A DNA stretch of 64,000 nucleotides, taken from Phototrophicus methaneseepsis. GTDB taxonomy: Bacteria > Chloroflexota > Anaerolineae > Aggregatilineales > Phototrophicaceae. The notes beneath the pieces are model-generated. The model worked only from the letters and a program-made list of their open reading frames with translations, was not told where the DNA came from and did not search any database. Below, piece by piece: positions 1 through 64,000 of this stretch. The translations under genes were made by a program, and so were the position numbers. Each line of letters starts with the position of its first letter. Position 1 is the first letter of the stretch. The stretch spans positions 1,054,001 to 1,118,000 of the forward strand of contig NZ_CP062983.1 in the NCBI RefSeq assembly GCF_015500095.1. Reading direction: 5' to 3'.

Positions 1-270
1 GTCGTCCCCATTGACAATGTAGGCCGTCAGGATACGCTGTACCTCTCCTGATGTGATAAACCCTTCGTCGAACAGATCAGGCAGGGTGTAGCGGGATTTA
101 TCACGCAAGTCAGTGAGGGCATTGCGCGTCAGCGATTTGAACCGTTGACCTTCGAGATAATTCTCAATCGGGTCACGGAGCGCCTTTACTTCTGGTCGAT
201 TCCATACCGCCATCGTCAGTGCCGACAGGACGTGGCCTGTGACCTGATCCAGCACTAAGTCGACGAACAT
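1..270 (-). CDS. N-terminal part of an unrecognised protein, cut by the window edge
   Basis: An ATG at 268-270 opens a minus-strand frame that stays open to base 1 (90 codons). The visible N terminus is mostly helical and charged, with a VWNRPE motif near residue 22, and shows no signal peptide or membrane segment. I do not recognise the family. A decayed second copy of residues 7-25 lies just upstream at 416-484, so this N-terminal module has been duplicated locally. Such helical N termini can precede NTPase domains in Chloroflexota, but nothing visible here proves that. The product is therefore left unnamed. Confidence 0.6.
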   Translation of the reverse strand, partial: MFVDLVLDQVTGHVLSALTMAVWNRPEVKALRDPIENYLEGQRFKSLTRNALTDLRDKSRYTLPDLFDEGFITSGEVQRILTAYIVNGDD

Positions 271-415
271 ACATTCCCTCTGAAATACATGTGAACAATC
301 ATAGTACCCATTGCATTGATTAAAAATCTGTTATTCGAATAAATTATGGTTCGTCTCCAATATGAACGGAGTGTCCCCTGAGGATATCTCAGACAAAAAC
401 GCAGTAGCGTATCAG

Positions 416-484
416 CTATTCTGGGCGGTTCCATACCGTCATCTTCAGCGTCGATAGGACATTATCAGTCACTTTTTCGATCAC
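416..484 (-). pseudogene. Decayed copy of the N-terminal module of the gene at 1-270
   Basis: A minus-strand frame reads VIEKVTDNVLSTLKMTVWNRPE and then a stop. It aligns with residues 7-27 of the neighbouring partial gene (VLDQVTGHVLSALTMAVWNRPE), with about two thirds identity. No start or continuation exists. It is a short remnant, probably left after duplication and deletion. Confidence 0.5.
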
Positions 485-528
485 ATTTCAACGAGTATGG
501 AATGCCCTTTAGAGATGTGTAAGGCGTA

Positions 529-565
529 ACGTAGCAACGTATCAAATGATGATATGTTGCTACGT
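529..565. repeat. Long inverted repeat (16-bp arms)
   Basis: The arms ACGTAGCAACGTATCA (529-544) and TGATATGTTGCTACGT (550-565) are complementary at 15 of 16 positions around a 5-nt loop. No T-tract follows, so it is not a standard terminator. It lies between two decayed gene fragments and could be a mobile-element end or a hairpin in a decayed transcript. Confidence 0.6.
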
Positions 566-613
566 GCATTGCTGCGAGTTATGGTTTTATAACAGACTTT
601 GGCAAACGTATGT

Positions 614-854
614 CTACGGTCCTATAAACGTGAGCTCGATCTCGTACTCGTCTTGGTAGAGTTCATCAGCAATTGTGATCGATCGCTCCAGAATGTCCAC
701 CGACAGTACACTGATATCATCGTCAGTGCCGTCAGGTCGTACAACTGGCTACCTTGGCCACCGTCTTTTCTTTGAGCAGTTCAGCACCACGTGGCTCTTG
801 AACCTACGTATGAATCTTCGTTTTGTCTGCATCTGTCATCCCTTTCTTGAACAT
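614..854 (-). pseudogene. Decayed 3' end of an unknown gene
   Basis: Minus-strand coding-like sequence runs from an ATG at 852-854 through an in-frame TAG after about 16 codons, continues with EPRGAELLKEKTVAK, and then needs a frameshift near 735 to enter a frame reading ILERSITIADELYQDEYEIE before a stop at 614-616. The composition (acidic, helical, ending in ELTFIGP) looks like a real protein end. With one nonsense and one frameshift mutation it is best read as a pseudogene. The family is not recognised. Confidence 0.35.
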
Positions 855-923
855 GGGATTTCATTTAGACCTGTGTCCATTATGCGGAGGTCAGCATCAT
901 ACGTCTGGCGAAATTTGGATTCG

Positions 924-2483
924 CTAGCTACAAGTTATAGTGAATGGGAAGCCATCAAATAGATAAGTTCCCCCGCCTGGTCCACCACTCACTTCAGACA
1001 TTCCTAGATTAGATGCGCCCACATAAAGCGTACCTTCCACCACATTGAAAGGAAATGTCACACTAAGTGTTTTGTCAGAGCCTGAGCCTACTGTAATATC
1101 ATATACAGCAAAATCAGGGTCGGGAATTGAGCTTGCCCGTATGATGATAAAGTTACCACGGCTTTCAACTAGTCCTAGGTCTTCCATAGCGCTCCACCGT
1201 CCTCCAACTGTGCCGCCTCCACTTGTAGATACAGTTAGGGTTGTACCAGCAGTTGCAACAAAATCGATGTAGGTAGCTAGTGTTTCTGGTTCAACAGTTG
1301 CAGTGATTGAGGCATCACAAGCATCAAGTCCAATTATGTCTGGGCCTTGTTCGCCACCGTAGTTTGTGCGAACTATCCTAATACTCGGTTCAAGTTGACC
1401 AATTTCCAGAAGTTGAAGTGGTAGTGCGTCTACACTTGCATCTGCGTAAGCCTGCACAGTTGGAGCACCAGCGGCGATGCCACTCGCGTCCAATGGGATA
1501 ATCGCTTGGGTACCTGCTGTAACCATAACGGAGTCATTTCCGACACTGACAACGGCCGATCCCTCTACAAGTGACACGGTCATCACATCACTTGGGACAG
1601 CTTGTAAATAAGCAGTTGAGCCGAGGCTGATGGCGACTTCATTAACCAGGAAATCAATCGCGCCTGCGCCATCTGGCGTCTGGATCATTAAGCCGCTGTC
1701 CGGTGCTTCGTCACACGGACGGTCCTCACCGCCAGAAGTAAACAAGAATGCTTGCATCGGTCCATAGACCGGGTCGCTCGTTTGTTCCTCGATCACGGTG
1801 TCCTCTGGTGCAGCGACCGATAGTGTGTTCACGTCGCCATCGACTGTGAACAGTGACACAAACACCCAGCCATACTCAGGGGTGGCATCTTCCTCGGCAA
1901 TATTGATTCGCACCCAATCCCCGGCTTCGTTGCGCGCGTTGGCTGTCACGGTAGCTCCACCATCAACCACACCAATTACTGCTCCACTCGTTGACGCAGT
2001 CGACCGCACATTGATGTTATTCCCAGCGGTAATATCGATGGTGACGGGTGGCGCAGTTTCCGCAGCGGTGTCAATGCTGTCAACATCCTGCGAGATCTCG
2101 ACATTGCCGAACAGCAGTAATTCGACGTTCTGTGTCGTGTCCTCTTCTGGTAGGTTAGCGCGCAACCTCAGAAGTGATACGCCCCATTCTTCGTTGTCGA
2201 TGTTCATCGAACTCAGGCGCAAACTCTCAATGTCAGCCACGTTAACCAGGTCACCAGTTTGCTCAAAGTTTAGGGAGTCCGGTGTGGCATCCAGGCGGAT
2301 GTTGCCGTAGCAGGCTTCGTCACGTCCAGTCGCTTCGCAGGCATCTTGTGTGACGCTGTAAGCTTGCTCGACAAGCGCCATACAAGCTTCGGGTTCGATA
2401 TCAACATCGTCTTGCGCAACGGCGACTGTTGCACCAAAAATTAACAGCACAAATAATGGGATCAAACGCAATTTCTTGATCAC
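924..2483 (-). CDS. Secreted protein with SH3b and FecR-like domains
   Basis: This 519-residue protein starts at a GTG (GGAG about 10 nt upstream) and has a signal peptide in residues 1-23 ending AVAQ. After a cysteine-bearing N-terminal region, residues about 147-215 form a bacterial SH3 domain (the NVRSTAS...GVVDGGATV...GWVFVSLF pattern). Residues about 270-340 (INFLVNEVAISLG-like start, VSLVEGSAVVSV, GTQAIIPLD) match the FecR-type beta module seen in secreted Chloroflexota proteins. The C-terminal 150 residues are beta-rich and end in TITCS. It probably acts outside the membrane in ligand or envelope binding. The domain calls rest on motif reading only. It is monocistronic. Confidence 0.7.
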   Translation of the reverse strand: MIKKLRLIPLFVLLIFGATVAVAQDDVDIEPEACMALVEQAYSVTQDACEATGRDEACYGNIRLDATPDSLNFEQTGDLVNVADIESLRLSSMNIDNEEWGVSLLRLRANLPEEDTTQNVELLLFGNVEISQDVDSIDTAAETAPPVTIDITAGNNINVRSTASTSGAVIGVVDGGATVTANARNEAGDWVRINIAEEDATPEYGWVFVSLFTVDGDVNTLSVAAPEDTVIEEQTSDPVYGPMQAFLFTSGGEDRPCDEAPDSGLMIQTPDGAGAIDFLVNEVAISLGSTAYLQAVPSDVMTVSLVEGSAVVSVGNDSVMVTAGTQAIIPLDASGIAAGAPTVQAYADASVDALPLQLLEIGQLEPSIRIVRTNYGGEQGPDIIGLDACDASITATVEPETLATYIDFVATAGTTLTVSTSGGGTVGGRWSAMEDLGLVESRGNFIIIRASSIPDPDFAVYDITVGSGSDKTLSVTFPFNVVEGTLYVGASNLGMSEVSGGPGGGTYLFDGFPFTITCS

Positions 2484-2883
2484 AGATGAGGCTCCATATT
2501 GATTGAATTGATAAATAGCGATGCACTGAGATATTGTACGTCACACTTTATATTATGAGTCTACAGATTTGGTTAAAAATTGTTGTTCAGATATGTAAGG
2601 GTGTACTTAATTTATCATAATAAAGCTTAAACCATGTCAGGCATTGGATTTTAGACTTGACAGGATAGTCTTCCCGAGCTTAGCTCAAGAAATAGTGATA
2701 ATTTCCCATAATGTCAACTGAATAGAGAATAACCTGTCATAGGCTCCCCAAAATGTGGTCACGTCAAACTTGGCATTCTTAGAAAAGTAAAAGGAGCTGG
2801 GGGATTTTTCGTCAAGAAACAACGATACAGGATCATGAGATCCTGAAATTGTGAAGCCATGCCGTGAAAGGGTTGTTTGCGTC
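2484..2883. other. Intergenic region with no supported gene
   Basis: This AT-rich 400 bp lies between the GTG start of the SH3b protein and the end of the XRE gene. The 71-codon frame at 2685-2900 overlaps the XRE 3' end, has no recognisable domain and is not called. I see no clear hairpin or repeat. Confidence 0.5.
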
Positions 2884-3309
2884 TCATGTATCAACCTCAT
2901 GCATTGTGAGTGCCATGTTTTTGAGCATGTGGAGCACGAAGTCGAGCCGATCTTCTGGAATCATGCTCAGGATGTCTAAGGCTCTCTGCTGCCAGATTTG
3001 CGTTTCATCCTCATAGAAATACATAATTGGCTTGCCAAGCGCCCTGGCCCATATCGGTAACTCGGTCACATCAAGTCCAGTCAGGCTGTTTTCGACATTA
3101 GAAATGGCAGATTGACTCGTCTCAAGCAATTCGGCAAGCTCGTCTTGCTTGAGCTTGGCTTCACGACGAGCCTTGCGCACGAGTTCCCCTAACCGCTTTT
3201 CAGACTGTTTTGAGCTAGAATTGTTGACCTTGCGCCGTTCATCAAGTTGTCTGCGAAGAGACAGTGTATGTTGCCAAAAGGAGTGCATCCCGATCAGCAC
3301 CTTCATCAC
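2884..3309 (-). CDS. XRE-family HTH transcriptional regulator (copy A)
   Basis: Residues about 40-100 form a helix-turn-helix of the XRE type (LVRKARREAKLKQDELAELL, TSQSAISNVEN). A conserved tail follows (WARALGKPIMYFYED...MIPEDRLDFVLHML) that is nearly identical to the genes at 22380-22712 and 13428-14684. The first 35 residues replace the MEPDLKKQ start of the other copies. They read on from an upstream open frame, so either the start is uncertain or this is a fusion made by recombination. GTG 3309, ATG 3306 and an internal ATG are all possible starts. It stands alone, without the small ORF and recombinase that accompany copies B and C. Confidence 0.75.
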   Translation of the reverse strand: MMKVLIGMHSFWQHTLSLRRQLDERRKVNNSSSKQSEKRLGELVRKARREAKLKQDELAELLETSQSAISNVENSLTGLDVTELPIWARALGKPIMYFYEDETQIWQQRALDILSMIPEDRLDFVLHMLKNMALTMHEVDT

Positions 3310-3484
3310 CGTGACCTGGGTGATCGTTTTATCTTCGTACCAGCTTGAAAGAGGTGCAGAAACTAAAGAACTCGCAGAAGCATCAGCGACATAATGTCCA
3401 TCAAAATTGTGAAAACAACTACGGACAAGCCTTGTTGGCTATACTCAAGATTCTATCCGTTCTTATGAACTAAACTCACTTTTT

Positions 3485-5638
3485 CTATTTAACGCTTTTA
3501 CCAACGATTTCAGATAGCAGATCAAAAATCTCATATGGATTAGTATTCCCAGGAAAGGTGGCAACAATGCGATTTTCATGCTGCTCAGTTATTGCTTCGT
3601 CAAATGTAAAGGCAGAGATTACAATAATGGGGATTTCGCTCAGTTCAGATGTGTTTTGTAGTGTATTGATAAGCTCAAATCCATCGCTATCCTGCTCTAT
3701 GATCAGGTCCAAGATAATGACGTCAGGTTGGAATGTCTTGATAAGATGCAACCCACGATTTGGATCGTAGGCGTGTTTGACCTCAAATGATTGTTTGAAC
3801 GTTTGCAACATGCGCTCAACGAGTTGGCAAAATCCTCGATTATCATCAATGATCACTACCCTCTTTACATAACCGATTTCTGCAAGGGCCGATTCCAGCT
3901 CAACAGATGTGATGGGCTTGTTTAAGCATTTTTGGACGCTTAAGAACTTCTCCGACCACTTATTATCAAAGAGTTTGTATTCGATGAGGGGTATATCTAC
4001 AAGTGCCTGAGTAGCAATTGGTTCATGACAATTCGCATTAAAAACGATGGCCTGAGGTTGATAGTTTTCACAGTGATCTTCCCAATTCTGGGTGTTAGTT
4101 ATATGCACAAAGTCAATTTTGTCGTTTTTATTTCGAAGCCGATCAACAATATCATCGGTAGCGTCATAGACTAGGACAATAGGCGACTTTTCGGTTGAGT
4201 TAGATTTACTGATAACGGGTTTATTAAGAGGCTTGGGCGATGTTGAAGCTAATTCATAGTTTTTCTTGGTGGGTATTGTAAAGTAGAAGTTGGCTCCTTG
4301 GCCCAAATCACTTTCTACCCAGATTTTACCGTTGTGTGCTTCTACTAATTGTTTAGAGATCGCTAATCCCAAGCCTGCGCCCTGATGTTTCTTACTCAGC
4401 TTTGAATCAATCTGATAGAATTCCTCAAAGATATGCTGATGGTCTTTTTGTGCGATGCCGATACCTTCATCACGAATAGAGAATACAAATGCTTCTATGA
4501 AGTCATCGTATTTGATCTGTATGAAGATACTGCTCCCTATATCAGAAAAGTTGATGGCATTGGTGAGTAGATTAATCAAAACCTGGCGGATGCGCGTCAT
4601 ATCGACAGTGAGTTCAGGCATTGCAGGTGCAATATCAGTGTAAATGGTTATATTTCTGGAAACAAACGTTTCTTCCAAAATAGTGATGGCACTATTCAAC
4701 AATTCACCTGCGGCACATCCTTCTAATGACAATGAGAATTCGGATTTATTCAATCTTGAAAGATCAAGCACATCATTAATCATGTTAGCTAGGTGATAAC
4801 TATTGTGGTAAATGTGGGCAATATCTGTCCGTAATGCCGGTGGCCAATCTGACTTACCATATACACGCGGAGAGAAGAAGAGCACCTCGCTAAACCCAAC
4901 AATGATATTTAGCGGAGTACGTAATTCGTGGCTAATATTTGCTGCGAATTGTTCTTTTGCCCGCTTTGCAGCTTCTGCTTCTCGCTGTGCTCGTACCAAT
5001 GCGGTTTGCATACGTAATAGCTTTTCATTGGCAGCCCTGAGCGCTTTCACAGTACGGTTAAGCTCGCCTTGACGATCTCTGGCAATCTCCAAAAGATCGA
5101 TTGATTTCAGCCCGAGCATCCAGGTCCAGTCTATCGTTCGATGCAATGCCTGCCTCACAATAACAGATAGGGCCAGGGCGCTGATCATTGCGATATACAT
5201 CACAATTGTAGGGTAATCACGATATTGCAGCTCAGACAAGATAAAGATACTGGCCAAGGCGAGCGCAGTCGTTAGCCATTCACCTCTGTTTATGAGAATC
5301 GCATTGACGAGAATCAGCGGCATACTGAGGAACGGAATCCAAGTTTCTGAAAACAGGACCATAGCCATCAGAACGCTTAAATTACAGATAGCCAGCAAGA
5401 GCATACGAGCGCGTAGAGGGTGTTCAGCGCGTAGCTTAAGGATCAGTGTGCCCAAAAATGCATGAAATACCCAGAAAGCCCCCAATAACCAGGGGAAGGG
5501 TTCAACAATCAGCAGCAACCAGGCAATAAAACCGCTGGAAATGATTAATAGTATCGCAATTTGGGAAACGAGATCACTGCGTAGGCTCTCTAGATTGACG
5601 TCATTATTCGCAAGTTGCATCGGATGTCTGACTCTCAT
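3485..5638 (-). CDS. Membrane hybrid histidine kinase with two receiver-like domains
   Basis: This 717-residue sensor kinase has about six membrane helices in residues 20-165, a coiled coil at about 190-235, and a HisKA domain with the phosphoacceptor histidine near residue 237 (NISHELRTPLN). The ATPase domain carries the N box (NLLTNAINFSD), G1 (DEGIGIA) and G2 (GAGLGLAISK). A receiver-like domain follows at about 475-580, where the acceptor aspartate position reads IVFNAN, so it looks phosphorylation-dead. The final receiver (about 595-715) has VVIIDDN and VIILDL and should be active. Its ATG overlaps the stop of the upstream response-regulator gene as ATGA, so the two are translationally coupled. 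Confidence 0.88.
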   Translation of the reverse strand: MRVRHPMQLANNDVNLESLRSDLVSQIAILLIISSGFIAWLLLIVEPFPWLLGAFWVFHAFLGTLILKLRAEHPLRARMLLLAICNLSVLMAMVLFSETWIPFLSMPLILVNAILINRGEWLTTALALASIFILSELQYRDYPTIVMYIAMISALALSVIVRQALHRTIDWTWMLGLKSIDLLEIARDRQGELNRTVKALRAANEKLLRMQTALVRAQREAEAAKRAKEQFAANISHELRTPLNIIVGFSEVLFFSPRVYGKSDWPPALRTDIAHIYHNSYHLANMINDVLDLSRLNKSEFSLSLEGCAAGELLNSAITILEETFVSRNITIYTDIAPAMPELTVDMTRIRQVLINLLTNAINFSDIGSSIFIQIKYDDFIEAFVFSIRDEGIGIAQKDHQHIFEEFYQIDSKLSKKHQGAGLGLAISKQLVEAHNGKIWVESDLGQGANFYFTIPTKKNYELASTSPKPLNKPVISKSNSTEKSPIVLVYDATDDIVDRLRNKNDKIDFVHITNTQNWEDHCENYQPQAIVFNANCHEPIATQALVDIPLIEYKLFDNKWSEKFLSVQKCLNKPITSVELESALAEIGYVKRVVIIDDNRGFCQLVERMLQTFKQSFEVKHAYDPNRGLHLIKTFQPDVIILDLIIEQDSDGFELINTLQNTSELSEIPIIVISAFTFDEAITEQHENRIVATFPGNTNPYEIFDLLSEIVGKSVK

Positions 5639-6858
5639 ATGATTTGCAACTCTTTCAGCGCTGAGGTAACAACATTTTGATTAATTGGCTTTTGAATAAA
5701 TAAAGAAGCGCCAAGGGAAAATGCGAGGGCTGGCTCGTTAAGGACGGAGCAAATAATGATCGGTATGTGGGCTAATTCGCTGATATTCTTGATGTTCTGT
5801 AACAACTCCCAACCATCCATCTCTGGCATCATCACATCCAGGATGATTGCGCTAGGAGGGTTAGTCCGAGCAAATTCCAGTGCATGATGGGGGTCTGATA
5901 TACCGTATGCCATGATGTTGTGGACGGAGAGATAGCGACTCAGTAAGTTTACCAATGCCTGATTATCATCGATTATCAAAATCATAGTGCTTAATGAAGG
6001 CATATGCAGGCTTATCTTCCATGTGCCATCACTATCTAAAGTTTGCGAGAGATCCCAATGCAAAATGTTAATCAAGTTTTGCACGGTAGTGTCAATCTCA
6101 CAGTAGGGTGCATCGAGATTTTTGGGCGTATAACAGAAATTGATGATAATCTCTTGCACAGTCTCAGTCACGATAATGATAATATCGTTGTCTTCTACAT
6201 GGAGGATGAGTCGCGCAAGAATGCTAATCAGGATTTGCCGAGCCACAATCGGGTTCGTTGAGACAAGACGTGTGCGCTCGACGGATGAAATATCGACCTG
6301 AGTCGCATGTTTTGTGATGAGTTGGTCAACTGCTTTACATGCCCCTGCGATGAGTTTAAAGACGTTCGTCAGTTCCAGTTCGCTATCTAAATTTGTAAAT
6401 TCCTCCTCAACTGAGGATGCTGTATGGATGGTTGATTTGTCCGTGGTGTGGTCGCTCGACAGAAATTTGACCAGCATCTTGGCGATGGCCACTTCCCCAT
6501 TGCGTAAATCTCGGTGTGCTTGCCGTATTGACAATGAAAGCTCGTCAGCTGTGTCCTGGATGAGCATCTTTTCGACATAGTGGAGTTGTAGCAGATTGTA
6601 TGTCCGAGCGTGGGGAGAATGAAAGCTCGTCTGTGGCCCAGGATTTAAAGATTCAATAGCTCGGATCACCTGATCGTGAACGTAGCGAATGTCACTTTCT
6701 AGAGGTATTTCTTCTTTCAAGCGTTGGATCAGATCAGAGTTTTCCAAGTATGCATAGTCATATAAATGCTTGAGTATCTCCTTGACGACATCAAAAACTG
6801 CATCGGAAACTTCCGTCTCTTTTGTGCTCACGATCGTGACCTCAAAGCTGTGCTTCAT
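5635..6858 (-). CDS. Response regulator with sigma-region-4-like HTH and C-terminal receiver
   Basis: This protein has 407 residues. Residues about 85-125 (LQLHYVEKMLIQDTADEL, LSIRQAHRDLRNGE) read like a sigma-70 region 4 or LuxR-like helix-turn-helix. Residues about 160-280 look like a decayed HATPase fold (ARQILISILARLI in the N-box position, without ATP motifs). Residues about 292-405 are a full receiver (ILIIDDN, AIILDVMMPEMDGWE, IIICS, IQKP). It is the first gene of a two-gene operon with the hybrid kinase. It is divergent from the sugar transporter at 7045, and three direct repeats lie in the shared intergenic region. Putting the receiver at the C terminus is unusual for a DNA-binding regulator. 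Confidence 0.8.
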   Translation of the reverse strand: MKHSFEVTIVSTKETEVSDAVFDVVKEILKHLYDYAYLENSDLIQRLKEEIPLESDIRYVHDQVIRAIESLNPGPQTSFHSPHARTYNLLQLHYVEKMLIQDTADELSLSIRQAHRDLRNGEVAIAKMLVKFLSSDHTTDKSTIHTASSVEEEFTNLDSELELTNVFKLIAGACKAVDQLITKHATQVDISSVERTRLVSTNPIVARQILISILARLILHVEDNDIIIIVTETVQEIIINFCYTPKNLDAPYCEIDTTVQNLINILHWDLSQTLDSDGTWKISLHMPSLSTMILIIDDNQALVNLLSRYLSVHNIMAYGISDPHHALEFARTNPPSAIILDVMMPEMDGWELLQNIKNISELAHIPIIICSVLNEPALAFSLGASLFIQKPINQNVVTSALKELQII

Positions 6859-6917
6859 GCATTTTATGACGCTAGATTATACAACAGTGCCGCTTAAATC
6901 ATGTTTTCGCTTCCAGC

Positions 6918-6946
6918 TTGGCACATAGTTGGCACTTCCCTGGCAT
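6918..6946. promoter_or_regulatory. Three direct repeats at 11-bp spacing (candidate operator)
   Basis: TTGGCAC at 6918-6924, TTGGCAC at 6929-6935 and CTGGCAT at 6940-6946 repeat with an exact 11-bp period on one DNA face. They sit between the divergent response-regulator gene (start 6858) and the binding-protein gene (start 7045). The spacing is typical of response-regulator sites. Binding is inferred, not shown. Confidence 0.45.
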
Positions 6947-7044
6947 GCCTATCTAAAAATGGAATGTTATAGTGCCACTAACTTAAATGACGATTGGTTT
7001 TTGTCATTTGGCTCATCGCATAAGATATGTTATGGAGAAAATTC

Positions 7045-8319
7045 ATGTTAAAAAAACGTGGTCTAAGTCGTAGAGATTTTCTTAAGATTTCAGGGTCTGC
7101 TGCTGGCCTTGCAGCAATTCAGTTAGCGGGAGTTCCGCATATTGTTTCTGCTCAGGGTGCTACCAACTTGCGATTCGCCTGGTGGGAAGAACGTTTTATC
7201 GAGACGATGAATGGCTTTATCGATGAATTCACAGCAGATAAAGCCGATACGCAAGTTGAACTTCAGATTATTCCCTGGGAAGCTTATTGGGATCAGTTGC
7301 CTATCGCTATTGCGGGTGGTGAAGCCCCTGATGCATTTTTCCTGGTATCGGGTCAGGTTCAGAATTTCGCCGCGTTGGGTGGCTTGCTGAATCTAACACC
7401 CTATTTTTCAGAAGAAAAAATAGCTAGCTTCCGTGAAGCACAGCGTGCCTTTGTAACCTACAACGAAGAACTTATTGCACTGCCTTTCACAGCAACCATG
7501 CTGACGACCTTCACCAATATGGATGCCTTTAGAGCAGCGGATATTGAACTGCCGGCTTCTGTAGAAGAAGCCTGGACCTGGGACGAGTTCCGCGAGGTAT
7601 TGCGTGGCCTCAAACAAGCGAATCCTGATCTCGCTTATGGCTATATTGATGATGGTCGTGACTTCTGGTGGTTGCCCTGGTTCTACTCGAATGGTGCGAG
7701 CCTCATCAATGAATCGCTTGATGGCTCTGCCTTCAATACCGCAGAAGCTGAGGAAACATTCACTTATCTGGCTGAGTTGACGGCGGAAGGACTCATTGCA
7801 CCGCCTGGTGAATCCCCAGATTTGTTTGCCTTTGGTGCAACTGCACTCAGAGGATCAGGGCATTGGGGTGTCCAAAACCTGCTTGATGATATTGGTGGCG
7901 GTTTCGAACTTGGTACAACCTACTTCCCGCAACGTACACACCCTGGTTTGGCGCTAGGTGGCGACTATCTGGCAGCTTATGCAGATGGTGAAAATGCTGA
8001 GACCTCGGCGCAGTTCCTCGATTTCTTGACGTCGGAAGTTGTTCTGAATCAATATCTGTCAGATAACACGTATCTCTCTCCACGTAACGATATTGAAGTC
8101 GATCATGGAGAATTTCAGCCTATGATGGATATGGTCAATGAACAAGCTGAAGCTATGGCATCCGAATTGCTGACCCTACACCGAGGGCTGCCTGAATTTA
8201 ATCAGATTAATCAGGTCTTTACAGCTGAGTATCAGCTTGTGCTTCTTGGCGAGAAGTCCCCTTCAGACGCAGTGCAGACCATTAGCGATGCGGTAGACGC
8301 AGCACTGAACACAGATTAA
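7045..8319 (+). CDS. Sugar ABC transporter substrate-binding protein (family 1)
   Basis: I place the start at the ATG at 7045 because GGAGAAA lies 5-11 nt upstream; a 6-codon longer ATG frame at 7027 has no such site. Residues 8-14 (SRRDFLK) and the hydrophobic stretch after them make a Tat-type signal peptide ending near SAQG. The mature 390 residues have the extracellular solute-binding family 1 pattern (GEAPDAFFL, AWTWDEFRE, GGDYLAAYADGENAE). It would bind an oligosaccharide outside the membrane and deliver it to the two permeases that follow. No ATPase gene is in the operon, so a shared MsiK-type ATPase is likely. Neighbouring genes suggest arabinose-containing sugars. Confidence 0.88.
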   Translation: MLKKRGLSRRDFLKISGSAAGLAAIQLAGVPHIVSAQGATNLRFAWWEERFIETMNGFIDEFTADKADTQVELQIIPWEAYWDQLPIAIAGGEAPDAFFLVSGQVQNFAALGGLLNLTPYFSEEKIASFREAQRAFVTYNEELIALPFTATMLTTFTNMDAFRAADIELPASVEEAWTWDEFREVLRGLKQANPDLAYGYIDDGRDFWWLPWFYSNGASLINESLDGSAFNTAEAEETFTYLAELTAEGLIAPPGESPDLFAFGATALRGSGHWGVQNLLDDIGGGFELGTTYFPQRTHPGLALGGDYLAAYADGENAETSAQFLDFLTSEVVLNQYLSDNTYLSPRNDIEVDHGEFQPMMDMVNEQAEAMASELLTLHRGLPEFNQINQVFTAEYQLVLLGEKSPSDAVQTISDAVDAALNTD

Positions 8320-8339
8320 TTGCATAGGGTATGAATGTT

Positions 8340-8371
8340 AGGTGGCTGAAAGTGTATCCTCTCAGCCACCT
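8340..8371 (+). promoter_or_regulatory. Intercistronic hairpin between binding protein and permease
   Basis: The arms AGGTGGCTGA (8340-8349) and TCAGCCACCT (8362-8371) are perfectly complementary around a 12-nt loop, with only a weak T-rich stretch after them. Such hairpins commonly stabilise the upstream mRNA or partly terminate, so that the binding protein is made in excess over the permeases. Confidence 0.65.
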
Positions 8372-8410
8372 GCTTTATATGCCACATGTTAAGTAGAAGA
8401 GATTTGTTAC

Positions 8411-9349
8411 ATGGCACACAACGCTACTGAGTCATCGCAGACACATTTCCCTGGTAACTTGTTAAAAAATGTCACCTTCAAAAAAAGTTTTCGTAGCCAG
8501 TTGGTCCCCTATTCTTTTTTGATGCCGAGTTTGCTCATTCTGGCTGTGTTTGGGTTCATCCCATTTGTGCAGGGTATCTACCTGGCCTTTACCAGGTACC
8601 CTTTGCTGCAAGAGCCTGAGTTTATTGGCCTGGCTAATTTTGAGCGACTTACAAGGGATCCTATTTTCCTGGAGTCGCTCAAGAACACCTTCATTTATAT
8701 GTTGGTGACGGTTCCCATCCGGTTGATTATCGGGCTGATGCTGGCCCTGGCCTTAAACAAAGCATTCCCTGGTCGCACACTGTTACGGGCGATATTTTAC
8801 TTCCCTGTGGTGACCCCGCTGATTATTGCTGCTTCATTATGGCTGTTCTTGTTCAATACGCACTTTGGCATGATTAACGCTGTGCTCGAGGAATTTGGCC
8901 TGTCTTCTGTTAGCTGGCTCACATCGTCAAGTACAGCGTTTCTCTCAGTCATGATTATGAGCATCTGGAAAACGGTAGGCTGGAACATGGTCATTTTGTT
9001 GGCTGGGTTACAGGGTATCCCCAACGAAATTTACGAAGCCGCTGCTGTGGATGGTTCCAACCGCTGGAGAACATTCTGGCATATTACCTTGCCCTTGCTC
9101 AAACCGACGATTCTCGTGTCGGTTGTTATTTCTACGATCAATGCATCACAGGTCTTTGAACAAGTGTATGTGATGACGGGCGGCGGCCCTGGCTATTCAA
9201 CCATGACGCTTGTCCAGCTTGTCTATAACACTGCTTTCCAGCAATTTGATATGGGGTATGCCTCTGCCATTTCCTCGGTTCTGTTTGTCATCATCATGGT
9301 GATTACCTTCATTAACTTCAAATTCTTCAACGAGGAGGTGGTTTACTAA
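8411..9349 (+). CDS. Sugar ABC transporter permease (MalF/UgpA type)
   Basis: This 312-residue inner-membrane protein has six predicted helices after a 35-residue cytoplasmic N terminus. It carries the EAA loop near residue 210 (EAAAVDGSNRWRTFWHITLP), which docks with the ATPase. It follows the binding-protein gene after a hairpin and overlaps the next permease by one base (TAATG). With that partner it should form the translocation pore of a CUT1-type importer. The length and motif are normal for the family. Confidence 0.9.
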   Translation: MAHNATESSQTHFPGNLLKNVTFKKSFRSQLVPYSFLMPSLLILAVFGFIPFVQGIYLAFTRYPLLQEPEFIGLANFERLTRDPIFLESLKNTFIYMLVTVPIRLIIGLMLALALNKAFPGRTLLRAIFYFPVVTPLIIAASLWLFLFNTHFGMINAVLEEFGLSSVSWLTSSSTAFLSVMIMSIWKTVGWNMVILLAGLQGIPNEIYEAAAVDGSNRWRTFWHITLPLLKPTILVSVVISTINASQVFEQVYVMTGGGPGYSTMTLVQLVYNTAFQQFDMGYASAISSVLFVIIMVITFINFKFFNEEVVY

Positions 9350-10191
9350 TGGGTGTCAATTATGAAGACCGCAAGGCTAGTATGCTTTTTGGCTTTGCAC
9401 GGTTTGCCTTCCTTGCTATTGCAGCTACTGTCACCATTCTCCCGTTTTTATGGTTGGTCAGCACGGCCTTTAAGACGGAAGCGCAAGTTTTTAGAATGCC
9501 ACTGACGTTGATCCCACCGGAATTACAGTGGAACAACTTCCCAGAGGCATGGAGTCGCGCACCGTTCACTCGCTACTATCTGAACACGATCTTTATTGCT
9601 GTAGCGACGACAGTCTATCACTTATTCGGGAGCACCACAGCCGGGTATGCCTTTGCCAAATATCAATTCTGGGGCAAGAAATACCTGTTCATGCTGCTCC
9701 TGGCCTTCTTGATGATCCCACCCCAGGTGACTTTGATTCCAACTTTTCTGGTGGTCAAATCACTTGGGTGGGTCGATACCTACCAGGGGATTATCTTCCC
9801 AGGGTTAGTAAATGTATTTGGCATCTTCCTGATGCGGCAGTACTTCCAGAGCATCCCTAACGATATCATCGATTCTGCACGTATTGATGGGTGCAGCGAA
9901 TGGCGTATTTTTGGGCAGATTGTCCTGCCCTTGGTTACACCTGCGATGGCAGCACTGGCGATTTTCAGCTTTACGGGTAGCTGGAACTCTTTCATCTGGC
10001 CTTTGATCGTCGCACAGTCATCGAATCTATACACCATCCAGGTAGGTATTGCTTTCTTTACAGATCAGGCTGGTACCGACTTCACCCAATTGATGGCTGT
10101 GTCGCTCATCTCGTTGATTCCGGTGATGTTCGTTTACATCGTGTTCCAGCGTTACTTCGTCGCAGGCATTGCACTGACAGGTATGAAGTAG
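9349..10191 (+). CDS. Sugar ABC transporter permease (MalG type)
   Basis: This 280-residue protein with six helices is the second half of the transporter pore. The EAA-type loop near residues 173-192 reads DSARIDGCSEWRIFGQIVLP. The start overlaps the previous stop by one base, which points to translational coupling. The end (YFVAGIALTGMK) is the usual MalG-type terminus (AGLTAGAVKG-like). The closest relatives by pattern are CUT1 permeases for plant oligosaccharides. Confidence 0.9.
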   Translation: MGVNYEDRKASMLFGFARFAFLAIAATVTILPFLWLVSTAFKTEAQVFRMPLTLIPPELQWNNFPEAWSRAPFTRYYLNTIFIAVATTVYHLFGSTTAGYAFAKYQFWGKKYLFMLLLAFLMIPPQVTLIPTFLVVKSLGWVDTYQGIIFPGLVNVFGIFLMRQYFQSIPNDIIDSARIDGCSEWRIFGQIVLPLVTPAMAALAIFSFTGSWNSFIWPLIVAQSSNLYTIQVGIAFFTDQAGTDFTQLMAVSLISLIPVMFVYIVFQRYFVAGIALTGMK

Positions 10192-10254
10192 TCCACTTTC
10201 GGGAATGTATTCAATTCTATCTATGTAAGTCCAAATTAAGGACAATCAAGACGA

Positions 10255-11778
10255 ATGAACAACTTTATTATTGAAAAAGAACGCACTTTACCAGTCGATT
10301 ATGAACCTGATGTCCTGGTAGCTGGCGCTGGCCCGGCTGGTATTGGTGCTGCTGTCGCTGCAGCGCGTAACGGCGCAAAGGTACTGCTTGTAGAACGCTA
10401 TGGCTTTATGGGCGGCAACCTGACGTTAGCTATGGTCAACCCTATGTTCACCTTCCACGATATACAGGGCAACCAGGTCATTCGTGGTGTTGCAGGCGAG
10501 ATTGTTGACCGTCTGGTTGAACTGACAGTCTCCAGGGGCCACGTCACAGACCTGACGTTTGATAATGCGTCGATGACGCCTTTTGACCCGGAAGGCATGA
10601 AACTACTGCTCTTTGAAATGGTCGAAGAAGCGGGTGTTGAATTACTTTTGCATTCTACAGTTGTCGATGCCCATACAGATGGCAATAAAGTATCGGCTGT
10701 GATCGTTGAGAATAAATCCGGTCGGCAGGTGATCCGCCCTAAAATGGTGATCGACTGCTCAGCCGATGCCGATATCGTTGCGCGAGTTGGGGCGCCTTTC
10801 GTCATGGGGCGAGAATCTGACGGGGCGATGCAACCTGTTACCCTGTTTTTCAGAATGGCTGATGTCGATATTCCAGGCTTAAAAGCATGGATGAAAGAGA
10901 ACCGTGACCAGCTCAAAGATTCCCCAACTGACGAAGAAATTGATTCTTCAGAGGCAGTTGCATTCCTGGGTTTGAATAAACTCGTCAAAGAAGCGATGGA
11001 ACGGGGTGAATTCCCAGCAGAAGCAGCGCCGCGTATCCTTTTTTATGAATTGCCGCGTCGGGGCCAGATTGCGATCAATACAACGCGCCTGCAGGGCATT
11101 GATGGCACAAACGTCCGTGATCTGACGCGCGCTGAAATTGCCACTCGTAAACAGGCATGGCAAATTCATAGATTCCTCAAAGCGCATGTTGGCGGTTTTG
11201 AAGATGCCTATATCCTGGATACAGGTGTACAGGTCGGCATCCGCGAGACACGTCATATCGTCGGCGACTACAAAATGACGGAAGAAGACGTTCTGCGAGG
11301 GCGTTCTTTTGAAGATGGTATCGCCTGCGGCACCTTCGCTATCGATATTCATCCGCCAGAAGGTGAACAGCAAGTTTTCACAGGGTCTGGTAAATCTGTC
11401 TACGAAATCCCCTACCGTTCCTTAATCCCACAGGGTTATGACAATCTGCTGGTTGCAGGGCGCAGTATATCAGCGACACATGCTGCGTTCGGCTCAGCTC
11501 GTGTGATGGCGACCAGTGTTGGTATTGGTCAGGGTGCGGGTACAGCTGCTGCGCTGGCCATCAAAAATGGGCAATCCACGCGCGAAGTTGACATCAAGCA
11601 GGTACGTCGACTGTTGGTGGAGCAGGGCCAATATTTACATGGCGAAGGTGTGACTTCATCCATTGATCCCAAACTGCGTTTAGAAAAGATCGGCGGTTCT
11701 GGGGCTGCTGCGAGCCATCATAATCCGTTCCAGAACCAGGCTGATAAGCAGCAAGATGATGCAGGGGAGGACAGCTAG
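10255..11778 (+). CDS. FAD-dependent oxidoreductase
   Basis: The 507-residue protein begins with a Rossmann fold that binds FAD (VAGAGPAGIGAAVAAARNG at about residues 22-40, then LLVER for the ribose). The YGFMGGN motif and the C-terminal NLLVAGRSISATHAAFGSARVM block are typical of the FAD_oxidored (PF12831-like) family. It probably oxidises a sugar or a ring-containing substrate. It sits inside the sugar operon and its stop overlaps the GTG of the GH51 gene (TAGTG), so it is likely to act on the same imported glycan. The substrate cannot be read from the sequence. Confidence 0.8.
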   Translation: MNNFIIEKERTLPVDYEPDVLVAGAGPAGIGAAVAAARNGAKVLLVERYGFMGGNLTLAMVNPMFTFHDIQGNQVIRGVAGEIVDRLVELTVSRGHVTDLTFDNASMTPFDPEGMKLLLFEMVEEAGVELLLHSTVVDAHTDGNKVSAVIVENKSGRQVIRPKMVIDCSADADIVARVGAPFVMGRESDGAMQPVTLFFRMADVDIPGLKAWMKENRDQLKDSPTDEEIDSSEAVAFLGLNKLVKEAMERGEFPAEAAPRILFYELPRRGQIAINTTRLQGIDGTNVRDLTRAEIATRKQAWQIHRFLKAHVGGFEDAYILDTGVQVGIRETRHIVGDYKMTEEDVLRGRSFEDGIACGTFAIDIHPPEGEQQVFTGSGKSVYEIPYRSLIPQGYDNLLVAGRSISATHAAFGSARVMATSVGIGQGAGTAAALAIKNGQSTREVDIKQVRRLLVEQGQYLHGEGVTSSIDPKLRLEKIGGSGAAASHHNPFQNQADKQQDDAGEDS

Positions 11779-13265
11779 TGACTCCCTTAAATGCGCGTGC
11801 GACGATTTATCATGAGAAAGTTTTAGGCCGTATCGACAAGAAAATATACGGTCAGTATATGGAATTTGTCGAGCCAGATGATAAGACTGTCTATGGTGGC
11901 GTCTGTGATGATGAAGGCAATTTATTGCCGGATGTGATTGACGCTCTGGCGGAAATGGGCGTGCCTGTTGTACGCTTTGGGGGTAACTTTGCCGATGTGT
12001 ATCGCTGGCAGGATGGTATCGGCCCCAAAGATCAACGTCGAGGGCAGTATAACTACTATTGGGGCGGTCAGGAATCCAATAAATTTGGAACGGACGAATT
12101 CCTGACATTGTGTGAGGCACTGGGTGCAGAATCCTTCATCAATATTAATCTGGGTTCTGCGGGGCTGCTGGATGCCCTATCTTGGCTGGAATACTGTAAT
12201 TACGATGGTGATACTTACTATACCGGGCTGCGTAAGGCCAATGGACGGCAAAAGCCCTGGAATGTGCCGATCTGGGGGATTGGTAATGAATCCTGGGGGA
12301 ATTGGGAAGCAAGCTATTCTACACCAGAGGTTTATGCAGAGCGTTTCAATCAGTTTGCACGCTACTTCAAACGCCTGGACCCTGACGCTAAGTTAGTCGC
12401 CGTAGGTCATACAGATCAGGAATGGAATGAAAAAGTCCTCGCAGGGCTTGAAGTACAGCCTGATTATTTTTCTGTGCATATGTATGGGCATTCGATCATA
12501 GGCCAGCCCGGCAATTACGAGCAACTGATGGCGGCTCCTCTCAAATTTGATACAGAGTTTACCAGAGTCAAGGAAATCATCGCCCAATACGTTGATTATC
12601 CTCTGCCGATTGCGCTGGACGAATGGAACGTCAGGCACTTCAGAGATAATAAATTAGATCGCAAATCGCCCCGACAAGTGCAGGATGCGCTTTTTGTGGC
12701 AGGTATCTTCCATGTCATGCAATCCCATACGGAAGCTATCCAGATGGCGAATTATGTTTTTATGGTGAATGGTCATGCACCATTGCTAAATTCTGAAGCA
12801 GGCATCACCAAGACACCCTTGTATGACGTATTCAGCTTATATCAAAAGCTATGTCATTCTCAGGCTATTCAGTATGAGCTTGTAAGCCCTGAATTTAAGC
12901 TGAATAAAAATCTCAATATGGAAAGAGTCCGGCATGGGACGAATTTATCAAGCGACGATCTGGATTCACTCCCGCATCTCGATATTCGTGCAACCAAGAA
13001 CACACTGGGCGATCAGGTGACGGTCAGCATCATCAACAGAAGCCAAACCGACGATGTCACGCTTGCACTACAATTAGACCCATACATAGAAAATGCAGAG
13101 TGCACGTCCGTGGTGCAAATTAAAGGGGATTCACCATCTGATCTGACTTTCACCAAATCGGATGATCTGACTGTAAACACAAATGCAGAGTCATCGTCAC
13201 GTACATTTGACCTAGCTCCGCTTTCAGTCACCTTTATTGAGTTGACCTTGCAAAGCCAGGCTTAG
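11778..13265 (+). CDS. Alpha-L-arabinofuranosidase, GH51 family
   Basis: The start is a GTG overlapping the previous TAG by one base. The 495 residues show a GH51 TIM barrel followed by a beta domain: YGQYMEFVE near the N terminus, VVRFGGNFADVYRW, WGIGNESWGNW with the acid/base glutamate near residue 171, and ALDEWN with the nucleophile near residue 282. There is no signal peptide, so it should act in the cytoplasm on short oligosaccharides imported by the upstream transporter. It is the last gene of the operon. The length is normal. Some GH51-like proteins act on other furanosides or have beta-glucanase activity. Confidence 0.88.
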   Translation: MTPLNARATIYHEKVLGRIDKKIYGQYMEFVEPDDKTVYGGVCDDEGNLLPDVIDALAEMGVPVVRFGGNFADVYRWQDGIGPKDQRRGQYNYYWGGQESNKFGTDEFLTLCEALGAESFININLGSAGLLDALSWLEYCNYDGDTYYTGLRKANGRQKPWNVPIWGIGNESWGNWEASYSTPEVYAERFNQFARYFKRLDPDAKLVAVGHTDQEWNEKVLAGLEVQPDYFSVHMYGHSIIGQPGNYEQLMAAPLKFDTEFTRVKEIIAQYVDYPLPIALDEWNVRHFRDNKLDRKSPRQVQDALFVAGIFHVMQSHTEAIQMANYVFMVNGHAPLLNSEAGITKTPLYDVFSLYQKLCHSQAIQYELVSPEFKLNKNLNMERVRHGTNLSSDDLDSLPHLDIRATKNTLGDQVTVSIINRSQTDDVTLALQLDPYIENAECTSVVQIKGDSPSDLTFTKSDDLTVNTNAESSSRTFDLAPLSVTFIELTLQSQA

Positions 13266-13640
13266 GATTTCTATCTGAAGTATCGAAGCTAAGAACACAA
13301 AAGCCATCAACCATATTGTTTTTGCTCATGGGGTCGAGATGACTGTAGAGATAATTTAGTACCTTCTAGTTGAGAACAAAAGGTATGAGTAAAAACTTGC
13401 TACTGGACTAGGTTCTGTTTCCTTAATTCATGGTGCTCGAGCGAGGAGAATAGCATATACAAAAACATTTCTTCGCATTTGGCTACACAAGAGCCAAACG
13501 CCGCAAGTCGTCGCATTCAACATTCGCAAGCGCTCCAATAGATTAAGACTATCAATTTCATGGATTTTTAGCGCCATATTTCTGAGCATATGGAGCACGA
13601 AATCGAGTCGATCTTCCGGGATCATGCTCAGGATATCTAA

Positions 13641-14478
13641 GAACCTGTTTAAAAATTCCTGTCAGGTAAACTGGTTGTGACCAAACGAACCAAAATACCA
13701 GACAGGAATGCCAAAAGTCTCGCACAAACGCCGCCCATACACCAGTGAAATGAGTGAGAAGCAATGGAAACGACTAAAATGGATGCTTCCTAAACAAACG
13801 GAAGCAGGACAACCACAGGAATTGGACTTACACAGCATCATGAACGCGATTTTGTATGTTCTGGTCACAGGTTGTCAGTGGCGTAATCTGCCCAATGACT
13901 ACCCCAACCCGAATAGCGTCTACTATCACTATCGCAAGTAGTGTTTGGATGGGACATGGCAACGATTGAACCGACGACCAAGTGCTGGGCTGATCGACAG
14001 CCAAAGCGTCAAAGTTAGTGACCGGGGTGGGTTAAGTGGCTATGATGGTGGCAAGCAGATCAAAGGACGCAAACGACATCTTCTGACCGATATACTGGGG
14101 AATTTGCTTGAAGTTGTGATTTCTGCTGCCAATTTGAATGATCGTCAGGGCGCTAAGGTGTTAATGACGAAACTGGAACGTCAAATGGCGCTACGGCTGC
14201 TCAAAATCCGGGTCGATAAGGGCTATCGAGGTGATCTCGATGTCTGGTTTGCCGAGCAATGGCAAATTGCGCAGGAAGTAGTCGAAGCGAATGCTGACCA
14301 AAAAGGATTCGCCGTTCAACCCCGTCGCTGGGTCGTGGAGCGAACTTTCGCTTGGTTCGGCAAGTTTCGACGTCTGAGCAAGGATTATGAAGTCGACCCG
14401 ATCAATAGTGCGGGTTTCATCTACCTTGCTTCTATACGACTCTTGCTCAATCGACTCGTTTAATTTTCAAACAGGTTC
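13641..14478 (+). mobile_element. IS5-family (IS427-like) insertion sequence, 838 bp
   Basis: Terminal inverted repeats are GAACCTGTTTAAAAATT (13641-13657) and its complement at 14462-14478, with 16 of 17 matching. The interior holds one transposase reading frame broken by an amber codon. The size, the N-terminal DUF4096-type region and the DDE half fit the IS427 group of IS5. Flanks are TAA on the left and TCA on the right, so there is no matching target duplication. About 31 bp of the target gene are gone, which indicates a deletion at or after insertion. Confidence 0.88.
13708..14463 (+). pseudogene. IS5-family transposase interrupted by an amber codon
   Basis: Residues 1-77 are the N-terminal DUF4096-type region (TGCQWRNLPNDYPNPNSVYYH). 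A TAG at 13939-13941 replaces the tryptophan normally found in YRKWC. The same frame goes on with the catalytic part (GLIDSQSVK, DKGYRG, VVERTFAWFGKFRRL with the C-terminal catalytic glutamate). The stretch between GTWQR and SAGLIDSQ is about 15-20 residues shorter than usual, so an in-frame deletion is likely too. Some IS427 elements use frameshifting, but here both halves share one frame, so only suppression or readthrough could give a full protein. It is probably inactive. Confidence 0.8.
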
Positions 14479-14704
14479 TCATAGAAATACATAATGGGCT
14501 TGCCAAGTGCTCTGGCCCACTTTGGTAAGTCTGGTGCATCAATCATGGAGACCCCATTTTCCACATTGGAGATCACGGCCTGACTTGTGCTCAACTTCTC
14601 AGCAAGTCCTTCTTGTTTCAGATCAGCCGCCCGCCGCACTTTGCGAATGCGTACGCCGAGCTGTTTCTTCAAATCCGGTTCCATATCGACCTTCCTTGTG
14701 GCTA

Positions 14705-14787
14705 ATTTTTTATTCTACAGGCAATAAATACCTACAATAAAATATGATATATTATAAGAAATTAGCATGTAGTTGAGAGGTCCGATT
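14705..14787. promoter_or_regulatory. Divergent promoter region of the XRE/small-ORF cassette (copy B)
   Basis: An AT-rich spacer separates the divergent XRE gene and small ORF. It shares TATTCTACAGGCAATAAA, AAATATGATATATTATAAGAA and TTGAGAGGTCCG with the spacer at 22738-22829, whereas intervening bases differ. The conserved TATGATATATTATAA core probably holds the promoters and may be the XRE operator. Confidence 0.45.
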
Positions 14788-14955
14788 ATGCCTCCACCAC
14801 AAAAATGCCATCCAACTTTTTTGCTCTTTCGGTTGCTGCGCGTGGCTGACATCTTGGCGACCTTCTCAGAGCATGGATCGCTTCAACCAGACCTATCCAG
14901 CAACCCGATTAAGACGCTGGATGCTGAGGAGAATCAGCCTAGCGATAGCGGATAA
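14788..14955 (+). CDS. Small conserved protein of the recombinase cassette (copy B, 55 aa)
   Basis: The ATG at 14788 has GAGAGG 8 nt upstream. The 55-residue product starts MPPPQKCHPTFLLFRLLRVA and ends LDAEENQPSDSG. It aligns along its length with the 62-residue protein at 22830, keeping HP(S/T)FLL(L/F)RLLRVAD(M/I)L, FS(D/E)H and LDAEENQP(S/N)DS. It lies divergent from the XRE gene and just before a recombinase start in both copies. The function is unknown; a short amphipathic N-terminal helix and acidic tail suggest a small binding protein. Conservation between copies argues that it is translated. Confidence 0.55.
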   Translation: MPPPQKCHPTFLLFRLLRVADILATFSEHGSLQPDLSSNPIKTLDAEENQPSDSG

Positions 14956-15073
14956 TAAAACACCTTGTTGCAAGTTCAGTATAGCCAGAAATGTGCGCTG
15001 CCTGTTTTTTGTCAAAACTTAGGATAGGGCTTTCTGCGCTAGAATCTGTCATTCGATTACCAACAATAGATAC

Positions 15074-15301
15074 ATGAAGAAGTCAATTGTTATGCCACGA
15101 AGAGGAACGCCACATCCATCATCAACATCACCACCGCGGTCGGGTTGGGTGATTTATCTGCGGACCAGCTCACGCGAGACGCAGAATCCCGAGAATTCGC
15201 AGAAGCGCCAACAGCATAACATCCAGCTATGTTATGTAAAGAAGCAAGGTGCTGAGACGCAATACACAAAACTCCATGTTCAACAACTACGACTTTTTTG
15301 A
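15074..15301 (+). pseudogene. Truncated 5' end of a serine recombinase gene (copy B)
   Basis: The first 48 codons match the recombinase at 23108 (SPPR(S/P)GW(V/A)IYLRTSSRE, QNP(E/K)NSQKRQ), including the catalytic serine motif YLRTS. Homology ends abruptly after RQQHNI near 15224 and the frame closes at 15301 in unrelated sequence. The preceding 100 bp are also homologous to 22990-23107. This is what is left of a second recombinase cassette after deletion of about 1.5 kb. Confidence 0.8.
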
Positions 15302-15347
15302 TACCCCGTAGCTTGCTGCGGGTAGTTCATTTTGGTCACGTCTTTTA

Positions 15348-16856
15348 TTAGGGCATTCCATAGACTCGTACAGTGTTATCTGATCCAGAAGCTGCAATGA
15401 GTGTTTGATCAGGGGACCATGCGAGGCTGTTCAGCCAGTCGTTATGTTCTTCCAGAGAAGCTAGTAGTTGTCCCGTTTCAACATCGAAGATGTATAGTCC
15501 GCTGCTGCTTGCATAGGCTATGAGGGTATCATCTGGACTGAAAGCAAGTCCTTCGACAATGCCATCCCCTTCGAGTTCGCGGAGAAGTTGATGGCTGCTG
15601 GCACCATAGAGCTTTACTGTGAAAGAATCGACAGACGCCAGAACACTGCCATCTGACGAGTAAGCAATACCGGCAATATTGACCGCACTGGTATCACCGC
15701 CGCCTGCAACCTGCGTCGCGAGATTTAGCTGCGGCATAGTAGAAGTATCCCATAGCCACAGATTTTCATCATAGTCTGAGAAGGCTAGCGTGCTACTGTC
15801 TGGACTGAATGTCACTGCATTCATGATGTTGGTATGTCCTACGGCAGCGGCGATTTCGCTACCATCCTCAGCATCCCACAAATAAACATACTGCTCGTCA
15901 CTAACCGATAAGAGTTGAGTCCCATCCGCGCTGAACATCAAGTCATTCACTGGGCCTTGCGCTGTCATCTTTGCTAGCGGCGTCTGGCTCTCCGTATCCC
16001 ATACGACGATGTTGCCATTTGAATCACCACTGGCAAACAGAGAACCGTCCGGGCTAAAGATGACCTGATTAATACGGCCTAACTGTTCATCTTCTAGTGT
16101 AGAGATGTTAGCGATCTCTGTACCGTCAGCACTATTCCACAGGCGAATTGTGCGATCACCTGAGCCTGTTACAACGGTTCCATCTGGGCTAAAGTTGCTG
16201 CTGATGGGAGTGTTGGTATGGCCTTCCAGCTTGGCGCCTTCTTCGCTATTTGTCACATTCCACAGGTACAAGGCATTATCAGAACCAGCGGCAGCAAGCC
16301 ACTCGCCATCCGGGCTGAAGCTTACTTCGGCTTCGCTGCGAAAACTTCCTTCAAGTTGCAGTTCAGTGGAGGCAGCAAGATTATATAGTGTGATGCCGTT
16401 GCTACCTGCATTGAGTGCCAGGATCGTTCCATCAGGACTATAGGTCATATTGTCAGTGCTATAGCTTGGTTCAATAAGGGCAGAAGAGGTTTGTGAGGCA
16501 AGTTCCCAAAGGACAATGTCACCATCAAACTTAGAAGCGGCAAGCGTGGTGCCATCTGGGCTGATTGCAATAGCACGCGTCTCATCATTGCTTAGCAGCA
16601 CTGGCGGCTCACTCTCGGTTGCCAGATTAGTAGGATCATACAGCCAGATCCCCACTGTACCCCCTACTACCAAAAGGCCATCGTCCGGTGTAAAACTTGC
16701 GAATTCCGCAGAACCACGTCCCAGGCGAATAAGCTGAGCCAGTTCACCTGCATTATCGGTGGTGATGGGCTGGCGACTGTCCTGTGCAGTGACGGCCGCC
16801 ACAGAAAGTAACAATGTTCCTGCCATGAGACTCATCATAAGCATACGTTTTAACAT
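15348..16856 (-). CDS. Secreted WD40-repeat beta-propeller protein
   Basis: The 502-residue protein has a signal peptide (residues 1-25, ending VTAQD) and eleven WD40-like units of about 40 residues, each with FSPDG...LA and D..I.LW-type strands (for example VSFSPDGEWLAAAGSDN and VIFSPDGSLFASGD). The whole mature protein is propeller, perhaps two propellers. WD40 domains usually serve as ligand platforms; in STAND proteins they are the sensor. Here the propeller is exported, while the neighbouring NB-ARC genes encode cytosolic proteins. A run of GTTGCA motifs lies just upstream at 16901-16930, as it does before the NB-ARC gene. Confidence 0.87.
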   Translation of the reverse strand: MLKRMLMMSLMAGTLLLSVAAVTAQDSRQPITTDNAGELAQLIRLGRGSAEFASFTPDDGLLVVGGTVGIWLYDPTNLATESEPPVLLSNDETRAIAISPDGTTLAASKFDGDIVLWELASQTSSALIEPSYSTDNMTYSPDGTILALNAGSNGITLYNLAASTELQLEGSFRSEAEVSFSPDGEWLAAAGSDNALYLWNVTNSEEGAKLEGHTNTPISSNFSPDGTVVTGSGDRTIRLWNSADGTEIANISTLEDEQLGRINQVIFSPDGSLFASGDSNGNIVVWDTESQTPLAKMTAQGPVNDLMFSADGTQLLSVSDEQYVYLWDAEDGSEIAAAVGHTNIMNAVTFSPDSSTLAFSDYDENLWLWDTSTMPQLNLATQVAGGGDTSAVNIAGIAYSSDGSVLASVDSFTVKLYGASSHQLLRELEGDGIVEGLAFSPDDTLIAYASSSGLYIFDVETGQLLASLEEHNDWLNSLAWSPDQTLIAASGSDNTVRVYGMP

Positions 16857-16900
16857 GAAGTACTCCTTCGTTTGTTTTATGAAGGAAGTATAGAGTCCAG

Positions 16901-16930
16901 GCGTTGCAACATCGTTGCATTTCCGTTGCG
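16901..16930. promoter_or_regulatory. Cluster of GTTGCA motifs before the WD40 gene
   Basis: GCGTTGCAAC, ATCGTTGCAT and TTCCGTTGCG follow each other at about 10-11 bp steps between the NB-ARC stop and the WD40 start. The same hexamer builds the inverted repeat at 17944-17978, which suggests one regulator for both transcripts. Confidence 0.45.
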
Positions 16931-16932
16931 GA

Positions 16933-17895
16933 TTACAGGTGCAGATCGATAAAGGCTTTCATCAATAGGCTAAAATAAAACTTTTCCTGACCAAGCGGTT
17001 CCAGAATGCCATAATTGACGAACTCGCGCACAAGGGATTTTGCATCTTCTTGATGCCACAATGCTTGCAGCGTGTTCAGATGAAAGACAGTCGTAGCATG
17101 GACTGTCTGGCTGAGCTGTTTCAGATAAGTCAACTTCTGGGTAGGAACGTCCTGAAAGCTTCGCCGCAGCAGGTCGGCCACGTTATTGATAGTTTCGTTG
17201 GCAGGTAGTGCGTAATTGAGGGGCGGCTTTGCAGATAGTATCTGATGAAAGAGAGAAAGTTTTTCCTGATCTGAAACCAGCGAGTGAGGCTGATTGAGTA
17301 GTATTGCCAGTGTCTGGATCAGCAGGGGCAAGCCTTCAATCTCGCCGAAGTAAGGCTGTTGTGTTAGGGCTTGCAAAAGTGTGTGGCTTTCCGGCGCATT
17401 GAGCAGCGAAAGTGGAATAATATCTGCCTGGCGAGCTGCCAGATGGTTGGCAATAGATGGTAGACGGGTTGTGATGATAAAACAACAATCATAGCCGCCC
17501 AGTAAGAAAAAAGAGGCATGGTCCACTTCCCAGATATCGTCAATGATAAACAGGACTGAGCGCTTCGCAAAATAGGCATTGAGCCTTAGAAACAGTGTTC
17601 TAGCTTCCGTCGGTTCTTTAACTTCAATGCCACACTGGGCAGCCCAGCATTTTAGAAAATCAAGAATATCCGGATGTTTGCCCAGGGACGCACAGAAAAT
17701 ACTTGCTTCAAAATGCTGTTGTATGCGGCTGTCGTTCATCACGCTGGCTGCGAATGCCGATTTACCAACACCTCCCATCCCGCAGATGACGATTGGTAGC
17801 CGGGCCTGAGGCTGGGGTGAGAGCAACTGATGAACCATGCGTTCATACAGAACATCGCGTCCGATCAACAGTACAGGGGGAACTAGAGAACACAA
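16933..17895 (-). CDS. Compact NB-ARC (STAND-type) ATPase
   Basis: I read a TTG start at 17895 because AGGAAG lies about 6 nt upstream. The 320 residues are an almost bare NB-ARC module: Walker A GMGGVGKS near residue 43, Walker B LFIIDDIW near 118, the sensor FIITTR near 140, and a winged-helix region at the C terminus (LVREFVNYGILEPLGQ). There is no effector at the N terminus and no repeat domain at the C terminus, so it is a nucleotide switch without its usual partners. It resembles the NB-ARC half of the gene at 18681. The propeller gene downstream and the TPR gene nearby may supply the missing parts. Confidence 0.8.
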   Translation of the reverse strand: MCSLVPPVLLIGRDVLYERMVHQLLSPQPQARLPIVICGMGGVGKSAFAASVMNDSRIQQHFEASIFCASLGKHPDILDFLKCWAAQCGIEVKEPTEARTLFLRLNAYFAKRSVLFIIDDIWEVDHASFFLLGGYDCCFIITTRLPSIANHLAARQADIIPLSLLNAPESHTLLQALTQQPYFGEIEGLPLLIQTLAILLNQPHSLVSDQEKLSLFHQILSAKPPLNYALPANETINNVADLLRRSFQDVPTQKLTYLKQLSQTVHATTVFHLNTLQALWHQEDAKSLVREFVNYGILEPLGQEKFYFSLLMKAFIDLHL

Positions 17896-17943
17896 AGTTT
17901 TCTTCCTGAGCTATATTTTGCCAAGCATAACACGCTACTGTAC

Positions 17944-17978
17944 CAAAATCGTTGCAGCATAACTTTGCAACGATTTTG
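17944..17978. promoter_or_regulatory. 13-bp inverted repeat, candidate operator of a divergent promoter
   Basis: CAAAATCGTTGCA (17944-17956) and TGCAACGATTTTG (17966-17978) are perfect inverted arms 9 nt apart. A further TTTTGCATCG copy follows at about 17985-17994. The site lies 50 bp from the NB-ARC start and about 60 bp from the lipoprotein start, and shares GTTGCA with 16901-16930. Confidence 0.6.
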
Positions 17979-18039
17979 CATCGGTTTTGCATCGCTCAAT
18001 GCCTATCATGAGGACAAACAGTTTGCATAGGAGGCCCAT

Positions 18040-18627
18040 ATGAGCCAGCTTAAACGAATTTCATTTTTGTTGATGGCAATACTTTTACCCGTACTTCTTG
18101 CTGCATGTAGTGGTGAGAACACTGCCACAGAATCCGAGACATCGCAGACACAACTTTCGGAAACCTTTAGTGTCAGTGAGGGCGGGATCGAACTTACATT
18201 CAACTATCCGCAGGGTTGGGTGACTCAAGAAGTTGAGGAGATGATTTTGCTGGCAAATTCTCAGGAATCCCTGGATACTATTAGCTCAGCATCGCTTGAT
18301 AGTCTCACTGTTCCAGAAGGTGGTTACGGCATGATAGTCGTCATACTGCCTTCGGACGAAATGCCGCCGGAGATCAACCCGACTGACCTACTGACTATGA
18401 TGGCGGAAGGTGCTGCAAGTGAGGGCGTGATGATGGAAGCCATTGAAGAAATTGAGATTGATGAACAAATGGGGGCCAAAGCCGACGTCACATTCTTAGA
18501 AGCCACGGGCGAAATTTACTTGCTCAAGAGCAATGAATATTCTGTGATGGTTTACGCTGCTGCATCAGATTACGCAGATTTTGAAGATACGACACAGGCT
18601 GTCGTCAATACTATTAAGGCGCAATAA
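18040..18627 (+). CDS. Lipoprotein of unknown function
   Basis: A strong AGGAGG sits 6 nt before the ATG. Residues 1-22 form a lipoprotein signal peptide with lipobox LLAAC, so the 195-residue product should be lipid-anchored outside the membrane. After a Ser/Thr/Glu-rich linker, the domain from about residue 45 (GGIELTFNYPQGWVTQE...GYGMIVVILPSDEMPPE...IYLLKSNEYSVMVYAA) looks like the PsbP/DcrB-type alpha-beta fold common in surface lipoproteins. It is divergent from the NB-ARC gene across the inverted repeat at 17944-17978. The link to the STAND genes is positional only. Confidence 0.75.
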   Translation: MSQLKRISFLLMAILLPVLLAACSGENTATESETSQTQLSETFSVSEGGIELTFNYPQGWVTQEVEEMILLANSQESLDTISSASLDSLTVPEGGYGMIVVILPSDEMPPEINPTDLLTMMAEGAASEGVMMEAIEEIEIDEQMGAKADVTFLEATGEIYLLKSNEYSVMVYAAASDYADFEDTTQAVVNTIKAQ

Positions 18628-18649
18628 AAGCAGACCAAAATATCAGGCG

Positions 18650-18680
18650 CAGGGGTGAGAGAAGCGTCCTCACCCTGTTA
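18650..18680. terminator. Bidirectional terminator between convergent genes
   Basis: CAGGGGTGAG (18650-18659) pairs with CTCACCCTG (18669-18677) with one bulge, followed by TTATTA on the plus strand. It lies between the lipoprotein stop and the end of the convergent BTAD gene. Confidence 0.5.
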
Positions 18681-20459
18681 TTACACACCAAAGAGGCTTT
18701 TCGCATGGGCGACTAGCAGCGCATGAATTTGAAAGTCGCCACTGCCCAGGGGTTCCATAAGGCCGCGATTGACAAGCACTCTGATGATAGGCTTAGGGTC
18801 AGCAATATCCCAGACTGCTTCGAGTGCTGCCAGATCAAACGTTGCAGGTTTGGGTGCAAACACACCCAATAACGCAAAATATTGACGCGCTTCCGGATCA
18901 AGTCGATCCGTGCTGCGGCGCAGCAGGACGGTCACAGTTGTGGGTGTCTCCTGAACAAACTCAGCACGGTCTGCGGGCGTTCGAGCCTCGAGTAGTCGTG
19001 CGCCTTCGCGCAATTCAACCAGCAGATCTTCAACTCCCCAACCCATAGATTGTTCAGCCCAGAGCAATCGTCCAGCCACTTGAAGCGCCAGCGGTAACCC
19101 TTCTAAATCACGAATGAGTTCGCATACAGCATCGTGGTTTTGCTCAACGACCTCATGAGCCAGCACTTTTAAAAGGTCCAGCGATTGATCTTCGGTGAGA
19201 ATCGGCAGCTTATAAATGCGCTCAGGGGAGACTGTAATCGTTCGAGCGACATCATTGGCGCGGCTGCTTGCCAGTACAGCACTGTGACTTCCTCCCACCT
19301 GGAATGGCGTAAAATCGCTCACATTCCAGACATCATCCATAATGAACAGCATTTTCTTATCTTTAAGCAACGCCGTCAGACGGGCACAGACTTCTTCGAC
19401 GGTAAACTTATCTTCATTCAGAGAGAGTCCTACCGCATCAGCCCAGGTTTTTAACTCTGCCAGAATGTTGGGATACTCTCCCAACGACACCCACAGAACA
19501 CCATCCGGAAAAGCAGCATGGATTTCAGGATCATGTGCCAGCATCGCGCTCAGGGTAGTTTTACCAATACCTGGCCATCCCTGAATCACAATCGGCCCTG
19601 CTTCCGAAATAGCGAGCATTCGTTTTAGATCTGCGATGGCTTCTTCTCGTCCTAATACCAGTGATGGCACTGGTGGGAGCTTGCCAACAATTGGCGTAGC
19701 GTTCAGGTAGGGTACAAGTCCACGCTCTTCTTTAATGTCTTCGTAAAGCTGGACGGTCTCGCGCTCTGGAAGTGTCCCCATTTCAGCTTGAAGTCGTGAT
19801 GCATAATTTTCGTAGATGCGTTGTGCGGTAAGTGGCTGACCGATCAGAGTATAGAGTTGCATAGCCTGCCGATGAGCGTGCTCATCGAAACTGTCTATAA
19901 TCAGCCACCGCTCTAATATTGGGATGGCCGCTTCATAATCCTGCCGCTGAATGTAAAGTTGCACCAATTTTTCCAAGGCGGCGATAAATTTCTGCTGATA
20001 CATCTGCTGCTGCGCGAACTGCCAGTCATAGAATGCATCACTGCCGCGAAGGAAGAATCCTGACATGAGATCATCCTGATACAGGTCGATGACCGCTTGC
20101 AGAATATCAGTATTCCAGGGTTGTTTGAAAAGATAGTCAAATTGCTGAGCATCCACCCATATATCGGGACTATGCGTCAGCGCTACAGTATCGCGGGTGC
20201 AGATTAGTGTACTTCCCAGTCCGATTTCTTTCAGCGTCGCGAGTGCGCGCCGCAGCTCCGCATTCGAGCGAGCACTGTCGAGATCCGGAGAGAGTAAAAC
20301 GGCAAGTGCCGTTCGGCTGACGGGGCTTTCTGCTATTGCAAGGTAAGCAAGCAGGGCCATCGCTTTACGGCGGTTGATATGTAGTGTGTCACCACCTTGT
20401 TTGATTTGTGGTGCCCCAAAGAGAAAGATCTGAATCGAGGTTTCAACGCGTTCTGTCAT
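18681..20459 (-). CDS. BTAD/NB-ARC (SARP-like) regulator without its own TPR domain
   Basis: Residues 1-95 are a winged helix of the SARP/OmpR type (IQIFLFGAPQI, HINRRKAMALLAYLA, SNAELRRALATLK). Residues about 96-245 are the bacterial transcriptional activation domain (FDEHAHRQAMQLY, YEDIKEE). Residues about 260-560 are an NB-ARC ATPase (Walker A GWPGIGKTT, Walker B LFIMDDVW, sensor LASSR). The protein ends at residue 592 just after the NB-ARC winged helix, whereas relatives normally continue with TPR repeats. The TPR protein is encoded by the gene immediately upstream, 16 bp away on the same strand. It should be a DNA-binding switch controlled by ATP and a partner. Confidence 0.87.
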   Translation of the reverse strand: MTERVETSIQIFLFGAPQIKQGGDTLHINRRKAMALLAYLAIAESPVSRTALAVLLSPDLDSARSNAELRRALATLKEIGLGSTLICTRDTVALTHSPDIWVDAQQFDYLFKQPWNTDILQAVIDLYQDDLMSGFFLRGSDAFYDWQFAQQQMYQQKFIAALEKLVQLYIQRQDYEAAIPILERWLIIDSFDEHAHRQAMQLYTLIGQPLTAQRIYENYASRLQAEMGTLPERETVQLYEDIKEERGLVPYLNATPIVGKLPPVPSLVLGREEAIADLKRMLAISEAGPIVIQGWPGIGKTTLSAMLAHDPEIHAAFPDGVLWVSLGEYPNILAELKTWADAVGLSLNEDKFTVEEVCARLTALLKDKKMLFIMDDVWNVSDFTPFQVGGSHSAVLASSRANDVARTITVSPERIYKLPILTEDQSLDLLKVLAHEVVEQNHDAVCELIRDLEGLPLALQVAGRLLWAEQSMGWGVEDLLVELREGARLLEARTPADRAEFVQETPTTVTVLLRRSTDRLDPEARQYFALLGVFAPKPATFDLAALEAVWDIADPKPIIRVLVNRGLMEPLGSGDFQIHALLVAHAKSLFGV

Positions 20460-20475
20460 GGTCAGCAGCTTCCTT

Positions 20476-22116
20476 TCACAGCGTGATCTGCTCTAGTTTT
20501 TGTATTTTCCCTCTCTCAATTGCAGCCTGCAGATTCTCGTCTGAAAGGGGTATCTGGTGAATGAATGATTCAATACGATCTTTAAGCTCCTGGCTGGTCG
20601 CATCATGGTGAGATACAAGCCCAAGCAGTTCAGCGGCACGCTGTTGGTCCCCGACTTGCAAGAGAATATGAGCATAGCCGAACAGAGACTCAAGCGCAGG
20701 CTCGGGCGTACGAATATCCATTGCCTCCTGGAATGCACATTTAAAGTGTTCGCAGGCGAGAGCATAATTTGTCTGTTGAAGACAAAGCTTACCCATACTC
20801 ACATGCGTATTGGCAATTCCCTTGCGATTTTTGATTTCTTCAAAAATGTCCAGGGCCTGGATAAAGTGGGTTTCAGCTTTATCCGCATGCCCAGTTTTCT
20901 GATGCAAATCGCCGAGCGATGCCATCGATGTGGCAATTCCCCAGGCATCGTTGATTGTTTGGAATATCTGCAAACTTTCCTCAAAATAGCGTTGTGCCAT
21001 TATCTGATCATGAAGCTTGAGAGCTAGCTCGCCTAATCGGATTGTCAGCATCGCCAGTCCCATCTTATCGCCCATCTCATTGCAGATGTCACGGCCTTCG
21101 GCATAGTAACCTTGTGCCTGTTCATAATTCCCAATGATCGTGGCAATGCTACCTAAGACGTTCAGTAGCATTGCGAGGACGCGGAAATCACTGTATTTTC
21201 GCAACAGGTGAATGCTTTGTTCACCATAAGTGGTTGCTGCTGTAAGATCGCCAAGTTCCCTGTGAGCGTAGGCTAACTTAGTGAGACTTACGGCGACTCC
21301 TCGCTCAAAACTCCAAGTTTTGCACAATGACAGACTACGCTGATAGGATTGTCGGGCTGCCTCATAATCACCGGCGGCAAATGCTGCGTCGCCCATCGCA
21401 CGCAGAATCGTGGCGGCCTGAGCAAAATTCTGCTCAGAATCAAACAGCTTTAGCGCCTGTTGATAGTAATCCTGCGCCTTTGCATACTGATCTTCAGTAT
21501 AGGCAACATAGCCTAAACCCATCAGCGCATTTGCAGCCTCGACGGAATTTGCGAATTCCTTACACAGTTCTAAGCTTTGTTGATGGTACTTTCGCGCTTG
21601 TTCACGATCACCGAGCACCCAATGAGCAACGCCTATATGATTATAAATACGAGGGATGAGTAACAACTCACCGCAGTCAAACAGTATTTCCAGGGCTTGC
21701 TCATGATATAAAAGGGCCTCTTGCACTTTTTTTGTCCGACCCAGTAGAACACCAATTAAATGCAGACAGCGCGCCTCATCAGCTTTACTCTCTAAGGAGC
21801 GTGCTGCTTTGAGCGCGTCTTCGTACCACTGTCGCTGCTCGTCAATCGTCTGATGAGCTTCCAGAAGTTCTGTGCGAACATCAGCATAAGTAATGCACAT
21901 CTGCGCCACATCTTCCGACGTGTTCATATGTGCTGCCGTCCATCGCTGTGCCTGTGCGATTTGCTGCCAGTTTTTCACGAGTTTTGTGAGGCTGTGCTGT
22001 GTCTGCCTGGTGCCGTAAAGCTGGCTTGCTATCTGTAGGTGCTGAGTATAGTGCTGAGCGTAACGCTGCTGACCTTTATATAGAATGTCGATATCAAACT
22101 CCACGAAACGTCCCAC
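20476..22116 (-). CDS. Tetratricopeptide-repeat protein
   Basis: About ten TPR units fill residues 110-500 (for example YEAARQSYQRSLSLCKTW, GNYEQAQGYYAEGRDICNEM). The first 100 residues are helical and resemble the spacer that joins NB-ARC to TPR in SARP/LAL regulators. The product has 546 residues and no signal peptide. The GTG at 22114-22116 is the only good start of the frame, with weak Shine-Dalgarno support. Its stop lies 16 bp before the BTAD/NB-ARC start, so the two form an operon and most likely one regulatory complex split into two chains. The TPR part would sense the ligand or partner. Confidence 0.85.
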   Translation of the reverse strand: MGRFVEFDIDILYKGQQRYAQHYTQHLQIASQLYGTRQTQHSLTKLVKNWQQIAQAQRWTAAHMNTSEDVAQMCITYADVRTELLEAHQTIDEQRQWYEDALKAARSLESKADEARCLHLIGVLLGRTKKVQEALLYHEQALEILFDCGELLLIPRIYNHIGVAHWVLGDREQARKYHQQSLELCKEFANSVEAANALMGLGYVAYTEDQYAKAQDYYQQALKLFDSEQNFAQAATILRAMGDAAFAAGDYEAARQSYQRSLSLCKTWSFERGVAVSLTKLAYAHRELGDLTAATTYGEQSIHLLRKYSDFRVLAMLLNVLGSIATIIGNYEQAQGYYAEGRDICNEMGDKMGLAMLTIRLGELALKLHDQIMAQRYFEESLQIFQTINDAWGIATSMASLGDLHQKTGHADKAETHFIQALDIFEEIKNRKGIANTHVSMGKLCLQQTNYALACEHFKCAFQEAMDIRTPEPALESLFGYAHILLQVGDQQRAAELLGLVSHHDATSQELKDRIESFIHQIPLSDENLQAAIERGKIQKLEQITL

Positions 22117-22379
22117 TCATTCTTTATGACAATATGTGGCCCTGATTGTTGCGCCTGATCATTATTCTAATCGCATAATTGCTTATCGAAAATTAATCTG
22201 TATGGCTCTTAAGAGCTTCTGCACAGTGGGTGATGTGGGATTAACAAAAGACATGGCGTAGCTACATGAATAAGATGGCTGGCGTTTGGCTGGCTTCGGA
22301 AATAGCTTCTTAATCCGTTTCCACAGTGACTTGGGACCTGAAAGTATGTGAGGCTAGATGGTGATAATTTGTTTGCGTC

Positions 22380-22712
22380 TCATGTATCAACCTCATGCAT
22401 TGTGAGTGCCATGTTTTTGAGCATGTGGAGCACGAAGTCGAGCCGATCTTCTGGAATCATGCTCAGGATATCTAAAGCTCTCTGCTGCCAGGATTGTGCT
22501 TCATCCGCATAGAAATACATGAGGGGCTTGCCAAGCGCTCTAGCCCATTTTGGTAAGTCGGGTGCATCAATGGTAGACACGCCATTCTCCACATTGGAGA
22601 TGACGGCTTGGCTCGTGCCCAACATCTCAGCGAGTTCTTCCTGTTTCAAGTCAGCCTCACGCCGCGCTTTGCGGACGCGGGCGCCGAGCTGCTTCTTCAA
22701 ATCCGGTTCCAT
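22380..22712 (-). CDS. XRE-family HTH regulator (copy C, intact)
   Basis: The start is the ATG at 22712 with GGAAGG upstream; a longer frame to 22853 has no such site and would read through the promoter. The 110 residues hold an XRE helix-turn-helix (ARVRKARREADLKQEELAEM, TSQAVISNVENG) and a conserved tail (LPKWARALGKPLMYFY, MIPEDRLDFVLHMLKNM). It is divergent from the small ORF at 22830 and is followed on that side by the serine recombinase, so it is probably the repressor of the cassette. Its 3' end is nearly identical in DNA to copy A at 2884. Confidence 0.88.
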   Translation of the reverse strand: MEPDLKKQLGARVRKARREADLKQEELAEMLGTSQAVISNVENGVSTIDAPDLPKWARALGKPLMYFYADEAQSWQQRALDILSMIPEDRLDFVLHMLKNMALTMHEVDT

Positions 22713-22829
22713 ATTGACCTTCCTCGCGGCTATTTTCCTTATTCTACAGGCAATAAACAAATACCAACAACCAAATACATTAAAATATGATATATTATAA
22801 GAAATAAGCATGTGATTGAGAGGTCCGGT

Positions 22830-23018
22830 ATGCCGACACCTCAACAGCACCATCCAAGCTTCCTGCTCCTTCGGTTGCTGCGCGTGGCTGACATGTTGGT
22901 GGCCTTTTCAGACCATGAAGGATCCTACCCTAAGGCATTCAGCAACCAGACGAAGAAGCTCGATGCTGAGGAGAATCAGCCCAATGACAGCGCACATCCT
23001 GGTCCAAAAACAGTATAG
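22830..23018 (+). CDS. Small conserved protein of the recombinase cassette (copy C, 62 aa)
   Basis: The ATG at 22830 is preceded by GAGAGG at 6-7 nt; a GTG 18 bp upstream is less likely. The product shares HPSFLLLRLLRVADMLVAFS and LDAEENQPNDS with the protein at 14788. The N-terminal half can form an amphipathic helix and the C-terminal half is acidic and proline-containing. It lies between the XRE gene and the recombinase in both copies, with the same spacing. I know of no named family. It could be a recombinase directionality or accessory factor, or an anti-repressor, but that is inference from position. Confidence 0.6.
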   Translation: MPTPQQHHPSFLLLRLLRVADMLVAFSDHEGSYPKAFSNQTKKLDAEENQPNDSAHPGPKTV

Positions 23019-23107
23019 CCAGAAATGTTGGCTGCTTGTTTTTTGTCAAAAACGAGGTCCAGCCAATCTGCGCTAGAATCCGTCATTCGATTGCCAACAA
23101 CAGATAG

Positions 23108-24802
23108 ATGAAGAAATTAACTGTTATGCTACGAAGAGGAACCCCACATTCATCATCAGATTCACCACCGCGACCGGGCTGGGCGATCTATTTGCGAACC
23201 AGTTCACGCGAAGCACAAAATCCAAAAAACTCCCAGAAGCGGCAGCGCCACAATATCAACCAGGCGTTGACTGGTGATTCCGATATGCAGGTCGTGGATG
23301 AGTACATTGATGTGATGAGTGGTCGCACGCCGAACCGCGCTGATTATCAGCGTCTATTGAGTGATGCCCGGCTGGGTCGTTTTTCGCATGTCGCCGTGGA
23401 GAATGCCGAACGCTTTGGTCGCAATGACACGGAAGCGCTGGTAGCGATTGATGAACTGCACGCATTGGGTATTGCGGTACGTTTTGCCGATTATCCCGAT
23501 CTCGATCCGATTGATCCTGATGATCGCATCCTGATTGCTCTGTCGTTTGTGCTGGCCCGGCGCGAATCGATTAAGCTCGGACAGCGGGTGCGCGGCGGCT
23601 TACATGCCAAATTGCGCAGTGGTGGTTGCGTTGGTCTGGCACCGGATGGGTATCGCAATGTGATGGACCGGGATGAGCAGAATGTGCTGAGCGGGACAGG
23701 GCGTGTCAAACGCTGGATCGAACCAGATCCCGAACAATTTCAAGTGTGGCGTGAAGCCTGGGATTTGCTGCTCAGTGAACAGCATACGTTGACCGAGATT
23801 TGTGAGGCACTGCATGCCAAGGGCTACAGGTATCGTAGCGGTAGACCTTTTGTCGAGATCAAAAACGAGATGCGCAAGGCAGCCAACAATACGCTGTCGA
23901 AGCGATTTCATAACTGGTTCTATGCCGGCTGGATCGTGAGTCCGAAAGCTGGCATTGCACCCAAGACGATACGTGGTAACTGGAAGCCAGTCGTTACGAC
24001 CGAGGAGTTTGAGCGAGGGCTGGCTATTGTTGCAAAACGCACGGAAGATCGCCCACGGAAGCGGCGGCATCAGTATTTGCTCAGTGGATTGATTTATTAT
24101 CAGAAAGCTGATGGCAAGCGGCGCATTCGGATGACCTGCTCGACATCCAATCCGGCCCGCAAGGGTGGCATCGCCTACTATCGGATAGCGGGAACCCGCA
24201 CAAGATTCCTGTGCAAGGAGATTGATCGACAATTGATGAGCTGGTTGTGTCGCATACAAGTGGATTCTGATTATCTACCGGCGATGCGTGCCGCGTACAC
24301 AACGGAGATAGCCGAGAAGATGGGGCATCTGCAACCGGATCGACGTCGTGAGATGGAGACCGCACTAAAAGGTGTTGATGAAGAAGAAGCACGGACACTT
24401 CGCTTGTTTGCGGCGGGCAAGATCACCGAGCATGTATGGGATGCGTTGTGGCTGGAGTGGCAGGACAGGCGGCGAACCTTGCGAGCCAATCTTGCAGCGA
24501 TGGCGCAGGAAGAGGGCTATCACATCAAACATCTGGATGATGCATTAGGGATTATTGCCAAAGTGAGTATAATATTTGGTAGAATGGACTTAGCAAGTCA
24601 GAAGAAGTTACTCAAGGAGATGATTCACCGCGTGGTGGTGAATCAGGAAGGTCAGATCATCGACGTGGAGTTATTTGCGCCATTTGGCTATTTGCAGCAA
24701 CTAAATACCCGAATTGAGGGCGAAAAGGTCTGCGAGAGCGTTGAATCGGTTGCGAAATGTTCGAATAAGGTCTCCTCAGGTCCACCTCGCTTCGTTAACT
24801 AG
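23108..24802 (+). CDS. Large serine recombinase
   Basis: The 564 residues start with a resolvase-type catalytic domain (YLRTSS with the nucleophilic serine near residue 34, AVENAERFGRNDTEALVAID, LALSF-like helix with LARRESIKLGQRV). A Recombinase domain follows (APDGYRNVMDRDE, WIEPDPEQFQVWREAWDLL). The zinc-ribbon region reads YLLSGLIYYQKADGKRRI, so the first CxxC pair is missing, and a coiled coil follows near residues 400-470. Such enzymes integrate and excise phages, ICEs or cassettes. The stop codon lies inside a 33-bp sequence repeated near 32.95 kb. The Shine-Dalgarno site is weak. Confidence 0.88.
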   Translation: MKKLTVMLRRGTPHSSSDSPPRPGWAIYLRTSSREAQNPKNSQKRQRHNINQALTGDSDMQVVDEYIDVMSGRTPNRADYQRLLSDARLGRFSHVAVENAERFGRNDTEALVAIDELHALGIAVRFADYPDLDPIDPDDRILIALSFVLARRESIKLGQRVRGGLHAKLRSGGCVGLAPDGYRNVMDRDEQNVLSGTGRVKRWIEPDPEQFQVWREAWDLLLSEQHTLTEICEALHAKGYRYRSGRPFVEIKNEMRKAANNTLSKRFHNWFYAGWIVSPKAGIAPKTIRGNWKPVVTTEEFERGLAIVAKRTEDRPRKRRHQYLLSGLIYYQKADGKRRIRMTCSTSNPARKGGIAYYRIAGTRTRFLCKEIDRQLMSWLCRIQVDSDYLPAMRAAYTTEIAEKMGHLQPDRRREMETALKGVDEEEARTLRLFAAGKITEHVWDALWLEWQDRRRTLRANLAAMAQEEGYHIKHLDDALGIIAKVSIIFGRMDLASQKKLLKEMIHRVVVNQEGQIIDVELFAPFGYLQQLNTRIEGEKVCESVESVAKCSNKVSSGPPRFVN

Positions 24803-24806
24803 GCTT
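24774..24806 (+). repeat. Left copy of a 31-33 bp direct repeat (candidate attachment site)
   Basis: CCTCAGGTCCAC, a 9-bp core CTCGCTTCG and TTAACTAGGCTT. The copy at 32951-32981 has the same two 12-bp arms around a 7-bp core TTCCTCG. The recombinase stop codon lies within it. It marks the left edge of the GC-richer sugar island. Confidence 0.6.
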
Positions 24807-24978
24807 CACATCGCTTTCCTAGCTCAAAACCTCTTTCTTGTCTTCTTGTATCGTAGAGTAAAATCGTATTCCTTTCTTAAGGAATCTAGATTTTTAGGGT
24901 ATCTTTTTCGGTTGAATACTTTTGAGCCAATTGTGCTTGACAGGAGATATGAAAAAGAATAACATAAACCTAACTTCC

Positions 24979-24991
24979 TTCACTGAATGAA
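24979..24991. promoter_or_regulatory. Palindrome before the ROK gene (candidate ROK operator O1)
   Basis: TTCACTGAATGAA is a palindrome with one mismatch, 6 bp before the ROK start codon. It matches the centre of the perfect palindrome at 26214-26228, in front of the transporter gene, which suggests autoregulation. Confidence 0.5.
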
Positions 24992-24997
24992 AAAAGA

Positions 24998-26188
24998 ATG
25001 TCTCAGTCTTTTATTCGTGGCAATCGAAACCTCATTAAGGCGATGAATCGCAGCCTGATTCTTAACGCCATCCGCCGGGAAGGCCAGCTATCCCGGACCC
25101 AACTCGTGGGTTACTCTGGTCTGAGCACTGGGGCTGTTTCACAAATTACTACCGATCTCCTCAATAATAACTGGTTACTGGAAACAGGCGAAAGCGAATT
25201 TACCGGGGGCCGCCGCCAGACTTTCTTGCGGCTCAACCCGCGTGCAGGTTATGCCGTTGGGGTCAAGCTCATGGAAGATCGTGTTGTCTGTGCCATCACT
25301 GATATGGAAGCACGTATCATCCATCACGAAGATCGCCAGATCCAGAGCAACACCAGCCAGGATGCCATCGCGCAGGTCACTAAAGCCATTGACGATGCCA
25401 TCCGTGCCAGCGGCATTTCCAGAGAAAAGATGCTGGGTGTTGGCATTGGCGTTGCGGGTGTCGTAGATCCGCATACGGGTTCGGTGCTCTATTCGCCCTA
25501 TTCCGGTTGGCGCAGCCTGCCGCTGGCCACCCTGCTAGAAGACCAGATTAAGCTGCCCATCTATGTGGAAAATGATGTCAACACGTTGACCCTCAGCGAG
25601 TACCTGTTTGGAGCCGGTCGCTTTCATGCGGATTTCGTCGTCTTCACCGTCGGGCGCGGTATCGGTATGGGCATGATGCTATCCGGGCAGTTGTACCAGG
25701 GCCTGGGCGGCGGTGCTGGCGAAATCGGCCATATCATCGTCAACATGGACAAAGAACATCAGCATGGTGCGGGCGCAGGCACATTAGAAGCCAATGCCGC
25801 CGACCATGCTGTCATCGATGCCACCTTTAATGGCGATGCTTCTGGTAAGCGCCTGGACGATGTCCTTGAGCGAGCAAATACAGGCGATGAAAGTGCCATT
25901 AAAGCCCTGGCAGATAGCGGCCATTATCTGGGTGTCGGGCTAGCGACCCTGATTAACTTGCTCCATCCACCGCTTATCATTATCAGTGGGGAGGGCCTTA
26001 TCGCAGGTGACTATCGGCTGAAGCCCATGATGGCGTCCATGCAGACCTACGTATTTGATGGTCTGGCGGAGGGCGTCGAAATCGTGATTGAACCGACTGA
26101 CGACCAGACCTGGGTCCGCGGGGCGGCCAGCCTGGTGATTGGCAAAGTCTTTGAATCGCCGCTGGTGGCGTCGAAGGCTAGCGCCTAA
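24998..26188 (+). CDS. ROK-family transcriptional regulator
   Basis: Residues about 12-75 are a MarR-like winged helix (ILNAIRREGQLSRTQLVGYS, STGAVSQITTDLL). The ROK sugar-binding domain follows (VGIGVAGVVDPHTGSV, YVENDVNTLTLSEYLFGAG, GGGAGEIGHIIV). The usual zinc motif CxCGxxGCLE reads HQHGAGAGTLEANAA here, so the cysteines are lost, while the histidine in EIGH remains. The protein should repress the downstream sugar transporter and glycosidases until an inducer sugar binds. Matching palindromes lie before this gene and before the first permease gene. The length of 396 residues is normal. Confidence 0.88.
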   Translation: MSQSFIRGNRNLIKAMNRSLILNAIRREGQLSRTQLVGYSGLSTGAVSQITTDLLNNNWLLETGESEFTGGRRQTFLRLNPRAGYAVGVKLMEDRVVCAITDMEARIIHHEDRQIQSNTSQDAIAQVTKAIDDAIRASGISREKMLGVGIGVAGVVDPHTGSVLYSPYSGWRSLPLATLLEDQIKLPIYVENDVNTLTLSEYLFGAGRFHADFVVFTVGRGIGMGMMLSGQLYQGLGGGAGEIGHIIVNMDKEHQHGAGAGTLEANAADHAVIDATFNGDASGKRLDDVLERANTGDESAIKALADSGHYLGVGLATLINLLHPPLIIISGEGLIAGDYRLKPMMASMQTYVFDGLAEGVEIVIEPTDDQTWVRGAASLVIGKVFESPLVASKASA

Positions 26189-26213
26189 AGAACGTATTTT
26201 TTTGAGCAAGTTA

Positions 26214-26228
26214 TTTCATTGAATGAAA
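26214..26228. promoter_or_regulatory. Perfect 15-bp palindrome before the permease gene (candidate ROK operator O2)
   Basis: TTTCATTGAATGAAA is a perfect palindrome around a central G, 11 bp before the GTG start I assign to the permease. It repeats the core found at 24979-24991. Confidence 0.55.
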
Positions 26229-26239
26229 GAAGCGTTATT

Positions 26240-27133
26240 GTGCCCGGTTTAAAGGGATGGCAAAAATGGAAATGGATCATATTCTTCCTGGCGCCCAGCT
26301 TGATTGGCCTGCTTGTTTTCATCGTCTATCCGATTATTTCCTCGTTCTGGCTCGCTTTCCAGGAATGGAACCTGCTGACGCCGCCGGAATTCGTCGGCTT
26401 GGCCAATTTTCAGGAATTGCTCAATGACCAGGATTTCTGGCGTGCACTAGGTTATACGCTCAACTTTATTGTACTGTATGTTCCCGCCGTATTCATCCTG
26501 GGTCTGTTCCTGGCATTGTTCCTCAACCAGAAGCTGCGCGGCATGGTCGCCGTGCGCACCGCTACTTTTTTGCCTGTCGTCGCTTCCTGGGTGGTTGTAT
26601 CCCTCATCTGGAAGTGGATTTTTAACCCCAGTTACGGCCTGGTGAATTATGGCTTGGAGGTGATTGGCATTGATGGCCCCGCCTGGTTGTTCGAGCCACA
26701 AACGGCCATGATTGGGATGGTCATCACCAGCATATGGAAAGATGTCGGCTACATCGCCCTGCTGTATATCGGCGGCCTGCAATCCATTTCGGAAACCTTC
26801 TACGAAGCCGCCCGCATTGATGGAGCTAACCGCTGGCGACAACTGCGCCATATCACCCTGCCTCTGCTGACGCCGACCATGTTCTTCGTCGCCATCACTC
26901 TGCTGATTAACTACTTCCAGATATTCGACCAAGTGTGGCTGATGCCCATGCGCGACAGCGCTGCGGATCGTCAATTAGAGGTGATCGTCACTGAAGTCGT
27001 CAAGAATGCTTTCAGCTACAACCGCATGGGCTATGCTTCGGCCATGTCCTGGGTGCTCTTCGTCCTGATATTCATCATCACGTTTGTTCAGCTACGACTG
27101 CAAAATCGGTGGGTGTACTATGAAGTCGAATAA
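26240..27133 (+). CDS. Sugar ABC transporter permease (MalF/UgpA type)
   Basis: I choose the GTG at 26240 because AAAGAAG lies 7 nt upstream and the palindrome stays outside the gene; a TTG at 26219 lies inside the palindrome. The 297-residue protein has six membrane helices and the EAA loop near residue 195 (EAARIDGANRWRQLRHITLP). It ends inside the next permease gene, which begins 14 bases before its stop. It is the first gene of the transporter in the GC-richer island, after the ROK regulator. As in the first operon, no ATPase gene is present. Confidence 0.88.
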   Translation: MPGLKGWQKWKWIIFFLAPSLIGLLVFIVYPIISSFWLAFQEWNLLTPPEFVGLANFQELLNDQDFWRALGYTLNFIVLYVPAVFILGLFLALFLNQKLRGMVAVRTATFLPVVASWVVVSLIWKWIFNPSYGLVNYGLEVIGIDGPAWLFEPQTAMIGMVITSIWKDVGYIALLYIGGLQSISETFYEAARIDGANRWRQLRHITLPLLTPTMFFVAITLLINYFQIFDQVWLMPMRDSAADRQLEVIVTEVVKNAFSYNRMGYASAMSWVLFVLIFIITFVQLRLQNRWVYYEVE

Positions 27134-27968
27134 TCAAACACAGCCGGGATTTGCACGCCGCTGGCTCCTGTACGCGGGCATGCTCTTGCTGGTCGTCATC
27201 ATGGTGCTGCCTTTCGCCTGGATGCTGAGTACCTCGCTCAAGGCGCAGGAATACATCCTGCAAACGCCGCCGGAACTGATCCCCAATCCAGTCACCTTGG
27301 AGAGCTACACGGGCCTCGCCGAGCGCATTGACCTGGGCAGGACTTTTTTCAACAGCATGTTTGTGGCTGTTGTCGGCACCATTGGCCAGATTATCGTGGC
27401 GGCGATGGCTGCTTTTGCCTTCGCCCGGATGCAGTGGCGCGGTCGCAATACCGTCTTCCTGCTGTATCTCGTCACCATGATGATTCCCTCGGTCGTGCTG
27501 GTCATCCCGCAATTTATCCTGGTGCGCTCCTTGGGCTGGATCAACAGTTACATGGCCCTGATTGTCCCGCCGTTGTTCAGCGCCTTCGGGACATTTCTGC
27601 TGCGCCAGTCTTTCCTGGGCTTGCCCAAGGACTTTGAAGAAGCTGCCTTTGTTGATGGCGCCAACTACTTCACCATCTTCTGGCGGATTATCCTGCCGCT
27701 CTCCCAACCGGCCCTGGCGACCCTGGCCGTGTTTAGCTTCATGGGCCTATGGAACGCCTACCTGTGGCCGCTGTTTGTTGCCCGCCGCGATGTCGTCATG
27801 ACGTTGCCGGTTGCCTTAGCGACCTTGCAAGCCAGCCCACGCGCCCTGACCGAATGGAACATGGTCATGGCCGGGGCGGTCGTTACCGTGCTGCCCATCC
27901 TGCTGATCTACATGTTGGCGCAGCGCTGGTTCGTCAGCGGCATTATTTCCGGTGGTATCAAAGGGTAA
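27120..27968 (+). CDS. Sugar ABC transporter permease (MalG type)
   Basis: The ATG at 27120 with GGTGGG upstream starts a 282-residue protein that overlaps the previous gene by 14 bp. A longer frame from 27084 lacks such a site. It has six helices and the EAA-type loop near residue 180 (EEAAFVDGANYFTIFWRIILP), and ends in WFVSGIISGGIKG, the usual MalG-type terminus. With the preceding permease and the binding protein after it, it makes a CUT1 importer. The coding sequence is distinctly GC-richer than the sugar operon at 7-13 kb. Confidence 0.9.
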   Translation: MKSNNQTQPGFARRWLLYAGMLLLVVIMVLPFAWMLSTSLKAQEYILQTPPELIPNPVTLESYTGLAERIDLGRTFFNSMFVAVVGTIGQIIVAAMAAFAFARMQWRGRNTVFLLYLVTMMIPSVVLVIPQFILVRSLGWINSYMALIVPPLFSAFGTFLLRQSFLGLPKDFEEAAFVDGANYFTIFWRIILPLSQPALATLAVFSFMGLWNAYLWPLFVARRDVVMTLPVALATLQASPRALTEWNMVMAGAVVTVLPILLIYMLAQRWFVSGIISGGIKG

Positions 27969-27983
27969 GGCCTTAAACTTTGG

Positions 27984-28001
27984 TTTCGTCAAGCGACGAA
28001 A
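27984..28001. promoter_or_regulatory. Inverted repeat before the binding-protein gene
   Basis: TTTCGTC (27984-27990) and GACGAAA (27995-28001) are perfect arms 4 nt apart in the 82-bp gap before the binding-protein start. It could be an operator or an mRNA hairpin; the arms differ from the ROK palindromes. Confidence 0.4.
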
Positions 28002-28050
28002 TGCGCTTGTTCAGATTGGATACAAAATTGTTTTTGAAAGGAAACAACAA

Positions 28051-29274
28051 ATGAAACGTAGTGCACTGTTCATAAGTATGGTTCTGCTGCTCGTCTCGCT
28101 CGTTGGCCTGACGTCCGCGCAGGAAACCACCATTCGCTATTTCACATTCTCAGCCGCGCCGGATCATCTAGAAGACCTGAATACCATCATCGCCGCCTTC
28201 CAGGAAGAAAACCCAGGCATCGCTATTGAAGTGGAAACCGCACCTTTTGCCGATTACTTCACCTTGTTGCAGGCGGGTGTCGCCAGTGGTGATGCACCTG
28301 ACGTGTTCGAACTGAATTACGAGAACTTCGTCACCTATGCTGCCAACGGCACCCTGCTTGATCTGTCCGCGATGGTCAGCGAAGATGCGCCGTTCTATCC
28401 GCGCGCGCTGGAAGCCTTCAGCTATGATGGCCAACAGCTCGCCCTGCCGGAAACCTTCTCGACGGTGCTGCTGTACTACAATGCTGATCTGTTTGATGCC
28501 GCTGGTATCGACTACCCAACCGCTGAATGGACCTGGGAAGATGCCACCGCCGCGGCGGAAGCCATCAGCGCCCTGGGTGATGACACATGGGGCCTGTTCT
28601 CCCCGGTCCAGTTCTGGGAGTTCTACAAAAAAGCCGCCCAGAATGGCGAATGTGAATTCCTCAACGAAGAGGGCACCGAATCGCTGATCAACTCGCCAGC
28701 CTGTGTGGAAACGCTGGAATGGATGGTCAGCGTGATGAACGATGGCCTGATGCCGACCGCTGCCCAACTATCTGGCGTGTCGGATTCCGAACTGTTCCTC
28801 AGTGGCAAACTTGGCATGATTGTGACAGGTATCTGGATGTTCGGTGCGTTTGAAGAAGCCGACTTCGCCTGGGACGTTCAGCTAGAGCCGATGATGAACC
28901 AGCATGCCCATCATTTCTTCGCCAATGGCGTGGGCGTTTCATCAACGACCTCCAACCCGGAAGCTGCTGCCGCCTGGGTCGAATTCCTGACCTCCAGCGA
29001 AGTCGCCGCGACCGTCCGCGTGGACAGCTCATGGGAACTGCCCGCGCTGGATAAGCCAGAATACTTCGAGTCCTACCTGGAACAGACCCCGCCGGAAAAC
29101 CGCGAAGCTGTGTTCCAGGCACTGGAAAGCCCGGTAACGCCGCCCGTCATCGTCCGCCAGAATGAAATGCAGGATGGGGTCAACGCCCTCATTCAGCGCG
29201 TGGTCGATGGTGAACTGAGCGCTCAGGAAGCCCTCGATATGGCCAAAGAAGAAATCGACAGCCTGCTCGACTAG
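28051..29274 (+). CDS. Sugar ABC transporter substrate-binding protein (family 1)
   Basis: The ATG at 28051 follows AAAGGA by 9 nt; upstream codons in the frame are non-coding. The 407-residue protein has a signal peptide (residues 1-24, VGLTSAQE) and solute-binding family 1 features (SGDAPDVFELNYENF, YYNADLFDAAGID, EWTWEDATAAAEAI). It lacks the lipobox cysteine, so it may stay tethered by its signal or be free at the surface. It lies after the permeases, the reverse of the order in the 7-kb operon. The neighbouring GH31 and GH15 enzymes suggest an alpha-glucoside or xyloglucan-type ligand. Confidence 0.88.
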   Translation: MKRSALFISMVLLLVSLVGLTSAQETTIRYFTFSAAPDHLEDLNTIIAAFQEENPGIAIEVETAPFADYFTLLQAGVASGDAPDVFELNYENFVTYAANGTLLDLSAMVSEDAPFYPRALEAFSYDGQQLALPETFSTVLLYYNADLFDAAGIDYPTAEWTWEDATAAAEAISALGDDTWGLFSPVQFWEFYKKAAQNGECEFLNEEGTESLINSPACVETLEWMVSVMNDGLMPTAAQLSGVSDSELFLSGKLGMIVTGIWMFGAFEEADFAWDVQLEPMMNQHAHHFFANGVGVSSTTSNPEAAAAWVEFLTSSEVAATVRVDSSWELPALDKPEYFESYLEQTPPENREAVFQALESPVTPPVIVRQNEMQDGVNALIQRVVDGELSAQEALDMAKEEIDSLLD

Positions 29275-29286
29275 TATCGTTCTTAC

Positions 29287-29327
29287 AGGGGCGACCGCTT
29301 ACGGGTGGTCCGCCCCTTTTCTTTTTT
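29287..29327 (+). terminator. Rho-independent terminator
   Basis: AGGGGCGACC pairs with GGTCCGCCCCT around a short loop with one bulge, followed by TTTTCTTTTTT. It lies 13 bp after the binding-protein stop and separates the transporter from the GH31-GH15 pair. Confidence 0.75.
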
Positions 29328-29393
29328 ATGACAGCCCTTAACAACGACGCCTTTAATAACGCATATCCTCATACGCAAACAGGTTAAACACAC

Positions 29394-31616
29394 ATGCAAA
29401 TCATTCACAATCCAATGGGGCAAGAACATCCTTATGAACAACTGCCGGAAGAGCGTTTTCCGCGCCAACCGCTGGCGAATGAGCCGTTTACTGTTGGCAT
29501 TGTGATTCGACCCTCCGGCGCTGCCAGGAATGTGCGTGTCCATCAGCGCATCAGTGACCAAACCCTTCCGACCATAGAAGCCGTTCATCAAGCCGATTGG
29601 CAAGCCAAGCAAGAAGAGGGCGTTGGCGCGGAATTCTTAGAGCGTATGGTCCGCATTGATCAGGATGTGTGGCAAGCAAACCTTGTCGCTCCGGCACATG
29701 GGCAAACGCTGACTTACTGGGTCGAAGCCGATGGCCAGCTTAGCGAAGAGTTGCAGCTTACGGGCCATGCCTGGGAGCAGGGCGGGGGTTGGTCACTCGA
29801 TGAGCAACTTATGACCCTCAGCCGCACCGCTACCACAGGCCCACAGCCCACGGGCGCGCCACTTATTGCCGAAGTCGCCTGGTTGACCGATAGTCAAAAT
29901 GCTCGCCGCGTCCGTATCACGCTTGCCTGCCCACCCGACGAGCGTTTTTATGGCCTGGGTGAGCGCTTCAATGCCCTCAATCAGCGCGGCAATGTGCTCG
30001 ATGTCCGCGTTTATGAGCAGTATAAAGACCAGGGCAAACGTACCTACATGCCGATTCCATTCTTGCTGTCCTCGGCGGGCTATGGCTTACTCGTCAACAG
30101 CAGCCGCTGGATGCAGTTTGACCTCGCCGCCAGCGATGACCACACCTGGACCCTGGAAGCTGATTTGGGCGATGATGAATCGCTCGACCTGACCTGGTTC
30201 ACCGATGACGACCCCTTTGCCATCATTGGCCAATTCGCCCGTTCGACCGGGCCAATGGTGCTGCCGCCGCAGTGGTCATTTGGTCTGTGGATGAGCGCCA
30301 ACGAGTGGAACAATCAGGCCCGTGTGGAAGAAGAGGTGCGTACCTCGCTCGAATTGGGCATTCAGCCTTCCGTACTGGTCATCGAAGCCTGGAGCGATGA
30401 AACCACTTTCTACATATGGAACGACGCCGAGTATGACAAGCGCCCCGGCGGCGAGGCTTTCCGCTATGATGATTTCCGTTTTCCTGAAGGTGGCCGATGG
30501 CCCAACCCCAAAGCGATGGCCGACTATTTGCATGATAACGGCATCAAGCTCGTCCTATGGCAAATTCCCGTCGTGAAAGCTATCGAAGAAGCCCACCCTC
30601 AGCACGATACCGACCGCGCCCATTATGAGCAGTCCGGCTTTGGCGTCAAACAGGCTGATGGCAGCCTGTATAAGCTGCGGCCTTTCTGGTTCCGCGATAG
30701 TTACGTATTCGACCCGACCAACGTTGCCGAGCGCGATTGGTGGTTCAATAAACGCGCCTACTTATTGGAAGACATGGGCGTGGATGGCTTCAAGACCGAC
30801 GGCGGCGAGCATATCTGGAGCACCCAACTGCACTTCGCTGATGGTCGCCAGAGTGACGAACTGTGGAACGAATACCCGCAGCGCTACACTCAGGCCTACT
30901 ATGATTTTGCCAACAGCAAACGCGAGGCCGTGACATTTAGCCGTGCCGGGTTCATTGGCTCGCAGCAGTCGCCGCTCCATTGGGCCGGTGACGAAAACTC
31001 CACATGGGATGCCTACCGCCATTCGATCCTGGCAGGCCTATCGGCAGGTATTTCCGGCATTGCCTTCTGGGGTTGGGATTTGGGCGGCTTCAGCGGTCCC
31101 ATTCCGACTGCCGAGTTGTACCTGCGCGGTACGGCGATGGCCGCTTTCTGCCCGGTGATGCAGTACCACTCGGAATACAACCCGGTCACGCATCCCAAGC
31201 AGGATCGTACACCCTGGAATATTCAGGAGCGCACAGGCGATGCATCCGTTGTAGAAACGTTCCGCTTCTTCGCTCAGGTTCGGCAGGCGCTCATGCCCTA
31301 TATCTGGCAGGAAGCCCAATACAGCGCACAATCCGGCCAGCCAATGATGCGTGCCCTACAACTGACTGAGCCGCAGGCATCACCTTATCAATATTATTTC
31401 GGTCGCAGTTTGCTCGTTTGCCCGGTCGTGGAACCCGATCAGAAGCAATGGACCTGCTATTTGCCCCAGGGGCGTTGGATCAGCCTGTGGGATGGGGCAG
31501 TTTACGAAGGCGAATTATCGCTCGTCGTTGATGCACCGCTGAATCGTATTCCTGTATTTTATGCACCCGGCAGTCTTGATGATGAAACCATTCGCCAATT
31601 GAGGATCTTATCCTAA
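29394..31616 (+). CDS. GH31 glycoside hydrolase (alpha-glucosidase or alpha-xylosidase)
   Basis: The 740 residues have an N-terminal beta domain (ERFYGLGERFNALNQRG) and a GH31 barrel: GFKTDGGE with the nucleophilic aspartate near residue 469, and HWAGDENSTW with the acid/base aspartate near 533. FWGWDLGGFSG and the C-terminal beta domain follow. No signal peptide is present, so it acts in the cytoplasm on imported oligosaccharides. It overlaps the GH15-like gene by one base (TAATG). The family contains alpha-glucosidases, alpha-xylosidases and sulfoquinovosidases; the KTDGGE and AGDENST motifs do not decide between the first two. Confidence 0.88.
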   Translation: MQIIHNPMGQEHPYEQLPEERFPRQPLANEPFTVGIVIRPSGAARNVRVHQRISDQTLPTIEAVHQADWQAKQEEGVGAEFLERMVRIDQDVWQANLVAPAHGQTLTYWVEADGQLSEELQLTGHAWEQGGGWSLDEQLMTLSRTATTGPQPTGAPLIAEVAWLTDSQNARRVRITLACPPDERFYGLGERFNALNQRGNVLDVRVYEQYKDQGKRTYMPIPFLLSSAGYGLLVNSSRWMQFDLAASDDHTWTLEADLGDDESLDLTWFTDDDPFAIIGQFARSTGPMVLPPQWSFGLWMSANEWNNQARVEEEVRTSLELGIQPSVLVIEAWSDETTFYIWNDAEYDKRPGGEAFRYDDFRFPEGGRWPNPKAMADYLHDNGIKLVLWQIPVVKAIEEAHPQHDTDRAHYEQSGFGVKQADGSLYKLRPFWFRDSYVFDPTNVAERDWWFNKRAYLLEDMGVDGFKTDGGEHIWSTQLHFADGRQSDELWNEYPQRYTQAYYDFANSKREAVTFSRAGFIGSQQSPLHWAGDENSTWDAYRHSILAGLSAGISGIAFWGWDLGGFSGPIPTAELYLRGTAMAAFCPVMQYHSEYNPVTHPKQDRTPWNIQERTGDASVVETFRFFAQVRQALMPYIWQEAQYSAQSGQPMMRALQLTEPQASPYQYYFGRSLLVCPVVEPDQKQWTCYLPQGRWISLWDGAVYEGELSLVVDAPLNRIPVFYAPGSLDDETIRQLRILS

Positions 31617-32731
31617 TGACGCCTCCTTCGCTCCATGACCACAGCCTGCGTGTCATCTTAGATAATCAACAGCCAGCAGGCGGCTATTTAGCCTGTCCTA
31701 CCATGCCGGATTACCGTTATTCTTGGTTCCGGGATGGGGCTTTCATCGCCTACGCCCTGACGCTCGATGGTCTCAACGAGGAGGTTCCGAGCGAGTCCAG
31801 CCAGTGGCACAGCGCCGTTCGCTTCCATGACTGGTGCGCACAGATTATCAACGGTCGCGCAGAGGCATTGGAGCGTACCATCGACCGTGCCCAGCAGGGC
31901 CAACCGCTTGCCCTGGCCGATACGCTCAACGCGCGCTATGAAGATGGCGGCGAGGCTGGTCCCGATGACTGGCCTGAGTTCCAGCTTGATGGCCCAGCGA
32001 TATGGCTGTGGTCCGTCGCTCAATACGTGGATATTAGCCATATGATGTCGCTGCCCGCTGCCTGGGCACAGGCCATTGACCTAACCGTGCGCTATCTGTC
32101 GGCGGTTCGGCAGCATCCTTGTTACGACTGCTGGGAAGAACGCAGCGATGATGTCCACATCAGCACCCTGGCAGCGATTTACGCGGGCCTGGGTGCTGCC
32201 CAACGCCTGATCCCAACCTTACAAACGGAAGCTACCCGCACGGCAATTCGGGCTTTCATCATGGAAAAGGGCCTGACACCATCCGGCGAACTGGCAAAGT
32301 CGGTTGGGCTGGACGGGGTCGATGCCAATTTGCTGTTGGTGGCTTTGCCCGTTGATGGCTTGCTGGCCCCCGATGATCCGTTGATGCAGTCCACCGTCGC
32401 CCGCATTGAGCGCGATCTGCTCGCAGTCGGACATGGCGTCCATCGCCACCTGGAAGATACTTATTATGGTGGCGGTCCCTGGGTGCTGCTCGGATTGTGG
32501 CTGGCATGGTACAAAACCCAGATAGGTGATAACGTCGCCGTGCGGGAACTGCTCAGTTGGGCACAGTCCCACGCTGATGCAGAGGGCAATCTACCAGAGC
32601 AGGTCAACGATGCCATGCTGGCGCCCAGCTACTATGAATACTGGGTCGCCCGACGCGGTGAGATCGCAAATCCTCTTCTATGGACTCATGCCAAGTATCT
32701 CATCGCTTTACATGGGATTCAGGCTATATAG
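31616..32731 (+). CDS. GH15-like glycoside hydrolase
   Basis: This 371-residue (alpha/alpha)6-type protein carries the GH15 signatures: YSWFRDGAF near residue 35, PDDWPEFQLDGPAIWLW near 118-135, CWEERSDDVH with the candidate general acid near residue 174, and LPEQ with the candidate base near 328. It lacks the N-terminal beta domain of bacterial glucoamylases, so it is shorter than usual. It has no signal peptide and is translationally coupled to the GH31 gene, so both should finish degradation of one imported oligosaccharide, probably an alpha-glucan or isomalto-type sugar. Confidence 0.8.
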   Translation: MTPPSLHDHSLRVILDNQQPAGGYLACPTMPDYRYSWFRDGAFIAYALTLDGLNEEVPSESSQWHSAVRFHDWCAQIINGRAEALERTIDRAQQGQPLALADTLNARYEDGGEAGPDDWPEFQLDGPAIWLWSVAQYVDISHMMSLPAAWAQAIDLTVRYLSAVRQHPCYDCWEERSDDVHISTLAAIYAGLGAAQRLIPTLQTEATRTAIRAFIMEKGLTPSGELAKSVGLDGVDANLLLVALPVDGLLAPDDPLMQSTVARIERDLLAVGHGVHRHLEDTYYGGGPWVLLGLWLAWYKTQIGDNVAVRELLSWAQSHADAEGNLPEQVNDAMLAPSYYEYWVARRGEIANPLLWTHAKYLIALHGIQAI

Positions 32732-32743
32732 TAGGAGTTGCTG

Positions 32744-32962
32744 TTATTTTCCAGTTTGCAATATCTGACTAACTCGTGTGCAGTGAATACTAAGAGAGCT
32801 GCCGATTTGACGGTAGCTCTTTCCTTGTCTGCGCATGGTGAGAATTATTGCACGAAGCTTATATTTGTCAGGATTCTTCAAATTGCTCGCTGTTGAAGCA
32901 GGGATCGACATAGAGAACAGCAATTTATGCCTAGTTAACGAAATTGAGCCCCTCAGGTCCAC
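32744..32962 (-). pseudogene. Fragment with a sigma/recombinase-type helix-turn-helix
   Basis: The frame from a GTG at 32962 has 72 codons. Its second half reads KYKLRAIILTMRRQGKSY and RQIGSSLSIHCTRVSQIL, a clear helix-turn-helix like sigma region 4 or the C-terminal HTH of resolvases. The first part runs over the repeat at 32951-32981 and is probably not coding, and the terminator hairpin of the GH15 gene lies inside the frame. It is best taken as a remnant of a DNA-binding gene at the island edge. A short real protein starting at an internal ATG cannot be excluded. Confidence 0.35.
32793..32826 (+). terminator. Likely terminator after the GH15 gene
   Basis: AGAGCTGCCG (32795-32804) and CGGTAGCTCT (32811-32820) pair at 9 of 10 positions around ATTTGA, followed by TTCCTTG. 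It ends the GH31-GH15 transcript. Confidence 0.55.
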
Positions 32963-32982
32963 TTCCTCGTTAACTAGGCTTT
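32935..32982. repeat. Right copy of the 31-33 bp repeat, with an added inverted arm
   Basis: The direct repeat of 24774-24806 is at 32951-32981. In addition GCCTAGTTAACGA at about 32930-32943 is the exact inverse of TCGTTAACTAGGC at 32968-32980, making a 13-bp inverted repeat with a 24-25 bp loop. The stop codon of the last SNHS gene lies in the right arm. This looks like a recombination site at the right edge of the sugar island. Confidence 0.55.
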
Positions 32983-33905
32983 ACCAGTTCATAGCGGTAG
33001 TCGATAGCAGTACAAGCATTTGCTTCCAGCCATGCGATCAATGCTGAAGCTCCTAATTCCTGATTGTGAAACCAGAGTTGACGTAGTTCAAATTGCAGGT
33101 TGTTCCGCGTAATTTGGAGACTGCTTAAGCGTAAGGCGAGGCGATTGGCAGGCATTTGACGACCATATGGCGATGCGTCAAAGTAGGTATGCAGTTCGTA
33201 TCGCTTTTGCCAGTTCTGTTTGAGTAGATCAACATATTCTCGTTTAAGCAATTCACTTTTTCCGAGAACTTGCTGAAAGTTGGCTTCGTCATCATGCCAG
33301 GGTGGGAGATTGTCTGGATCAGATAGGCCGCCCGCGAGATATTGCGACAGACTCGCTTCGATTTGATCTGCAATAGCGCTGTTTGGTGCTGTAAAATTCA
33401 TGATTGTAGTGTGATCTATCGATTCTGTATCGGTGGTCTCCATATCATAACCAATTGTTTTTGCCCCTAATCTCGATAGGATGCCTTCAAAAGGCTGAAT
33501 TGTCATCCATGTTTGATCTGGAGACGAGACCATGACATTGCGCCCCACAATTTGGACTGCATTATCAATTAATGCACGTGCATTGCGCTGGGCATCGACA
33601 TTCTCGAAACCGGGATAATTTTCCAGATAGTATCCTGCCCAATTTGTCCAATCGATGGTGGAAGGCCACTGCACGCTGTACTTTTCAGCAAAGGTCTGTT
33701 CTGGTGGTAAGGGTGTGATCTGCCCTTGTTGCATGGCTGCCTGTGATTGATCTCGGTTGTCTCGATGCCATTTGTCGATGGTAAAGAGCATATCACGCAG
33801 CTCATCAAATGCGGATTGTGCATCAGACACATTTTTAAATGTACCGACGACCCAGAAGAATCCGCTGTGATTGCTGCTGAATTGCTGCCATATCGAAATT
33901 TTCAT
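32970..33905 (-). CDS. SNHS-family protein 1 (uncharacterised, 311 aa)
   Basis: The ATG at 33905 overlaps the stop of SNHS2 as ATGA. The protein opens with MKISIWQQFSSNHSGFF and VVGTF, the hallmark shared by four tandem genes. Further shared blocks are PPEQTFAEKYSVQW (about residues 68-81), NVMVSSPDQTW...LSRLGA (about 120-150) and the C-terminal GASALIAWLEANACTAI (about 285-302). There is no signal peptide or membrane segment. The repeated V-V-G-x-F...A strands hint at ferredoxin-like alpha-beta domains. It is the last gene of a coupled operon led by a radical SAM enzyme. Function unknown; it may be the enzyme's substrate or partner. Confidence 0.8.
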   Translation of the reverse strand: MKISIWQQFSSNHSGFFWVVGTFKNVSDAQSAFDELRDMLFTIDKWHRDNRDQSQAAMQQGQITPLPPEQTFAEKYSVQWPSTIDWTNWAGYYLENYPGFENVDAQRNARALIDNAVQIVGRNVMVSSPDQTWMTIQPFEGILSRLGAKTIGYDMETTDTESIDHTTIMNFTAPNSAIADQIEASLSQYLAGGLSDPDNLPPWHDDEANFQQVLGKSELLKREYVDLLKQNWQKRYELHTYFDASPYGRQMPANRLALRLSSLQITRNNLQFELRQLWFHNQELGASALIAWLEANACTAIDYRYELVKPS

Positions 33906-34861
33906 GATTCCCAACTTTTCAGTTCAATTGAAAAATCAACGGTACAGCCTTCGTCACGCAGCCATCTAATGAGGGCTGGCAACCCCTGAACGAGGTTGAT
34001 TCCGAAATTGAGATTTTCGATAATGAGTTTGTCGCCCGCCGCATGGCTCGTTGATGGTGTATCTGTATAAGCATAAGGCTTGGCGTTAGAAAAAGCCCAG
34101 AAGTACCAATCTGCTAGCTTTGATTTTTCAGTGTTAATAAAGGGTTTCGCCATGTCATTGTGTTTTTGCTGCAGCTCGGAAATACGAGGGACTTTGTCTG
34201 GGACACCATTGATACCGAGCTGCCGCATTTCTTCGCGGATAGATTCCAACTTTTTGTGATTGGCTTGCTGGTCATTGTATGCGGCGACAATGGCATCTTC
34301 TGACACTTCTGGCTTGCCTACAAAGTAAAATGCCCAGGGCGATATGGGAGAAGGCATCGACGTGTAATCGGGGCTATCAAGATAACTCGCCAATGCACTG
34401 AGATAGTCATTGGTGACTTGCTCCAAGCGCTGCGCTGTCGCGCTATGCGGGACGCGTGCTGTTACCGTGACAATGAGACCTCCATTGCTCATTTCGCCAT
34501 CCTGTTGCACACTGGCACCCAGTTTCGGTAGAAGTTCATCAATGACTGCGGCACCCATCCATGTGGATGCTACGTATGAACTCACGATTACCGTATTCTC
34601 AAGCTGTGTAACCTGCTGATCTGCGTTGTAAAGCCAGTCGAGATGCCTATCCCATGCAATATTATATTGCTCTGCATACCAGACTTCAGCAGGCACAAGT
34701 TTAGCATCATAAATGTCAATCCGTTGTTCAACAATATACCCGAATATCTCCAAAAGCGTTTGCGCAGCTTGTTCCGCATCAGATACTGACTTAAAAGTGC
34801 CGACGACCGTAAAATCACTACTATGGTTGCTGCCGAACTGCTGCCAGATAGAGATTTTCAT
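33902..34861 (-). CDS. SNHS-family protein 2 (uncharacterised, 319 aa)
   Basis: The start is the ATG at 34861, overlapping the SNHS3 stop (ATGA); a longer frame to 34897 runs through SNHS3. The N terminus is MKISIWQQFGSNHSSDF followed by TVVGTF. The shared blocks are PAEVWYAEQYNIAW (about residues 62-75), NTVIVSSYVASTW...LLPKLGA (about 95-125) and GLPALIRWLRDEGCTVDF near the end. A helical insert of about 60 residues (IREEMRQLGINGVPDK...ISELQQKHNDM) distinguishes it from its paralogues. No catalytic motif or export signal is visible. Confidence 0.8.
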   Translation of the reverse strand: MKISIWQQFGSNHSSDFTVVGTFKSVSDAEQAAQTLLEIFGYIVEQRIDIYDAKLVPAEVWYAEQYNIAWDRHLDWLYNADQQVTQLENTVIVSSYVASTWMGAAVIDELLPKLGASVQQDGEMSNGGLIVTVTARVPHSATAQRLEQVTNDYLSALASYLDSPDYTSMPSPISPWAFYFVGKPEVSEDAIVAAYNDQQANHKKLESIREEMRQLGINGVPDKVPRISELQQKHNDMAKPFINTEKSKLADWYFWAFSNAKPYAYTDTPSTSHAAGDKLIIENLNFGINLVQGLPALIRWLRDEGCTVDFSIELKSWES

Positions 34862-35748
34862 AAATCGTCCTCGCTCATGCCGGGAGGTAAATTCCACGCT
34901 GCTTGATAGATGCTGTGATGGATGTTCTTACATCCTTTACTTTCTAACCAAGTGAGGAAAGCAGGTAAACCGACAGCAATCTTGGAAAAATTGAGGCCAC
35001 GAAACGCCAGTTGACGATCATCTAGGGTAACTTCGGCGGCGGTTCGTGATTGCTGTAGACGCGCACTCACACAGAGTATGATTTGGGAAATTCGATAATC
35101 GTTGTTTATGGCTTCGACGGAACTCGATTTGTGATCAGACTGAGTATGGTAATTCTCAACAAACGTTTTAATCCCAGACAAGATGTCATCGAGTTCCCTC
35201 GATTTTGGATGATTGACAACCCAGGGCCATGCTTTGATTACGTTTGTCTCATCGCTTAAATCAGCCTCTTGTATAATCTCGTCACCGATTTGCTTGCTGG
35301 GAACTTCGCAGGCAATATCAACAAGCACAGCTTCGCCGCCTTCAACCTCCAGCGCAATCTTTGCTCCTAATTTCATCATTAATTGATCAAACATGTTTGG
35401 GCCGATGAATGTCTCGACATTGCCATTGCTCACAAAGACATGATTCTCGAAAACCTGTACCATATCATCGTGATAACGGCTATTGGCTAGGAAATCGATA
35501 ACTTGTTCGTGATGGATGCCATATTGAGTTGCCATGTCTTTTTCAATCGGCGTAGGCTCTATTGTTGCCATATCGAGTACCTGCTGCCGATAGGGTTCAT
35601 TCTGACTGTACCACGCGATGATACGGCGAAGGTCATCACGTAAGGAATCCGCTGTCCGTTGTGCCGCACTAGCGGAATCAAACGTGCCTACAATGGTGAA
35701 GTTGGCGCTGTGGTTGCTGCTGAACTGCCGCCAGATCGAGATTTTCAT
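34858..35748 (-). CDS. SNHS-family protein 3 (uncharacterised, 296 aa)
   Basis: It begins MKISIWRQFSSNHSANF and IVGTF, 11 bp after the stop of SNHS4. The shared middle blocks read TPIEKDMATQYGIHH and NHVFVSNGNVETF...LMMKLGA, and the C-terminal block GLPAFLTWLESKGCKNI. The end (about 15 residues with NLPPGMSEDDL) extends past the paralogues. No signal peptide, membrane helix or known enzyme motif is visible. The pattern of very similar first 25 residues and divergent remainder is what would be expected if the N terminus is recognised by a common partner. Confidence 0.8.
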   Translation of the reverse strand: MKISIWRQFSSNHSANFTIVGTFDSASAAQRTADSLRDDLRRIIAWYSQNEPYRQQVLDMATIEPTPIEKDMATQYGIHHEQVIDFLANSRYHDDMVQVFENHVFVSNGNVETFIGPNMFDQLMMKLGAKIALEVEGGEAVLVDIACEVPSKQIGDEIIQEADLSDETNVIKAWPWVVNHPKSRELDDILSGIKTFVENYHTQSDHKSSSVEAINNDYRISQIILCVSARLQQSRTAAEVTLDDRQLAFRGLNFSKIAVGLPAFLTWLESKGCKNIHHSIYQAAWNLPPGMSEDDL

Positions 35749-35759
35749 GATGCGCCTCT

Positions 35760-36572
35760 TTAGTCGGGATATTTGGGATTAGGAATTGAGCGAAAGGATA
35801 TGGTGATATTCGTGCAGCCTTCTTTTGTGAAGTAGTCTATTAGCAGGCGAATCTTCCCGGCATACTCTTCATTCTCTTCCAGATACAACATGATCCCCCA
35901 TAGATTCAGGCGATTTTCATTGCGAGCAACCCTGAACATGCGCGGTTCAGAGTCGTCTGATTCGAGATCGTAATAAATGATGTCAAATGGCAAGTCAATA
36001 TTGGGTGAATAAGCCTCTTCATAAATTTGCCAGCCATGCTGATGAAGCGTCTCAAAATCTTCTCTGAACCCTTCATAGAGTAGTTCGGCTGCTTCAGGTT
36101 CAATTGGAAGGTGACATTCAACATCCATCACCAGAATACTGTTAGCGTGGGTACGGGACTCTGACACATATTTGTAAACAGATGCCCCATAGTCTTTGAG
36201 CAATTCGTCAAACGGCTGAGGGCCATTCAATATTCCGAGATTGGGATTGGTCACAAAGACAAAGTTTTGATACTTATAGAGTGGTTTTCTGAAATTGTGC
36301 CAGTAAAACCAATTCAGACTATGTGACCAAGTAACGTTGAGTTGCTTCTGCAATTCGGCCTCGATGGGTGTGAGTTGTTCGGTTTCTGTCTTTTGTCCCC
36401 ATGCCATCATCTCCTCACGGGTGAGGTTGTTCCACCAAGCTTCGATGCGATCCAGTATTTTCTGTATGTTGGCTGCTGCCTGTTCTGCTGCGGAGACGGA
36501 TTCAAATGCCCCAACTACCGTGAAATCAGCGCTGTGGTTGCTGCTGAATTCCTGCCAGATAGATAACTTCAT
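35760..36572 (-). CDS. SNHS-family protein 4 (uncharacterised, 270 aa)
   Basis: It opens MKLSIWQEFSSNHSADF and VVGAF. The shared blocks are TPIEAELQKQLNVTW, NFVFVTNPNLGIL...LLKDYGA and KIRLLIDYFTKEGCTNI. It is the shortest and most acidic of the four. Its first 15 codons overlap the 3' end of the radical SAM gene in another frame (overlap of 47 bp), so it is directly coupled to that enzyme. There is no export signal. As the member closest to the enzyme gene it is the best candidate for a cognate substrate, but this is inference. Confidence 0.8.
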   Translation of the reverse strand: MKLSIWQEFSSNHSADFTVVGAFESVSAAEQAAANIQKILDRIEAWWNNLTREEMMAWGQKTETEQLTPIEAELQKQLNVTWSHSLNWFYWHNFRKPLYKYQNFVFVTNPNLGILNGPQPFDELLKDYGASVYKYVSESRTHANSILVMDVECHLPIEPEAAELLYEGFREDFETLHQHGWQIYEEAYSPNIDLPFDIIYYDLESDDSEPRMFRVARNENRLNLWGIMLYLEENEEYAGKIRLLIDYFTKEGCTNITISFRSIPNPKYPD

Positions 36573-37584
36573 CGTTGACCCTCCCCGTATGGTTCAATGC
36601 GCGTTGTGGCAGGCGGGCGCAGCCACCAATTGCGGCGGCTTGACGGTTCTTCCGGTGTGACTGCCAGTATTGACGAACGTCGGTCAAAGTCTCAAACGGT
36701 ATCGTCCAGTGATGAAAAGAGCAGGGCTTGATGTGTCGGTCACTGGTTATCGACAGGAAACCATCGCCTGCACTGCAGTCTGACGTCTCAAAAAGTCGTG
36801 GTACATCGGATAGTAAGTCGCCCCAGCAGACATCCAGTTTGATTTGCACATCACCCTTGAGGTTGTCATACATACGCTGAACGAAAGCCGAGAATGCTTC
36901 GTAGTGTTGCTTCTGGAAGTGCATCGTTGGATCGCTGCCTTTGTAACTAAGCAGCAGGAAATCGCGAACACCGAGGCTGAACAATCTCAGAAACTTCGCT
37001 TCAATCGTTTCTAACTCATCGGGCGTGATCAACCAGTTGACACCAAAGCGCGCATTGTGATTGACGAGCAGTTCAATCGTCTGCTCATAGTGATTGGTGT
37101 CATAGAGCGATAGGCGAATGTTGCCATATTTGCCCTCGATGCTGTGGAGAAACGCTGGTGTGAGCTTCATGCCATTGGTGGTGAAGTTGACCGCTAATTG
37201 GCTGGTACTGTACAGCTTATGAATGAATTGTTCCCAATTAGGGAACAGCATGGGTTCGCCACCGCCGAAAGCAACTTCCAGCACACCCCAATCGCTGGCT
37301 TGTTGACAAAATTCCAGCAGCGAATCATACGCCCAATCGCTGGGAGACTGGAGATTGCGATAGCAGAAGTGGCATTGCAGGTTACAGATGTTCGTCACCG
37401 CGATGAGCAGCGTTCTGGGGGCGATACGCTTTAGATGTGTCGTTTCTTCACCTTCGAGCTTGACGTTCAGGCCGGTATCACGCTCGAACAATAGCAGTGC
37501 GCCGTCCAATGGGTGGGGTCGCCAATTGAGGCTGCGTAATTGTGGTGGCAAGAAGGTCTGGTAGTTGTCGAGAATGTCGCTCAT
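36526..37584 (-). CDS. Radical SAM enzyme of the SNHS operon
   Basis: The ATG at 37584 has GGGAAGAAGA upstream; the frame is open 12 bp further but without support. The 352 residues hold the radical SAM motif CNLQCHFC (cysteines near residues 67, 71 and 74), GGGEPM for SAM binding and a TTNG strand. The C-terminal part has CSAGDGFLSIT, PCSFHH and GGC, fitting a short Twitch/SPASM-like auxiliary cluster region. The N-terminal LLLFERDTGLNVKLEG block precedes the barrel. Such enzymes often modify peptides or proteins. The SNHS genes downstream and the mini-ORF 12 bp upstream are the obvious candidate substrates. Confidence 0.87.
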   Translation of the reverse strand: MSDILDNYQTFLPPQLRSLNWRPHPLDGALLLFERDTGLNVKLEGEETTHLKRIAPRTLLIAVTNICNLQCHFCYRNLQSPSDWAYDSLLEFCQQASDWGVLEVAFGGGEPMLFPNWEQFIHKLYSTSQLAVNFTTNGMKLTPAFLHSIEGKYGNIRLSLYDTNHYEQTIELLVNHNARFGVNWLITPDELETIEAKFLRLFSLGVRDFLLLSYKGSDPTMHFQKQHYEAFSAFVQRMYDNLKGDVQIKLDVCWGDLLSDVPRLFETSDCSAGDGFLSITSDRHIKPCSFHHWTIPFETLTDVRQYWQSHRKNRQAAAIGGCARLPQRALNHTGRVNDEVIYLAGIQQQPQR

Positions 37585-37596
37585 TCTTCTTCCCAA

Positions 37597-37683
37597 TCAT
37601 AAAACAATTGATATTGAACGTAGATCTGTCGTGAAGATGGCACTGTGGTTGCTGTTGAACTGCTGCCAGATGGATATTTGCAT
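37597..37683 (-). CDS. 28-codon mini-SNHS ORF upstream of the radical SAM gene
   Basis: The frame starts MQISIWQQFNSNHSAIF and ends after 11 more residues (TTDLRSISIVL). It matches the N-terminal 18 residues of the four SNHS proteins and then diverges. It stops 12 bp before the radical SAM start. It is either a fifth paralogue reduced by deletion, or a short precursor-like peptide made just ahead of the enzyme. The size and placement fit a precursor peptide, while the abrupt loss of similarity fits a remnant. It is too short to decide by sequence alone. Confidence 0.45.
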   Translation of the reverse strand: MQISIWQQFNSNHSAIFTTDLRSISIVL

Positions 37684-37788
37684 AGTTGGCTCCGAAGATA
37701 GAACATGCTGTTAGTATATCATGCAAAATGAACCATTGTGAACCATAATAGTCTCTTGTATGGTAAGTCGATGTCCATATAAGAAATT

Positions 37789-38221
37789 ATGTTCGGTGTG
37801 CTAACAATTACAACCACCTATCGTCCCGCAACGGATCTCGGCTACTTGCTGCATAAGCATCCGGCGCGGGTGCAGACCTTCAAACTAGCTTTTGGCGAAG
37901 CGCATGTTTTTTATCCCGAAGCGACAGAAGAACGCTGTACGGCGGCGCTTCTGCTGGACATTAATCCCATTGGATTAGTTCGTGGTAAGCGTGCTTTTGC
38001 CTTCTCGCAGTACGTCAACGATCGTCCGTATGTGGCGTCTTCGTTTTTGAGTGTGGTTATCGCGCAGGTGTATCGCTCGGCACTGAATGGCACCTGCAAG
38101 GATCGGCCTGAATTGGTCGAGACACCTATTCCGCTGGAAGTGACGATTAGTGTGATGCCCTCTCGCGGAGGCGAAGCGTTGCTGACACGGTTGTTTGAAC
38201 CGCTGGGCTATATGGTCACCG
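37789..38221 (+). pseudogene. hen1: Truncated hen1: N-terminal domain of the 3'-terminal RNA ribose 2'-O-methyltransferase
   Basis: The first 145 codons match the N-terminal domain of bacterial Hen1 (LTITTTYRPATDLGYLLHKH, FGEAHVFYPEATEERCTAAL, LDINPIGLVRG, YVNDRPYVASSFLSV, RGGEALLTRLFEPLGYMVTA). Full Hen1 has about 460 residues with a C-terminal methyltransferase. Here homology stops near 38221, and the frame then runs antisense through the FGE-like gene to 38484. No pnkp partner is present. In intact systems Pnkp and Hen1 repair and protect cleaved RNA. This copy has lost the methyltransferase and should not be able to methylate. The break coincides with the loss of the C terminus of the opposite gene. 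Confidence 0.85.
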
Positions 38222-39117
38222 CAGTAATCAGACTGATACCAATCACTTGTCCATTCCCAAATGCCACCGCTCATGGCGTGAAGTCCATAGTGATTGGGTG
38301 GGTAGCTCCGCGAACGCTGTATGTAGAACTCACTAAAGTGATTGAAGTCGCAGTTGTCGGCGGTAGGTGGTTCACTTCCCCAGGGATAGGTTTTGTCAAT
38401 CAATCCGCCTCGCGCACTCTTTTCCCATTCAGCTTCTGTCGGCAGACGATAAAGTGTACTTTCCGTGCTGAGTTTGCGACATAAGTCTTCAGCAGCCTGC
38501 CAAGAAACACTCACCATTGGCTTGCTATTGTACTGCCAGGGATGATCCGGATTTTCACGGGGTACATCACCGAATATCTTGTCCCCTGTAGTCACTTCCT
38601 CGCCGCGACCGTATAGAAGTTCAGGTGCGTGAGCGTGCCAGTCACGGGCTTCTGTGGTGTCGTCTTCACAATACTGCCGTCTGATCTTGTTCGCTTCATA
38701 GAGGACGAAATATGCCATTCGATGTGGTGGCTCCTCCTTCGGGATGCTGTGTGGTGCTGGTTCCCATTCCATGAGATCGCAATAGGTAGCCCAGCTCACT
38801 GGAATATCCCCCATCCAGAAGTGGTCGAGATCAACCGGATGAACAGGCTGCTCATCCGGGTCACCATTTCCTGAACCCATCAGGAAGGTTCCGGCGGGCA
38901 TATAGCGGAACACCATACCGTGTTCGATGACGGACAGTTGATCGAGCAGGCGCATTCGCGCCTGAATGATATCTTGTCGATCAGAATCTAAGCCAAAAGC
39001 ACGATCATATGCGGTCGCCGCCTGATGAAGATCATCTTTTGCTTCAAGCTGCTGTGCTAAGGTGAAGAATGTATCTGCATTTCCATCCAGCCCATGTGAT
39101 TGTCGTAGCTTATCCAT
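38222..39117 (-). pseudogene. FGE/sulfatase-modifying-factor-fold protein, 3' end lost
   Basis: From the ATG at 39117 about 298 codons match the gene at 41216: a TPR-like N terminus (AATAYDRAFGLDSDRQDI), then the FGE fold (FRYMPAGTFLMGSGNGDPDEQPVHPV, PVSWATYCDLM, YRLPTEAEWEKSARGG, YPWGSEPPT, YGLHAMSGGIWEWTSDWY). After YQSDYC the sequence turns into the antisense of hen1, at about 38222, so the final 60 residues with GGSW and GFRLYRG are missing. The open frame continues to 37975 by chance. The product would be truncated and is likely non-functional. Confidence 0.8.
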
Positions 39118-39217
39118 ATCACCTCCGTTCGTGCTACGCTTTCAGTATACGGTTAGACGAAATGCGAGAATAGCGAATGATGTTACACTGAGTAGAGACG
39201 CTACTTAGGGGGTATCC
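39118..39217. promoter_or_regulatory. Divergent promoter region between FGE-like and unknown gene
   Basis: This 100-bp gap separates the divergent starts at 39117 and 39218 and must hold both promoters. TATACG and TACACTGAG-like elements are present, but I cannot assign -10 boxes with certainty. Confidence 0.35.
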
Positions 39218-39856
39218 ATGCCCAACAGAGATTTAAAGTTAAACGCATTGTCCCGATTCTCGAAGTCCTCACCAAGATTGGTGCTGGAAGAATACAGTCA
39301 TTGTGAAGTTCCAGCAGGTTGTGGCGGTGTTGTGTTGCGCTGGCGACGAGCCGAAGAACCATTCACAATGTGGTTGAGACAAAATACATCGGCGCGAACA
39401 ATGGTAATGACGCTAGACGGTGAGAACATCCTCTGGATGACTCGATTATCTGTAAACTGGGGCCATCATTTGTTTGCTATGTCCTTTGAGGAGGTCGATC
39501 TCTCTCACGGTTTTTTGCTGTTTTCAGCACGGTTAGATGATCAATTCATCCGTATTTTGCAGCCTGAAGGTGAGCCGGAAGTGCTCTCGAAACCTGATGG
39601 TAAATGGAAGTATACGCTTGATGAACCCGCATCTGAGGAATGGCAGTCACCAGACTTTGATGATTCAAGCTGGGCACCTATGGTGGCGAAAACCCTGCCA
39701 AGCAAGGGGTTTCACGGACATGATATAAGTGATTTTTGTCAACGAATACGCGATATCGGTGCTGAAGACCTAGGTATTGATGCAGATACCGATGCCAGTA
39801 GAGTCTGGATCCGACGTGCTTTCACGATCCAGTCTCCCACACAAGGTCAGGAGTAA
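39218..39856 (+). CDS. Uncharacterised protein of the radical SAM/FGE cluster (212 aa)
   Basis: I do not recognise the family. The N-terminal half is beta-rich (GGVVLRWRRAEEPFTMWL, MVMTLDGENILWMTRL, VNWGHHLFAMSF). Residues about 135-165 read WKYTLDEPASEEWQ and FDDSSWAPM, resembling the W...FDDS.W strand pattern of galactose-binding-like beta sandwiches, and the C terminus has WIRRAFTIQS of the same fold. There is no signal peptide. Its stop lies 5 bp before the second radical SAM gene, so they form an operon. It may bind the substrate or a carbohydrate. Confidence 0.7.
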   Translation: MPNRDLKLNALSRFSKSSPRLVLEEYSHCEVPAGCGGVVLRWRRAEEPFTMWLRQNTSARTMVMTLDGENILWMTRLSVNWGHHLFAMSFEEVDLSHGFLLFSARLDDQFIRILQPEGEPEVLSKPDGKWKYTLDEPASEEWQSPDFDDSSWAPMVAKTLPSKGFHGHDISDFCQRIRDIGAEDLGIDADTDASRVWIRRAFTIQSPTQGQE

Positions 39857-39861
39857 ACACC

Positions 39862-41214
39862 ATGTCCAACTATCAGGATACGGTTCATGCTCCATTGGTG
39901 CTGGTACCACAGTATTTCGGCAGTACGGTGTTCAATCGTAGTAACTCACGCTACTATCCGTTCGATGCGGAAACCACCACGCTGCTGCGACGGGCACAGC
40001 TTGAACCGTTTGAGGCACTGCTGGCAGAGATCGATGATCCGGTCAAACGCGAACAGGCACTCAATTTCTTCTTTCACTTCGATGACATGGGGTTTTTCAC
40101 TGGTGATCACTATTTCACCGGGAAGGTGCTGAATGTGGAACCAGCAGTCGATCACCTGACCGGACCGCTCGCAGTACATCTGGAAGTCATTGCCGCCTGT
40201 AACCTGACCTGTACCCATTGCTTTGCTGGAGAGCTTCCAAGACGCGAAAAACGCCTGACCTTGAAGGAAATCGAGCGTGTTTTCGAGGATATGGCGAAGA
40301 TGGGCAGTTATCGCCTAGGACTGACCGGTGGTGAACCACTCTTGCGAAAGGACATCTTCGACATCGTTGACATGGCAACCGACTACGGTCTGCATCCGTG
40401 TCTCACAACCAATGGACTGCTCATCACAGAAGAAGTTGCCCGTGAATTTGGGAAACGCGACCTCGTATGGTTGAATGTCAGTCTGGAAGGTGCCAGTGCG
40501 GTCACAAATGATCCAGTCCGGGGAGAGGGTACATTCACACAGGTACTCGATAAACTCAAGATTCTGGCGAACCATACCCGTTTTACGATGGCATTCACCG
40601 TTATGAGTACAAATGCAGATGAGGTTGTCCCTTGTGCCGAACTTGCACATAGTGTGGGGGCTTCTACCGCCGTGTTTCGCCCGCTGTACCCAGTCGGTAC
40701 CGCGCAGGGGTTTCTGAATGATTTGATGCCCACCTTTGAGCAGTATAACAGGGCACTGAATCTACTGGCAGAACTCGAAGTCGAACCTGGACAAACTGAT
40801 CTAAACGCCATCGATCCATTCAGCCCATGTAGCCGGGAAGAGACACAGGCGATCACTTACAGCAATCATGGCTGTGGCGCAGGTAACCTGGTCTGTTCGA
40901 TCTCTGTTTCAGGCGATGTCAACCCGTGTAGCTTCCTCGGTTCCGGTTTTGTGGCAGATAATGTTCGCCACCGGTCACTGTCGGAAATCTGGCACAGCAG
41001 TGGGAAATTCAACGAGATTCGCAATTATCCTGGTGGTACAGATGAGACATTTAGTGGCGGCTGTCGCGCTCGATCGCTCGTGATGGGTGGTTCAGCCAAC
41101 GCGCCGGATCCCTGGTTGAATGAACGGGAAGCAATGATGAAGGCTCCGCGCCAGAGTAACGTTACCTTCTATGATCCTCTCGATATTGTGCGTGTTGCCG
41201 GGCAGGATAATTGA
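39862..41214 (+). CDS. Radical SAM/SPASM-domain enzyme
   Basis: AGGAG lies 10 nt before the ATG. The 450 residues begin with a 100-residue N-terminal region (LVPQYFGSTVFNRSN, YYPFDAETTTLLRRA) that may be a leader- or partner-binding segment. The radical SAM motif CNLTCTHC has cysteines near residues 113, 117 and 120; GLTGGEPLLRKDIFDI and LTTNGLLI follow. The C-terminal SPASM-like part (GCGAGNLVCSISVSGDVNPCSF, LSEIWHS, GGCRAR) holds cysteines for auxiliary clusters, as in PqqE-like peptide-modifying enzymes. It lies between the unknown protein and the FGE-like gene. The substrate may be one of the SNHS proteins or an unseen peptide. Confidence 0.9.
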   Translation: MSNYQDTVHAPLVLVPQYFGSTVFNRSNSRYYPFDAETTTLLRRAQLEPFEALLAEIDDPVKREQALNFFFHFDDMGFFTGDHYFTGKVLNVEPAVDHLTGPLAVHLEVIAACNLTCTHCFAGELPRREKRLTLKEIERVFEDMAKMGSYRLGLTGGEPLLRKDIFDIVDMATDYGLHPCLTTNGLLITEEVAREFGKRDLVWLNVSLEGASAVTNDPVRGEGTFTQVLDKLKILANHTRFTMAFTVMSTNADEVVPCAELAHSVGASTAVFRPLYPVGTAQGFLNDLMPTFEQYNRALNLLAELEVEPGQTDLNAIDPFSPCSREETQAITYSNHGCGAGNLVCSISVSGDVNPCSFLGSGFVADNVRHRSLSEIWHSSGKFNEIRNYPGGTDETFSGGCRARSLVMGGSANAPDPWLNEREAMMKAPRQSNVTFYDPLDIVRVAGQDN

Positions 41215-41215
41215 T

Positions 41216-42370
41216 ATGGAGCTCGAGCATATCCTATCTGCTACTGATCCCGAAGGTGATGCCGAAGAGGTATTTGGATTTGCACAGCAATTAGAAAAGC
41301 GAGGGGACTTGGACGCAGCTGCCAGTGCATATGACAGAGCTTATGGGCTGGCTCCAGACCGTGACGATATTCGTTCTGCGAGAGCAAATCTTCTAGATCG
41401 GTTATCTGTCATCGAGCATGGCATTGGGTTCCGTTACATACCCGCCGGAACCTTCCTAATGGGGTCGGAGAGTGGTGACCCTGATGAGCAACCCGTGCAT
41501 CCAGTTCGCCTGGACGCTTACTGGTTGTCAGAAACGCCGATTAGCTGGGCAAAGTTCTGCGAATTGATGGATTTTCAGCCGCCACCAGATGGACGTCCCA
41601 ATGATGGTTGGGAATCTCAGCAATCACCTCAGTGGATTGATCAGATTCTGCAAGTGCTTCCAGTTGATTATCGACATCCTGATCTCTGGAAGTGGGCACT
41701 GAATGCTGATTCGCGTATCTGCCTTCAATACTGTGAAAATGAGACACTTCGAGCCAGAGATTGGCATGCACACATTCCCACAATGGAGTGGCAAAAGTCA
41801 GATGGCACAACTCAAACATCGGCTGACATGTTTGGACTTCCACCGAGAATAGATCAGAATGCACCATTGGCATATGGTGAAAAGCCCATCGTAAGTGTTC
41901 CCTACGAGGGTGCGCTTGCAGCAGGATTACGGATTTCCACGAAAAGCACAGAGTATCGTTTGCCGACTGAGGCAGAGTGGGAAAAAGGGGCACGTGGCGG
42001 TTTGATCAATCAGGCTTACCCCTGGGGCAATGAGAAGCCCACACATGATCGATGTGACTTTGCACGCTTTGACGAATTCTCTCTGCTTAAGCCAAAGTCA
42101 CTTACACCAAACGGTTATGGACTCTACGCCATGAGTGGCAGCGTATGGGAGTGGACATCAGACTGGTACGATGCCAAATACTACGCATCTAGCCCTGTAC
42201 AGAATCCGCCGGGGCCGAAAGGCGGCGAGGAGCGTGTATTGCGTGGTGGTTCTTGGACTGATGATGCCGAGGCTGTTACGGTCTCCTACCGGATGTCTGG
42301 ACAATACGGGGGTGCTGCAAATATTGGATTTCGTCTGTATAGAGGTCTAACGAACACTATAGAAATATAA
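41216..42370 (+). CDS. FGE-fold protein with TPR-like N terminus, lacking the FGE active-site cysteine
   Basis: The ATG at 41216 follows the radical SAM stop by one base. Residues 1-55 form a short TPR-like helical pair (AASAYDRAYGLAPDRDDI). Residues about 65-380 are the formylglycine-generating-enzyme/EgtB-like C-type-lectin fold (FRYIPAGTFLMGSESGDPDEQPVHPV, YRLPTEAEWEKGARGG, YPWGNEKPT, YGLYAMSGSVWEWTSDWY, VLRGGSWTDD, ANIGFRLYRG). The stretch before GFRLYRG has no cysteine, so the copper-binding pair of true FGE is incomplete. It may be a non-heme iron or binding protein instead. It is a close paralogue of the broken gene at 38222-39117. Confidence 0.85.
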   Translation: MELEHILSATDPEGDAEEVFGFAQQLEKRGDLDAAASAYDRAYGLAPDRDDIRSARANLLDRLSVIEHGIGFRYIPAGTFLMGSESGDPDEQPVHPVRLDAYWLSETPISWAKFCELMDFQPPPDGRPNDGWESQQSPQWIDQILQVLPVDYRHPDLWKWALNADSRICLQYCENETLRARDWHAHIPTMEWQKSDGTTQTSADMFGLPPRIDQNAPLAYGEKPIVSVPYEGALAAGLRISTKSTEYRLPTEAEWEKGARGGLINQAYPWGNEKPTHDRCDFARFDEFSLLKPKSLTPNGYGLYAMSGSVWEWTSDWYDAKYYASSPVQNPPGPKGGEERVLRGGSWTDDAEAVTVSYRMSGQYGGAANIGFRLYRGLTNTIEI

Positions 42371-42652
42371 GATCTGTGGGCCAAACCGCCAGTGATGTGC
42401 CTCGCCGTCACAACCGTCACTATAGTCCACATCTGAAAACGGTTCTTTGTGGGGTATGCAATTTTTGTAAATTGTTTGTTATCGTGAAGCATGGGAGTAT
42501 TCTCCTGATTGTGTAGGACAAGAAAAAAGCGACACGCTCATGATGAGCAGTGCCTCAAGGTGAACGTCTGACAGGGGAACAGCCGCGTCAACTCTTAGAA
42601 ATTGCACGTATACTTAGAGTGACATGATCTGTCCAGATAAAGTTAATCGGAA
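42371..42652. other. Intergenic region
   Basis: No gene is supported in these 282 bp. A short frame near 42547-42627 (GERLTGEQPRQLLEIARIL) looks coding-like but has no start or partner and may be a remnant. Confidence 0.35.
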
Positions 42653-43090
42653 ATGACCAACGCAAACGACCAGACCCTTCGACGATTGGATGCTTTCAAC
42701 AGCTGGTTGAGCGATGTTTATCGTGAGGGGATGGATTTCAGTAACTTACTAACTGCGACAGGCTTCAGTGAATCTGAAATCGAACACATCAAACAAGCAC
42801 ATCTAAGGGAATTCTTGCAAGCTGTGATAGATCTATTGGCAAGTTACCGTGATCTACGCAACGAAGACTTCGATTTGCTCATGGTTCAGCACTATGGTTT
42901 GATCGACGGCAAGCCGCAAGACCTGTACCAGATGGGTTCGCGCTATGGTGTCTGTGGTGAACGTATGCGTCAATTAGTCCACAAACGGTTGGTCTTGTTT
43001 CAAGCCTCTGGTAGGCAGTCACAACTACAGGCGGATTTTGCTGTGATTGGTCGACGTTTACTGGACGATGAGAGCGATCGTAAGGTATAG
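42653..43090 (+). CDS. Small protein with a sigma-region-4-like helix-turn-helix (145 aa)
   Basis: Residues about 78-118 (DFDLLMVQHYGLIDGKPQDL, YQMGSRYGVCGERMRQLVHK) match the pattern of sigma-70 region 4, where the second helix of the HTH reads GVxxERxRQL. The N-terminal half is helical and acidic and lacks sigma region 2, so it cannot act as a full sigma factor. It stands alone after the radical SAM/FGE operon. It could be a regulator of that cluster or a DNA-binding relic. The family is not named. Confidence 0.65.
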   Translation: MTNANDQTLRRLDAFNSWLSDVYREGMDFSNLLTATGFSESEIEHIKQAHLREFLQAVIDLLASYRDLRNEDFDLLMVQHYGLIDGKPQDLYQMGSRYGVCGERMRQLVHKRLVLFQASGRQSQLQADFAVIGRRLLDDESDRKV

Positions 43091-43133
43091 GCTCATTTCT
43101 CTGCCACTAATAGAGCTGGACTGCTAGCCTCCC

Positions 43134-43568
43134 TTAAGAAGACTTGTAGAGTGTGCGCGTCGTCCACTGAAACAGCCGCCAGAGTAACTTCGGATCAGCG
43201 GGATTGGTTTCCAGTCGCGTCAATATCTGCTGGTTGAGCATCTGGGTCTGACACAGGAGGAGATACTGATGATGGTCGTAGGGCAGCACCCATATCATAT
43301 GCCGTTGGGAACGATGGCAGACACACGAGGATCACCACGCTGCTCAAAGCGCACCGGCGGTGTGAAAGGCACATCACGCAGCGGCTTCCAACCGACAAGA
43401 CGCGCACGCGGATAGATACGTTCTTTCGGTGCAATGTCCCACGCGGCATAGATCACGCCATCCGGATGAAGTGCCATGTGTGTTCGGCTGACATGCACAC
43501 CGCAGCGTGTACCCGTGAAAGGTTGACGAGTGACTTTGACCAGCAGTACAGATCGGGAAAAGTTTCAT
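43134..43568 (-). pseudogene. Frameshifted gene remnant, possibly of a PRTRC-type locus
   Basis: From an ATG at 43568 the coding signal shifts frame early into VKVTRQPFTGTRCGVHVSRT, goes on through MALHPDGVIYAAWDIAPKER and PVRFEQRGDPRVSAIVPN, then shifts again near 43300 into HMIWVLPYDHHQYLLLCQTQ and LWRLFQWTTRTLYKSS before a TAA at 43134-43136. Together the pieces read as one degraded protein of about 140 residues. A PRTRC-type ThiF remnant lies 2.4 kb away, so both may come from one lost locus, but this protein's family is not certain. Confidence 0.5.
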
Positions 43569-43612
43569 GTTACGCTCCTAGAAAACCGATGGTTTGTTAG
43601 TGGAAGAACACC

Positions 43613-43849
43613 ATGTTGAGAATAATTGTTGACTTCAACAACATGACTGTTGACGGAGATAAGGTTCTGGTGGCGCGAGATATTGAAAGGGACAAAGAGA
43701 TATATGATCAACTATCCCCTGGTATGCGAGTGATCATTTATGAACCAAACGACATCGCAGTAGAGGCTGTCATCGAACCTATAGAGGTGCAGGATGGTAG
43801 AGTATGGTGGTATGGTGCCGCCGAATGGTCAACACTAGTTGACTTGTAA
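43613..43849 (+). CDS. Small uncharacterised protein (78 aa)
   Basis: An ATG with GAAGAACACC upstream starts a compact 78-residue frame. The product is beta-rich and acidic (RIIVDFNNMTVDGDKVLVAR, LSPGMRVIIYEPNDIAVEAV, GRVWWYGAAEW), which fits a small SH3-like or KOW-like barrel. Codon use looks like a real gene. It lies alone between two remnant regions, and no family is recognised. Confidence 0.55.
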   Translation: MLRIIVDFNNMTVDGDKVLVARDIERDKEIYDQLSPGMRVIIYEPNDIAVEAVIEPIEVQDGRVWWYGAAEWSTLVDL

Positions 43850-44186
43850 ATGCTACATCATGGTTAACATCAGACGGACTACTTGTGGACATCAACAGCA
43901 TCGAGGATGTCGGGCGTGAGCGTAGCTCTCGGACGACCTCAAATTTATCGCGCAGATTAAGTTGCCAGTGAGAAAGTGATTTCCCAGCCAGCGGCTGATT
44001 GGCCCACGTTTCATATCGGATGTGCAATAGCGCATTTGAGAGGGTGGCCAAGATGGATGCGATAGATATTTGTGATAACGTTCCTGTCAGCTCGGCCACA
44101 GTAAAAATATGCGGAGTTTTTTCAATACAATACGTCATAAGTACCTTACAATATGGATAGCTGAGTGGTTATAGTGAGATTGTTGA
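43850..44186. other. Intergenic region without a supported gene
   Basis: A minus-strand frame of 119 codons (43779-44138) overlaps the end of the small protein gene and shows no family signature, although part of it (LRDKFEVVRELRSRP) looks coding-like. I treat the region as a possible remnant rather than a gene. Confidence 0.35.
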
Positions 44187-45041
44187 ATGTTGCATCAACC
44201 AATATATGCTCCGGTGCCAATGTTAGCAACAGATGTAAACTGCTTTTGGGCGCTTGAGCAAGACCAGGAAAGCTATAACCGTGAGGTGTACTTTCCTGAT
44301 GCCTACATTGAAGTAATAATCAATGTGGGTGCGCCACTCATGTTGGAGAACGAACATGGCATGCTCGAACTACCACGAGCATTTGTAAATCCGCTTCAAA
44401 ATAAGCCACTTCGGATTCGCGCTGCTGGTTTCTGCCAAATGATTTCGATGCAGTTGTATCCTTGGGCGGTCAAGCCGATCTTGAATATTGATGCTGTTCC
44501 ATCAACTGTGCATGTGATCGGCCTGGATGCAGATTGGCAGCGTTTTGCGGATGATCTGACGCAGATTGTCGCACATCGAGGTTATAGGGAAGCCATCGAC
44601 TGCTATCAGGAATATGTTTGCAAAACTGCTTATCAGCATAAGCACGATCTAATCCCAATCCGCACTGCTGGACATTCGCTGCATCGCTCTCATGGTCGAA
44701 TCCGCATGGCAGACCTTGCCGAACAGAGCTATCTGTCGTCCAGCCAATTGGAGCGGCAGTTCAAACATTACACGGCTATTTCGCCTAAAGCATATGCCCG
44801 GATTGTTCGCTTTGGTAGCCTCCACGCTACATTACTCGTCAATCCATCTATCCGATTATCGGATCTGGCGGGTGTTTGTGGCTACAGTGATCAGGCGCAC
44901 CTGATCCGCGAATTTAAGTCTTTTGCCCACTGTACACCACGCGATTTCGCTGTTACTGCACCCGCCTATTTTGAACTTCGGCAAAATGAAGTTTGGTGCG
45001 ATTTCATGAAGCAATATTTTAACTTATCTCACGCAGAGTGA
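44187..45041 (+). CDS. AraC-family transcriptional regulator
   Basis: The C-terminal 100 residues hold the double helix-turn-helix of AraC (IRMADLAEQSYLSSSQLERQ, FKHYTAISPKAYARIVRF, SDLAGVCGYSDQAHLIREFK). The N-terminal 150 residues (CFWALEQDQESYNREVYFPD, EVIINVGAP, AGFCQMISMQLYPW) are the cupin-like sensor type found in AraC proteins of DUF6597 character. The protein has 284 residues, which is normal. It stands next to a reductase gene on the same strand that may be its target, but the gap of 137 bp and the different GC content suggest separate origins. Confidence 0.85.
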   Translation: MLHQPIYAPVPMLATDVNCFWALEQDQESYNREVYFPDAYIEVIINVGAPLMLENEHGMLELPRAFVNPLQNKPLRIRAAGFCQMISMQLYPWAVKPILNIDAVPSTVHVIGLDADWQRFADDLTQIVAHRGYREAIDCYQEYVCKTAYQHKHDLIPIRTAGHSLHRSHGRIRMADLAEQSYLSSSQLERQFKHYTAISPKAYARIVRFGSLHATLLVNPSIRLSDLAGVCGYSDQAHLIREFKSFAHCTPRDFAVTAPAYFELRQNEVWCDFMKQYFNLSHAE

Positions 45042-45178
45042 GGGAATAAAGTAGTCTCAGTAATGTAGTGACTCCAAAGCCTGAACATAAGAGAAAGAAG
45101 AACTATGAAACTGGTAACCAATCACGTTCTGATGCCAACATCGTCCGACGACCAATCCATCACTTGGGGAGGTGCACG

Positions 45179-45778
45179 TTGAGAGAGCTCCTGATTGATC
45201 TCGGCACTACCCTGGACGGTTATGCGTCAGGGGACGGCTGGCCCGGCTGGTGGGGTCTCGAAGGGCCGGAGTATCTCGCCTGGCTTAGCGAGCAACCGCC
45301 AGTGACGTACTTGATGGGTGCGAACACGTACCGGCTGATGTCCAGCTTCGCCAGCGGTACTCCATCGGCGGGAACTGCCGAGATGGAGGCCGAGGAGGAG
45401 GCCAGCGTTGACGAACTCACGCGAGCACCGAAGGTGGTGTTCTCGGCCTCACTCGAGGAGCCTCTCATGTGGGCCAACACGACCCTCGTGCCCGGTGACG
45501 CCGTGCAGGCAGTTCGGGCAATGAAAGAGGAAGGTTCCGGCATCCTCAGCACGCTCGGTAGCATTAGTCTGTGCCGATCGTTGCTTAAGGCGGGACTTGT
45601 AGACCGTTTCCGGGTGGTAGTCTTTCCCGTGATCACCGGTGCCACTGGCGCGGAACGCATCTATGATGGTTATCCCGATGTCGCGCTTGATATGGTTAGC
45701 ACCCGAACGTTCGATGGCAGAATCCAACTGCTGGAGGGTGTCCCCAGAGTGCTGACTGCGCCGCCGGGTGAGGTATAA
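45179..45778 (+). CDS. RibD/dihydrofolate-reductase-like protein
   Basis: A TTG at 45179 with GGGGAGG 6 nt upstream is the best start; the frame is open further up but carries no domain there. The 199 residues match the RibD C-terminal/DHFR-like family (LLIDLGTTLDGYASG, YLMGANTYRLMSSFA, KVVFSASLEEPL, ILSTLGSISLCRSLLKAGLV, RFRVVVFPVITG). Members bind NADPH and a pteridine or pyrimidine-like substrate; many are uncharacterised. It is clearly GC-richer than its neighbours, which points to recent transfer from a high-GC donor such as an actinobacterium. Confidence 0.85.
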   Translation: MRELLIDLGTTLDGYASGDGWPGWWGLEGPEYLAWLSEQPPVTYLMGANTYRLMSSFASGTPSAGTAEMEAEEEASVDELTRAPKVVFSASLEEPLMWANTTLVPGDAVQAVRAMKEEGSGILSTLGSISLCRSLLKAGLVDRFRVVVFPVITGATGAERIYDGYPDVALDMVSTRTFDGRIQLLEGVPRVLTAPPGEV

Positions 45779-45908
45779 GACGATACACTTGCGTGTATGA
45801 TTCAACCGTGGACAGACTAACGATGTGACCGAGTGCACCGGGTGCTGGCAGCTTTGAGTGGTGGAAGTGGCACGTGGCGTGAGCATCAAGCACCTCCCAG
45901 AAAGACTT

Positions 45909-46326
45909 CTAGTTCTGATGATGGTTGCTACTTCCCAGCACGATATCGTTGACGCGGTGGATAGCCTGCCGCGCTCGTGGTTGCCTACGCAGGACACAAC
46001 CAGGTTACCGCCGTAGCGGTCGAAGTGCTTGACTGGATCAACACCATCCACATCCGGCGTACATCCAAACCCAGCGCCATGTTGAGCATCTGCCCGACGA
46101 CCTTAGCTTTGGGTATCCCCAGCACGGACGGCGAGAAGAGCTGGCGTCCAATGTTCTTCTCCTCCACAGTGTCGGGATCAATCAATACAATCTGCGGCGT
46201 ATGACGGCGATTACGCTGCATGTCATGATCCGCCCGCCCCAGGATGCAAGCCACCTGCGCCCCGGTGCCGCCAACGCCCACCACCGTGACCGTCTTGATA
46301 TGGGTGTTGGGATCAAACACATTCAT
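45909..46326 (-). pseudogene. PRTRC-type ThiF (E1-like) gene remnant
   Basis: From the ATG at 46326 the sequence reads IKTVTVVGVGGTGAQVACIL (nucleotide-binding GxGGxG), VLIDPDTVEEKNIGRQLFSP and VLGIPKAKVVGQMLNMALGL, closely matching the ThiF-family protein of PRTRC systems. The frame is then lost near 46060; YGGNLVVSCVGNHE continues in a second frame and RQAIHRVNDIVLGSS in a third, ending at a TAG at 45909-45911. At least two frameshifts make it a pseudogene. Intact PRTRC loci also carry ParB, JAB and E2-like partners, none of which is intact here. Confidence 0.8.
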
Positions 46327-46427
46327 AACGGCTTACCTTTCTGAGAGAGTATTTATCTGGATGAGCGGAGTGCTGATGCATTACAATGATGTTGTTATTC
46401 TTGCCCGAACAGGGGGAGGTATCACAC

Positions 46428-46952
46428 ATGACGAACACCGAAGATTTACAAACTGCGTTGGTGGTCATTGACGTACAGCAAGCACTCTTCGAGAAAAAAA
46501 CACCCATTCACCGTGCTGAAGTGCTCCTCTGCAACATCAATTCATTGGTTGATTGTGCCCATGAAAAAGGAATCCCTATCTTCTATTTTCGGCACACCAA
46601 CAAAAGTTTTCTGGCATATGGGACAGCTGGTTGGCAGCTTCATCCTGCGCTCAGGCCCGATACTGTCGACATTCTGCTTGAAAAAGAGCATGGAAGTGCT
46701 TTTCAAGATACATCCTTGCATCAAGCGCTTCAGGAGCGGCAGATTAATCGGCTTATCGTAACAGGACTGGTAACCAATGGCTGTATTCGTGCAACCTGCG
46801 AGGATGCCAAAAAACACGGTTATGATGTCGTACTGGTGAAGGATGGACACAGTACGTATCAGAGAGATGCTGCAAAGATTATCGACGAATGGAATGAACG
46901 CCTGAGCACGCAAGGGATCGAAGTCTTGACCACTGAGGCGATTCGATTCTGA
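46428..46952 (+). CDS. Isochorismatase-family cysteine hydrolase
   Basis: GGGGGAGG lies 8 nt before the ATG at 46428; the frame extends further up without support. The 174 residues carry the catalytic triad of the family: aspartate in VVIDVQQALF, lysine in KEHGSAFQDT, and cysteine in VTGLVTNGCIRATCEDAKKH with the preceding non-proline cis bond. Members hydrolyse isochorismate, nicotinamide or other amides. The substrate cannot be read from these motifs. It stands alone amid gene remnants. Confidence 0.88.
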   Translation: MTNTEDLQTALVVIDVQQALFEKKTPIHRAEVLLCNINSLVDCAHEKGIPIFYFRHTNKSFLAYGTAGWQLHPALRPDTVDILLEKEHGSAFQDTSLHQALQERQINRLIVTGLVTNGCIRATCEDAKKHGYDVVLVKDGHSTYQRDAAKIIDEWNERLSTQGIEVLTTEAIRF

Positions 46953-46980
46953 TTGTGAGATGTTGATAAGGACTGTGGCG

Positions 46981-47115
46981 CAAATGCTGTCAGGAGGGCT
47001 ATCCAGCACTTGCGCCAGCGTTCGCTTCGCCGGGATCATATCGGCGGTCGGGTAGCGGCGCGCCGCCTGCTGTTCCAGTTCGATGCGCTTCTGCCGGATG
47101 CTAGCCGCTGGCGTG
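46981..47115 (-). pseudogene. Unidentified coding remnant
   Basis: The minus strand reads [36 protein letters not shown] in one frame with GC-rich codons unlike the surroundings. It has no start or end of its own and abuts a FecE-like fragment on the other strand at about 47110. I do not recognise the family. Confidence 0.35.
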
Positions 47116-47259
47116 CTCGCAATTCTGCATGACCTCAATCTCGCAGCCCAATATGCTGACCGTATCTTGGGGTTAGCAGATGGAACGTGCGTTGCAGAAG
47201 GCACACCTGATGCTGTTCTAACGCCACCATCATACAGGTGGTTTTTCATATGCCGGTAA
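47113..47259 (+). pseudogene. 3' fragment of a FecE/HmuV-type ABC ATPase gene
   Basis: The frame reads [20 protein letters not shown] and [18 protein letters not shown], the H-loop region and C-terminal part of iron-siderophore or hemin ABC ATPases. The Walker A, signature and Walker B parts are absent upstream, and the match ends near 47223. It is a relic of a lost iron-uptake gene. Confidence 0.7.
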
Positions 47260-47473
47260 TGGTTTCTCCGCATCCTTACTTTGACTGTCCTCTGGTGATC
47301 CCGATACCGACAGGAGAATAGAAAAGTTATGATGTTTCATAGGAGGTGTCGCTGACGACGTTTGTGTTGAGTAAAATCGGTTGAAATGCTTCCTTAGATG
47401 GCAAGTATCTAGAATGCGTCTCCCGTAAAGGATAAAATGATAGTAAATCCTGATCAGTTTATCAGTCAGCTAT

Positions 47474-48148
47474 ATGATGAAATCATCCATCAAGAATTAC
47501 ATTGAGTCCATAGTCTACTTCGATGGTATTATCCCTGAAGAGCTCTCTTATATCAGCGATAACAGTGTCCTCCGCTCCTATGTCGCGAATGAAATCATCT
47601 TTATCGAAGGTGATTTGGCGGAAGGTCTGTGGGTGGTCGAACGAGGGCGCGTCAAAATCTATAAGCTCAGCCCAGAGGGCAATGAGCATATTCTGCATCT
47701 GCGCGGGCCGGGTAAGACATTTAACGATATTGGCGCGCTAGATGGTGGGAATAATCCGGCAAATGCCGCTGCGCTGAGTTCTGAAGTACAGGTTTGGCTC
47801 ATACCTTCGGAGGTCATCACTCATATTTTGACACAGAACCCCAAGCTTTCGATAAATGTCATTCGCCTCCTGGCGAAGCGCGTGCGCTCACTAGTTGGGC
47901 AGATTGAGGACCTGGCCTTGTACTCTGTGATCGTGCGATTGGCACGCTTCCTCATCAAGCAAGTGGATGACCCCAGCTTAAGTGGCCCTGGCATCACGCG
48001 TACCGCCATTGCTGCACATCTGAACACCACACCTCAAACAATCAGCGTCGCACTGCGAGAACTGGAATCATCTGGCGCCATTGAGTTCGACCGGCATCAG
48101 GTTTCGATCATTGATGAAGAAAAATTGCTCGCTATTGCCATGCTCTAA
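47474..48148 (+). CDS. Crp/Fnr-family transcriptional regulator
   Basis: The 224 residues have an N-terminal cyclic-nucleotide-binding-like domain (ANEIIFIEGDLAEGLWVVER, GRVKIYKLSPEGNEHILHL), a long dimer helix and a C-terminal winged helix (TRTAIAAHLNTTPQTISVAL, RELESSGAIEF). There is no cysteine in the whole protein, so it cannot hold an Fnr iron-sulfur cluster. It is closer in type to DNR/NnrR nitric-oxide regulators. It lies 126 bp upstream of the ferredoxin-NirK operon on the same strand and probably controls it. Confidence 0.87.
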   Translation: MMKSSIKNYIESIVYFDGIIPEELSYISDNSVLRSYVANEIIFIEGDLAEGLWVVERGRVKIYKLSPEGNEHILHLRGPGKTFNDIGALDGGNNPANAAALSSEVQVWLIPSEVITHILTQNPKLSINVIRLLAKRVRSLVGQIEDLALYSVIVRLARFLIKQVDDPSLSGPGITRTAIAAHLNTTPQTISVALRELESSGAIEFDRHQVSIIDEEKLLAIAML

Positions 48149-48274
48149 AATCTAATGCCTCTAACGACTTACCGCCTATTCTGCGATTGATTTCCTCTTT
48201 TTAAGCCAGATTAAATACAAACGCGCCGTTTCCCCTTAGGCTCAGAGTAACTTGAAGAGAACAAGGGGCTTTTT

Positions 48275-48517
48275 ATGACGCATCCAGCCAACTGGCTACC
48301 CTATATCAATCAAAACCTGTGCATCGGCTGCGGCGATTGTGTAACGCAGTGTCCATCTGGCGCTTTAGGCTGGGTGGAAAGCAAGGCTGCGTTGATCCGG
48401 CCTGATATATGTGTTTATTGCGCGACTTGTGAAGATATTTGCCCCACGAATGCGATTGAATTGCCATTCTTAATTGTTAGAGGAAGCCTAAAAAATGAAC
48501 AAGAACCTCAGTCCTAA
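48275..48517 (+). CDS. Two-cluster 4Fe-4S ferredoxin
   Basis: The 80-residue protein carries two CxxCxxCxxxC motifs: CIGCGDCVTQCPSGAL and CVYCATCEDICPTNAI. It should carry electrons at low potential. It precedes nirK and overlaps it by 23 bp, so the two are co-translated. A ferredoxin in front of a copper nitrite reductase is unusual, since NirK normally receives electrons from cupredoxins or c-type cytochromes outside the membrane. AAGGGG lies upstream of the ATG. Confidence 0.85.
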   Translation: MTHPANWLPYINQNLCIGCGDCVTQCPSGALGWVESKAALIRPDICVYCATCEDICPTNAIELPFLIVRGSLKNEQEPQS

Positions 48518-50090
48518 TTTTGTGTCCGCTATTTTAGCGGGGTTTACTATCCTTATTCTGGTTGCTCTGCCAGTGCGCCTAGAATTTGTACCGAGTGAAG
48601 TCGAAGCACAGGACGCTTCGACACAAGCAGACGACGTTACCGTTTCCCAAAATGAAACCACTGTCTCTCAGGCAGATGATGATACAAACGCCTCACAAGC
48701 AGCATTCAATGTGGTTGAATTCACGCTGCGTACCCAACTTGGCGGCGATCCGGCTATGGCCTTCGTTGGCGTTGGTGGGGACATTGATGGCATCGTCAAT
48801 CCAGAGTTGGTTATCGGCCTGGGGGATGTTGTGCAAATCACCGTCATCAATGGTGATCCGGCTCTGCATGATCTCAGGATTGATGAATTTGGTGTTTATA
48901 CAGGCGAACTGATTGAAGATGAGCAAACGGCCACAATTGAATTTGTCGCCACGCAACCCGGTAATTTCAATTATTACTGTACAGTTCCCGGGCATCGTCA
49001 AGTGGGGATGGAGGGTTTATTGCGCGTAGTTGGAACCGTCACAGCGGGTGATGAAGATGCCTTGGACGAATCGTTGGTGGATGACGGTTATGGCTCTGGC
49101 GAGACAGCACCCGACGCAGAGACCCTAACAGCAGAACCGACCGTTGATGATGCTGTGTCTATCGTCCGCAATCCTACAGATTTACCGGCACCTCTCAACA
49201 ACGATGATTCTCCAAAGCATCATGTGGTCGAAATGACAGCCGTCGAGGTGGATGGACAGATCGCAGACGGCACAACCTATCACTATATGACCTTCGATGG
49301 GCAGGTGCCCGGTCCCATGCTACGCATGACAGTTGGCGATACGATGGAACTGCGCCTGACCAATGAAATGGAGAGCTTACTCCCGCACTCTATCGACCTG
49401 CACGCGGTTACCGGCCCTGGCGGTGGCGCGGAATTCACCCAGACAATGGCGGGTGAGGTCTCAGTGTTCAACTTCCGTGCTTTGCAACCGGGGCTGTACA
49501 TTTATCATTGCGCGACGGCCAGCATCGGCCACCATATTTCCAGTGGCATGTACGGCATGATCCTGGTTGAGCCCGTTGGTGGCCTGCCCCCTGTTGACCA
49601 TGAGTTCTATGTGATGCAGGGTGAAATCTACACTGAGCAGCCATTTGGCACAGAAGGGCATCTGGGCTTCAGCCATGAGAAGATGCTGGACGAAGACGCG
49701 GAATACTACGTCTTCAACGGCGCGGCCAATGCCCTCACGCTGGATGAATACGCATTACGTGCAGAGGTTGGCGACACAGTTCGTATTTACTTCGGCGTTG
49801 GTGGTCCTAATGCGATTTCTTCCTTCCACGTTATTGGTGAAATATTTGACCGAGTCTACGATGAAGGCTCTCTCACCTCTGAACCGCTGACCAATGTTCA
49901 GACGACGCTTGTCCCGCCTGGTGGCACCACCGTTGTCGAGTTCACGTTGGATGTGCCAGGGCGCTATATCCTGGTCGATCATGCGCTGAGCCGTCTGGAA
50001 CGTGGGCTGGCTGGTTATCTCTATGCTGAGGGTGAAGAGAATGACACCATCTTCAGCAGCGGGAACGTGCCGGAACAATCGGGACACTAA
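48495..50090 (+). CDS. nirK: Copper-containing nitrite reductase with an extra N-terminal cupredoxin domain
   Basis: GAGGAAG lies 8 nt before the ATG inside the ferredoxin gene. The 531 residues have an export signal (about residues 1-36), an extra cupredoxin (about 75-180; HDLRIDEFG, YYCTVPGHRQVGMEG with its own type-1 ligands C, H and M) and the two-domain NirK core (about 230-520). The core keeps LPHSIDLHAV, IYHCATASIGHHISSGMYG (type-1 cysteine near residue 339) and SFHVIGEIFD for the type-2 site. It reduces nitrite to nitric oxide outside the membrane. The fused cupredoxin would serve as built-in electron donor. Followed by copper-delivery genes. Confidence 0.92.
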   Translation: MNKNLSPNFVSAILAGFTILILVALPVRLEFVPSEVEAQDASTQADDVTVSQNETTVSQADDDTNASQAAFNVVEFTLRTQLGGDPAMAFVGVGGDIDGIVNPELVIGLGDVVQITVINGDPALHDLRIDEFGVYTGELIEDEQTATIEFVATQPGNFNYYCTVPGHRQVGMEGLLRVVGTVTAGDEDALDESLVDDGYGSGETAPDAETLTAEPTVDDAVSIVRNPTDLPAPLNNDDSPKHHVVEMTAVEVDGQIADGTTYHYMTFDGQVPGPMLRMTVGDTMELRLTNEMESLLPHSIDLHAVTGPGGGAEFTQTMAGEVSVFNFRALQPGLYIYHCATASIGHHISSGMYGMILVEPVGGLPPVDHEFYVMQGEIYTEQPFGTEGHLGFSHEKMLDEDAEYYVFNGAANALTLDEYALRAEVGDTVRIYFGVGGPNAISSFHVIGEIFDRVYDEGSLTSEPLTNVQTTLVPPGGTTVVEFTLDVPGRYILVDHALSRLERGLAGYLYAEGEENDTIFSSGNVPEQSGH

Positions 50091-50099
50091 GCAACGTAT

Positions 50100-50137
50100 C
50101 ACGAGGGCCAGTAAGTTGATACTTGCTGGCTCTTGTG
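50100..50137 (+). promoter_or_regulatory. Long hairpin between nirK and the PCuAC-SCO gene
   Basis: CACGAGGGCCAGTAAG (50100-50115) pairs with CTTGCTGGCTCTTGTG (50122-50137) along 16 bp counting three G-U pairs, with a 6-nt loop and no T-tract. It probably stabilises the nirK mRNA 3' end or lowers downstream expression. Confidence 0.6.
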
Positions 50138-50158
50138 AGTAGCTAAGGAGTAGGTGCC

Positions 50159-51190
50159 ATGACAATCTCCAAATCGATTCAGGTGATGGTCATCGTACTG
50201 ATGATGGTCATCGTGGCAACCGTCATCGCTCAAAGTGACAGTGACATATCGACTGAAGCGGCAATGCGCGTGACGGGTGCCTGGGTGCGACCGGGTGAAA
50301 ATACGAGTGCGGCCTATCTGCAAATCCATAATGATAGTCGCACCGATGACAAGCTCATCGCCGTTCATCTTGACACAGGCACAGCAGAAATTCATGAAAC
50401 GCAGACAGAAAACGATGTCATGCGGATGCGCCCTGTGAACGCGATTGATCTGCCAGCGGGGGAGACGGTGCATCTGGAACCCGGCGGCTATCACATCATG
50501 CTGACGAACTTCAATGGGCCTCTGGTCGAAGGTGACCACCTGCCTGTAAGGTTAATCTTCGCCTCTGGCACTGAGGTCACCGTTCAGGCATTCGTATCGC
50601 AAACGCCGATTCCTTATGAGATAGCACCGGATGCTCTCACCGAACACGCGCAAGCATCAATCCGCGATGGCCAGTATGTTGGGCAGGTTGTGACACCACC
50701 GGTACAGGTGCAGGATTTTACGGCACCTGGCAGCGATGATGAGTTGACGCGTTTGAGTGATACCAATGGTCGTTGGCGCGTGATCTTCTTTGGGTATATG
50801 CACTGCCCGGATTTCTGCCCCTTAACGCTGGTCGATTACCGCGATGTGCGGTCGCTGTTGGGCGAAGCGGCTGATGAGGTGACGTTCATGTTCATCAGTG
50901 TGGACTCGGTACGCGATACGCCGGAGGCAGTGCGCCAGTACCTGGATCACTTCGATTCCGCCTTTGTTGGCTTCTCACCAGATGACGCCACGCTGAATCG
51001 CATCCAACCGGATTATGGCTTTTACTACCAACGTCGCCTGGATGAGGGGAGACAGGCTGTCTACACCATCGATCACTCGACCCGCTCCTATCTGTTAGAT
51101 CGCGATGGCGTTCTGCGTGCCAGCTTCGCCTATGATACCGATCCGCAGCAGATGGCTGATGCGCTGCTGTGGTACCTGGAGAATGAATGA
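50159..51190 (+). CDS. PCu(A)C-SCO fusion copper chaperone
   Basis: The 343-residue exported protein has a signal anchor (residues 1-25), a PCuAC domain (about 35-150; GAWVRPGENTSAAYLQI, IHETQTENDVMRMRP, LEPGGYHIML with the H/M copper ligands) and a SCO1/SenC thioredoxin fold (about 170-343; FFGYMHCPDFCPLTL with CxxxC, and IDHSTRSYLLD with the histidine ligand). Both halves deliver copper outside the membrane, normally to the CuA centre of cytochrome oxidase. Here the target may be NirK or the small membrane proteins that follow. AAGGAG precedes the ATG, and its TGA overlaps the next start. Confidence 0.9.
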   Translation: MTISKSIQVMVIVLMMVIVATVIAQSDSDISTEAAMRVTGAWVRPGENTSAAYLQIHNDSRTDDKLIAVHLDTGTAEIHETQTENDVMRMRPVNAIDLPAGETVHLEPGGYHIMLTNFNGPLVEGDHLPVRLIFASGTEVTVQAFVSQTPIPYEIAPDALTEHAQASIRDGQYVGQVVTPPVQVQDFTAPGSDDELTRLSDTNGRWRVIFFGYMHCPDFCPLTLVDYRDVRSLLGEAADEVTFMFISVDSVRDTPEAVRQYLDHFDSAFVGFSPDDATLNRIQPDYGFYYQRRLDEGRQAVYTIDHSTRSYLLDRDGVLRASFAYDTDPQQMADALLWYLENE

Positions 51191-51609
51191 TGCCGACTCT
51201 ATCGCGCTGGTTCATCAAAACAGGCATGGTCTACTTCGTCGTGGGCTTGATGATGGGCGCTCTCCTGTTGGCTCAGCCAGCCCTGGGTTGGTCATCTCGT
51301 TGGCAGGTGCTGCGCCCGGTCTATCTGCACTTTTTGTTCATCGGCTGGGTCACGCAGATTATCATGGGCGTGGGCTACTGGATGTTCCCTAAGTACTCGA
51401 GAGAAAAGCCGCGTGGCAGCGAGCAATTGGGGTGGGCGGTCTTTGTCTTACTTAATGTTGGACTGATCTTGAGGGCCATTGGAGAACCAGCAATGACCCT
51501 GGCCCCACAGTCTGGGTTCGGTTGGATGCTGGCGGTGGCTTCATTGTGTTTGTTGTTAGCCGGGTGGGGCTTCATCGCCAATACCTGGGGACGAATTAAG
51601 GCGCGTTAG
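51187..51609 (+). CDS. Four-helix membrane protein, heme-copper-oxidase-subunit-I-like
   Basis: The 140-residue protein has four membrane helices. The second contains HFLFIGWVTQIIMGVGYWMF followed by PKYS, a pattern that recalls helices of cbb3/NorB-type subunit I with a conserved histidine. It is a tandem paralogue of the next gene (HIELMIFGWVMQLVMGVAFY, then ALPRFS). It starts inside the SCO gene end (ATGATG overlap). A heme- or copper-binding role next to NirK is plausible, but it is too small to be a full oxidase. Confidence 0.75.
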   Translation: MMPTLSRWFIKTGMVYFVVGLMMGALLLAQPALGWSSRWQVLRPVYLHFLFIGWVTQIIMGVGYWMFPKYSREKPRGSEQLGWAVFVLLNVGLILRAIGEPAMTLAPQSGFGWMLAVASLCLLLAGWGFIANTWGRIKAR

Positions 51610-51611
51610 AG

Positions 51612-52022
51612 ATGCCCAAGTTAAGCGTCTATCTGGTCCGCGCATCCTTGATTCATATGGGCGTCGGCTTCTTCTTCGGGGCCATGATCCTACATCACAA
51701 AGGCATCCCCATTTACGGTTGGACGTGGAAACTGCTCAATCCCCATATCGAACTCATGATCTTCGGCTGGGTGATGCAGCTCGTGATGGGCGTGGCTTTC
51801 TACGCGCTGCCGCGCTTTTCCCAACGAGAAAGCCGCTATGGTGCCGTTTATCTGGGCTGGTGGAGCTTTTTTCTGCTCAATGGTGGCGTTATCGCGACGG
51901 CAGTCGCGCAATGGTTCGATGTGGATAGCTTCGCACTATCCGGCAGATTGCTCATGCTGTTGGGCGTGCTGGTCTACGCGGTCATGATCTGGCCTCGTGT
52001 CAAACCGTCTGGCGTTGGGTAG
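51612..52022 (+). CDS. Four-helix membrane protein, paralogue of the preceding gene
   Basis: The 136-residue protein begins two bases after the previous stop. Four membrane helices are predicted, with the shared H..(F)GW..Q..MGV motif in the second helix and RFSQRES after it. A histidine pair (ILHHKG) near residue 30 may also bind a metal. The two paralogues could form a heterodimer that mimics part of a heme-copper oxidase or an NnrS-like unit. They are part of the nirK operon. Confidence 0.75.
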   Translation: MPKLSVYLVRASLIHMGVGFFFGAMILHHKGIPIYGWTWKLLNPHIELMIFGWVMQLVMGVAFYALPRFSQRESRYGAVYLGWWSFFLLNGGVIATAVAQWFDVDSFALSGRLLMLLGVLVYAVMIWPRVKPSGVG

Positions 52023-52086
52023 ATCGTGTCAGGCACAAGTAACCTATACAAAACGACAATTTCAAGTCATAACAGGAGAAACTATC

Positions 52087-52326
52087 GTGAATACTGTTGA
52101 TGTTCGTAGAATGATCCCGCGTGATCGTCATCCACTTATTTTCCAGACATTTGATGCCCTGGAACTGAACGAGCAATTCGAGCTGGTGAACGATCATGAT
52201 CCAAAACCGCTTTACTACCAGTTTCTGCATGAGCGCCCCGGCCAGTTTAGCTGGGATTATCTCGAGCAGGGGCCGGATATCTGGCGCGTTGCGATTGCCC
52301 GCAAGAGCGACACTGAGGGGGCTTGA
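52087..52326 (+). CDS. DUF2249-type small protein
   Basis: A GTG at 52087 follows AGGAG by 9 nt. The 79 residues (IPRDRHPLIFQTFDALELNE, LVNDHDPKPLYYQFLHERPG, WDYLEQGPDIWRVAIAR) match DUF2249, a small TusA-like fold common in denitrification clusters and near NO-related genes. The LVNDHDPKPL motif is the family hallmark. Its TGA overlaps the cupin ATG by one base. The biochemical role is unknown. Confidence 0.85.
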   Translation: MNTVDVRRMIPRDRHPLIFQTFDALELNEQFELVNDHDPKPLYYQFLHERPGQFSWDYLEQGPDIWRVAIARKSDTEGA

Positions 52327-52655
52327 TGAGCGACTATACGTTGATCCCAGCACTTGAAGAACTGATTGATGTGATCCAACCGGACAGCATCGTCAGCCGG
52401 ACTTTCCATAGAGATTGCCAATTCAAAACGATCCTGTTTGGCTTTGATGCCGGGCAGGAACTCAGTGAGCATACCTCCAGTCAGGCTGCCATTATTCAGA
52501 TCGTCAAGGGTGACGCTACCGTTACCCTGGGTGAGGACACACATGAACTCACAGCCGGAGCCTGGGTCCACATGCCGCCGCGCCTAAAACATAGCATCAC
52601 GGCGAAAACGCCGCTGTTGATGTTGTTATTGATGTTTGAGACGACAAACATATGA
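52326..52655 (+). CDS. Cupin-domain protein
   Basis: The ATG at 52326 overlaps the previous TGA. The 109-residue single-domain cupin has metal-ligand motifs LFGFDAGQELSEHTSSQAAI and ITAKTPLLML, with conserved histidines in SEHTS and LKHS. It is one of the small cupins found next to DUF2249 and NnrS-like genes, perhaps in NO handling or sensing. Its stop overlaps the next start as ATGA. Confidence 0.85.
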   Translation: MSDYTLIPALEELIDVIQPDSIVSRTFHRDCQFKTILFGFDAGQELSEHTSSQAAIIQIVKGDATVTLGEDTHELTAGAWVHMPPRLKHSITAKTPLLMLLLMFETTNI

Positions 52656-53737
52656 CCATGTTGAAAATCCTCCCGCGTGCGCTGATGCTGTTGAGTGTCG
52701 CTCTGGCGCTTCTGGGCGGACTGGGTTCAGGGTTGGCGCGGCTGGGATGGCAGATGGATTCGCTGAGCCAGAACTGGATTCTCGTTCATGGGCCACTGAT
52801 GATCTCCGGCTTTCTTGGCACGTTAATTTGCCTGGAGCGGGCTGTTGCGCTGGCTTCTCGCTACTGTTGGAGCATAGCCGTTCCAGTTATCAATGCCCTT
52901 GGTGCAGCTGCCTTACTCATCGTACAGGATACGATCCTGGCAAAGCTGCTGCTGACCGCAGGTAGCCTCGGATTAGTCATTCTTTTCGGCGTTATGCTGC
53001 GGTTGCATCCTTCGCGCGATATTGTCATCATGACGGCAGGCGCGCTCTGCTGGATGGCGGGCAACCGTCTGTGGTTGGCAGGTGCGCCTATCTACCAAGT
53101 AGTGCATCTATGGACGGCTTTTCTCATCCTGACCATTGTTGGCGAACGGTTAGAATTGTCTCGTGTGCGTCGCCTGACGCGCACCAGTGAGAACCTGCTC
53201 ATATCGGCGGTGACGGTCTATCTAGCCGGTGTTGCCCTGACGATTTTTAACCTTGACCTGGGGGTGCATCTGTTGGGAGTGGGTGCTGTTTTGATGGCGA
53301 CCTGGCTTCTGCATTATGATGTCGCTCGCCGCACAATCCGCCAGAATGGCCTGCCGCGCTATATCGCAGCTTGCCTGCTGGCAGGGTATGTGTGGCTTGG
53401 TTTCGGCGGGGGCCTGGCATTGTGGCACGGTGCTATCTATGCTGGGCCTGATTATGCCGCTGTGCTGCACGCTTTTTTGCTGGGTTTCGTGTTCTCAATG
53501 ATTTTTGGGCACGCACCAATCATCATCCCCGCACTGACGGGGCTTCAACTGACCTACTCTCCTGTCTTTTACGGGCATCTTGCTTTGCTACATCTCGCCC
53601 TGGTTTATCGCATGTACGGCAATCTAGCTGGGAGCTTTGTAGCAAGACAGCATGGCGCATTGTTGAATGTGATTGCTGTACTGCTGTTTTTGGCTATCAC
53701 GGTACTGACTGTCGTGCGATCTCGTATCAGGCAGTAG
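52652..53737 (+). CDS. NnrS-like polytopic membrane protein
   Basis: The 361 residues form about ten to twelve membrane helices (WILVHGPLMISGFLGTLICL, YAAVLHAFLLGFVFSMIFGH, APIIIPALTG). Histidines in HGPLM, LHAF and FGHAPII match the heme/copper ligands seen in NnrS, a family tied to relief from NO stress. It closes the nirK operon after DUF2249 and the cupin. The NnrS label is by pattern; the overall length is slightly short. Confidence 0.75.
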   Translation: MTMLKILPRALMLLSVALALLGGLGSGLARLGWQMDSLSQNWILVHGPLMISGFLGTLICLERAVALASRYCWSIAVPVINALGAAALLIVQDTILAKLLLTAGSLGLVILFGVMLRLHPSRDIVIMTAGALCWMAGNRLWLAGAPIYQVVHLWTAFLILTIVGERLELSRVRRLTRTSENLLISAVTVYLAGVALTIFNLDLGVHLLGVGAVLMATWLLHYDVARRTIRQNGLPRYIAACLLAGYVWLGFGGGLALWHGAIYAGPDYAAVLHAFLLGFVFSMIFGHAPIIIPALTGLQLTYSPVFYGHLALLHLALVYRMYGNLAGSFVARQHGALLNVIAVLLFLAITVLTVVRSRIRQ

Positions 53738-53802
53738 CGGTACAGCGCAAATGAGCCCTTAGCAATGTGATACCTGCCAAACATGCTGTAATGAAATAGA
53801 CC

Positions 53803-54168
53803 CTACACCTCGTCGACGAGTGGCTGCCAGAGTTCAATTCGGTGCCTTTCTGGATCATAGAAGTAAAACAAACGTGCACGCCACTTCTGCTTGATGTCGG
53901 TAACTCGTACACCTTTCTGCTGCAAATCTGTGTGAGCTGCAACGACATCCTGAACTTGCCATGAGAGCGTTATTCCCTGCCCTTTGGCACTTTCAATGGT
54001 GGCTTTTGCCGTGTCGGCGATGCTGAGATATGACGTCAGCGTTAGTTGAAACTCCACGAACCAATCTGTTTGATGTGAGACTGCGAAGCCAAGGGTATCC
54101 CGGTAAAATGAAACGGTTTCTTCCCACTGAGTACAATATAAAATAGTATTCGTTCGCTGAATAATCAT
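53803..54168 (-). CDS. Glyoxalase/bleomycin-resistance (VOC) family protein
   Basis: The 121 residues have the two beta-alpha-beta-beta-beta units of the VOC fold (NTILYCTQWEETVSFYRDTL, GFAV; ITLSWQVQDVVAAHTDLQQK, ARLFYFYDPERHRIELWQP). The C-terminal glutamate in RIELW is a usual metal ligand. Members act as lyases, dioxygenases or drug-binding proteins. The substrate is unknown. It is monocistronic and convergent with the nirK operon. Confidence 0.85.
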   Translation of the reverse strand: MIIQRTNTILYCTQWEETVSFYRDTLGFAVSHQTDWFVEFQLTLTSYLSIADTAKATIESAKGQGITLSWQVQDVVAAHTDLQQKGVRVTDIKQKWRARLFYFYDPERHRIELWQPLVDEV

Positions 54169-54568
54169 CGCTCTCTTTGGCCCCTCTTTCTCCGAAGTGG
54201 AATTACACTGACTTTTGATTCTATACGTGTGATTTAAACATCTTTCATTATTAGAAAGTAATCATTTCGGTGAACAAGTTTGGTAGACTGGCTGAATTTC
54301 ATCAGCGAGATAGAAGCTGCCTTTGTCCCATTGCATACAAATTGGGGTCAATCTTAATAGACCAGAGTGATCACTATTTCTCCTTATCAATATTATGTCA
54401 TGGTATGCCGAGGCTCGCGTTGTAATACCGCTGATGTGATCACTTGGTGTTATTCTTTGGCTCAAAGTGAGTTGCTTCCTCTCTATTCATCATCGTTTCT
54501 ATTGATCGTTGTTCAGATGGATAGCGTATACTATCTTTTTACAGCGATTTACGGATACTACCTGAATC
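54169..54568. promoter_or_regulatory. Intergenic region with two GTGATCAC palindromes
   Basis: No gene is supported in these 400 bp. AGTGATCACT (54366-54375) and GTGATCAC (54436-54443) are palindromes about 70 bp apart upstream of the response-regulator gene, and may be operators. A 74-codon frame across them has no recognisable domain. Confidence 0.4.
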
Positions 54569-55270
54569 ATGTGCAAATTATTGCTGGTTGAAGATGCAAC
54601 TGACCTCGCAAATGTCCTTAAGCGGGATTTAACCAGGGCTGGTTTTGATGTATTACATGCGGCGGATGGCCTGCACGCCTTACAACTCCATGCCAGCCAA
54701 AACCCGGATCTCATCATCTTAGATTGGATGCTGCCTAAGTTAGACGGCATCGGTGTCTTGCGGCAAATTCGCGAGCATTCTGCGACGCCGGTCATTATGT
54801 TAACGGCACGTGTTGAAGAATTAGACCGTGTGATGGGCTTGGAGGTCGGCGCAGATGATTACATGACCAAACCCTTTAGCACCCTGGAATTGATCGCCCG
54901 CGTTAAAGCCATGTTACGCCGTGTGGCATTGATCGAACAAACCCTCAAGCAAGACCGTCAGCCTGATGACACATCCATGATTCAATACGGTGACTTGTAT
55001 TTAGACCCTACCAACTATAGTACGCAGATCAATGGCACATCATTGGACCTGTCTCGCACAGAATTTGACTTGCTCCGGCTATTTTTACTGAATCCGGGCC
55101 GAGCATTTAGCCGCGCTTACTTATTAGAAACGATCTGGGAAGTCGATTATCTGGGCGGGGATAGGGCCGTTGATAACGCCGTGATGCGGTTACGTAAAAA
55201 ATTGGGGTCCATGGGCGATGCAATAGAAACCGTCTGGGGGGTTGGGTACAGGCTGCATGATGAACATTAA
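54569..55270 (+). CDS. OmpR-family response regulator
   Basis: The receiver domain (residues 1-120; LLLVEDATDLANVL, LIILDWMLPKLDG with the acceptor aspartate near 50, MLTAR, TKPF) is followed by a winged helix (RTEFDLLRLFLLNPGRAFSR, VDNAVMRLRKKLG, VWGVGYRLHDEH). The 233-residue length is normal. The kinase gene starts inside its end. It probably controls the ABC exporter downstream, where two TGCGACA repeats at 11-bp spacing fit an OmpR-type site. Confidence 0.92.
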   Translation: MCKLLLVEDATDLANVLKRDLTRAGFDVLHAADGLHALQLHASQNPDLIILDWMLPKLDGIGVLRQIREHSATPVIMLTARVEELDRVMGLEVGADDYMTKPFSTLELIARVKAMLRRVALIEQTLKQDRQPDDTSMIQYGDLYLDPTNYSTQINGTSLDLSRTEFDLLRLFLLNPGRAFSRAYLLETIWEVDYLGGDRAVDNAVMRLRKKLGSMGDAIETVWGVGYRLHDEH

Positions 55271-56882
55271 ATTATTGTGGCGCTTTTCCTTATCGGTTGC
55301 GTGGGGGCTATCGCTAGCCTTTGTGACTGGTTTAATTACAATACTCGGATTAATGGGACAAACAACAGGCACCAGTCTCGGCGCTTCTATGCTGATTATG
55401 GTGGCTTCTGTACTGATTTTTGTGTTCCTCACCCAGTTACCTACGGGGCGCTGGTGGCAACGTATCCTCTACGAGCTGCTGATGTTTGCTGGATCGGGGA
55501 TGCTGGTCTATATCGGGCTGGCATGGATGAATATGGTAGGGATTGATAGCATGGAGTCTATCAATGACCAGCTTTTCACTTTTTTCATCCCGCTAGCGAT
55601 TTTTTCCCATGTTGCCATACGGATTTTTGCACGGCCTTACGTAGTCTGGGGCCAGATGCGCAAGCGGCGGCTTGTCTGGGACATCACACATGCTCAGTTG
55701 CGGCTCGTCATCCTGACGATGGTCGTTTTATTTGCCTTGTTGATCATCTTGCAACTAGCCAGCTTTAACTATGATACGCAATCCTCTGATTATATTACGA
55801 CGATGATCACGCTGTTCATCGCGATGGCGGGATTTTTCGGCATTTTGACGGGGATCATGTTGTTTATCGTGATTATCCCGGCTAGCTTTATCTCCTATAA
55901 CACAGCTCGCCGCATTACGCAGCGCCTCGATGAACTGGTTGCTGTAACGCAGTCTATCCGCAATGCTGATTATGATGCCCGCGTCACTGTGGAAGGCATC
56001 GACGAAATCGCACGATTGCAGACGAATTTCAACGCCATGATGGATGAACTCGATACTGCTCGCCAGCAGTTAGAAGCTGAACGCGATGCAGTACGGCAGC
56101 TATTGAACTCTCGGCGGCGCTTATTTGCCGATGTGTCGCACGAACTGCGAACCCCTGTCGCCACCATCCGCGGCTATTTAGATTCGCTCAACATCCAGGC
56201 TAACACTGCCGATGATATCGAGATCATCAAGCGGGAGACATTGCGCTTGCAACGGCTGATTGACGATGTGTTCACGCTTGCACGGGCCGATGTTGACCAG
56301 TTGCAATACAGCATCCAGGTGATGGATATCACTGGAATACTGGAACATACGAAGCAGGCTGTTCGTAAGCAAGCGTGGCAATCGCGCAAAGTGGATATTG
56401 TGTTGGACTATACGCCACAGATCCCACTTGTGATGGTTGATGAAGAACGGCTTGAACAGGTGCTTTATAACCTCTTGCGGAATGCCGTCCGTCACACGCC
56501 CCCCGGCGGGTTTATCCGCATGATTGTTAGTGCCACAGCGGCACACGTCCGCATTGATGTTCAGGATACGGGCGAGGGCATTGCAGCAGCCGATTTACCT
56601 TATATCTGGGATCGCTTCTATCGTGCGGCGGAAACACGCGCTCATGATCCTGGTGGGTCTGGCTTAGGTCTGGCGCTGGTCAAAGAGATGGTGGAAGCCA
56701 TGCATGGTACTGTCGGCGTCACGAGTACAGTCGGGCGCGGTAGCTGCTTTACGATCAAGTTGCGCCGCGCACAGGCTCAACTCAACGAAAGCACGTCCAC
56801 TCTGAGCGAACACATCTCAGGCAATCAACTACCAGGCCAGAACAGCGATCAAATCTCCATGGCAGCTAACGCGGAAATGTAG
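55257..56882 (+). CDS. Membrane sensor histidine kinase with HAMP domain
   Basis: The start is ATG 55257 (or the next ATG at 55260), overlapping the regulator's end; upstream codons belong to that gene. About six membrane helices fill residues 1-205. A HAMP domain follows (TARRITQRLDELVAVTQSIR), then HisKA with the histidine near residue 295 (DVSHELRTPVATIRGYLDSL), and HATPase with NLLRNAVRHTPPGG, DTGEGIA and GGSGLGLALVKEM. There is no large outside domain, so it probably senses within the membrane, as do kinases that guard antibiotic-export ABC systems. Confidence 0.9.
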   Translation: MMNIKLLWRFSLSVAWGLSLAFVTGLITILGLMGQTTGTSLGASMLIMVASVLIFVFLTQLPTGRWWQRILYELLMFAGSGMLVYIGLAWMNMVGIDSMESINDQLFTFFIPLAIFSHVAIRIFARPYVVWGQMRKRRLVWDITHAQLRLVILTMVVLFALLIILQLASFNYDTQSSDYITTMITLFIAMAGFFGILTGIMLFIVIIPASFISYNTARRITQRLDELVAVTQSIRNADYDARVTVEGIDEIARLQTNFNAMMDELDTARQQLEAERDAVRQLLNSRRRLFADVSHELRTPVATIRGYLDSLNIQANTADDIEIIKRETLRLQRLIDDVFTLARADVDQLQYSIQVMDITGILEHTKQAVRKQAWQSRKVDIVLDYTPQIPLVMVDEERLEQVLYNLLRNAVRHTPPGGFIRMIVSATAAHVRIDVQDTGEGIAAADLPYIWDRFYRAAETRAHDPGGSGLGLALVKEMVEAMHGTVGVTSTVGRGSCFTIKLRRAQAQLNESTSTLSEHISGNQLPGQNSDQISMAANAEM

Positions 56883-56884
56883 TC

Positions 56885-56902
56885 TGCGACATTTTTGCGA
56901 CA
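56885..56902 (+). promoter_or_regulatory. TGCGACA direct repeats at 11-bp spacing (candidate OmpR-type site)
   Basis: TGCGACA at 56885-56891 and at 56896-56902 sit just after the kinase stop and about 80 bp before the ABC ATPase start. The 11-bp period suits a response-regulator dimer. ACGATAATTATAAGA shortly after could hold a -10 element. Confidence 0.5.
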
Positions 56903-56977
56903 CTTTTACGATAATTATAAGACACCTCTTTTTTATCATCCTGGATGTATCCATTTAAGCAGATAAGGACATCCAAG

Positions 56978-57694
56978 ATGGTGAAAAACGCAATCTTGAT
57001 CCAAGCAAGCCATCTTTCTCGCACGCTCACCCTGGGCAGTGAACCCTTACACGTCCTCAAGGACCTATCGTTTGAAGTCCGGCGTGGGGAATGGGTCTCG
57101 CTCACTGGCCCGTCCGGGTCTGGTAAATCGACGCTGCTCGGCTTGCTGGCTGGCATCGATACGCCGACCAGCGGCAATCTCGCTATCGACGGTGTTGATA
57201 TTACCCACATGAGTGAGCATCAGTTGGCCCGCATCCGTAATGAGAAAATTGGCATTGTCTTTCAGTCATTCAACCTCATTCCGACCCTAACCGCGCAGGA
57301 AAATGTAGAAATGCCACTCTATATCCGTACCTCTGCCGGCGATGCACAAAAGCAGGCCCGCATCATGCTGCAAGAGGTTGGCCTGGGCGATCGTCTGAAC
57401 CATCGCCCGCACCAGTTATCCGGTGGACAGCAGCAACGTGTTGCGATCGCCCGCGCCCTGGTCACGAAACCAGCTGTCTTGCTGGCAGATGAGCCGACCG
57501 GCAACCTTGATACAGATACTGGCGATCAGGTATTGGAACTCTTTGCTGAACTACGTGCTCTCTTCGGTTTAACCATTGTCGTTGTCACCCACGATCAGCA
57601 AGTGGCGGACTACGCCGATAGAACTTTGCATCTCGTCGATGGTGAATTTGTGCGTAGCATGGATGAAGCACCCAAATACAAGGCAGGGGCATAA
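56978..57694 (+). CDS. ABC transporter ATP-binding protein (MacB/LolD type)
   Basis: The ATG at 56978 follows AAGGA by 8 nt; the frame is open from 56945 without a site. The 238 residues contain Walker A (GPSGSGKST), the Q loop ([16 protein letters not shown]), the signature [15 protein letters not shown], Walker B ([12 protein letters not shown]) and the H loop (VVVTHD). The [11 protein letters not shown] and NLD features are typical of MacB/LolD exporters. The permease gene overlaps by one base (TAATG). The likely role is export of lipids, peptides or drugs, under the two-component system upstream. Confidence 0.93.
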
Positions 57695-60186
57695 TGCGAC
57701 GCTATCTATTCTTCATCAAGTACGCCCTCAGAGGGTTACGACGTGGTGGTCAGCGTGTATTAATTGCCATGCTGGCTGTAGGGTTCGGCGTGATGTCGCT
57801 GATTACAATGGGGACAATTGCACAGGCGATGCAAAACGCCATGGAAACCTCCCCGGAGCTGGTCATTGGCGGCGATTTGCGCATCTCTAAAAGCGAGATG
57901 GTTTCCAACGAAGAAATCAGCAATTTACTGGGACCGATGCAAGCTGAGGGACTCATCACCAGCTATAGCCCGGTCAGCGAATTCTATGAATTCATGATGC
58001 GGACCGCCGATAGTAGCCGCATACGGTATATCTCCCGTTTGTTCGGTGTCGATCCGACGACGTATCCGATTGCCGGTGACATAACGATCAAAGAACCCGC
58101 CAACAGCACGCTATCAGACTTGATATCAGAACTGGGCACAACGGTCGTTACGCGCGATATTGCCGATGAATATGGCCTGAAAGTAGGCGATACGATGCGG
58201 TTGACCTCCTATGATGGGGAGATGTCGCTGGCAATGCCGCTCACAATCACGGGGATTGTCAACGATAATCCCTCTCACATGGGCAGGCATGTCTATTACA
58301 GCCTGGAAACCACCGAAGCGCTCTTTAGCGAAACCGCTATCTATGATTACGTGGTCGTACAAACCGATCATCAAGAAGAAGCCGCGGCTGCGATCGGTGA
58401 GGCAGGCTGGTTTGCTCAACGGGCGGATTTACAGGTCATTGAACAAAGCTCGAATGATGAACTGTTCGTATTCATGGTCCAGGGTGCGGGTATTCTGGGG
58501 TTGCTGGTGGGCGGCATCGGCATCGCCAACACAATGCAGGTACTACTGACCCAGCGTAAGCATGAAGTCGGCATCCTCAAGACGCTCGGATATTCACAGC
58601 AGGATATGATCTTCATCTTCGTGTTGGAAGCCGGATTGCTGGGTGTGGTTGGCAGTGTTGTGGGCGCGTTGCTCTCGATGGTTGTCGCGAATGGCATCAT
58701 GCAGATCTTCTCCAGCAGTAGCACTTTGCTAATGCAATGGACTCCGGACCCGCGGTTGATGGGCGGCGGCATCCTCATTGGTATCGTCACAACGGTCATC
58801 TTTGCGATGTATGCCATTGTCAGTGTGAGCAGCGCGCGCCCGACTGTCATCTTCCGGCGGGAAACCAGGCAGGGCCGTAGCTGGCGCGGGATTTTTACCG
58901 CACTTGGGTTTTATGCGCTGCTGGCGATTCCATTCTCTGGCGTGACCAGTCTATTCCTGGGCTCTGTGATAAAGGGCGTCGGTATTCTGTTGTTCGCGCT
59001 GGTTGGCCTTGTGGTGCTGGGGATCGGGCTCGGTATACTGACCTGGGTTATCCTGCGTATCATGCCCACCTTTAATTTCAATCTGCTGCGGATGGCACGC
59101 AATAATATGCGGAAACGCGCTTTCTCGATGATCTTCGCCATGATTGCGCTATTCGTAGGCGTATTCACACTGGGTTTCGCGATGACCATTATTCAGGTTA
59201 GCCTGAGTGAATATTCTGAACGTAATCCTGAAATCGAAGGCTATAACTTGCAGGTACTGGCCGATACAGACACCGCGCCGGAGGTCGTATCCGCGCTAGA
59301 GGCTGAAGGCGTAGAAGCGGTGAACGCTCGTTATAGTACGTCCGCTGGACAACTATCTTTTGAGGGCGCGGATAATTATTGGGATAATAGTGCGCTGCAA
59401 ATTCGCAGTATGCCCTGGGATATAGACGTCCTCGAAGGTCCTGAACTCGGCAGTGAAATCGGCGTGTATGTTTACGCGCCCGATGAGATCGAACTCAATG
59501 GCGAGATGAGCTATACCATGCCGGATGGCACTGTTTATTCCTTGCCGATTTTGGGGCGATATGTGAGCATCGGCGGTACCGTTCTGAATAATATCTATCA
59601 GCCGGTGATCAGTTGGGAAACATACGAGTCACTAGGCAGTCCAGCGCTTAATCACGTGGAAGTCTATGCTATGGCAGATAACGCACGGGTACAGGAGATC
59701 GCCAGTACGATTGGGCAAGCATTCCCAGATGTGTTGACGACGAACAGCATCGACCTGATGGAAGAAGTAAATGGGATGTTCCTCAACATATTCTACTTTG
59801 CACTGTCGATGTCTGGCCTGGCCTTGTTGGCGGGTGTGATGTTGATTGCGAATGTGGTCAGTCTGGCTATGATGGAACGCCGTTACGAAATCGGTGTGAT
59901 GAAAGCTGTCGGGTATACGCAATCCAATGTGTTGCTGACGATTGTGCTGGAATATGGGCTCGTGGGGTTTGTCGCGAGTATCGTGGGTATAGTGGGAGTA
60001 CAAGCTATGATCACCTTCATCACATTTACCCAATCTGCCGCCGAAGGGATGCTGTTCATAGAACCTATCACGGCTGTTATCATCCTGATTGTGGGATTGG
60101 GCCTGACGCAGGTTACAGCGCTAACAGCGGCATGGTCACCTGCGAAAATCCGCCCCTTAGCCATCCTCAATGAACGCGCATCATAA
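57694..60186 (+). CDS. FtsX-family ABC permease with two FtsX domains
   Basis: The 830-residue protein has an N-terminal membrane helix, a MacB-like periplasmic domain (about 45-240), an FtsX domain (about 255-380; GIANTMQVLLTQRKHEVGIL and KTLGYSQQDMI), further membrane helices, a second outside domain (about 490-690), and a C-terminal FtsX domain (MMERRYEIGVMKAVGYTQSN). It is thus a two-module permease of the type seen in lipoprotein- or peptide-handling exporters of Gram-positive-like cell plans. It ends the operon before a clear terminator. Confidence 0.9.
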   Translation: MRRYLFFIKYALRGLRRGGQRVLIAMLAVGFGVMSLITMGTIAQAMQNAMETSPELVIGGDLRISKSEMVSNEEISNLLGPMQAEGLITSYSPVSEFYEFMMRTADSSRIRYISRLFGVDPTTYPIAGDITIKEPANSTLSDLISELGTTVVTRDIADEYGLKVGDTMRLTSYDGEMSLAMPLTITGIVNDNPSHMGRHVYYSLETTEALFSETAIYDYVVVQTDHQEEAAAAIGEAGWFAQRADLQVIEQSSNDELFVFMVQGAGILGLLVGGIGIANTMQVLLTQRKHEVGILKTLGYSQQDMIFIFVLEAGLLGVVGSVVGALLSMVVANGIMQIFSSSSTLLMQWTPDPRLMGGGILIGIVTTVIFAMYAIVSVSSARPTVIFRRETRQGRSWRGIFTALGFYALLAIPFSGVTSLFLGSVIKGVGILLFALVGLVVLGIGLGILTWVILRIMPTFNFNLLRMARNNMRKRAFSMIFAMIALFVGVFTLGFAMTIIQVSLSEYSERNPEIEGYNLQVLADTDTAPEVVSALEAEGVEAVNARYSTSAGQLSFEGADNYWDNSALQIRSMPWDIDVLEGPELGSEIGVYVYAPDEIELNGEMSYTMPDGTVYSLPILGRYVSIGGTVLNNIYQPVISWETYESLGSPALNHVEVYAMADNARVQEIASTIGQAFPDVLTTNSIDLMEEVNGMFLNIFYFALSMSGLALLAGVMLIANVVSLAMMERRYEIGVMKAVGYTQSNVLLTIVLEYGLVGFVASIVGIVGVQAMITFITFTQSAAEGMLFIEPITAVIILIVGLGLTQVTALTAAWSPAKIRPLAILNERAS

Positions 60187-60234
60187 TCTTTACAACAGGT
60201 CCACCTAAAGCGGCACAACTCGAACAGTTGAGAG

Positions 60235-60263
60235 CAGCGGCACTATAGCCGCTGTTTTTATTT
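60235..60263 (+). terminator. Rho-independent terminator of the ABC exporter operon
   Basis: CAGCGGC (60235-60241) and GCCGCTG (60248-60254) form a perfect 7-bp stem with a 6-nt loop, followed by TTTTTATTT. It lies 49 bp after the permease stop. Confidence 0.85.
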
Positions 60264-60489
60264 CTCTAGACATCAATCCCCGCTCAAATTCTTCTTTCCA
60301 GTTGCAGGTTTGAATAGAAACCGGGCTAAGTTATCACCATAATCACATAGATTCACAAGCAAATCGTCAAATATATCTACATCATAGTGTCTCTCTTTGG
60401 CGTAGAGCTTGGTTTTGTCACTTCACCTTACCCCATCGAGAGACTTTAGCTATGCTCTATCTAGAATAAATTCATAATAGTGAATTTTT
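60264..60489. other. Intergenic region between convergent genes
   Basis: I see no gene, repeat or further terminator between the exporter terminator and the end of the VOC gene. Confidence 0.4.
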
Positions 60490-60885
60490 CTATTCAGCGG
60501 GGCTGTGCTGAGGTACCGTGAGATACCAATAAACGCCAAAGCGATCAACGAGATCTGCACAGCAATCACTCCATGGTAAAACTCTGAGTGGTGTGCAGAT
60601 AGCAGCGCCTTCACTCAAAACAGCGTAGGCGCTCTGTACTGCTTCCTTATCATCAAAAATAATACCAAAACTCATGGCTGGATACTTCGGAAGCACTTCT
60701 GTAATAAAGTTATCGCCGACCTCACTGATCGCAAGAAAGGATTGATCATCCTTTATAAGTTCGGCATGTAGAAACGTCCCGTCAGTGTGCTTCACATTGT
60801 AACCAAGCTCAGCACGAAACGCTCTTTGATAGAACTCAACAGCCTCCACACTACCTTTTACGTAGATCTGTATGCCTATCTCCAC
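60490..60885 (-). CDS. VOC/PhnB-like (glyoxalase-fold) protein
   Basis: The 131 residues match the PhnB-like branch of the VOC fold (GIQIYVKGSVEAVEFYQRAF, FLHAELIKDDQSFLAISEVG, MSFGIIFDDKEAVQSAYAVL, and a C-terminal DLVDRFGVYWYLTVP in the place of the usual DxFGxxWxL). These small proteins often have no known reaction. It is monocistronic. A perfect 12-bp palindrome lies about 75 bp upstream of its start and may be an operator. Confidence 0.85.
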   Translation of the reverse strand: MEIGIQIYVKGSVEAVEFYQRAFRAELGYNVKHTDGTFLHAELIKDDQSFLAISEVGDNFITEVLPKYPAMSFGIIFDDKEAVQSAYAVLSEGAAICTPLRVLPWSDCCADLVDRFGVYWYLTVPQHSPAE

Positions 60886-60959
60886 TTTAATGTTTCCTTT
60901 GTTTTGACGCAGTATTGTACGGGCCTCTTATTGCGAAATGCCAATGCCCGACAATGATT

Positions 60960-60971
60960 GAACAATTGTTC
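60960..60971. promoter_or_regulatory. Perfect palindrome upstream of the VOC gene
   Basis: GAACAATTGTTC is a perfect 12-bp palindrome, 75 bp before the minus-strand VOC start. It may be an operator; 12 bp is short enough that chance cannot be dismissed. Confidence 0.35.
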
Positions 60972-61243
60972 TGATTATATCTGTGGAACTCAAAAAGACA
61001 AAGTGCCAAACAATAGGCTCATCGGTTAGCCGACAGCGTAGATAGCTGTTGTTCCTCAATTCCGTTGACAAGAACAGGAAATGTATTATTCGCTTTTTTC
61101 AAATTAAATAGGATGTATTCAAAACCGAGTGAACTGCGCTTATCTTTAGCAGAAAGTGTTGATAGGCGAACGCTTGCCATCGTTCTACATGAGTAAATGG
61201 CCGGTAGACTTGATTTATGCCCGGTGCCAATCTAAAATCCCTT

Positions 61244-61275
61244 CCGTTATTGGAATCCAGAAATTCCAATAACGG
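61244..61275. promoter_or_regulatory. Perfect 13-bp inverted repeat upstream of the sugar-binding gene
   Basis: CCGTTATTGGAAT (61244-61256) and ATTCCAATAACGG (61263-61275) are exact inverted arms with a 6-nt spacer. No T-tract follows directly. It lies 300 bp before the binding-protein start and could be an operator for a sugar regulator or an RNA hairpin. Confidence 0.6.
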
Positions 61276-61346
61276 CTCGATTTTACGATGATACTAGCCC
61301 TATCTCCTCTATAATCTCCCATAGCAACCACACCAACAACTGAATA

Positions 61347-61381
61347 CCCCGGTTAGGGGGTTTCCCCTAATGCAACCGGGG
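61347..61381 (+). promoter_or_regulatory. Nested GC-rich stem-loop in the leader of the sugar-binding gene
   Basis: Outer arms CCCCGGTT (61347-61354) and AACCGGGG (61374-61381) enclose a second hairpin AGGGG/CCCCT (61355-61359 and 61364-61368) around GTTT. It is about 200 nt before the start codon. It may be a leader RNA structure or a processed terminator; no long T-tract follows. Confidence 0.55.
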
Positions 61382-61577
61382 GGAAAAGCCGTTACAAAAT
61401 TCAGATACTATCGTTACCCTATTAGGCACGGATGAGTTTGTGCCAGGACTGTATCAATCCACTGGGCTTGTCCACCGGCTCTACATACCAGGTTTGCTTG
61501 GTGAGGTGAGCCAATAAGAGATCGTACTAAACAAACTTAGGCCGTACTTATTAACTAATTACAGGAGCTATTAAAGA

Positions 61578-63722
61578 ATGTTCAAGAGAGTTTGTACTCT
61601 AATCCCAATATTGCTAACAGTCATCATGAGTGTTAGCGTGGGCTTCGTTAGTGCACAGGACGTTGATAGCAAAGTAGGTATCGTACTGCCGACGCGTGAC
61701 GAACCGCGCTGGGTTCAGGACGAGACTCGTTTCCAGAATGCATTGGCAGACGCAGGTTATGATGTCAGCATTCTGTTCAGCCAGGGCGATTCTGCCCGTG
61801 AACGTGCCAACGTAGAAGACCTGATCACGCGTGGCATCGAAGTTTTGATTATCACCCCCCATGATGGTGACGCAGCAGCAGCAGCAGCAGAAGCCGCTTC
61901 CGCCGCTGGTGTGACCGTGATTTCCTATGATCGTTTGATCACCAATACAGATGCCGTGGATTACTATGTGACCTTCGACAGCGTTGCAGTCGGTGAAGCA
62001 CAGGCACAGTACTTGGTTGACCATGCAGAAGGTCAGGGGAACCCGCTGTATCTGTATGCTGGTGCCGCTTCGGACAACAATGCATTCCTGTTCTTCGAAG
62101 GTGCATGGAACGTCCTCCAGCCGAAGATTGCTGATGGGACCTTCTACATCGTGAACTCCAGCGAAGCAGTTGCAGTTCAGGATCAAGCAGAACTCAGCCG
62201 TGATCAATTTGCTCAGATCATTGGTCAAATCACCACAAACTGGGACTTCAACACCGCCAAGAACCTTGCTGAAGCCAACTTGACTGTGGCAACAGCCGAG
62301 GACAAGGGTGATGTGTTCATTCTGGCACCGAATGACGGTACAGCTCGCGCCATTGCAGATGCCTTCGCAGCTGACAGTGATGTATCCAGCTACATCGTCA
62401 CCGGGCAAGATGCTGAACAAGCCTCCGTTCAGTACATCATTGATGGCAAGCAATCAATGACTGTCTTCAAAGATGTTCGCACACTCGTAGACGACGCCAT
62501 CAGTGTCGCAGTCACCGTGTTAGAGGGCGAGACCCCTGAAACCACCGGTGCCTACAACAACGGCGAAGTTGACGTGCCTGCACTGCAGTCTGAGGTTATC
62601 ACTGTCGATGCTGACAATGTGGTCTCAGCTCTGATTGAATCTGGCTACTATGCCGCTGAAGATTTTGAGAATCTACCCGAAGCTTCTGAATCAACTGAAG
62701 ACATCACGGGCCGCGTAGGTATCGTACTGCCGACGCGTGACGAACCGCGCTGGGTTCAGGACGAGACTCGTTTCCAGAATGCATTGGCCGACGCAGGTTA
62801 TGATGTCAGCATTCTGTTCAGCCAGGGCGACTCTGCCCGTGAACGTGCCAACGTAGAAGACCTGATCACGCGTGGCATTGAAGTTCTGATTATCACCCCC
62901 CATGATGGTGACGCCGCCGCCGCTGCTGCAGAAGCTGCTTCCGCCGCTGGTGTGACCGTGATTTCCTATGATCGTTTGATCACCAATACAGATGCCGTGG
63001 ATTACTATGTGACCTTCGACAGCGTCGCAGTCGGTGAAGCACAGGCACAATACTTGGTTGACCATGCAGAAGGTCAGGGGAACCCGCTGTATCTGTATGC
63101 TGGTGCAGCTTCGGATAACAATGCATTCCTGTTCTTCGAAGGTGCATGGAACGTCCTCCAGCCGAAGATCGCTGATGGAACCTTCTACATCGTGAACTCC
63201 AGCGAAGCGATTGCCCTTCAGGACCAGCCAGAACTCGGTCGTGATCAGTTTGCTCAGATCATTGGTCAAATCACCACAAACTGGGACTTCAACACCGCCA
63301 AGAACCTTGCTGAAGCCAACTTGACTGTGGCAACAGCCGAGGACAAGGGTGATGTGTTCATTCTGGCACCGAATGACGGTACAGCTCGCGCCATTGCAGA
63401 TGCCTTCGCAGCTGATAGTGATGTATCCAGCTACATCGTCACCGGGCAAGATGCTGAACAAGCCTCCGTTCAGTACATCATTGATGGCAAGCAATCAATG
63501 ACTGTCTTCAAGGATGTTCGCACACTCGTAGACGACGCCATCAGTGTCGCAGTCACCGTGTTAGAGGGTGAGACCCCTGAAACCACCGGTGCCTACAACA
63601 ACGGCGAAGTCGATGTGCCTGCACTGCAGTCTGAGGTTATCACCGTCGATGCTGACAATGTGGTCTCAGCTCTGATTGAATCTGGCTACTATGCCGCTGA
63701 AGATTTTACAGGTCTTGAGTAA
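61578..63722 (+). CDS. Tandem-fused sugar-binding protein (two XylF/ChvE-like domains)
   Basis: The 714-residue protein has one signal peptide (residues 1-26, GFVSAQD) and two type-I periplasmic sugar-binding domains, starting at VGIVLPTRDEPRWVQ near residue 33 and again 347 codons later. The two domains differ at only about four residues (for example VAVQDQAELS against IALQDQPELG) and are nearly identical in DNA over 1 kb. They are joined by ENLPEASESTEDITGR. Each has the xylose-binding pattern (ITRGIEVLIITPHDGDAAAA, SYDRLI, GNPLYLYAGAASDNNA, VTGQDAE). The usual protein has one domain of about 350 residues. The ATPase gene follows, so this is the receptor of a CUT2 importer. Confidence 0.92.
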   Translation: MFKRVCTLIPILLTVIMSVSVGFVSAQDVDSKVGIVLPTRDEPRWVQDETRFQNALADAGYDVSILFSQGDSARERANVEDLITRGIEVLIITPHDGDAAAAAAEAASAAGVTVISYDRLITNTDAVDYYVTFDSVAVGEAQAQYLVDHAEGQGNPLYLYAGAASDNNAFLFFEGAWNVLQPKIADGTFYIVNSSEAVAVQDQAELSRDQFAQIIGQITTNWDFNTAKNLAEANLTVATAEDKGDVFILAPNDGTARAIADAFAADSDVSSYIVTGQDAEQASVQYIIDGKQSMTVFKDVRTLVDDAISVAVTVLEGETPETTGAYNNGEVDVPALQSEVITVDADNVVSALIESGYYAAEDFENLPEASESTEDITGRVGIVLPTRDEPRWVQDETRFQNALADAGYDVSILFSQGDSARERANVEDLITRGIEVLIITPHDGDAAAAAAEAASAAGVTVISYDRLITNTDAVDYYVTFDSVAVGEAQAQYLVDHAEGQGNPLYLYAGAASDNNAFLFFEGAWNVLQPKIADGTFYIVNSSEAIALQDQPELGRDQFAQIIGQITTNWDFNTAKNLAEANLTVATAEDKGDVFILAPNDGTARAIADAFAADSDVSSYIVTGQDAEQASVQYIIDGKQSMTVFKDVRTLVDDAISVAVTVLEGETPETTGAYNNGEVDVPALQSEVITVDADNVVSALIESGYYAAEDFTGLE
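61674..63711 (+). repeat. About 1-kb direct repeat within the sugar-binding gene
   Basis: Unit 1 (61674 to about 62670) and unit 2 (62715 to about 63711) have a 1041-bp period, an exact multiple of three. Differences are mostly silent (for example a CAGCAGCAG run against a GCCGCCGCC run in the alanine stretch), with four amino-acid changes. This points to a recent duplication or ongoing gene conversion. Confidence 0.9.
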
Positions 63723-63740
63723 ATTCTGACGCATTTTATG

Positions 63741-63766
63741 GGGAATGGGTATTTATCCATTCCCCA
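63741..63766 (+). promoter_or_regulatory. Intercistronic hairpin after the sugar-binding gene
   Basis: GGGGAATGG (63741-63749) and CCATTCCCC (63758-63766) are perfect 9-bp arms with an 8-nt loop, 18 bp after the stop and without a T-tract. It probably protects the binding-protein mRNA or limits readthrough into the ATPase gene. Confidence 0.65.
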
Positions 63767-63935
63767 CACTTAAACCTCAGCTTTCACACCGCTTTTCCCT
63801 CAGTGAACGACGAAGATTAGCCTTCGACTCTCTGATAACAACGGTCTAACTCATCACGTCTCTAATCTGGGCGGAGACTGTGTAAAGCTGTCACAAAAGA
63901 TGAAAACATCCATTGTTTTCTTGGAGGTTGGACCA

Positions 63936-64000
63936 ATGGATAGTGCGCCACTCTTAGAAATGCGCGGTATCACAAAGGAATTCCCCGGCGTTCGTGCTCT
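63936..64000 (+). CDS. Start of a CUT2 sugar ABC transporter ATPase, cut by the window edge
   Basis: TTGGAGGT lies 8 nt before the ATG. The 21 visible codons (LLEMRGITKEFPGVRAL after a short start) are the classic N terminus of RbsA/MglA/XylG-type double ATPases. It belongs with the fused sugar-binding protein upstream. The rest, including Walker A, lies outside the window. Confidence 0.8.
   Translation, partial: MDSAPLLEMRGITKEFPGVRA

Follow-up and report, generated by a model that had tools for sequence, protein, structure and literature searches.

The window, which here means the whole 64,000-nt stretch analysed from the Chloroflexota bacterium Phototrophicus methaneseepsis, carries a minus-strand group in which a radical SAM gene (rSAM1) is followed by four genes for the proteins here called SNHS. 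As listed in Table 1, a short ORF, a hen1 remnant, an FGE-fold ORF and a plus-strand operon lie beside them. The four tandem SNHS genes, picked out in the initial annotation for their nearly fixed N terminus, were confirmed as four minus-strand ORFs that begin with MK[IL]SIW[QR][QE]F[SG]SNHS and go on to a V[VI]G[TA]F-like segment. Translational coupling of these genes with rSAM1 had also been claimed. The overlaps hold, and the coupling itself is plausible because the genes overlap by 47 nt at the end of rSAM1 and by 4 nt at two of the SNHS junctions.

Table 1. Features of the locus in the window, and the three-gene operon of viral contig L038 (coordinates on the respective sequence)
Feature	Coordinates	Strand	Remark
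SNHS_a, DUF6375-related protein	32970..33905	-	AlphaFold2 model available
SNHS_b, DUF6375-related protein	33902..34861	-	PF19902 E 2.3e-6, 28.7 bits
SNHS_c, DUF6375-related protein	34858..35748	-	
SNHS_d, DUF6375-related protein	35760..36572	-	47-nt overlap with rSAM1 end
rSAM1, radical SAM enzyme, 352 aa	36526..37584	-	Pfam Radical_SAM E 4.9e-10
Short ORF MQISIWQQFNSNHSAIFTTDLRSISIVL, 28 codons, fifth SNHS 5' end	37597..37683	-	upstream of rSAM1
hen1 remnant	37789..38223	+	Hen1_L E 1.2e-66; ancestral neighbour, outside the module; 3' border approximate
FGE1, FGE-fold ORF	37975..39117	-	C terminus replaced by antisense hen1 remnant
212-aa unknown protein, rSAM2 (SPASM) and FGE2	39218..42370	+	separate operon
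L038 rSAM	680-1588		
L038 DUF6375	1585-1974		
L038 Avs2-like	1986-6140		

What is the 28-codon ORF? Over 41 bp its DNA matches, at 85%, the 5' end of an SNHS gene at locus L014 of another Chloroflexota genome. It is most likely a fossil, and this is likelier than a RiPP-like minimal precursor, which is not favoured, because a motif search requiring H13 gave no short counterpart in other loci.

The adjacent operon

The plus-strand operon of an unknown protein, a SPASM-type radical SAM enzyme and an FGE-fold protein is present as the initial annotation described it. Does it form one protein-modification system with the SNHS-rSAM1 genes, as was proposed there? The two divergent operons lie 100 bp apart (39117/39218), each has a radical SAM and an FGE-fold gene, and FGE1 and FGE2 are 49% identical. 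However, rSAM2 was found in one of 301 phylum genomes, the window's own, and at E 1e-40 it is missing from all eight other SNHS-bearing genomes (one of nine has it). No homologue of FGE, rSAM2 or the 212-aa protein turned up at E 1e-3 in the flanks inspected around ten SNHS loci. The window also has the same rSAM1-hen1 order as L014, at about 72% DNA identity, and its hen1 remnant, matching Hen1_L profile positions 2-149 of 242 and 82% identical over 142 aa to the Hen1 adjoining rSAM1 in L014, breaks off at the point where FGE1 starts. The alignment of FGE1 with FGE2 stops at residue 310 of 380, fading from about 298. On the absence of rSAM2, the FGE-free flanks and this hen1/FGE1 truncation, the FGE-rSAM2 operon was dropped as a part of the system. 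FGE1 is judged unrelated to the SNHS-rSAM1 module, the rSAM2-FGE2 operon is judged a chance neighbour of it, and a single system made of both operons is highly improbable.

The SNHS proteins and DUF6375

The conservation of the SNHS proteins is concentrated at the N-terminal end. Among 23 proteins (253 pairs) the mean pairwise identity is 82.5% at residues 1-14, 56.5% at residues 15-23 and 23.6% beyond. The motif of this tail across the family is W-x-x-[FYH]-[SGA]-[SA]-[NE]-[HN]-S; W6, F9, S11, N12 and S14 are invariant in all 23, and position 13 is N instead of H in four. The alignment leaves aside an SNHS-family ORF that adjoins rSAM1 yet has no tail motif (L018 6783-7466), two ORFs with incomplete N termini (L021 1-576 and 1862-2410), one interrupted at a contig end (L019 10930-11170), the broken copy L020 9399, a degenerate fragment behind the L016 gene, the 28-codon ORF of the window, and the SNHS genes of G403:C312, G406 and G407. 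Could the common N terminus be a product of gene conversion? Pairs of window genes have 17-20 identical residues among the first 24, and 6-11 of these are encoded by different codons. Gene conversion was rejected on these synonymous-site differences, and the conservation of the N terminus, judged from such codons, evidently acts at the protein level. That the first 14 or so residues may be the segment recognised or modified fits the data.

The 23 proteins are 225-408 aa long, those of the window 270-319 aa. In the AlphaFold2 model of SNHS_a (mean pLDDT 80.7) the tail is followed by two tandem beta-alpha-beta-beta-alpha-beta units, the second at residues 164-308, and the Chloroflexota SNHS protein is predicted to consist of a hyperconserved 14-residue tail and two ferredoxin-like units. 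A Foldseek search of the model against the PDB gave ferredoxin-like designs as best matches, with low TM and alongside DNA polymerases. VIA matches reach a Z of at most 6.8 and span residues ~160-311 only, so the fold of the first unit rests on its strand-helix order. Residues 1-11 have pLDDT below 50, which may stem from the shallow alignment and the invariance of the tail and not from disorder. A model of the single-domain DUF6375 protein of L038 was poor (pLDDT 49.5) and was set aside.

To which family do these proteins belong? The initial annotation recognised no named family, which proved wrong: they are relatives of DUF6375 (PF19902). The SNHS profile aligns with that of DUF6375 over 109 columns (hhalign probability 96.5, E 8.4e-10), covering DUF6375 positions 1-123. 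The PF19902 profile matches all four window proteins (E 2.3e-6 to 2e-3), of which SNHS_b alone passes the Pfam gathering cut-off of 27.5 bits, with a score taken on the translation from an upstream GTG start. By these profile alignments, which include both the N-terminal domain and the tail, the N-terminal half of the SNHS proteins is evidently a DUF6375 domain. They differ from single-domain DUF6375 proteins (about 130 aa; profile 132) in their length and in the second unit seen in the model, and those of the window are filed as DUF6375-containing, two-unit variants. Sequence searches gave no PDB match below E 0.3 and nothing under E 0.04 in NCBIfam and PADLOC; an unrelated known enzyme or immunity family was rejected for want of such a match. 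In the open-licence PMC literature we found neither a function nor any paper for DUF6375.

The radical SAM partner and the three-gene form

The enzyme rSAM1 has the CxxxCxxC motif and the Radical_SAM profile, which place it in the radical SAM superfamily. Four further cysteines in its C-terminal part (253, 270, 288 and 322) are invariant in all seven aligned Chloroflexota rSAM1 sequences, which suggests a putative auxiliary cluster. There is no Pfam match to the SPASM domain, and no NCBIfam family scores above its cut-off among the 25 of 80 matches listed. A search of 400 sampled phylum genomes at E 1e-25 found rSAM1 in one, that of the window itself. It is homologous to the radical SAM partners of DUF6375 on plasmids (hhalign probability 99.8, E 8.9e-29). 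The extra cysteines are not conserved in five aligned plasmid enzymes, and the plasmid chemistry may therefore differ from that of rSAM1.

Do DUF6375 and radical SAM genes really belong together? Plasmids, viral contigs and Chloroflexota were surveyed, and the two are paired in all the plasmid, viral, G266 and Chloroflexota cases examined, as the initial annotation supposed; SNHS homologues occurring mostly without radical SAM neighbours were not what was found. All 16 matched plasmid records, which represent about five lineages, have the radical SAM gene overlapping that of DUF6375; 12 of them are Vibrio records of one lineage, with identical scores, so few of the 16 are independent. The reciprocal search with the radical SAM query returned the same 16 records and one 29% match annotated mftC. 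The viral contig L038 has the pair, again with overlapping genes. In genome G266 a radical SAM gene split over two ORFs, which does not reach E 1e-20 against rSAM1, overlaps DUF6375, and the first part of the Avs2-like protein described below comes next (47% identity over 184 aa). Each SNHS-bearing Chloroflexota genome has one rSAM1 match, nine of nine, beside at least one SNHS gene. SNHS copies per genome range from one to about seven against this single rSAM1, and four of the nine genomes have further SNHS genes on other contigs. Only rSAM1 and the SNHS ORFs are common to all nine rSAM1 loci, two of which are just 4 kb; every other gene, including hen1 (window and L014), occurs in at most two.

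Some searches gave no match. Queries with the SNHS N terminus, with DUF6375 and with the radical SAM enzyme matched nothing in phage records, nor did SNHS_b in plasmids or, at the DNA level, the Vibrio pair in E. coli genomes. Alignment scans of viral contigs with DUF6375 and SNHS, which were non-exhaustive (one scan missed the L038 DUF6375), confirmed nothing, and rSAM1 as query found a single match (L074; 31%, 83 residues), in a stretch without the tail motif.

The plasmid and viral form has a third gene, for an Avs2-like STAND NTPase. The viral contig and 15 of the 16 plasmid records have it directly downstream of the pair, and the replicons of this three-gene operon are plasmids, some conjugative, and one viral contig. 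In D. peraridilitoris the pair is followed by IS3, and the 16-kb stretch contains nothing Avs2-like. On plasmids, Avs2-like matches with a query coverage of 78% or more come from 15 records, all among the 16 with the pair, and the eight weaker matches (19-60% covered) from none of them. Judged from this distribution, the Avs2-like partners are a distinct subfamily of their own that travels with the pair. Five Avs2-like proteins match PADLOC Avs2 (E 4.4e-113, 3.9e-99, 1.5e-94, 6.4e-111 and 4.5e-98) and so qualify as Avs2, the Picosynechococcus protein matches the solved Avs2 9o4e (E 8.7e-25), and Pfam NACHT matches weakly. The third gene thus resembles AVAST type 2; a Rhodothermus plasmid Avs2 differs in having no annotated radical SAM gene in a 9.8-kb stretch.

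Possible function of the module

What might the pair do? Taken with the immune-sensor gene joined to a related pair in distant bacteria, it suggests a module, so far undescribed, that modifies protein tails. We give an even chance to a module of a radical SAM enzyme and a DUF6375-family protein in which the enzyme modifies the tail and, in the three-gene form, the Avs2-like sensor is served. That the DUF6375 protein is a substrate, what is done to it and whether it serves defence are all matters of inference. The enzyme would bind the tail motif of the DUF6375/SNHS protein and place a radical-dependent modification on it, with W, S or H/N as candidates, and the tail so modified would be displayed by the ferredoxin-like unit. 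Where the operon has three genes, the modified protein may license, or report to, the Avs2-like sensor, which would trigger its effector upon phage infection. In Chloroflexota the unit would have been doubled and the family expanded, one enzyme serving linked and unlinked SNHS substrates with no STAND partner nearby. Only tentatively would we go further, to a new folded class of radical SAM substrates in which an adaptor with a modified tail arms or gates an Avs2-like receptor, as a new AVAST type, and in which an enzyme of the same kind modifies an entire tailed-protein family in Chloroflexota.

The DUF6375/SNHS proteins might instead be subunits or targeting partners of the enzyme, the tail being a docking peptide, while the enzyme makes a small product or acts on another macromolecule. 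Viperins make ddh-nucleotides, and prokaryotic viperin models are the best PADLOC matches of the radical SAM cores (rSAM1 E 1.9e-15, L038 E 5.8e-19); the strict one-to-one pairing of the three-gene form also suits a complex. However, the viperin match is limited to some 100-140 residues of the core (66-164 in rSAM1), and MoaA and other families score alike, far under their cut-offs, among the 25 of 80 matches listed. A single enzyme that faces as many as about seven SNHS paralogues, not all of them linked, better suits an enzyme with substrates, and the subunit role appears unlikely. A full-length prokaryotic viperin (pVip) was rejected for rSAM1 on this core-only match and on an NCBIfam viperin score of 48.2 bits against a cut-off of 180.

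Does tail modification serve defence in Chloroflexota? The SNHS cluster there might serve housekeeping or signalling and have no connection with phage defence, the Avs2-like sensor having recruited the short DUF6375 form alone. The window and L014-L023 gave no Avs2-like tblastn match at E 1e-3, so that the window locus does not qualify as AVAST type 2, and the nine rSAM1 loci have no further gene in common. Weakly against this, PIN, DUF433/DUF5615 or HTH genes, of types known from toxin-antitoxin loci, occur close to some SNHS loci, L014 adjoins Hen1-Pnkp RNA repair genes, and the lineage-specific multiplication of SNHS genes resembles that of conflict-system genes. We consider such a role only slightly less than evenly probable. 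It is compatible with tail-modification chemistry.

Several known systems are comparable. The radical SAM/SPASM maturases (PqqE, MftC, HxsC) have a radical SAM core and a gene coupled to that of the proposed substrate, and the extra C-terminal cysteines of Chloroflexota rSAM1 are a further likeness. Unlike them, rSAM1 has no Pfam SPASM match, and the proposed substrates are folded, 130-400 aa long, without a leader/core layout and conserved at the extreme N terminus. Kaur et al. 2020 (PMC7159879) describe FtsH-ternary vWA-MoxR conflict systems, where a radical SAM enzyme is likewise proposed to modify a separately encoded peptide; here the partner is DUF6375, with an Avs2-like protein in plasmids, and no vWA, MoxR or FtsH is among the annotated neighbours inspected. 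The nuclease-protease accessory pair of Avs1 (PMC12799240) is an earlier example of AVAST sensors taking up an exchangeable module of two genes, with other enzymes and presumably other activation chemistry. A P. aeruginosa defence hotspot is flanked by a radical SAM gene (PMC10250203). In the open-licence PMC literature no paper on the radical SAM-DUF6375 pair was found among those listed, and none on radical SAM and Avs2 together.

The analysis gives DUF6375 a constant radical SAM partner and a testable target segment, and brings to light a three-gene operon of radical SAM, DUF6375 and Avs2-like genes on plasmids and a viral contig. We know of no AVAST system with radical post-translational modification as an immune step. 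Should the sensor depend on a modified tail, radical modification would form part of an NLR-like immune pathway in bacteria.

The SNHS locus and its radical SAM partner

The window's genome is a single contig of 5.63 Mb, of which the window takes up bases 1054001-1118000. As the initial annotation had described, four tandem genes encode SNHS proteins with a common N terminus (MK[IL]SIW[QR][QE]F[SG]SNHS) and a V[VI]G[TA]F-like strand; two more shared blocks lie in the middle (VxVS...LGA) and C-terminally (WL...GCT). A radical SAM gene (rSAM1) is joined to them, its 3' end lying within the first SNHS gene with a 47-nt overlap, and the second operon is present as well.

Features of the window and elements of the SNHS_a model
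Feature	Position	Strand	Remark
Four tandem SNHS genes	32970-36572	minus	ORF reading
28-codon SNHS start	37597-37683		window
hen1 remnant	37789-38223	plus	interrupted by FGE block; longer, intact-position counterpart beside rSAM1 of locus L014
Operon of 212-aa unknown protein, SPASM-type radical SAM (rSAM2) and FGE2 (TPR-FGE protein)	39218-42370	plus	
SNHS_a unit 1 elements	17-22, 26-49, 117-120, 123-127, 137-145, 149-154		residues, AlphaFold2 model
SNHS_a unit 2 elements	164-172, 176-191, 264-268, 271-277, 282-295, 299-308		residues, AlphaFold2 model

Is this pairing general? One SNHS scan of genome contigs gave ten loci, every one in a Chloroflexota assembly. rSAM1 adjoins the SNHS genes at six (55-83% identity to the window's rSAM1); L020 and L021 are second loci of two genomes among these six, while the genomes of L022 and L023 have rSAM1 elsewhere, beside other SNHS genes. 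The neighbourhood count by genome bears out the proposed partnership: nine of nine SNHS-bearing Chloroflexota genomes have one rSAM1 match (E 1e-20) with at least one adjacent SNHS gene. These genomes have one to about seven SNHS genes, with additional ones on other contigs in G403, G405, G406 and G407. A comparison of ORFs between nine rSAM1 loci, two of them only 4 kb long, found only rSAM1 and SNHS ORFs common to all; with fragments, shadow ORFs and a divergent L018 ORF set aside, each other gene occurred in at most two loci (hen1 in the window and L014; two genes in L017 and L034). At E 1e-25 rSAM1 was found in one of 400 phylum genomes, the window's own. DUF6375, whose Pfam profile detects SNHS proteins poorly, was found in two of 301, the window's and G266. 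The latter, which shares only its phylum with the window's genome and was the tenth genome searched, gave no rSAM1 match at E 1e-20; its radical SAM, split in two ORFs, has a 4-nt overlap with a DUF6375 gene. Directly upstream of this pair lie PDC-M38A/B candidate defence genes (L013, 223-1979).

The two operons had been taken for one system, and this was not supported. rSAM2, an MftC/AhbD-like SPASM enzyme under the cut-offs among the 25 NCBIfam matches listed, is in none of the eight other SNHS genomes and, among 301 phylum genomes searched at E 1e-60, only in the window's own. At L014, rSAM1 is divergent from hen1, with Pnkp beyond (Hen1-Pnkp RNA repair). Because this rSAM1-hen1 order is common to the window and L014, at about 72% DNA identity, the remainder of the window's hen1 was most likely replaced by the FGE block. 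FGE1 (minus strand) and FGE2 have 49% identity in an alignment that reaches only residue 310 of 380, beyond which FGE1 runs antisense into the hen1 remnant. Thus the two operons are probably neighbours through rearrangement. Two further plus-strand ORFs were noticed in the window: a small one downstream of FGE2 (42653-43090) with weak matches to EAD1/death-fold and sigma-factor, and a single ORF of two tandem near-identical halves (61578-63722), sugar-binding-protein-like by eye.

Fold and conserved tail of the SNHS proteins

No named family had been recognised for the SNHS proteins. They do have a match in Pfam, DUF6375, with one of the four window proteins over the cut-off, and profiles of five DUF6375 and 23 SNHS proteins align at DUF6375 positions 1-123 (prob 96.5, E 8.4e-10). 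As modelled by AlphaFold2, SNHS_a (mean pLDDT 80.7, pTM 0.80) has residues 1-11 without secondary structure at pLDDT <50, and after this tail come two successive beta-alpha-beta-beta-alpha-beta units (intervening helices omitted). The second is similar to ferredoxin-like/ACT folds (VIA Z at most 6.8); for the first, we infer the fold from the order of its elements. Given two such units, the middle and C-terminal blocks are probably their last strand-helix-strand parts, and DUF6375 proper would be the tail and one ferredoxin-like unit.

Pairwise identity is 82.5% at residues 1-14 versus 23.6% beyond residue 23 (253 pairs). All 23 aligned SNHS proteins keep W6, F9, S11, N12, S14, G21 and F23, and at position 13 there is H in 19 of them and N in the other 4; single-unit DUF6375 proteins have W, G, E, H, S and N at corresponding places in 7/7 (MK[IV]W..[YFH]G[SA]EHS.N). 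The pattern W..F.SN[HN]S fits all 27 distinct genes retrieved from fetched whole-genome loci by a looser tail motif, a set in which tail-less members would not show up; the exception is a family member adjoining rSAM1 (L018, 6783-7466) without the motif. In the 23 SNHS genes, serines 10, 11 and 14 use only AGC/AGT and serine 4 only TCN, a pattern that fits uninterrupted purifying selection on every one of these serines. The strongest conservation sits in the model's unfolded part. This is what one would expect if the tail is recognised or modified, although the low pLDDT there could also come from a shallow alignment.

What does the enzyme do with its partner? The rSAM most likely recognises and modifies the SNHS/DUF6375 tail, because one enzyme faces many tails, the tail is conserved far above the rest, the pairing is constant and the gene order has rSAM translated just ahead of its partner. 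The main rival is that SNHS/DUF6375 is a non-substrate partner of an rSAM making a small-molecule product, but the viperin-like match of the rSAM core is generic.

The pair outside Chloroflexota and its Avs2-like gene

DUF6375 was matched by 16 plasmid records, and in all 16 the match also touches an rSAM annotation, the second annotation being DUF6375 in 15 and a hypothetical protein in one. An rSAM query returned these 16 records again, plus an unrelated mftC. They comprise 12 Vibrio, two cyanobacterial and two Deinococcus records, or about five lineages, since the Vibrio records score identically (five opened have the same rSAM and DUF6375 accessions). A further case is the viral contig L038. 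By hhalign, homology links the Chloroflexota rSAM group to the plasmid one (prob 99.8); four extra invariant cysteines occur in 7/7 Chloroflexota versus 0/5 plasmid enzymes, other Cys columns varying, one of these positions aside.

The pair is followed directly by a third gene. Its protein measures 1331 and 1420 aa in the two cyanobacteria, 1361 aa in Vibrio and 1384 aa in L038. For Deinococcus QL22 the gene is annotated from 8808, but homology already starts at 8424, just after the DUF6375 stop at 8420. PADLOC identifies five of these proteins as Avs2 (E 1.5e-94 or better), a STAND NTPase, and one matches the solved Avs2 structure 9o4e at E 8.7e-25. The G266 contig stops inside the start of this gene, an IS3 element takes its place in D. 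peraridilitoris, and IS3 splits it in two of the 12 Vibrio records. No Avs2-like sequence was found in the window or in L014-L023. Among 23 plasmid records matched by the L038 protein, 15 have coverage of at least 78%, all within the 16 with rSAM-DUF6375; eight have 19-60%, none within the 16, and in the three of these examined the surrounding 4-5 kb contain no gene annotated as rSAM. At the extreme edge of a viral contig (L076, 10-3939) lies a second Avs2-like protein, 31% identical to L038's.

The neighbourhood of the three-gene form is defence-like in part, with BREX genes, a SIR2 gene matching Dsr1 models and PDC-M38 genes. Phage head genes adjoin the L038 cassette, and the cyanobacterial and Deinococcus stretches carry plasmid genes and little that is defence-like, one TIR-domain gene included. 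On the Vibrio conjugative plasmids L039 and L041 the resistance genes qnrVC6 and dfr come immediately after the operon.

In the open-licence PMC literature, DUF6375 was not named in any paper, and a search for radical SAM together with Avs2 gave none that connects the two; broader searches count as far as their matches were listed. Closest in concept are a conflict system of another kind that pairs an rSAM with a peptide (PMC7159879) and the nuclease-protease module of Avs1 (PMC12799240). In P. aeruginosa, a core defence hotspot has an rSAM gene at its flank, next to a DUF4011 gene (PMC10250203). In the three-gene form, the modified protein would prime or gate the STAND sensor, or else report to it.
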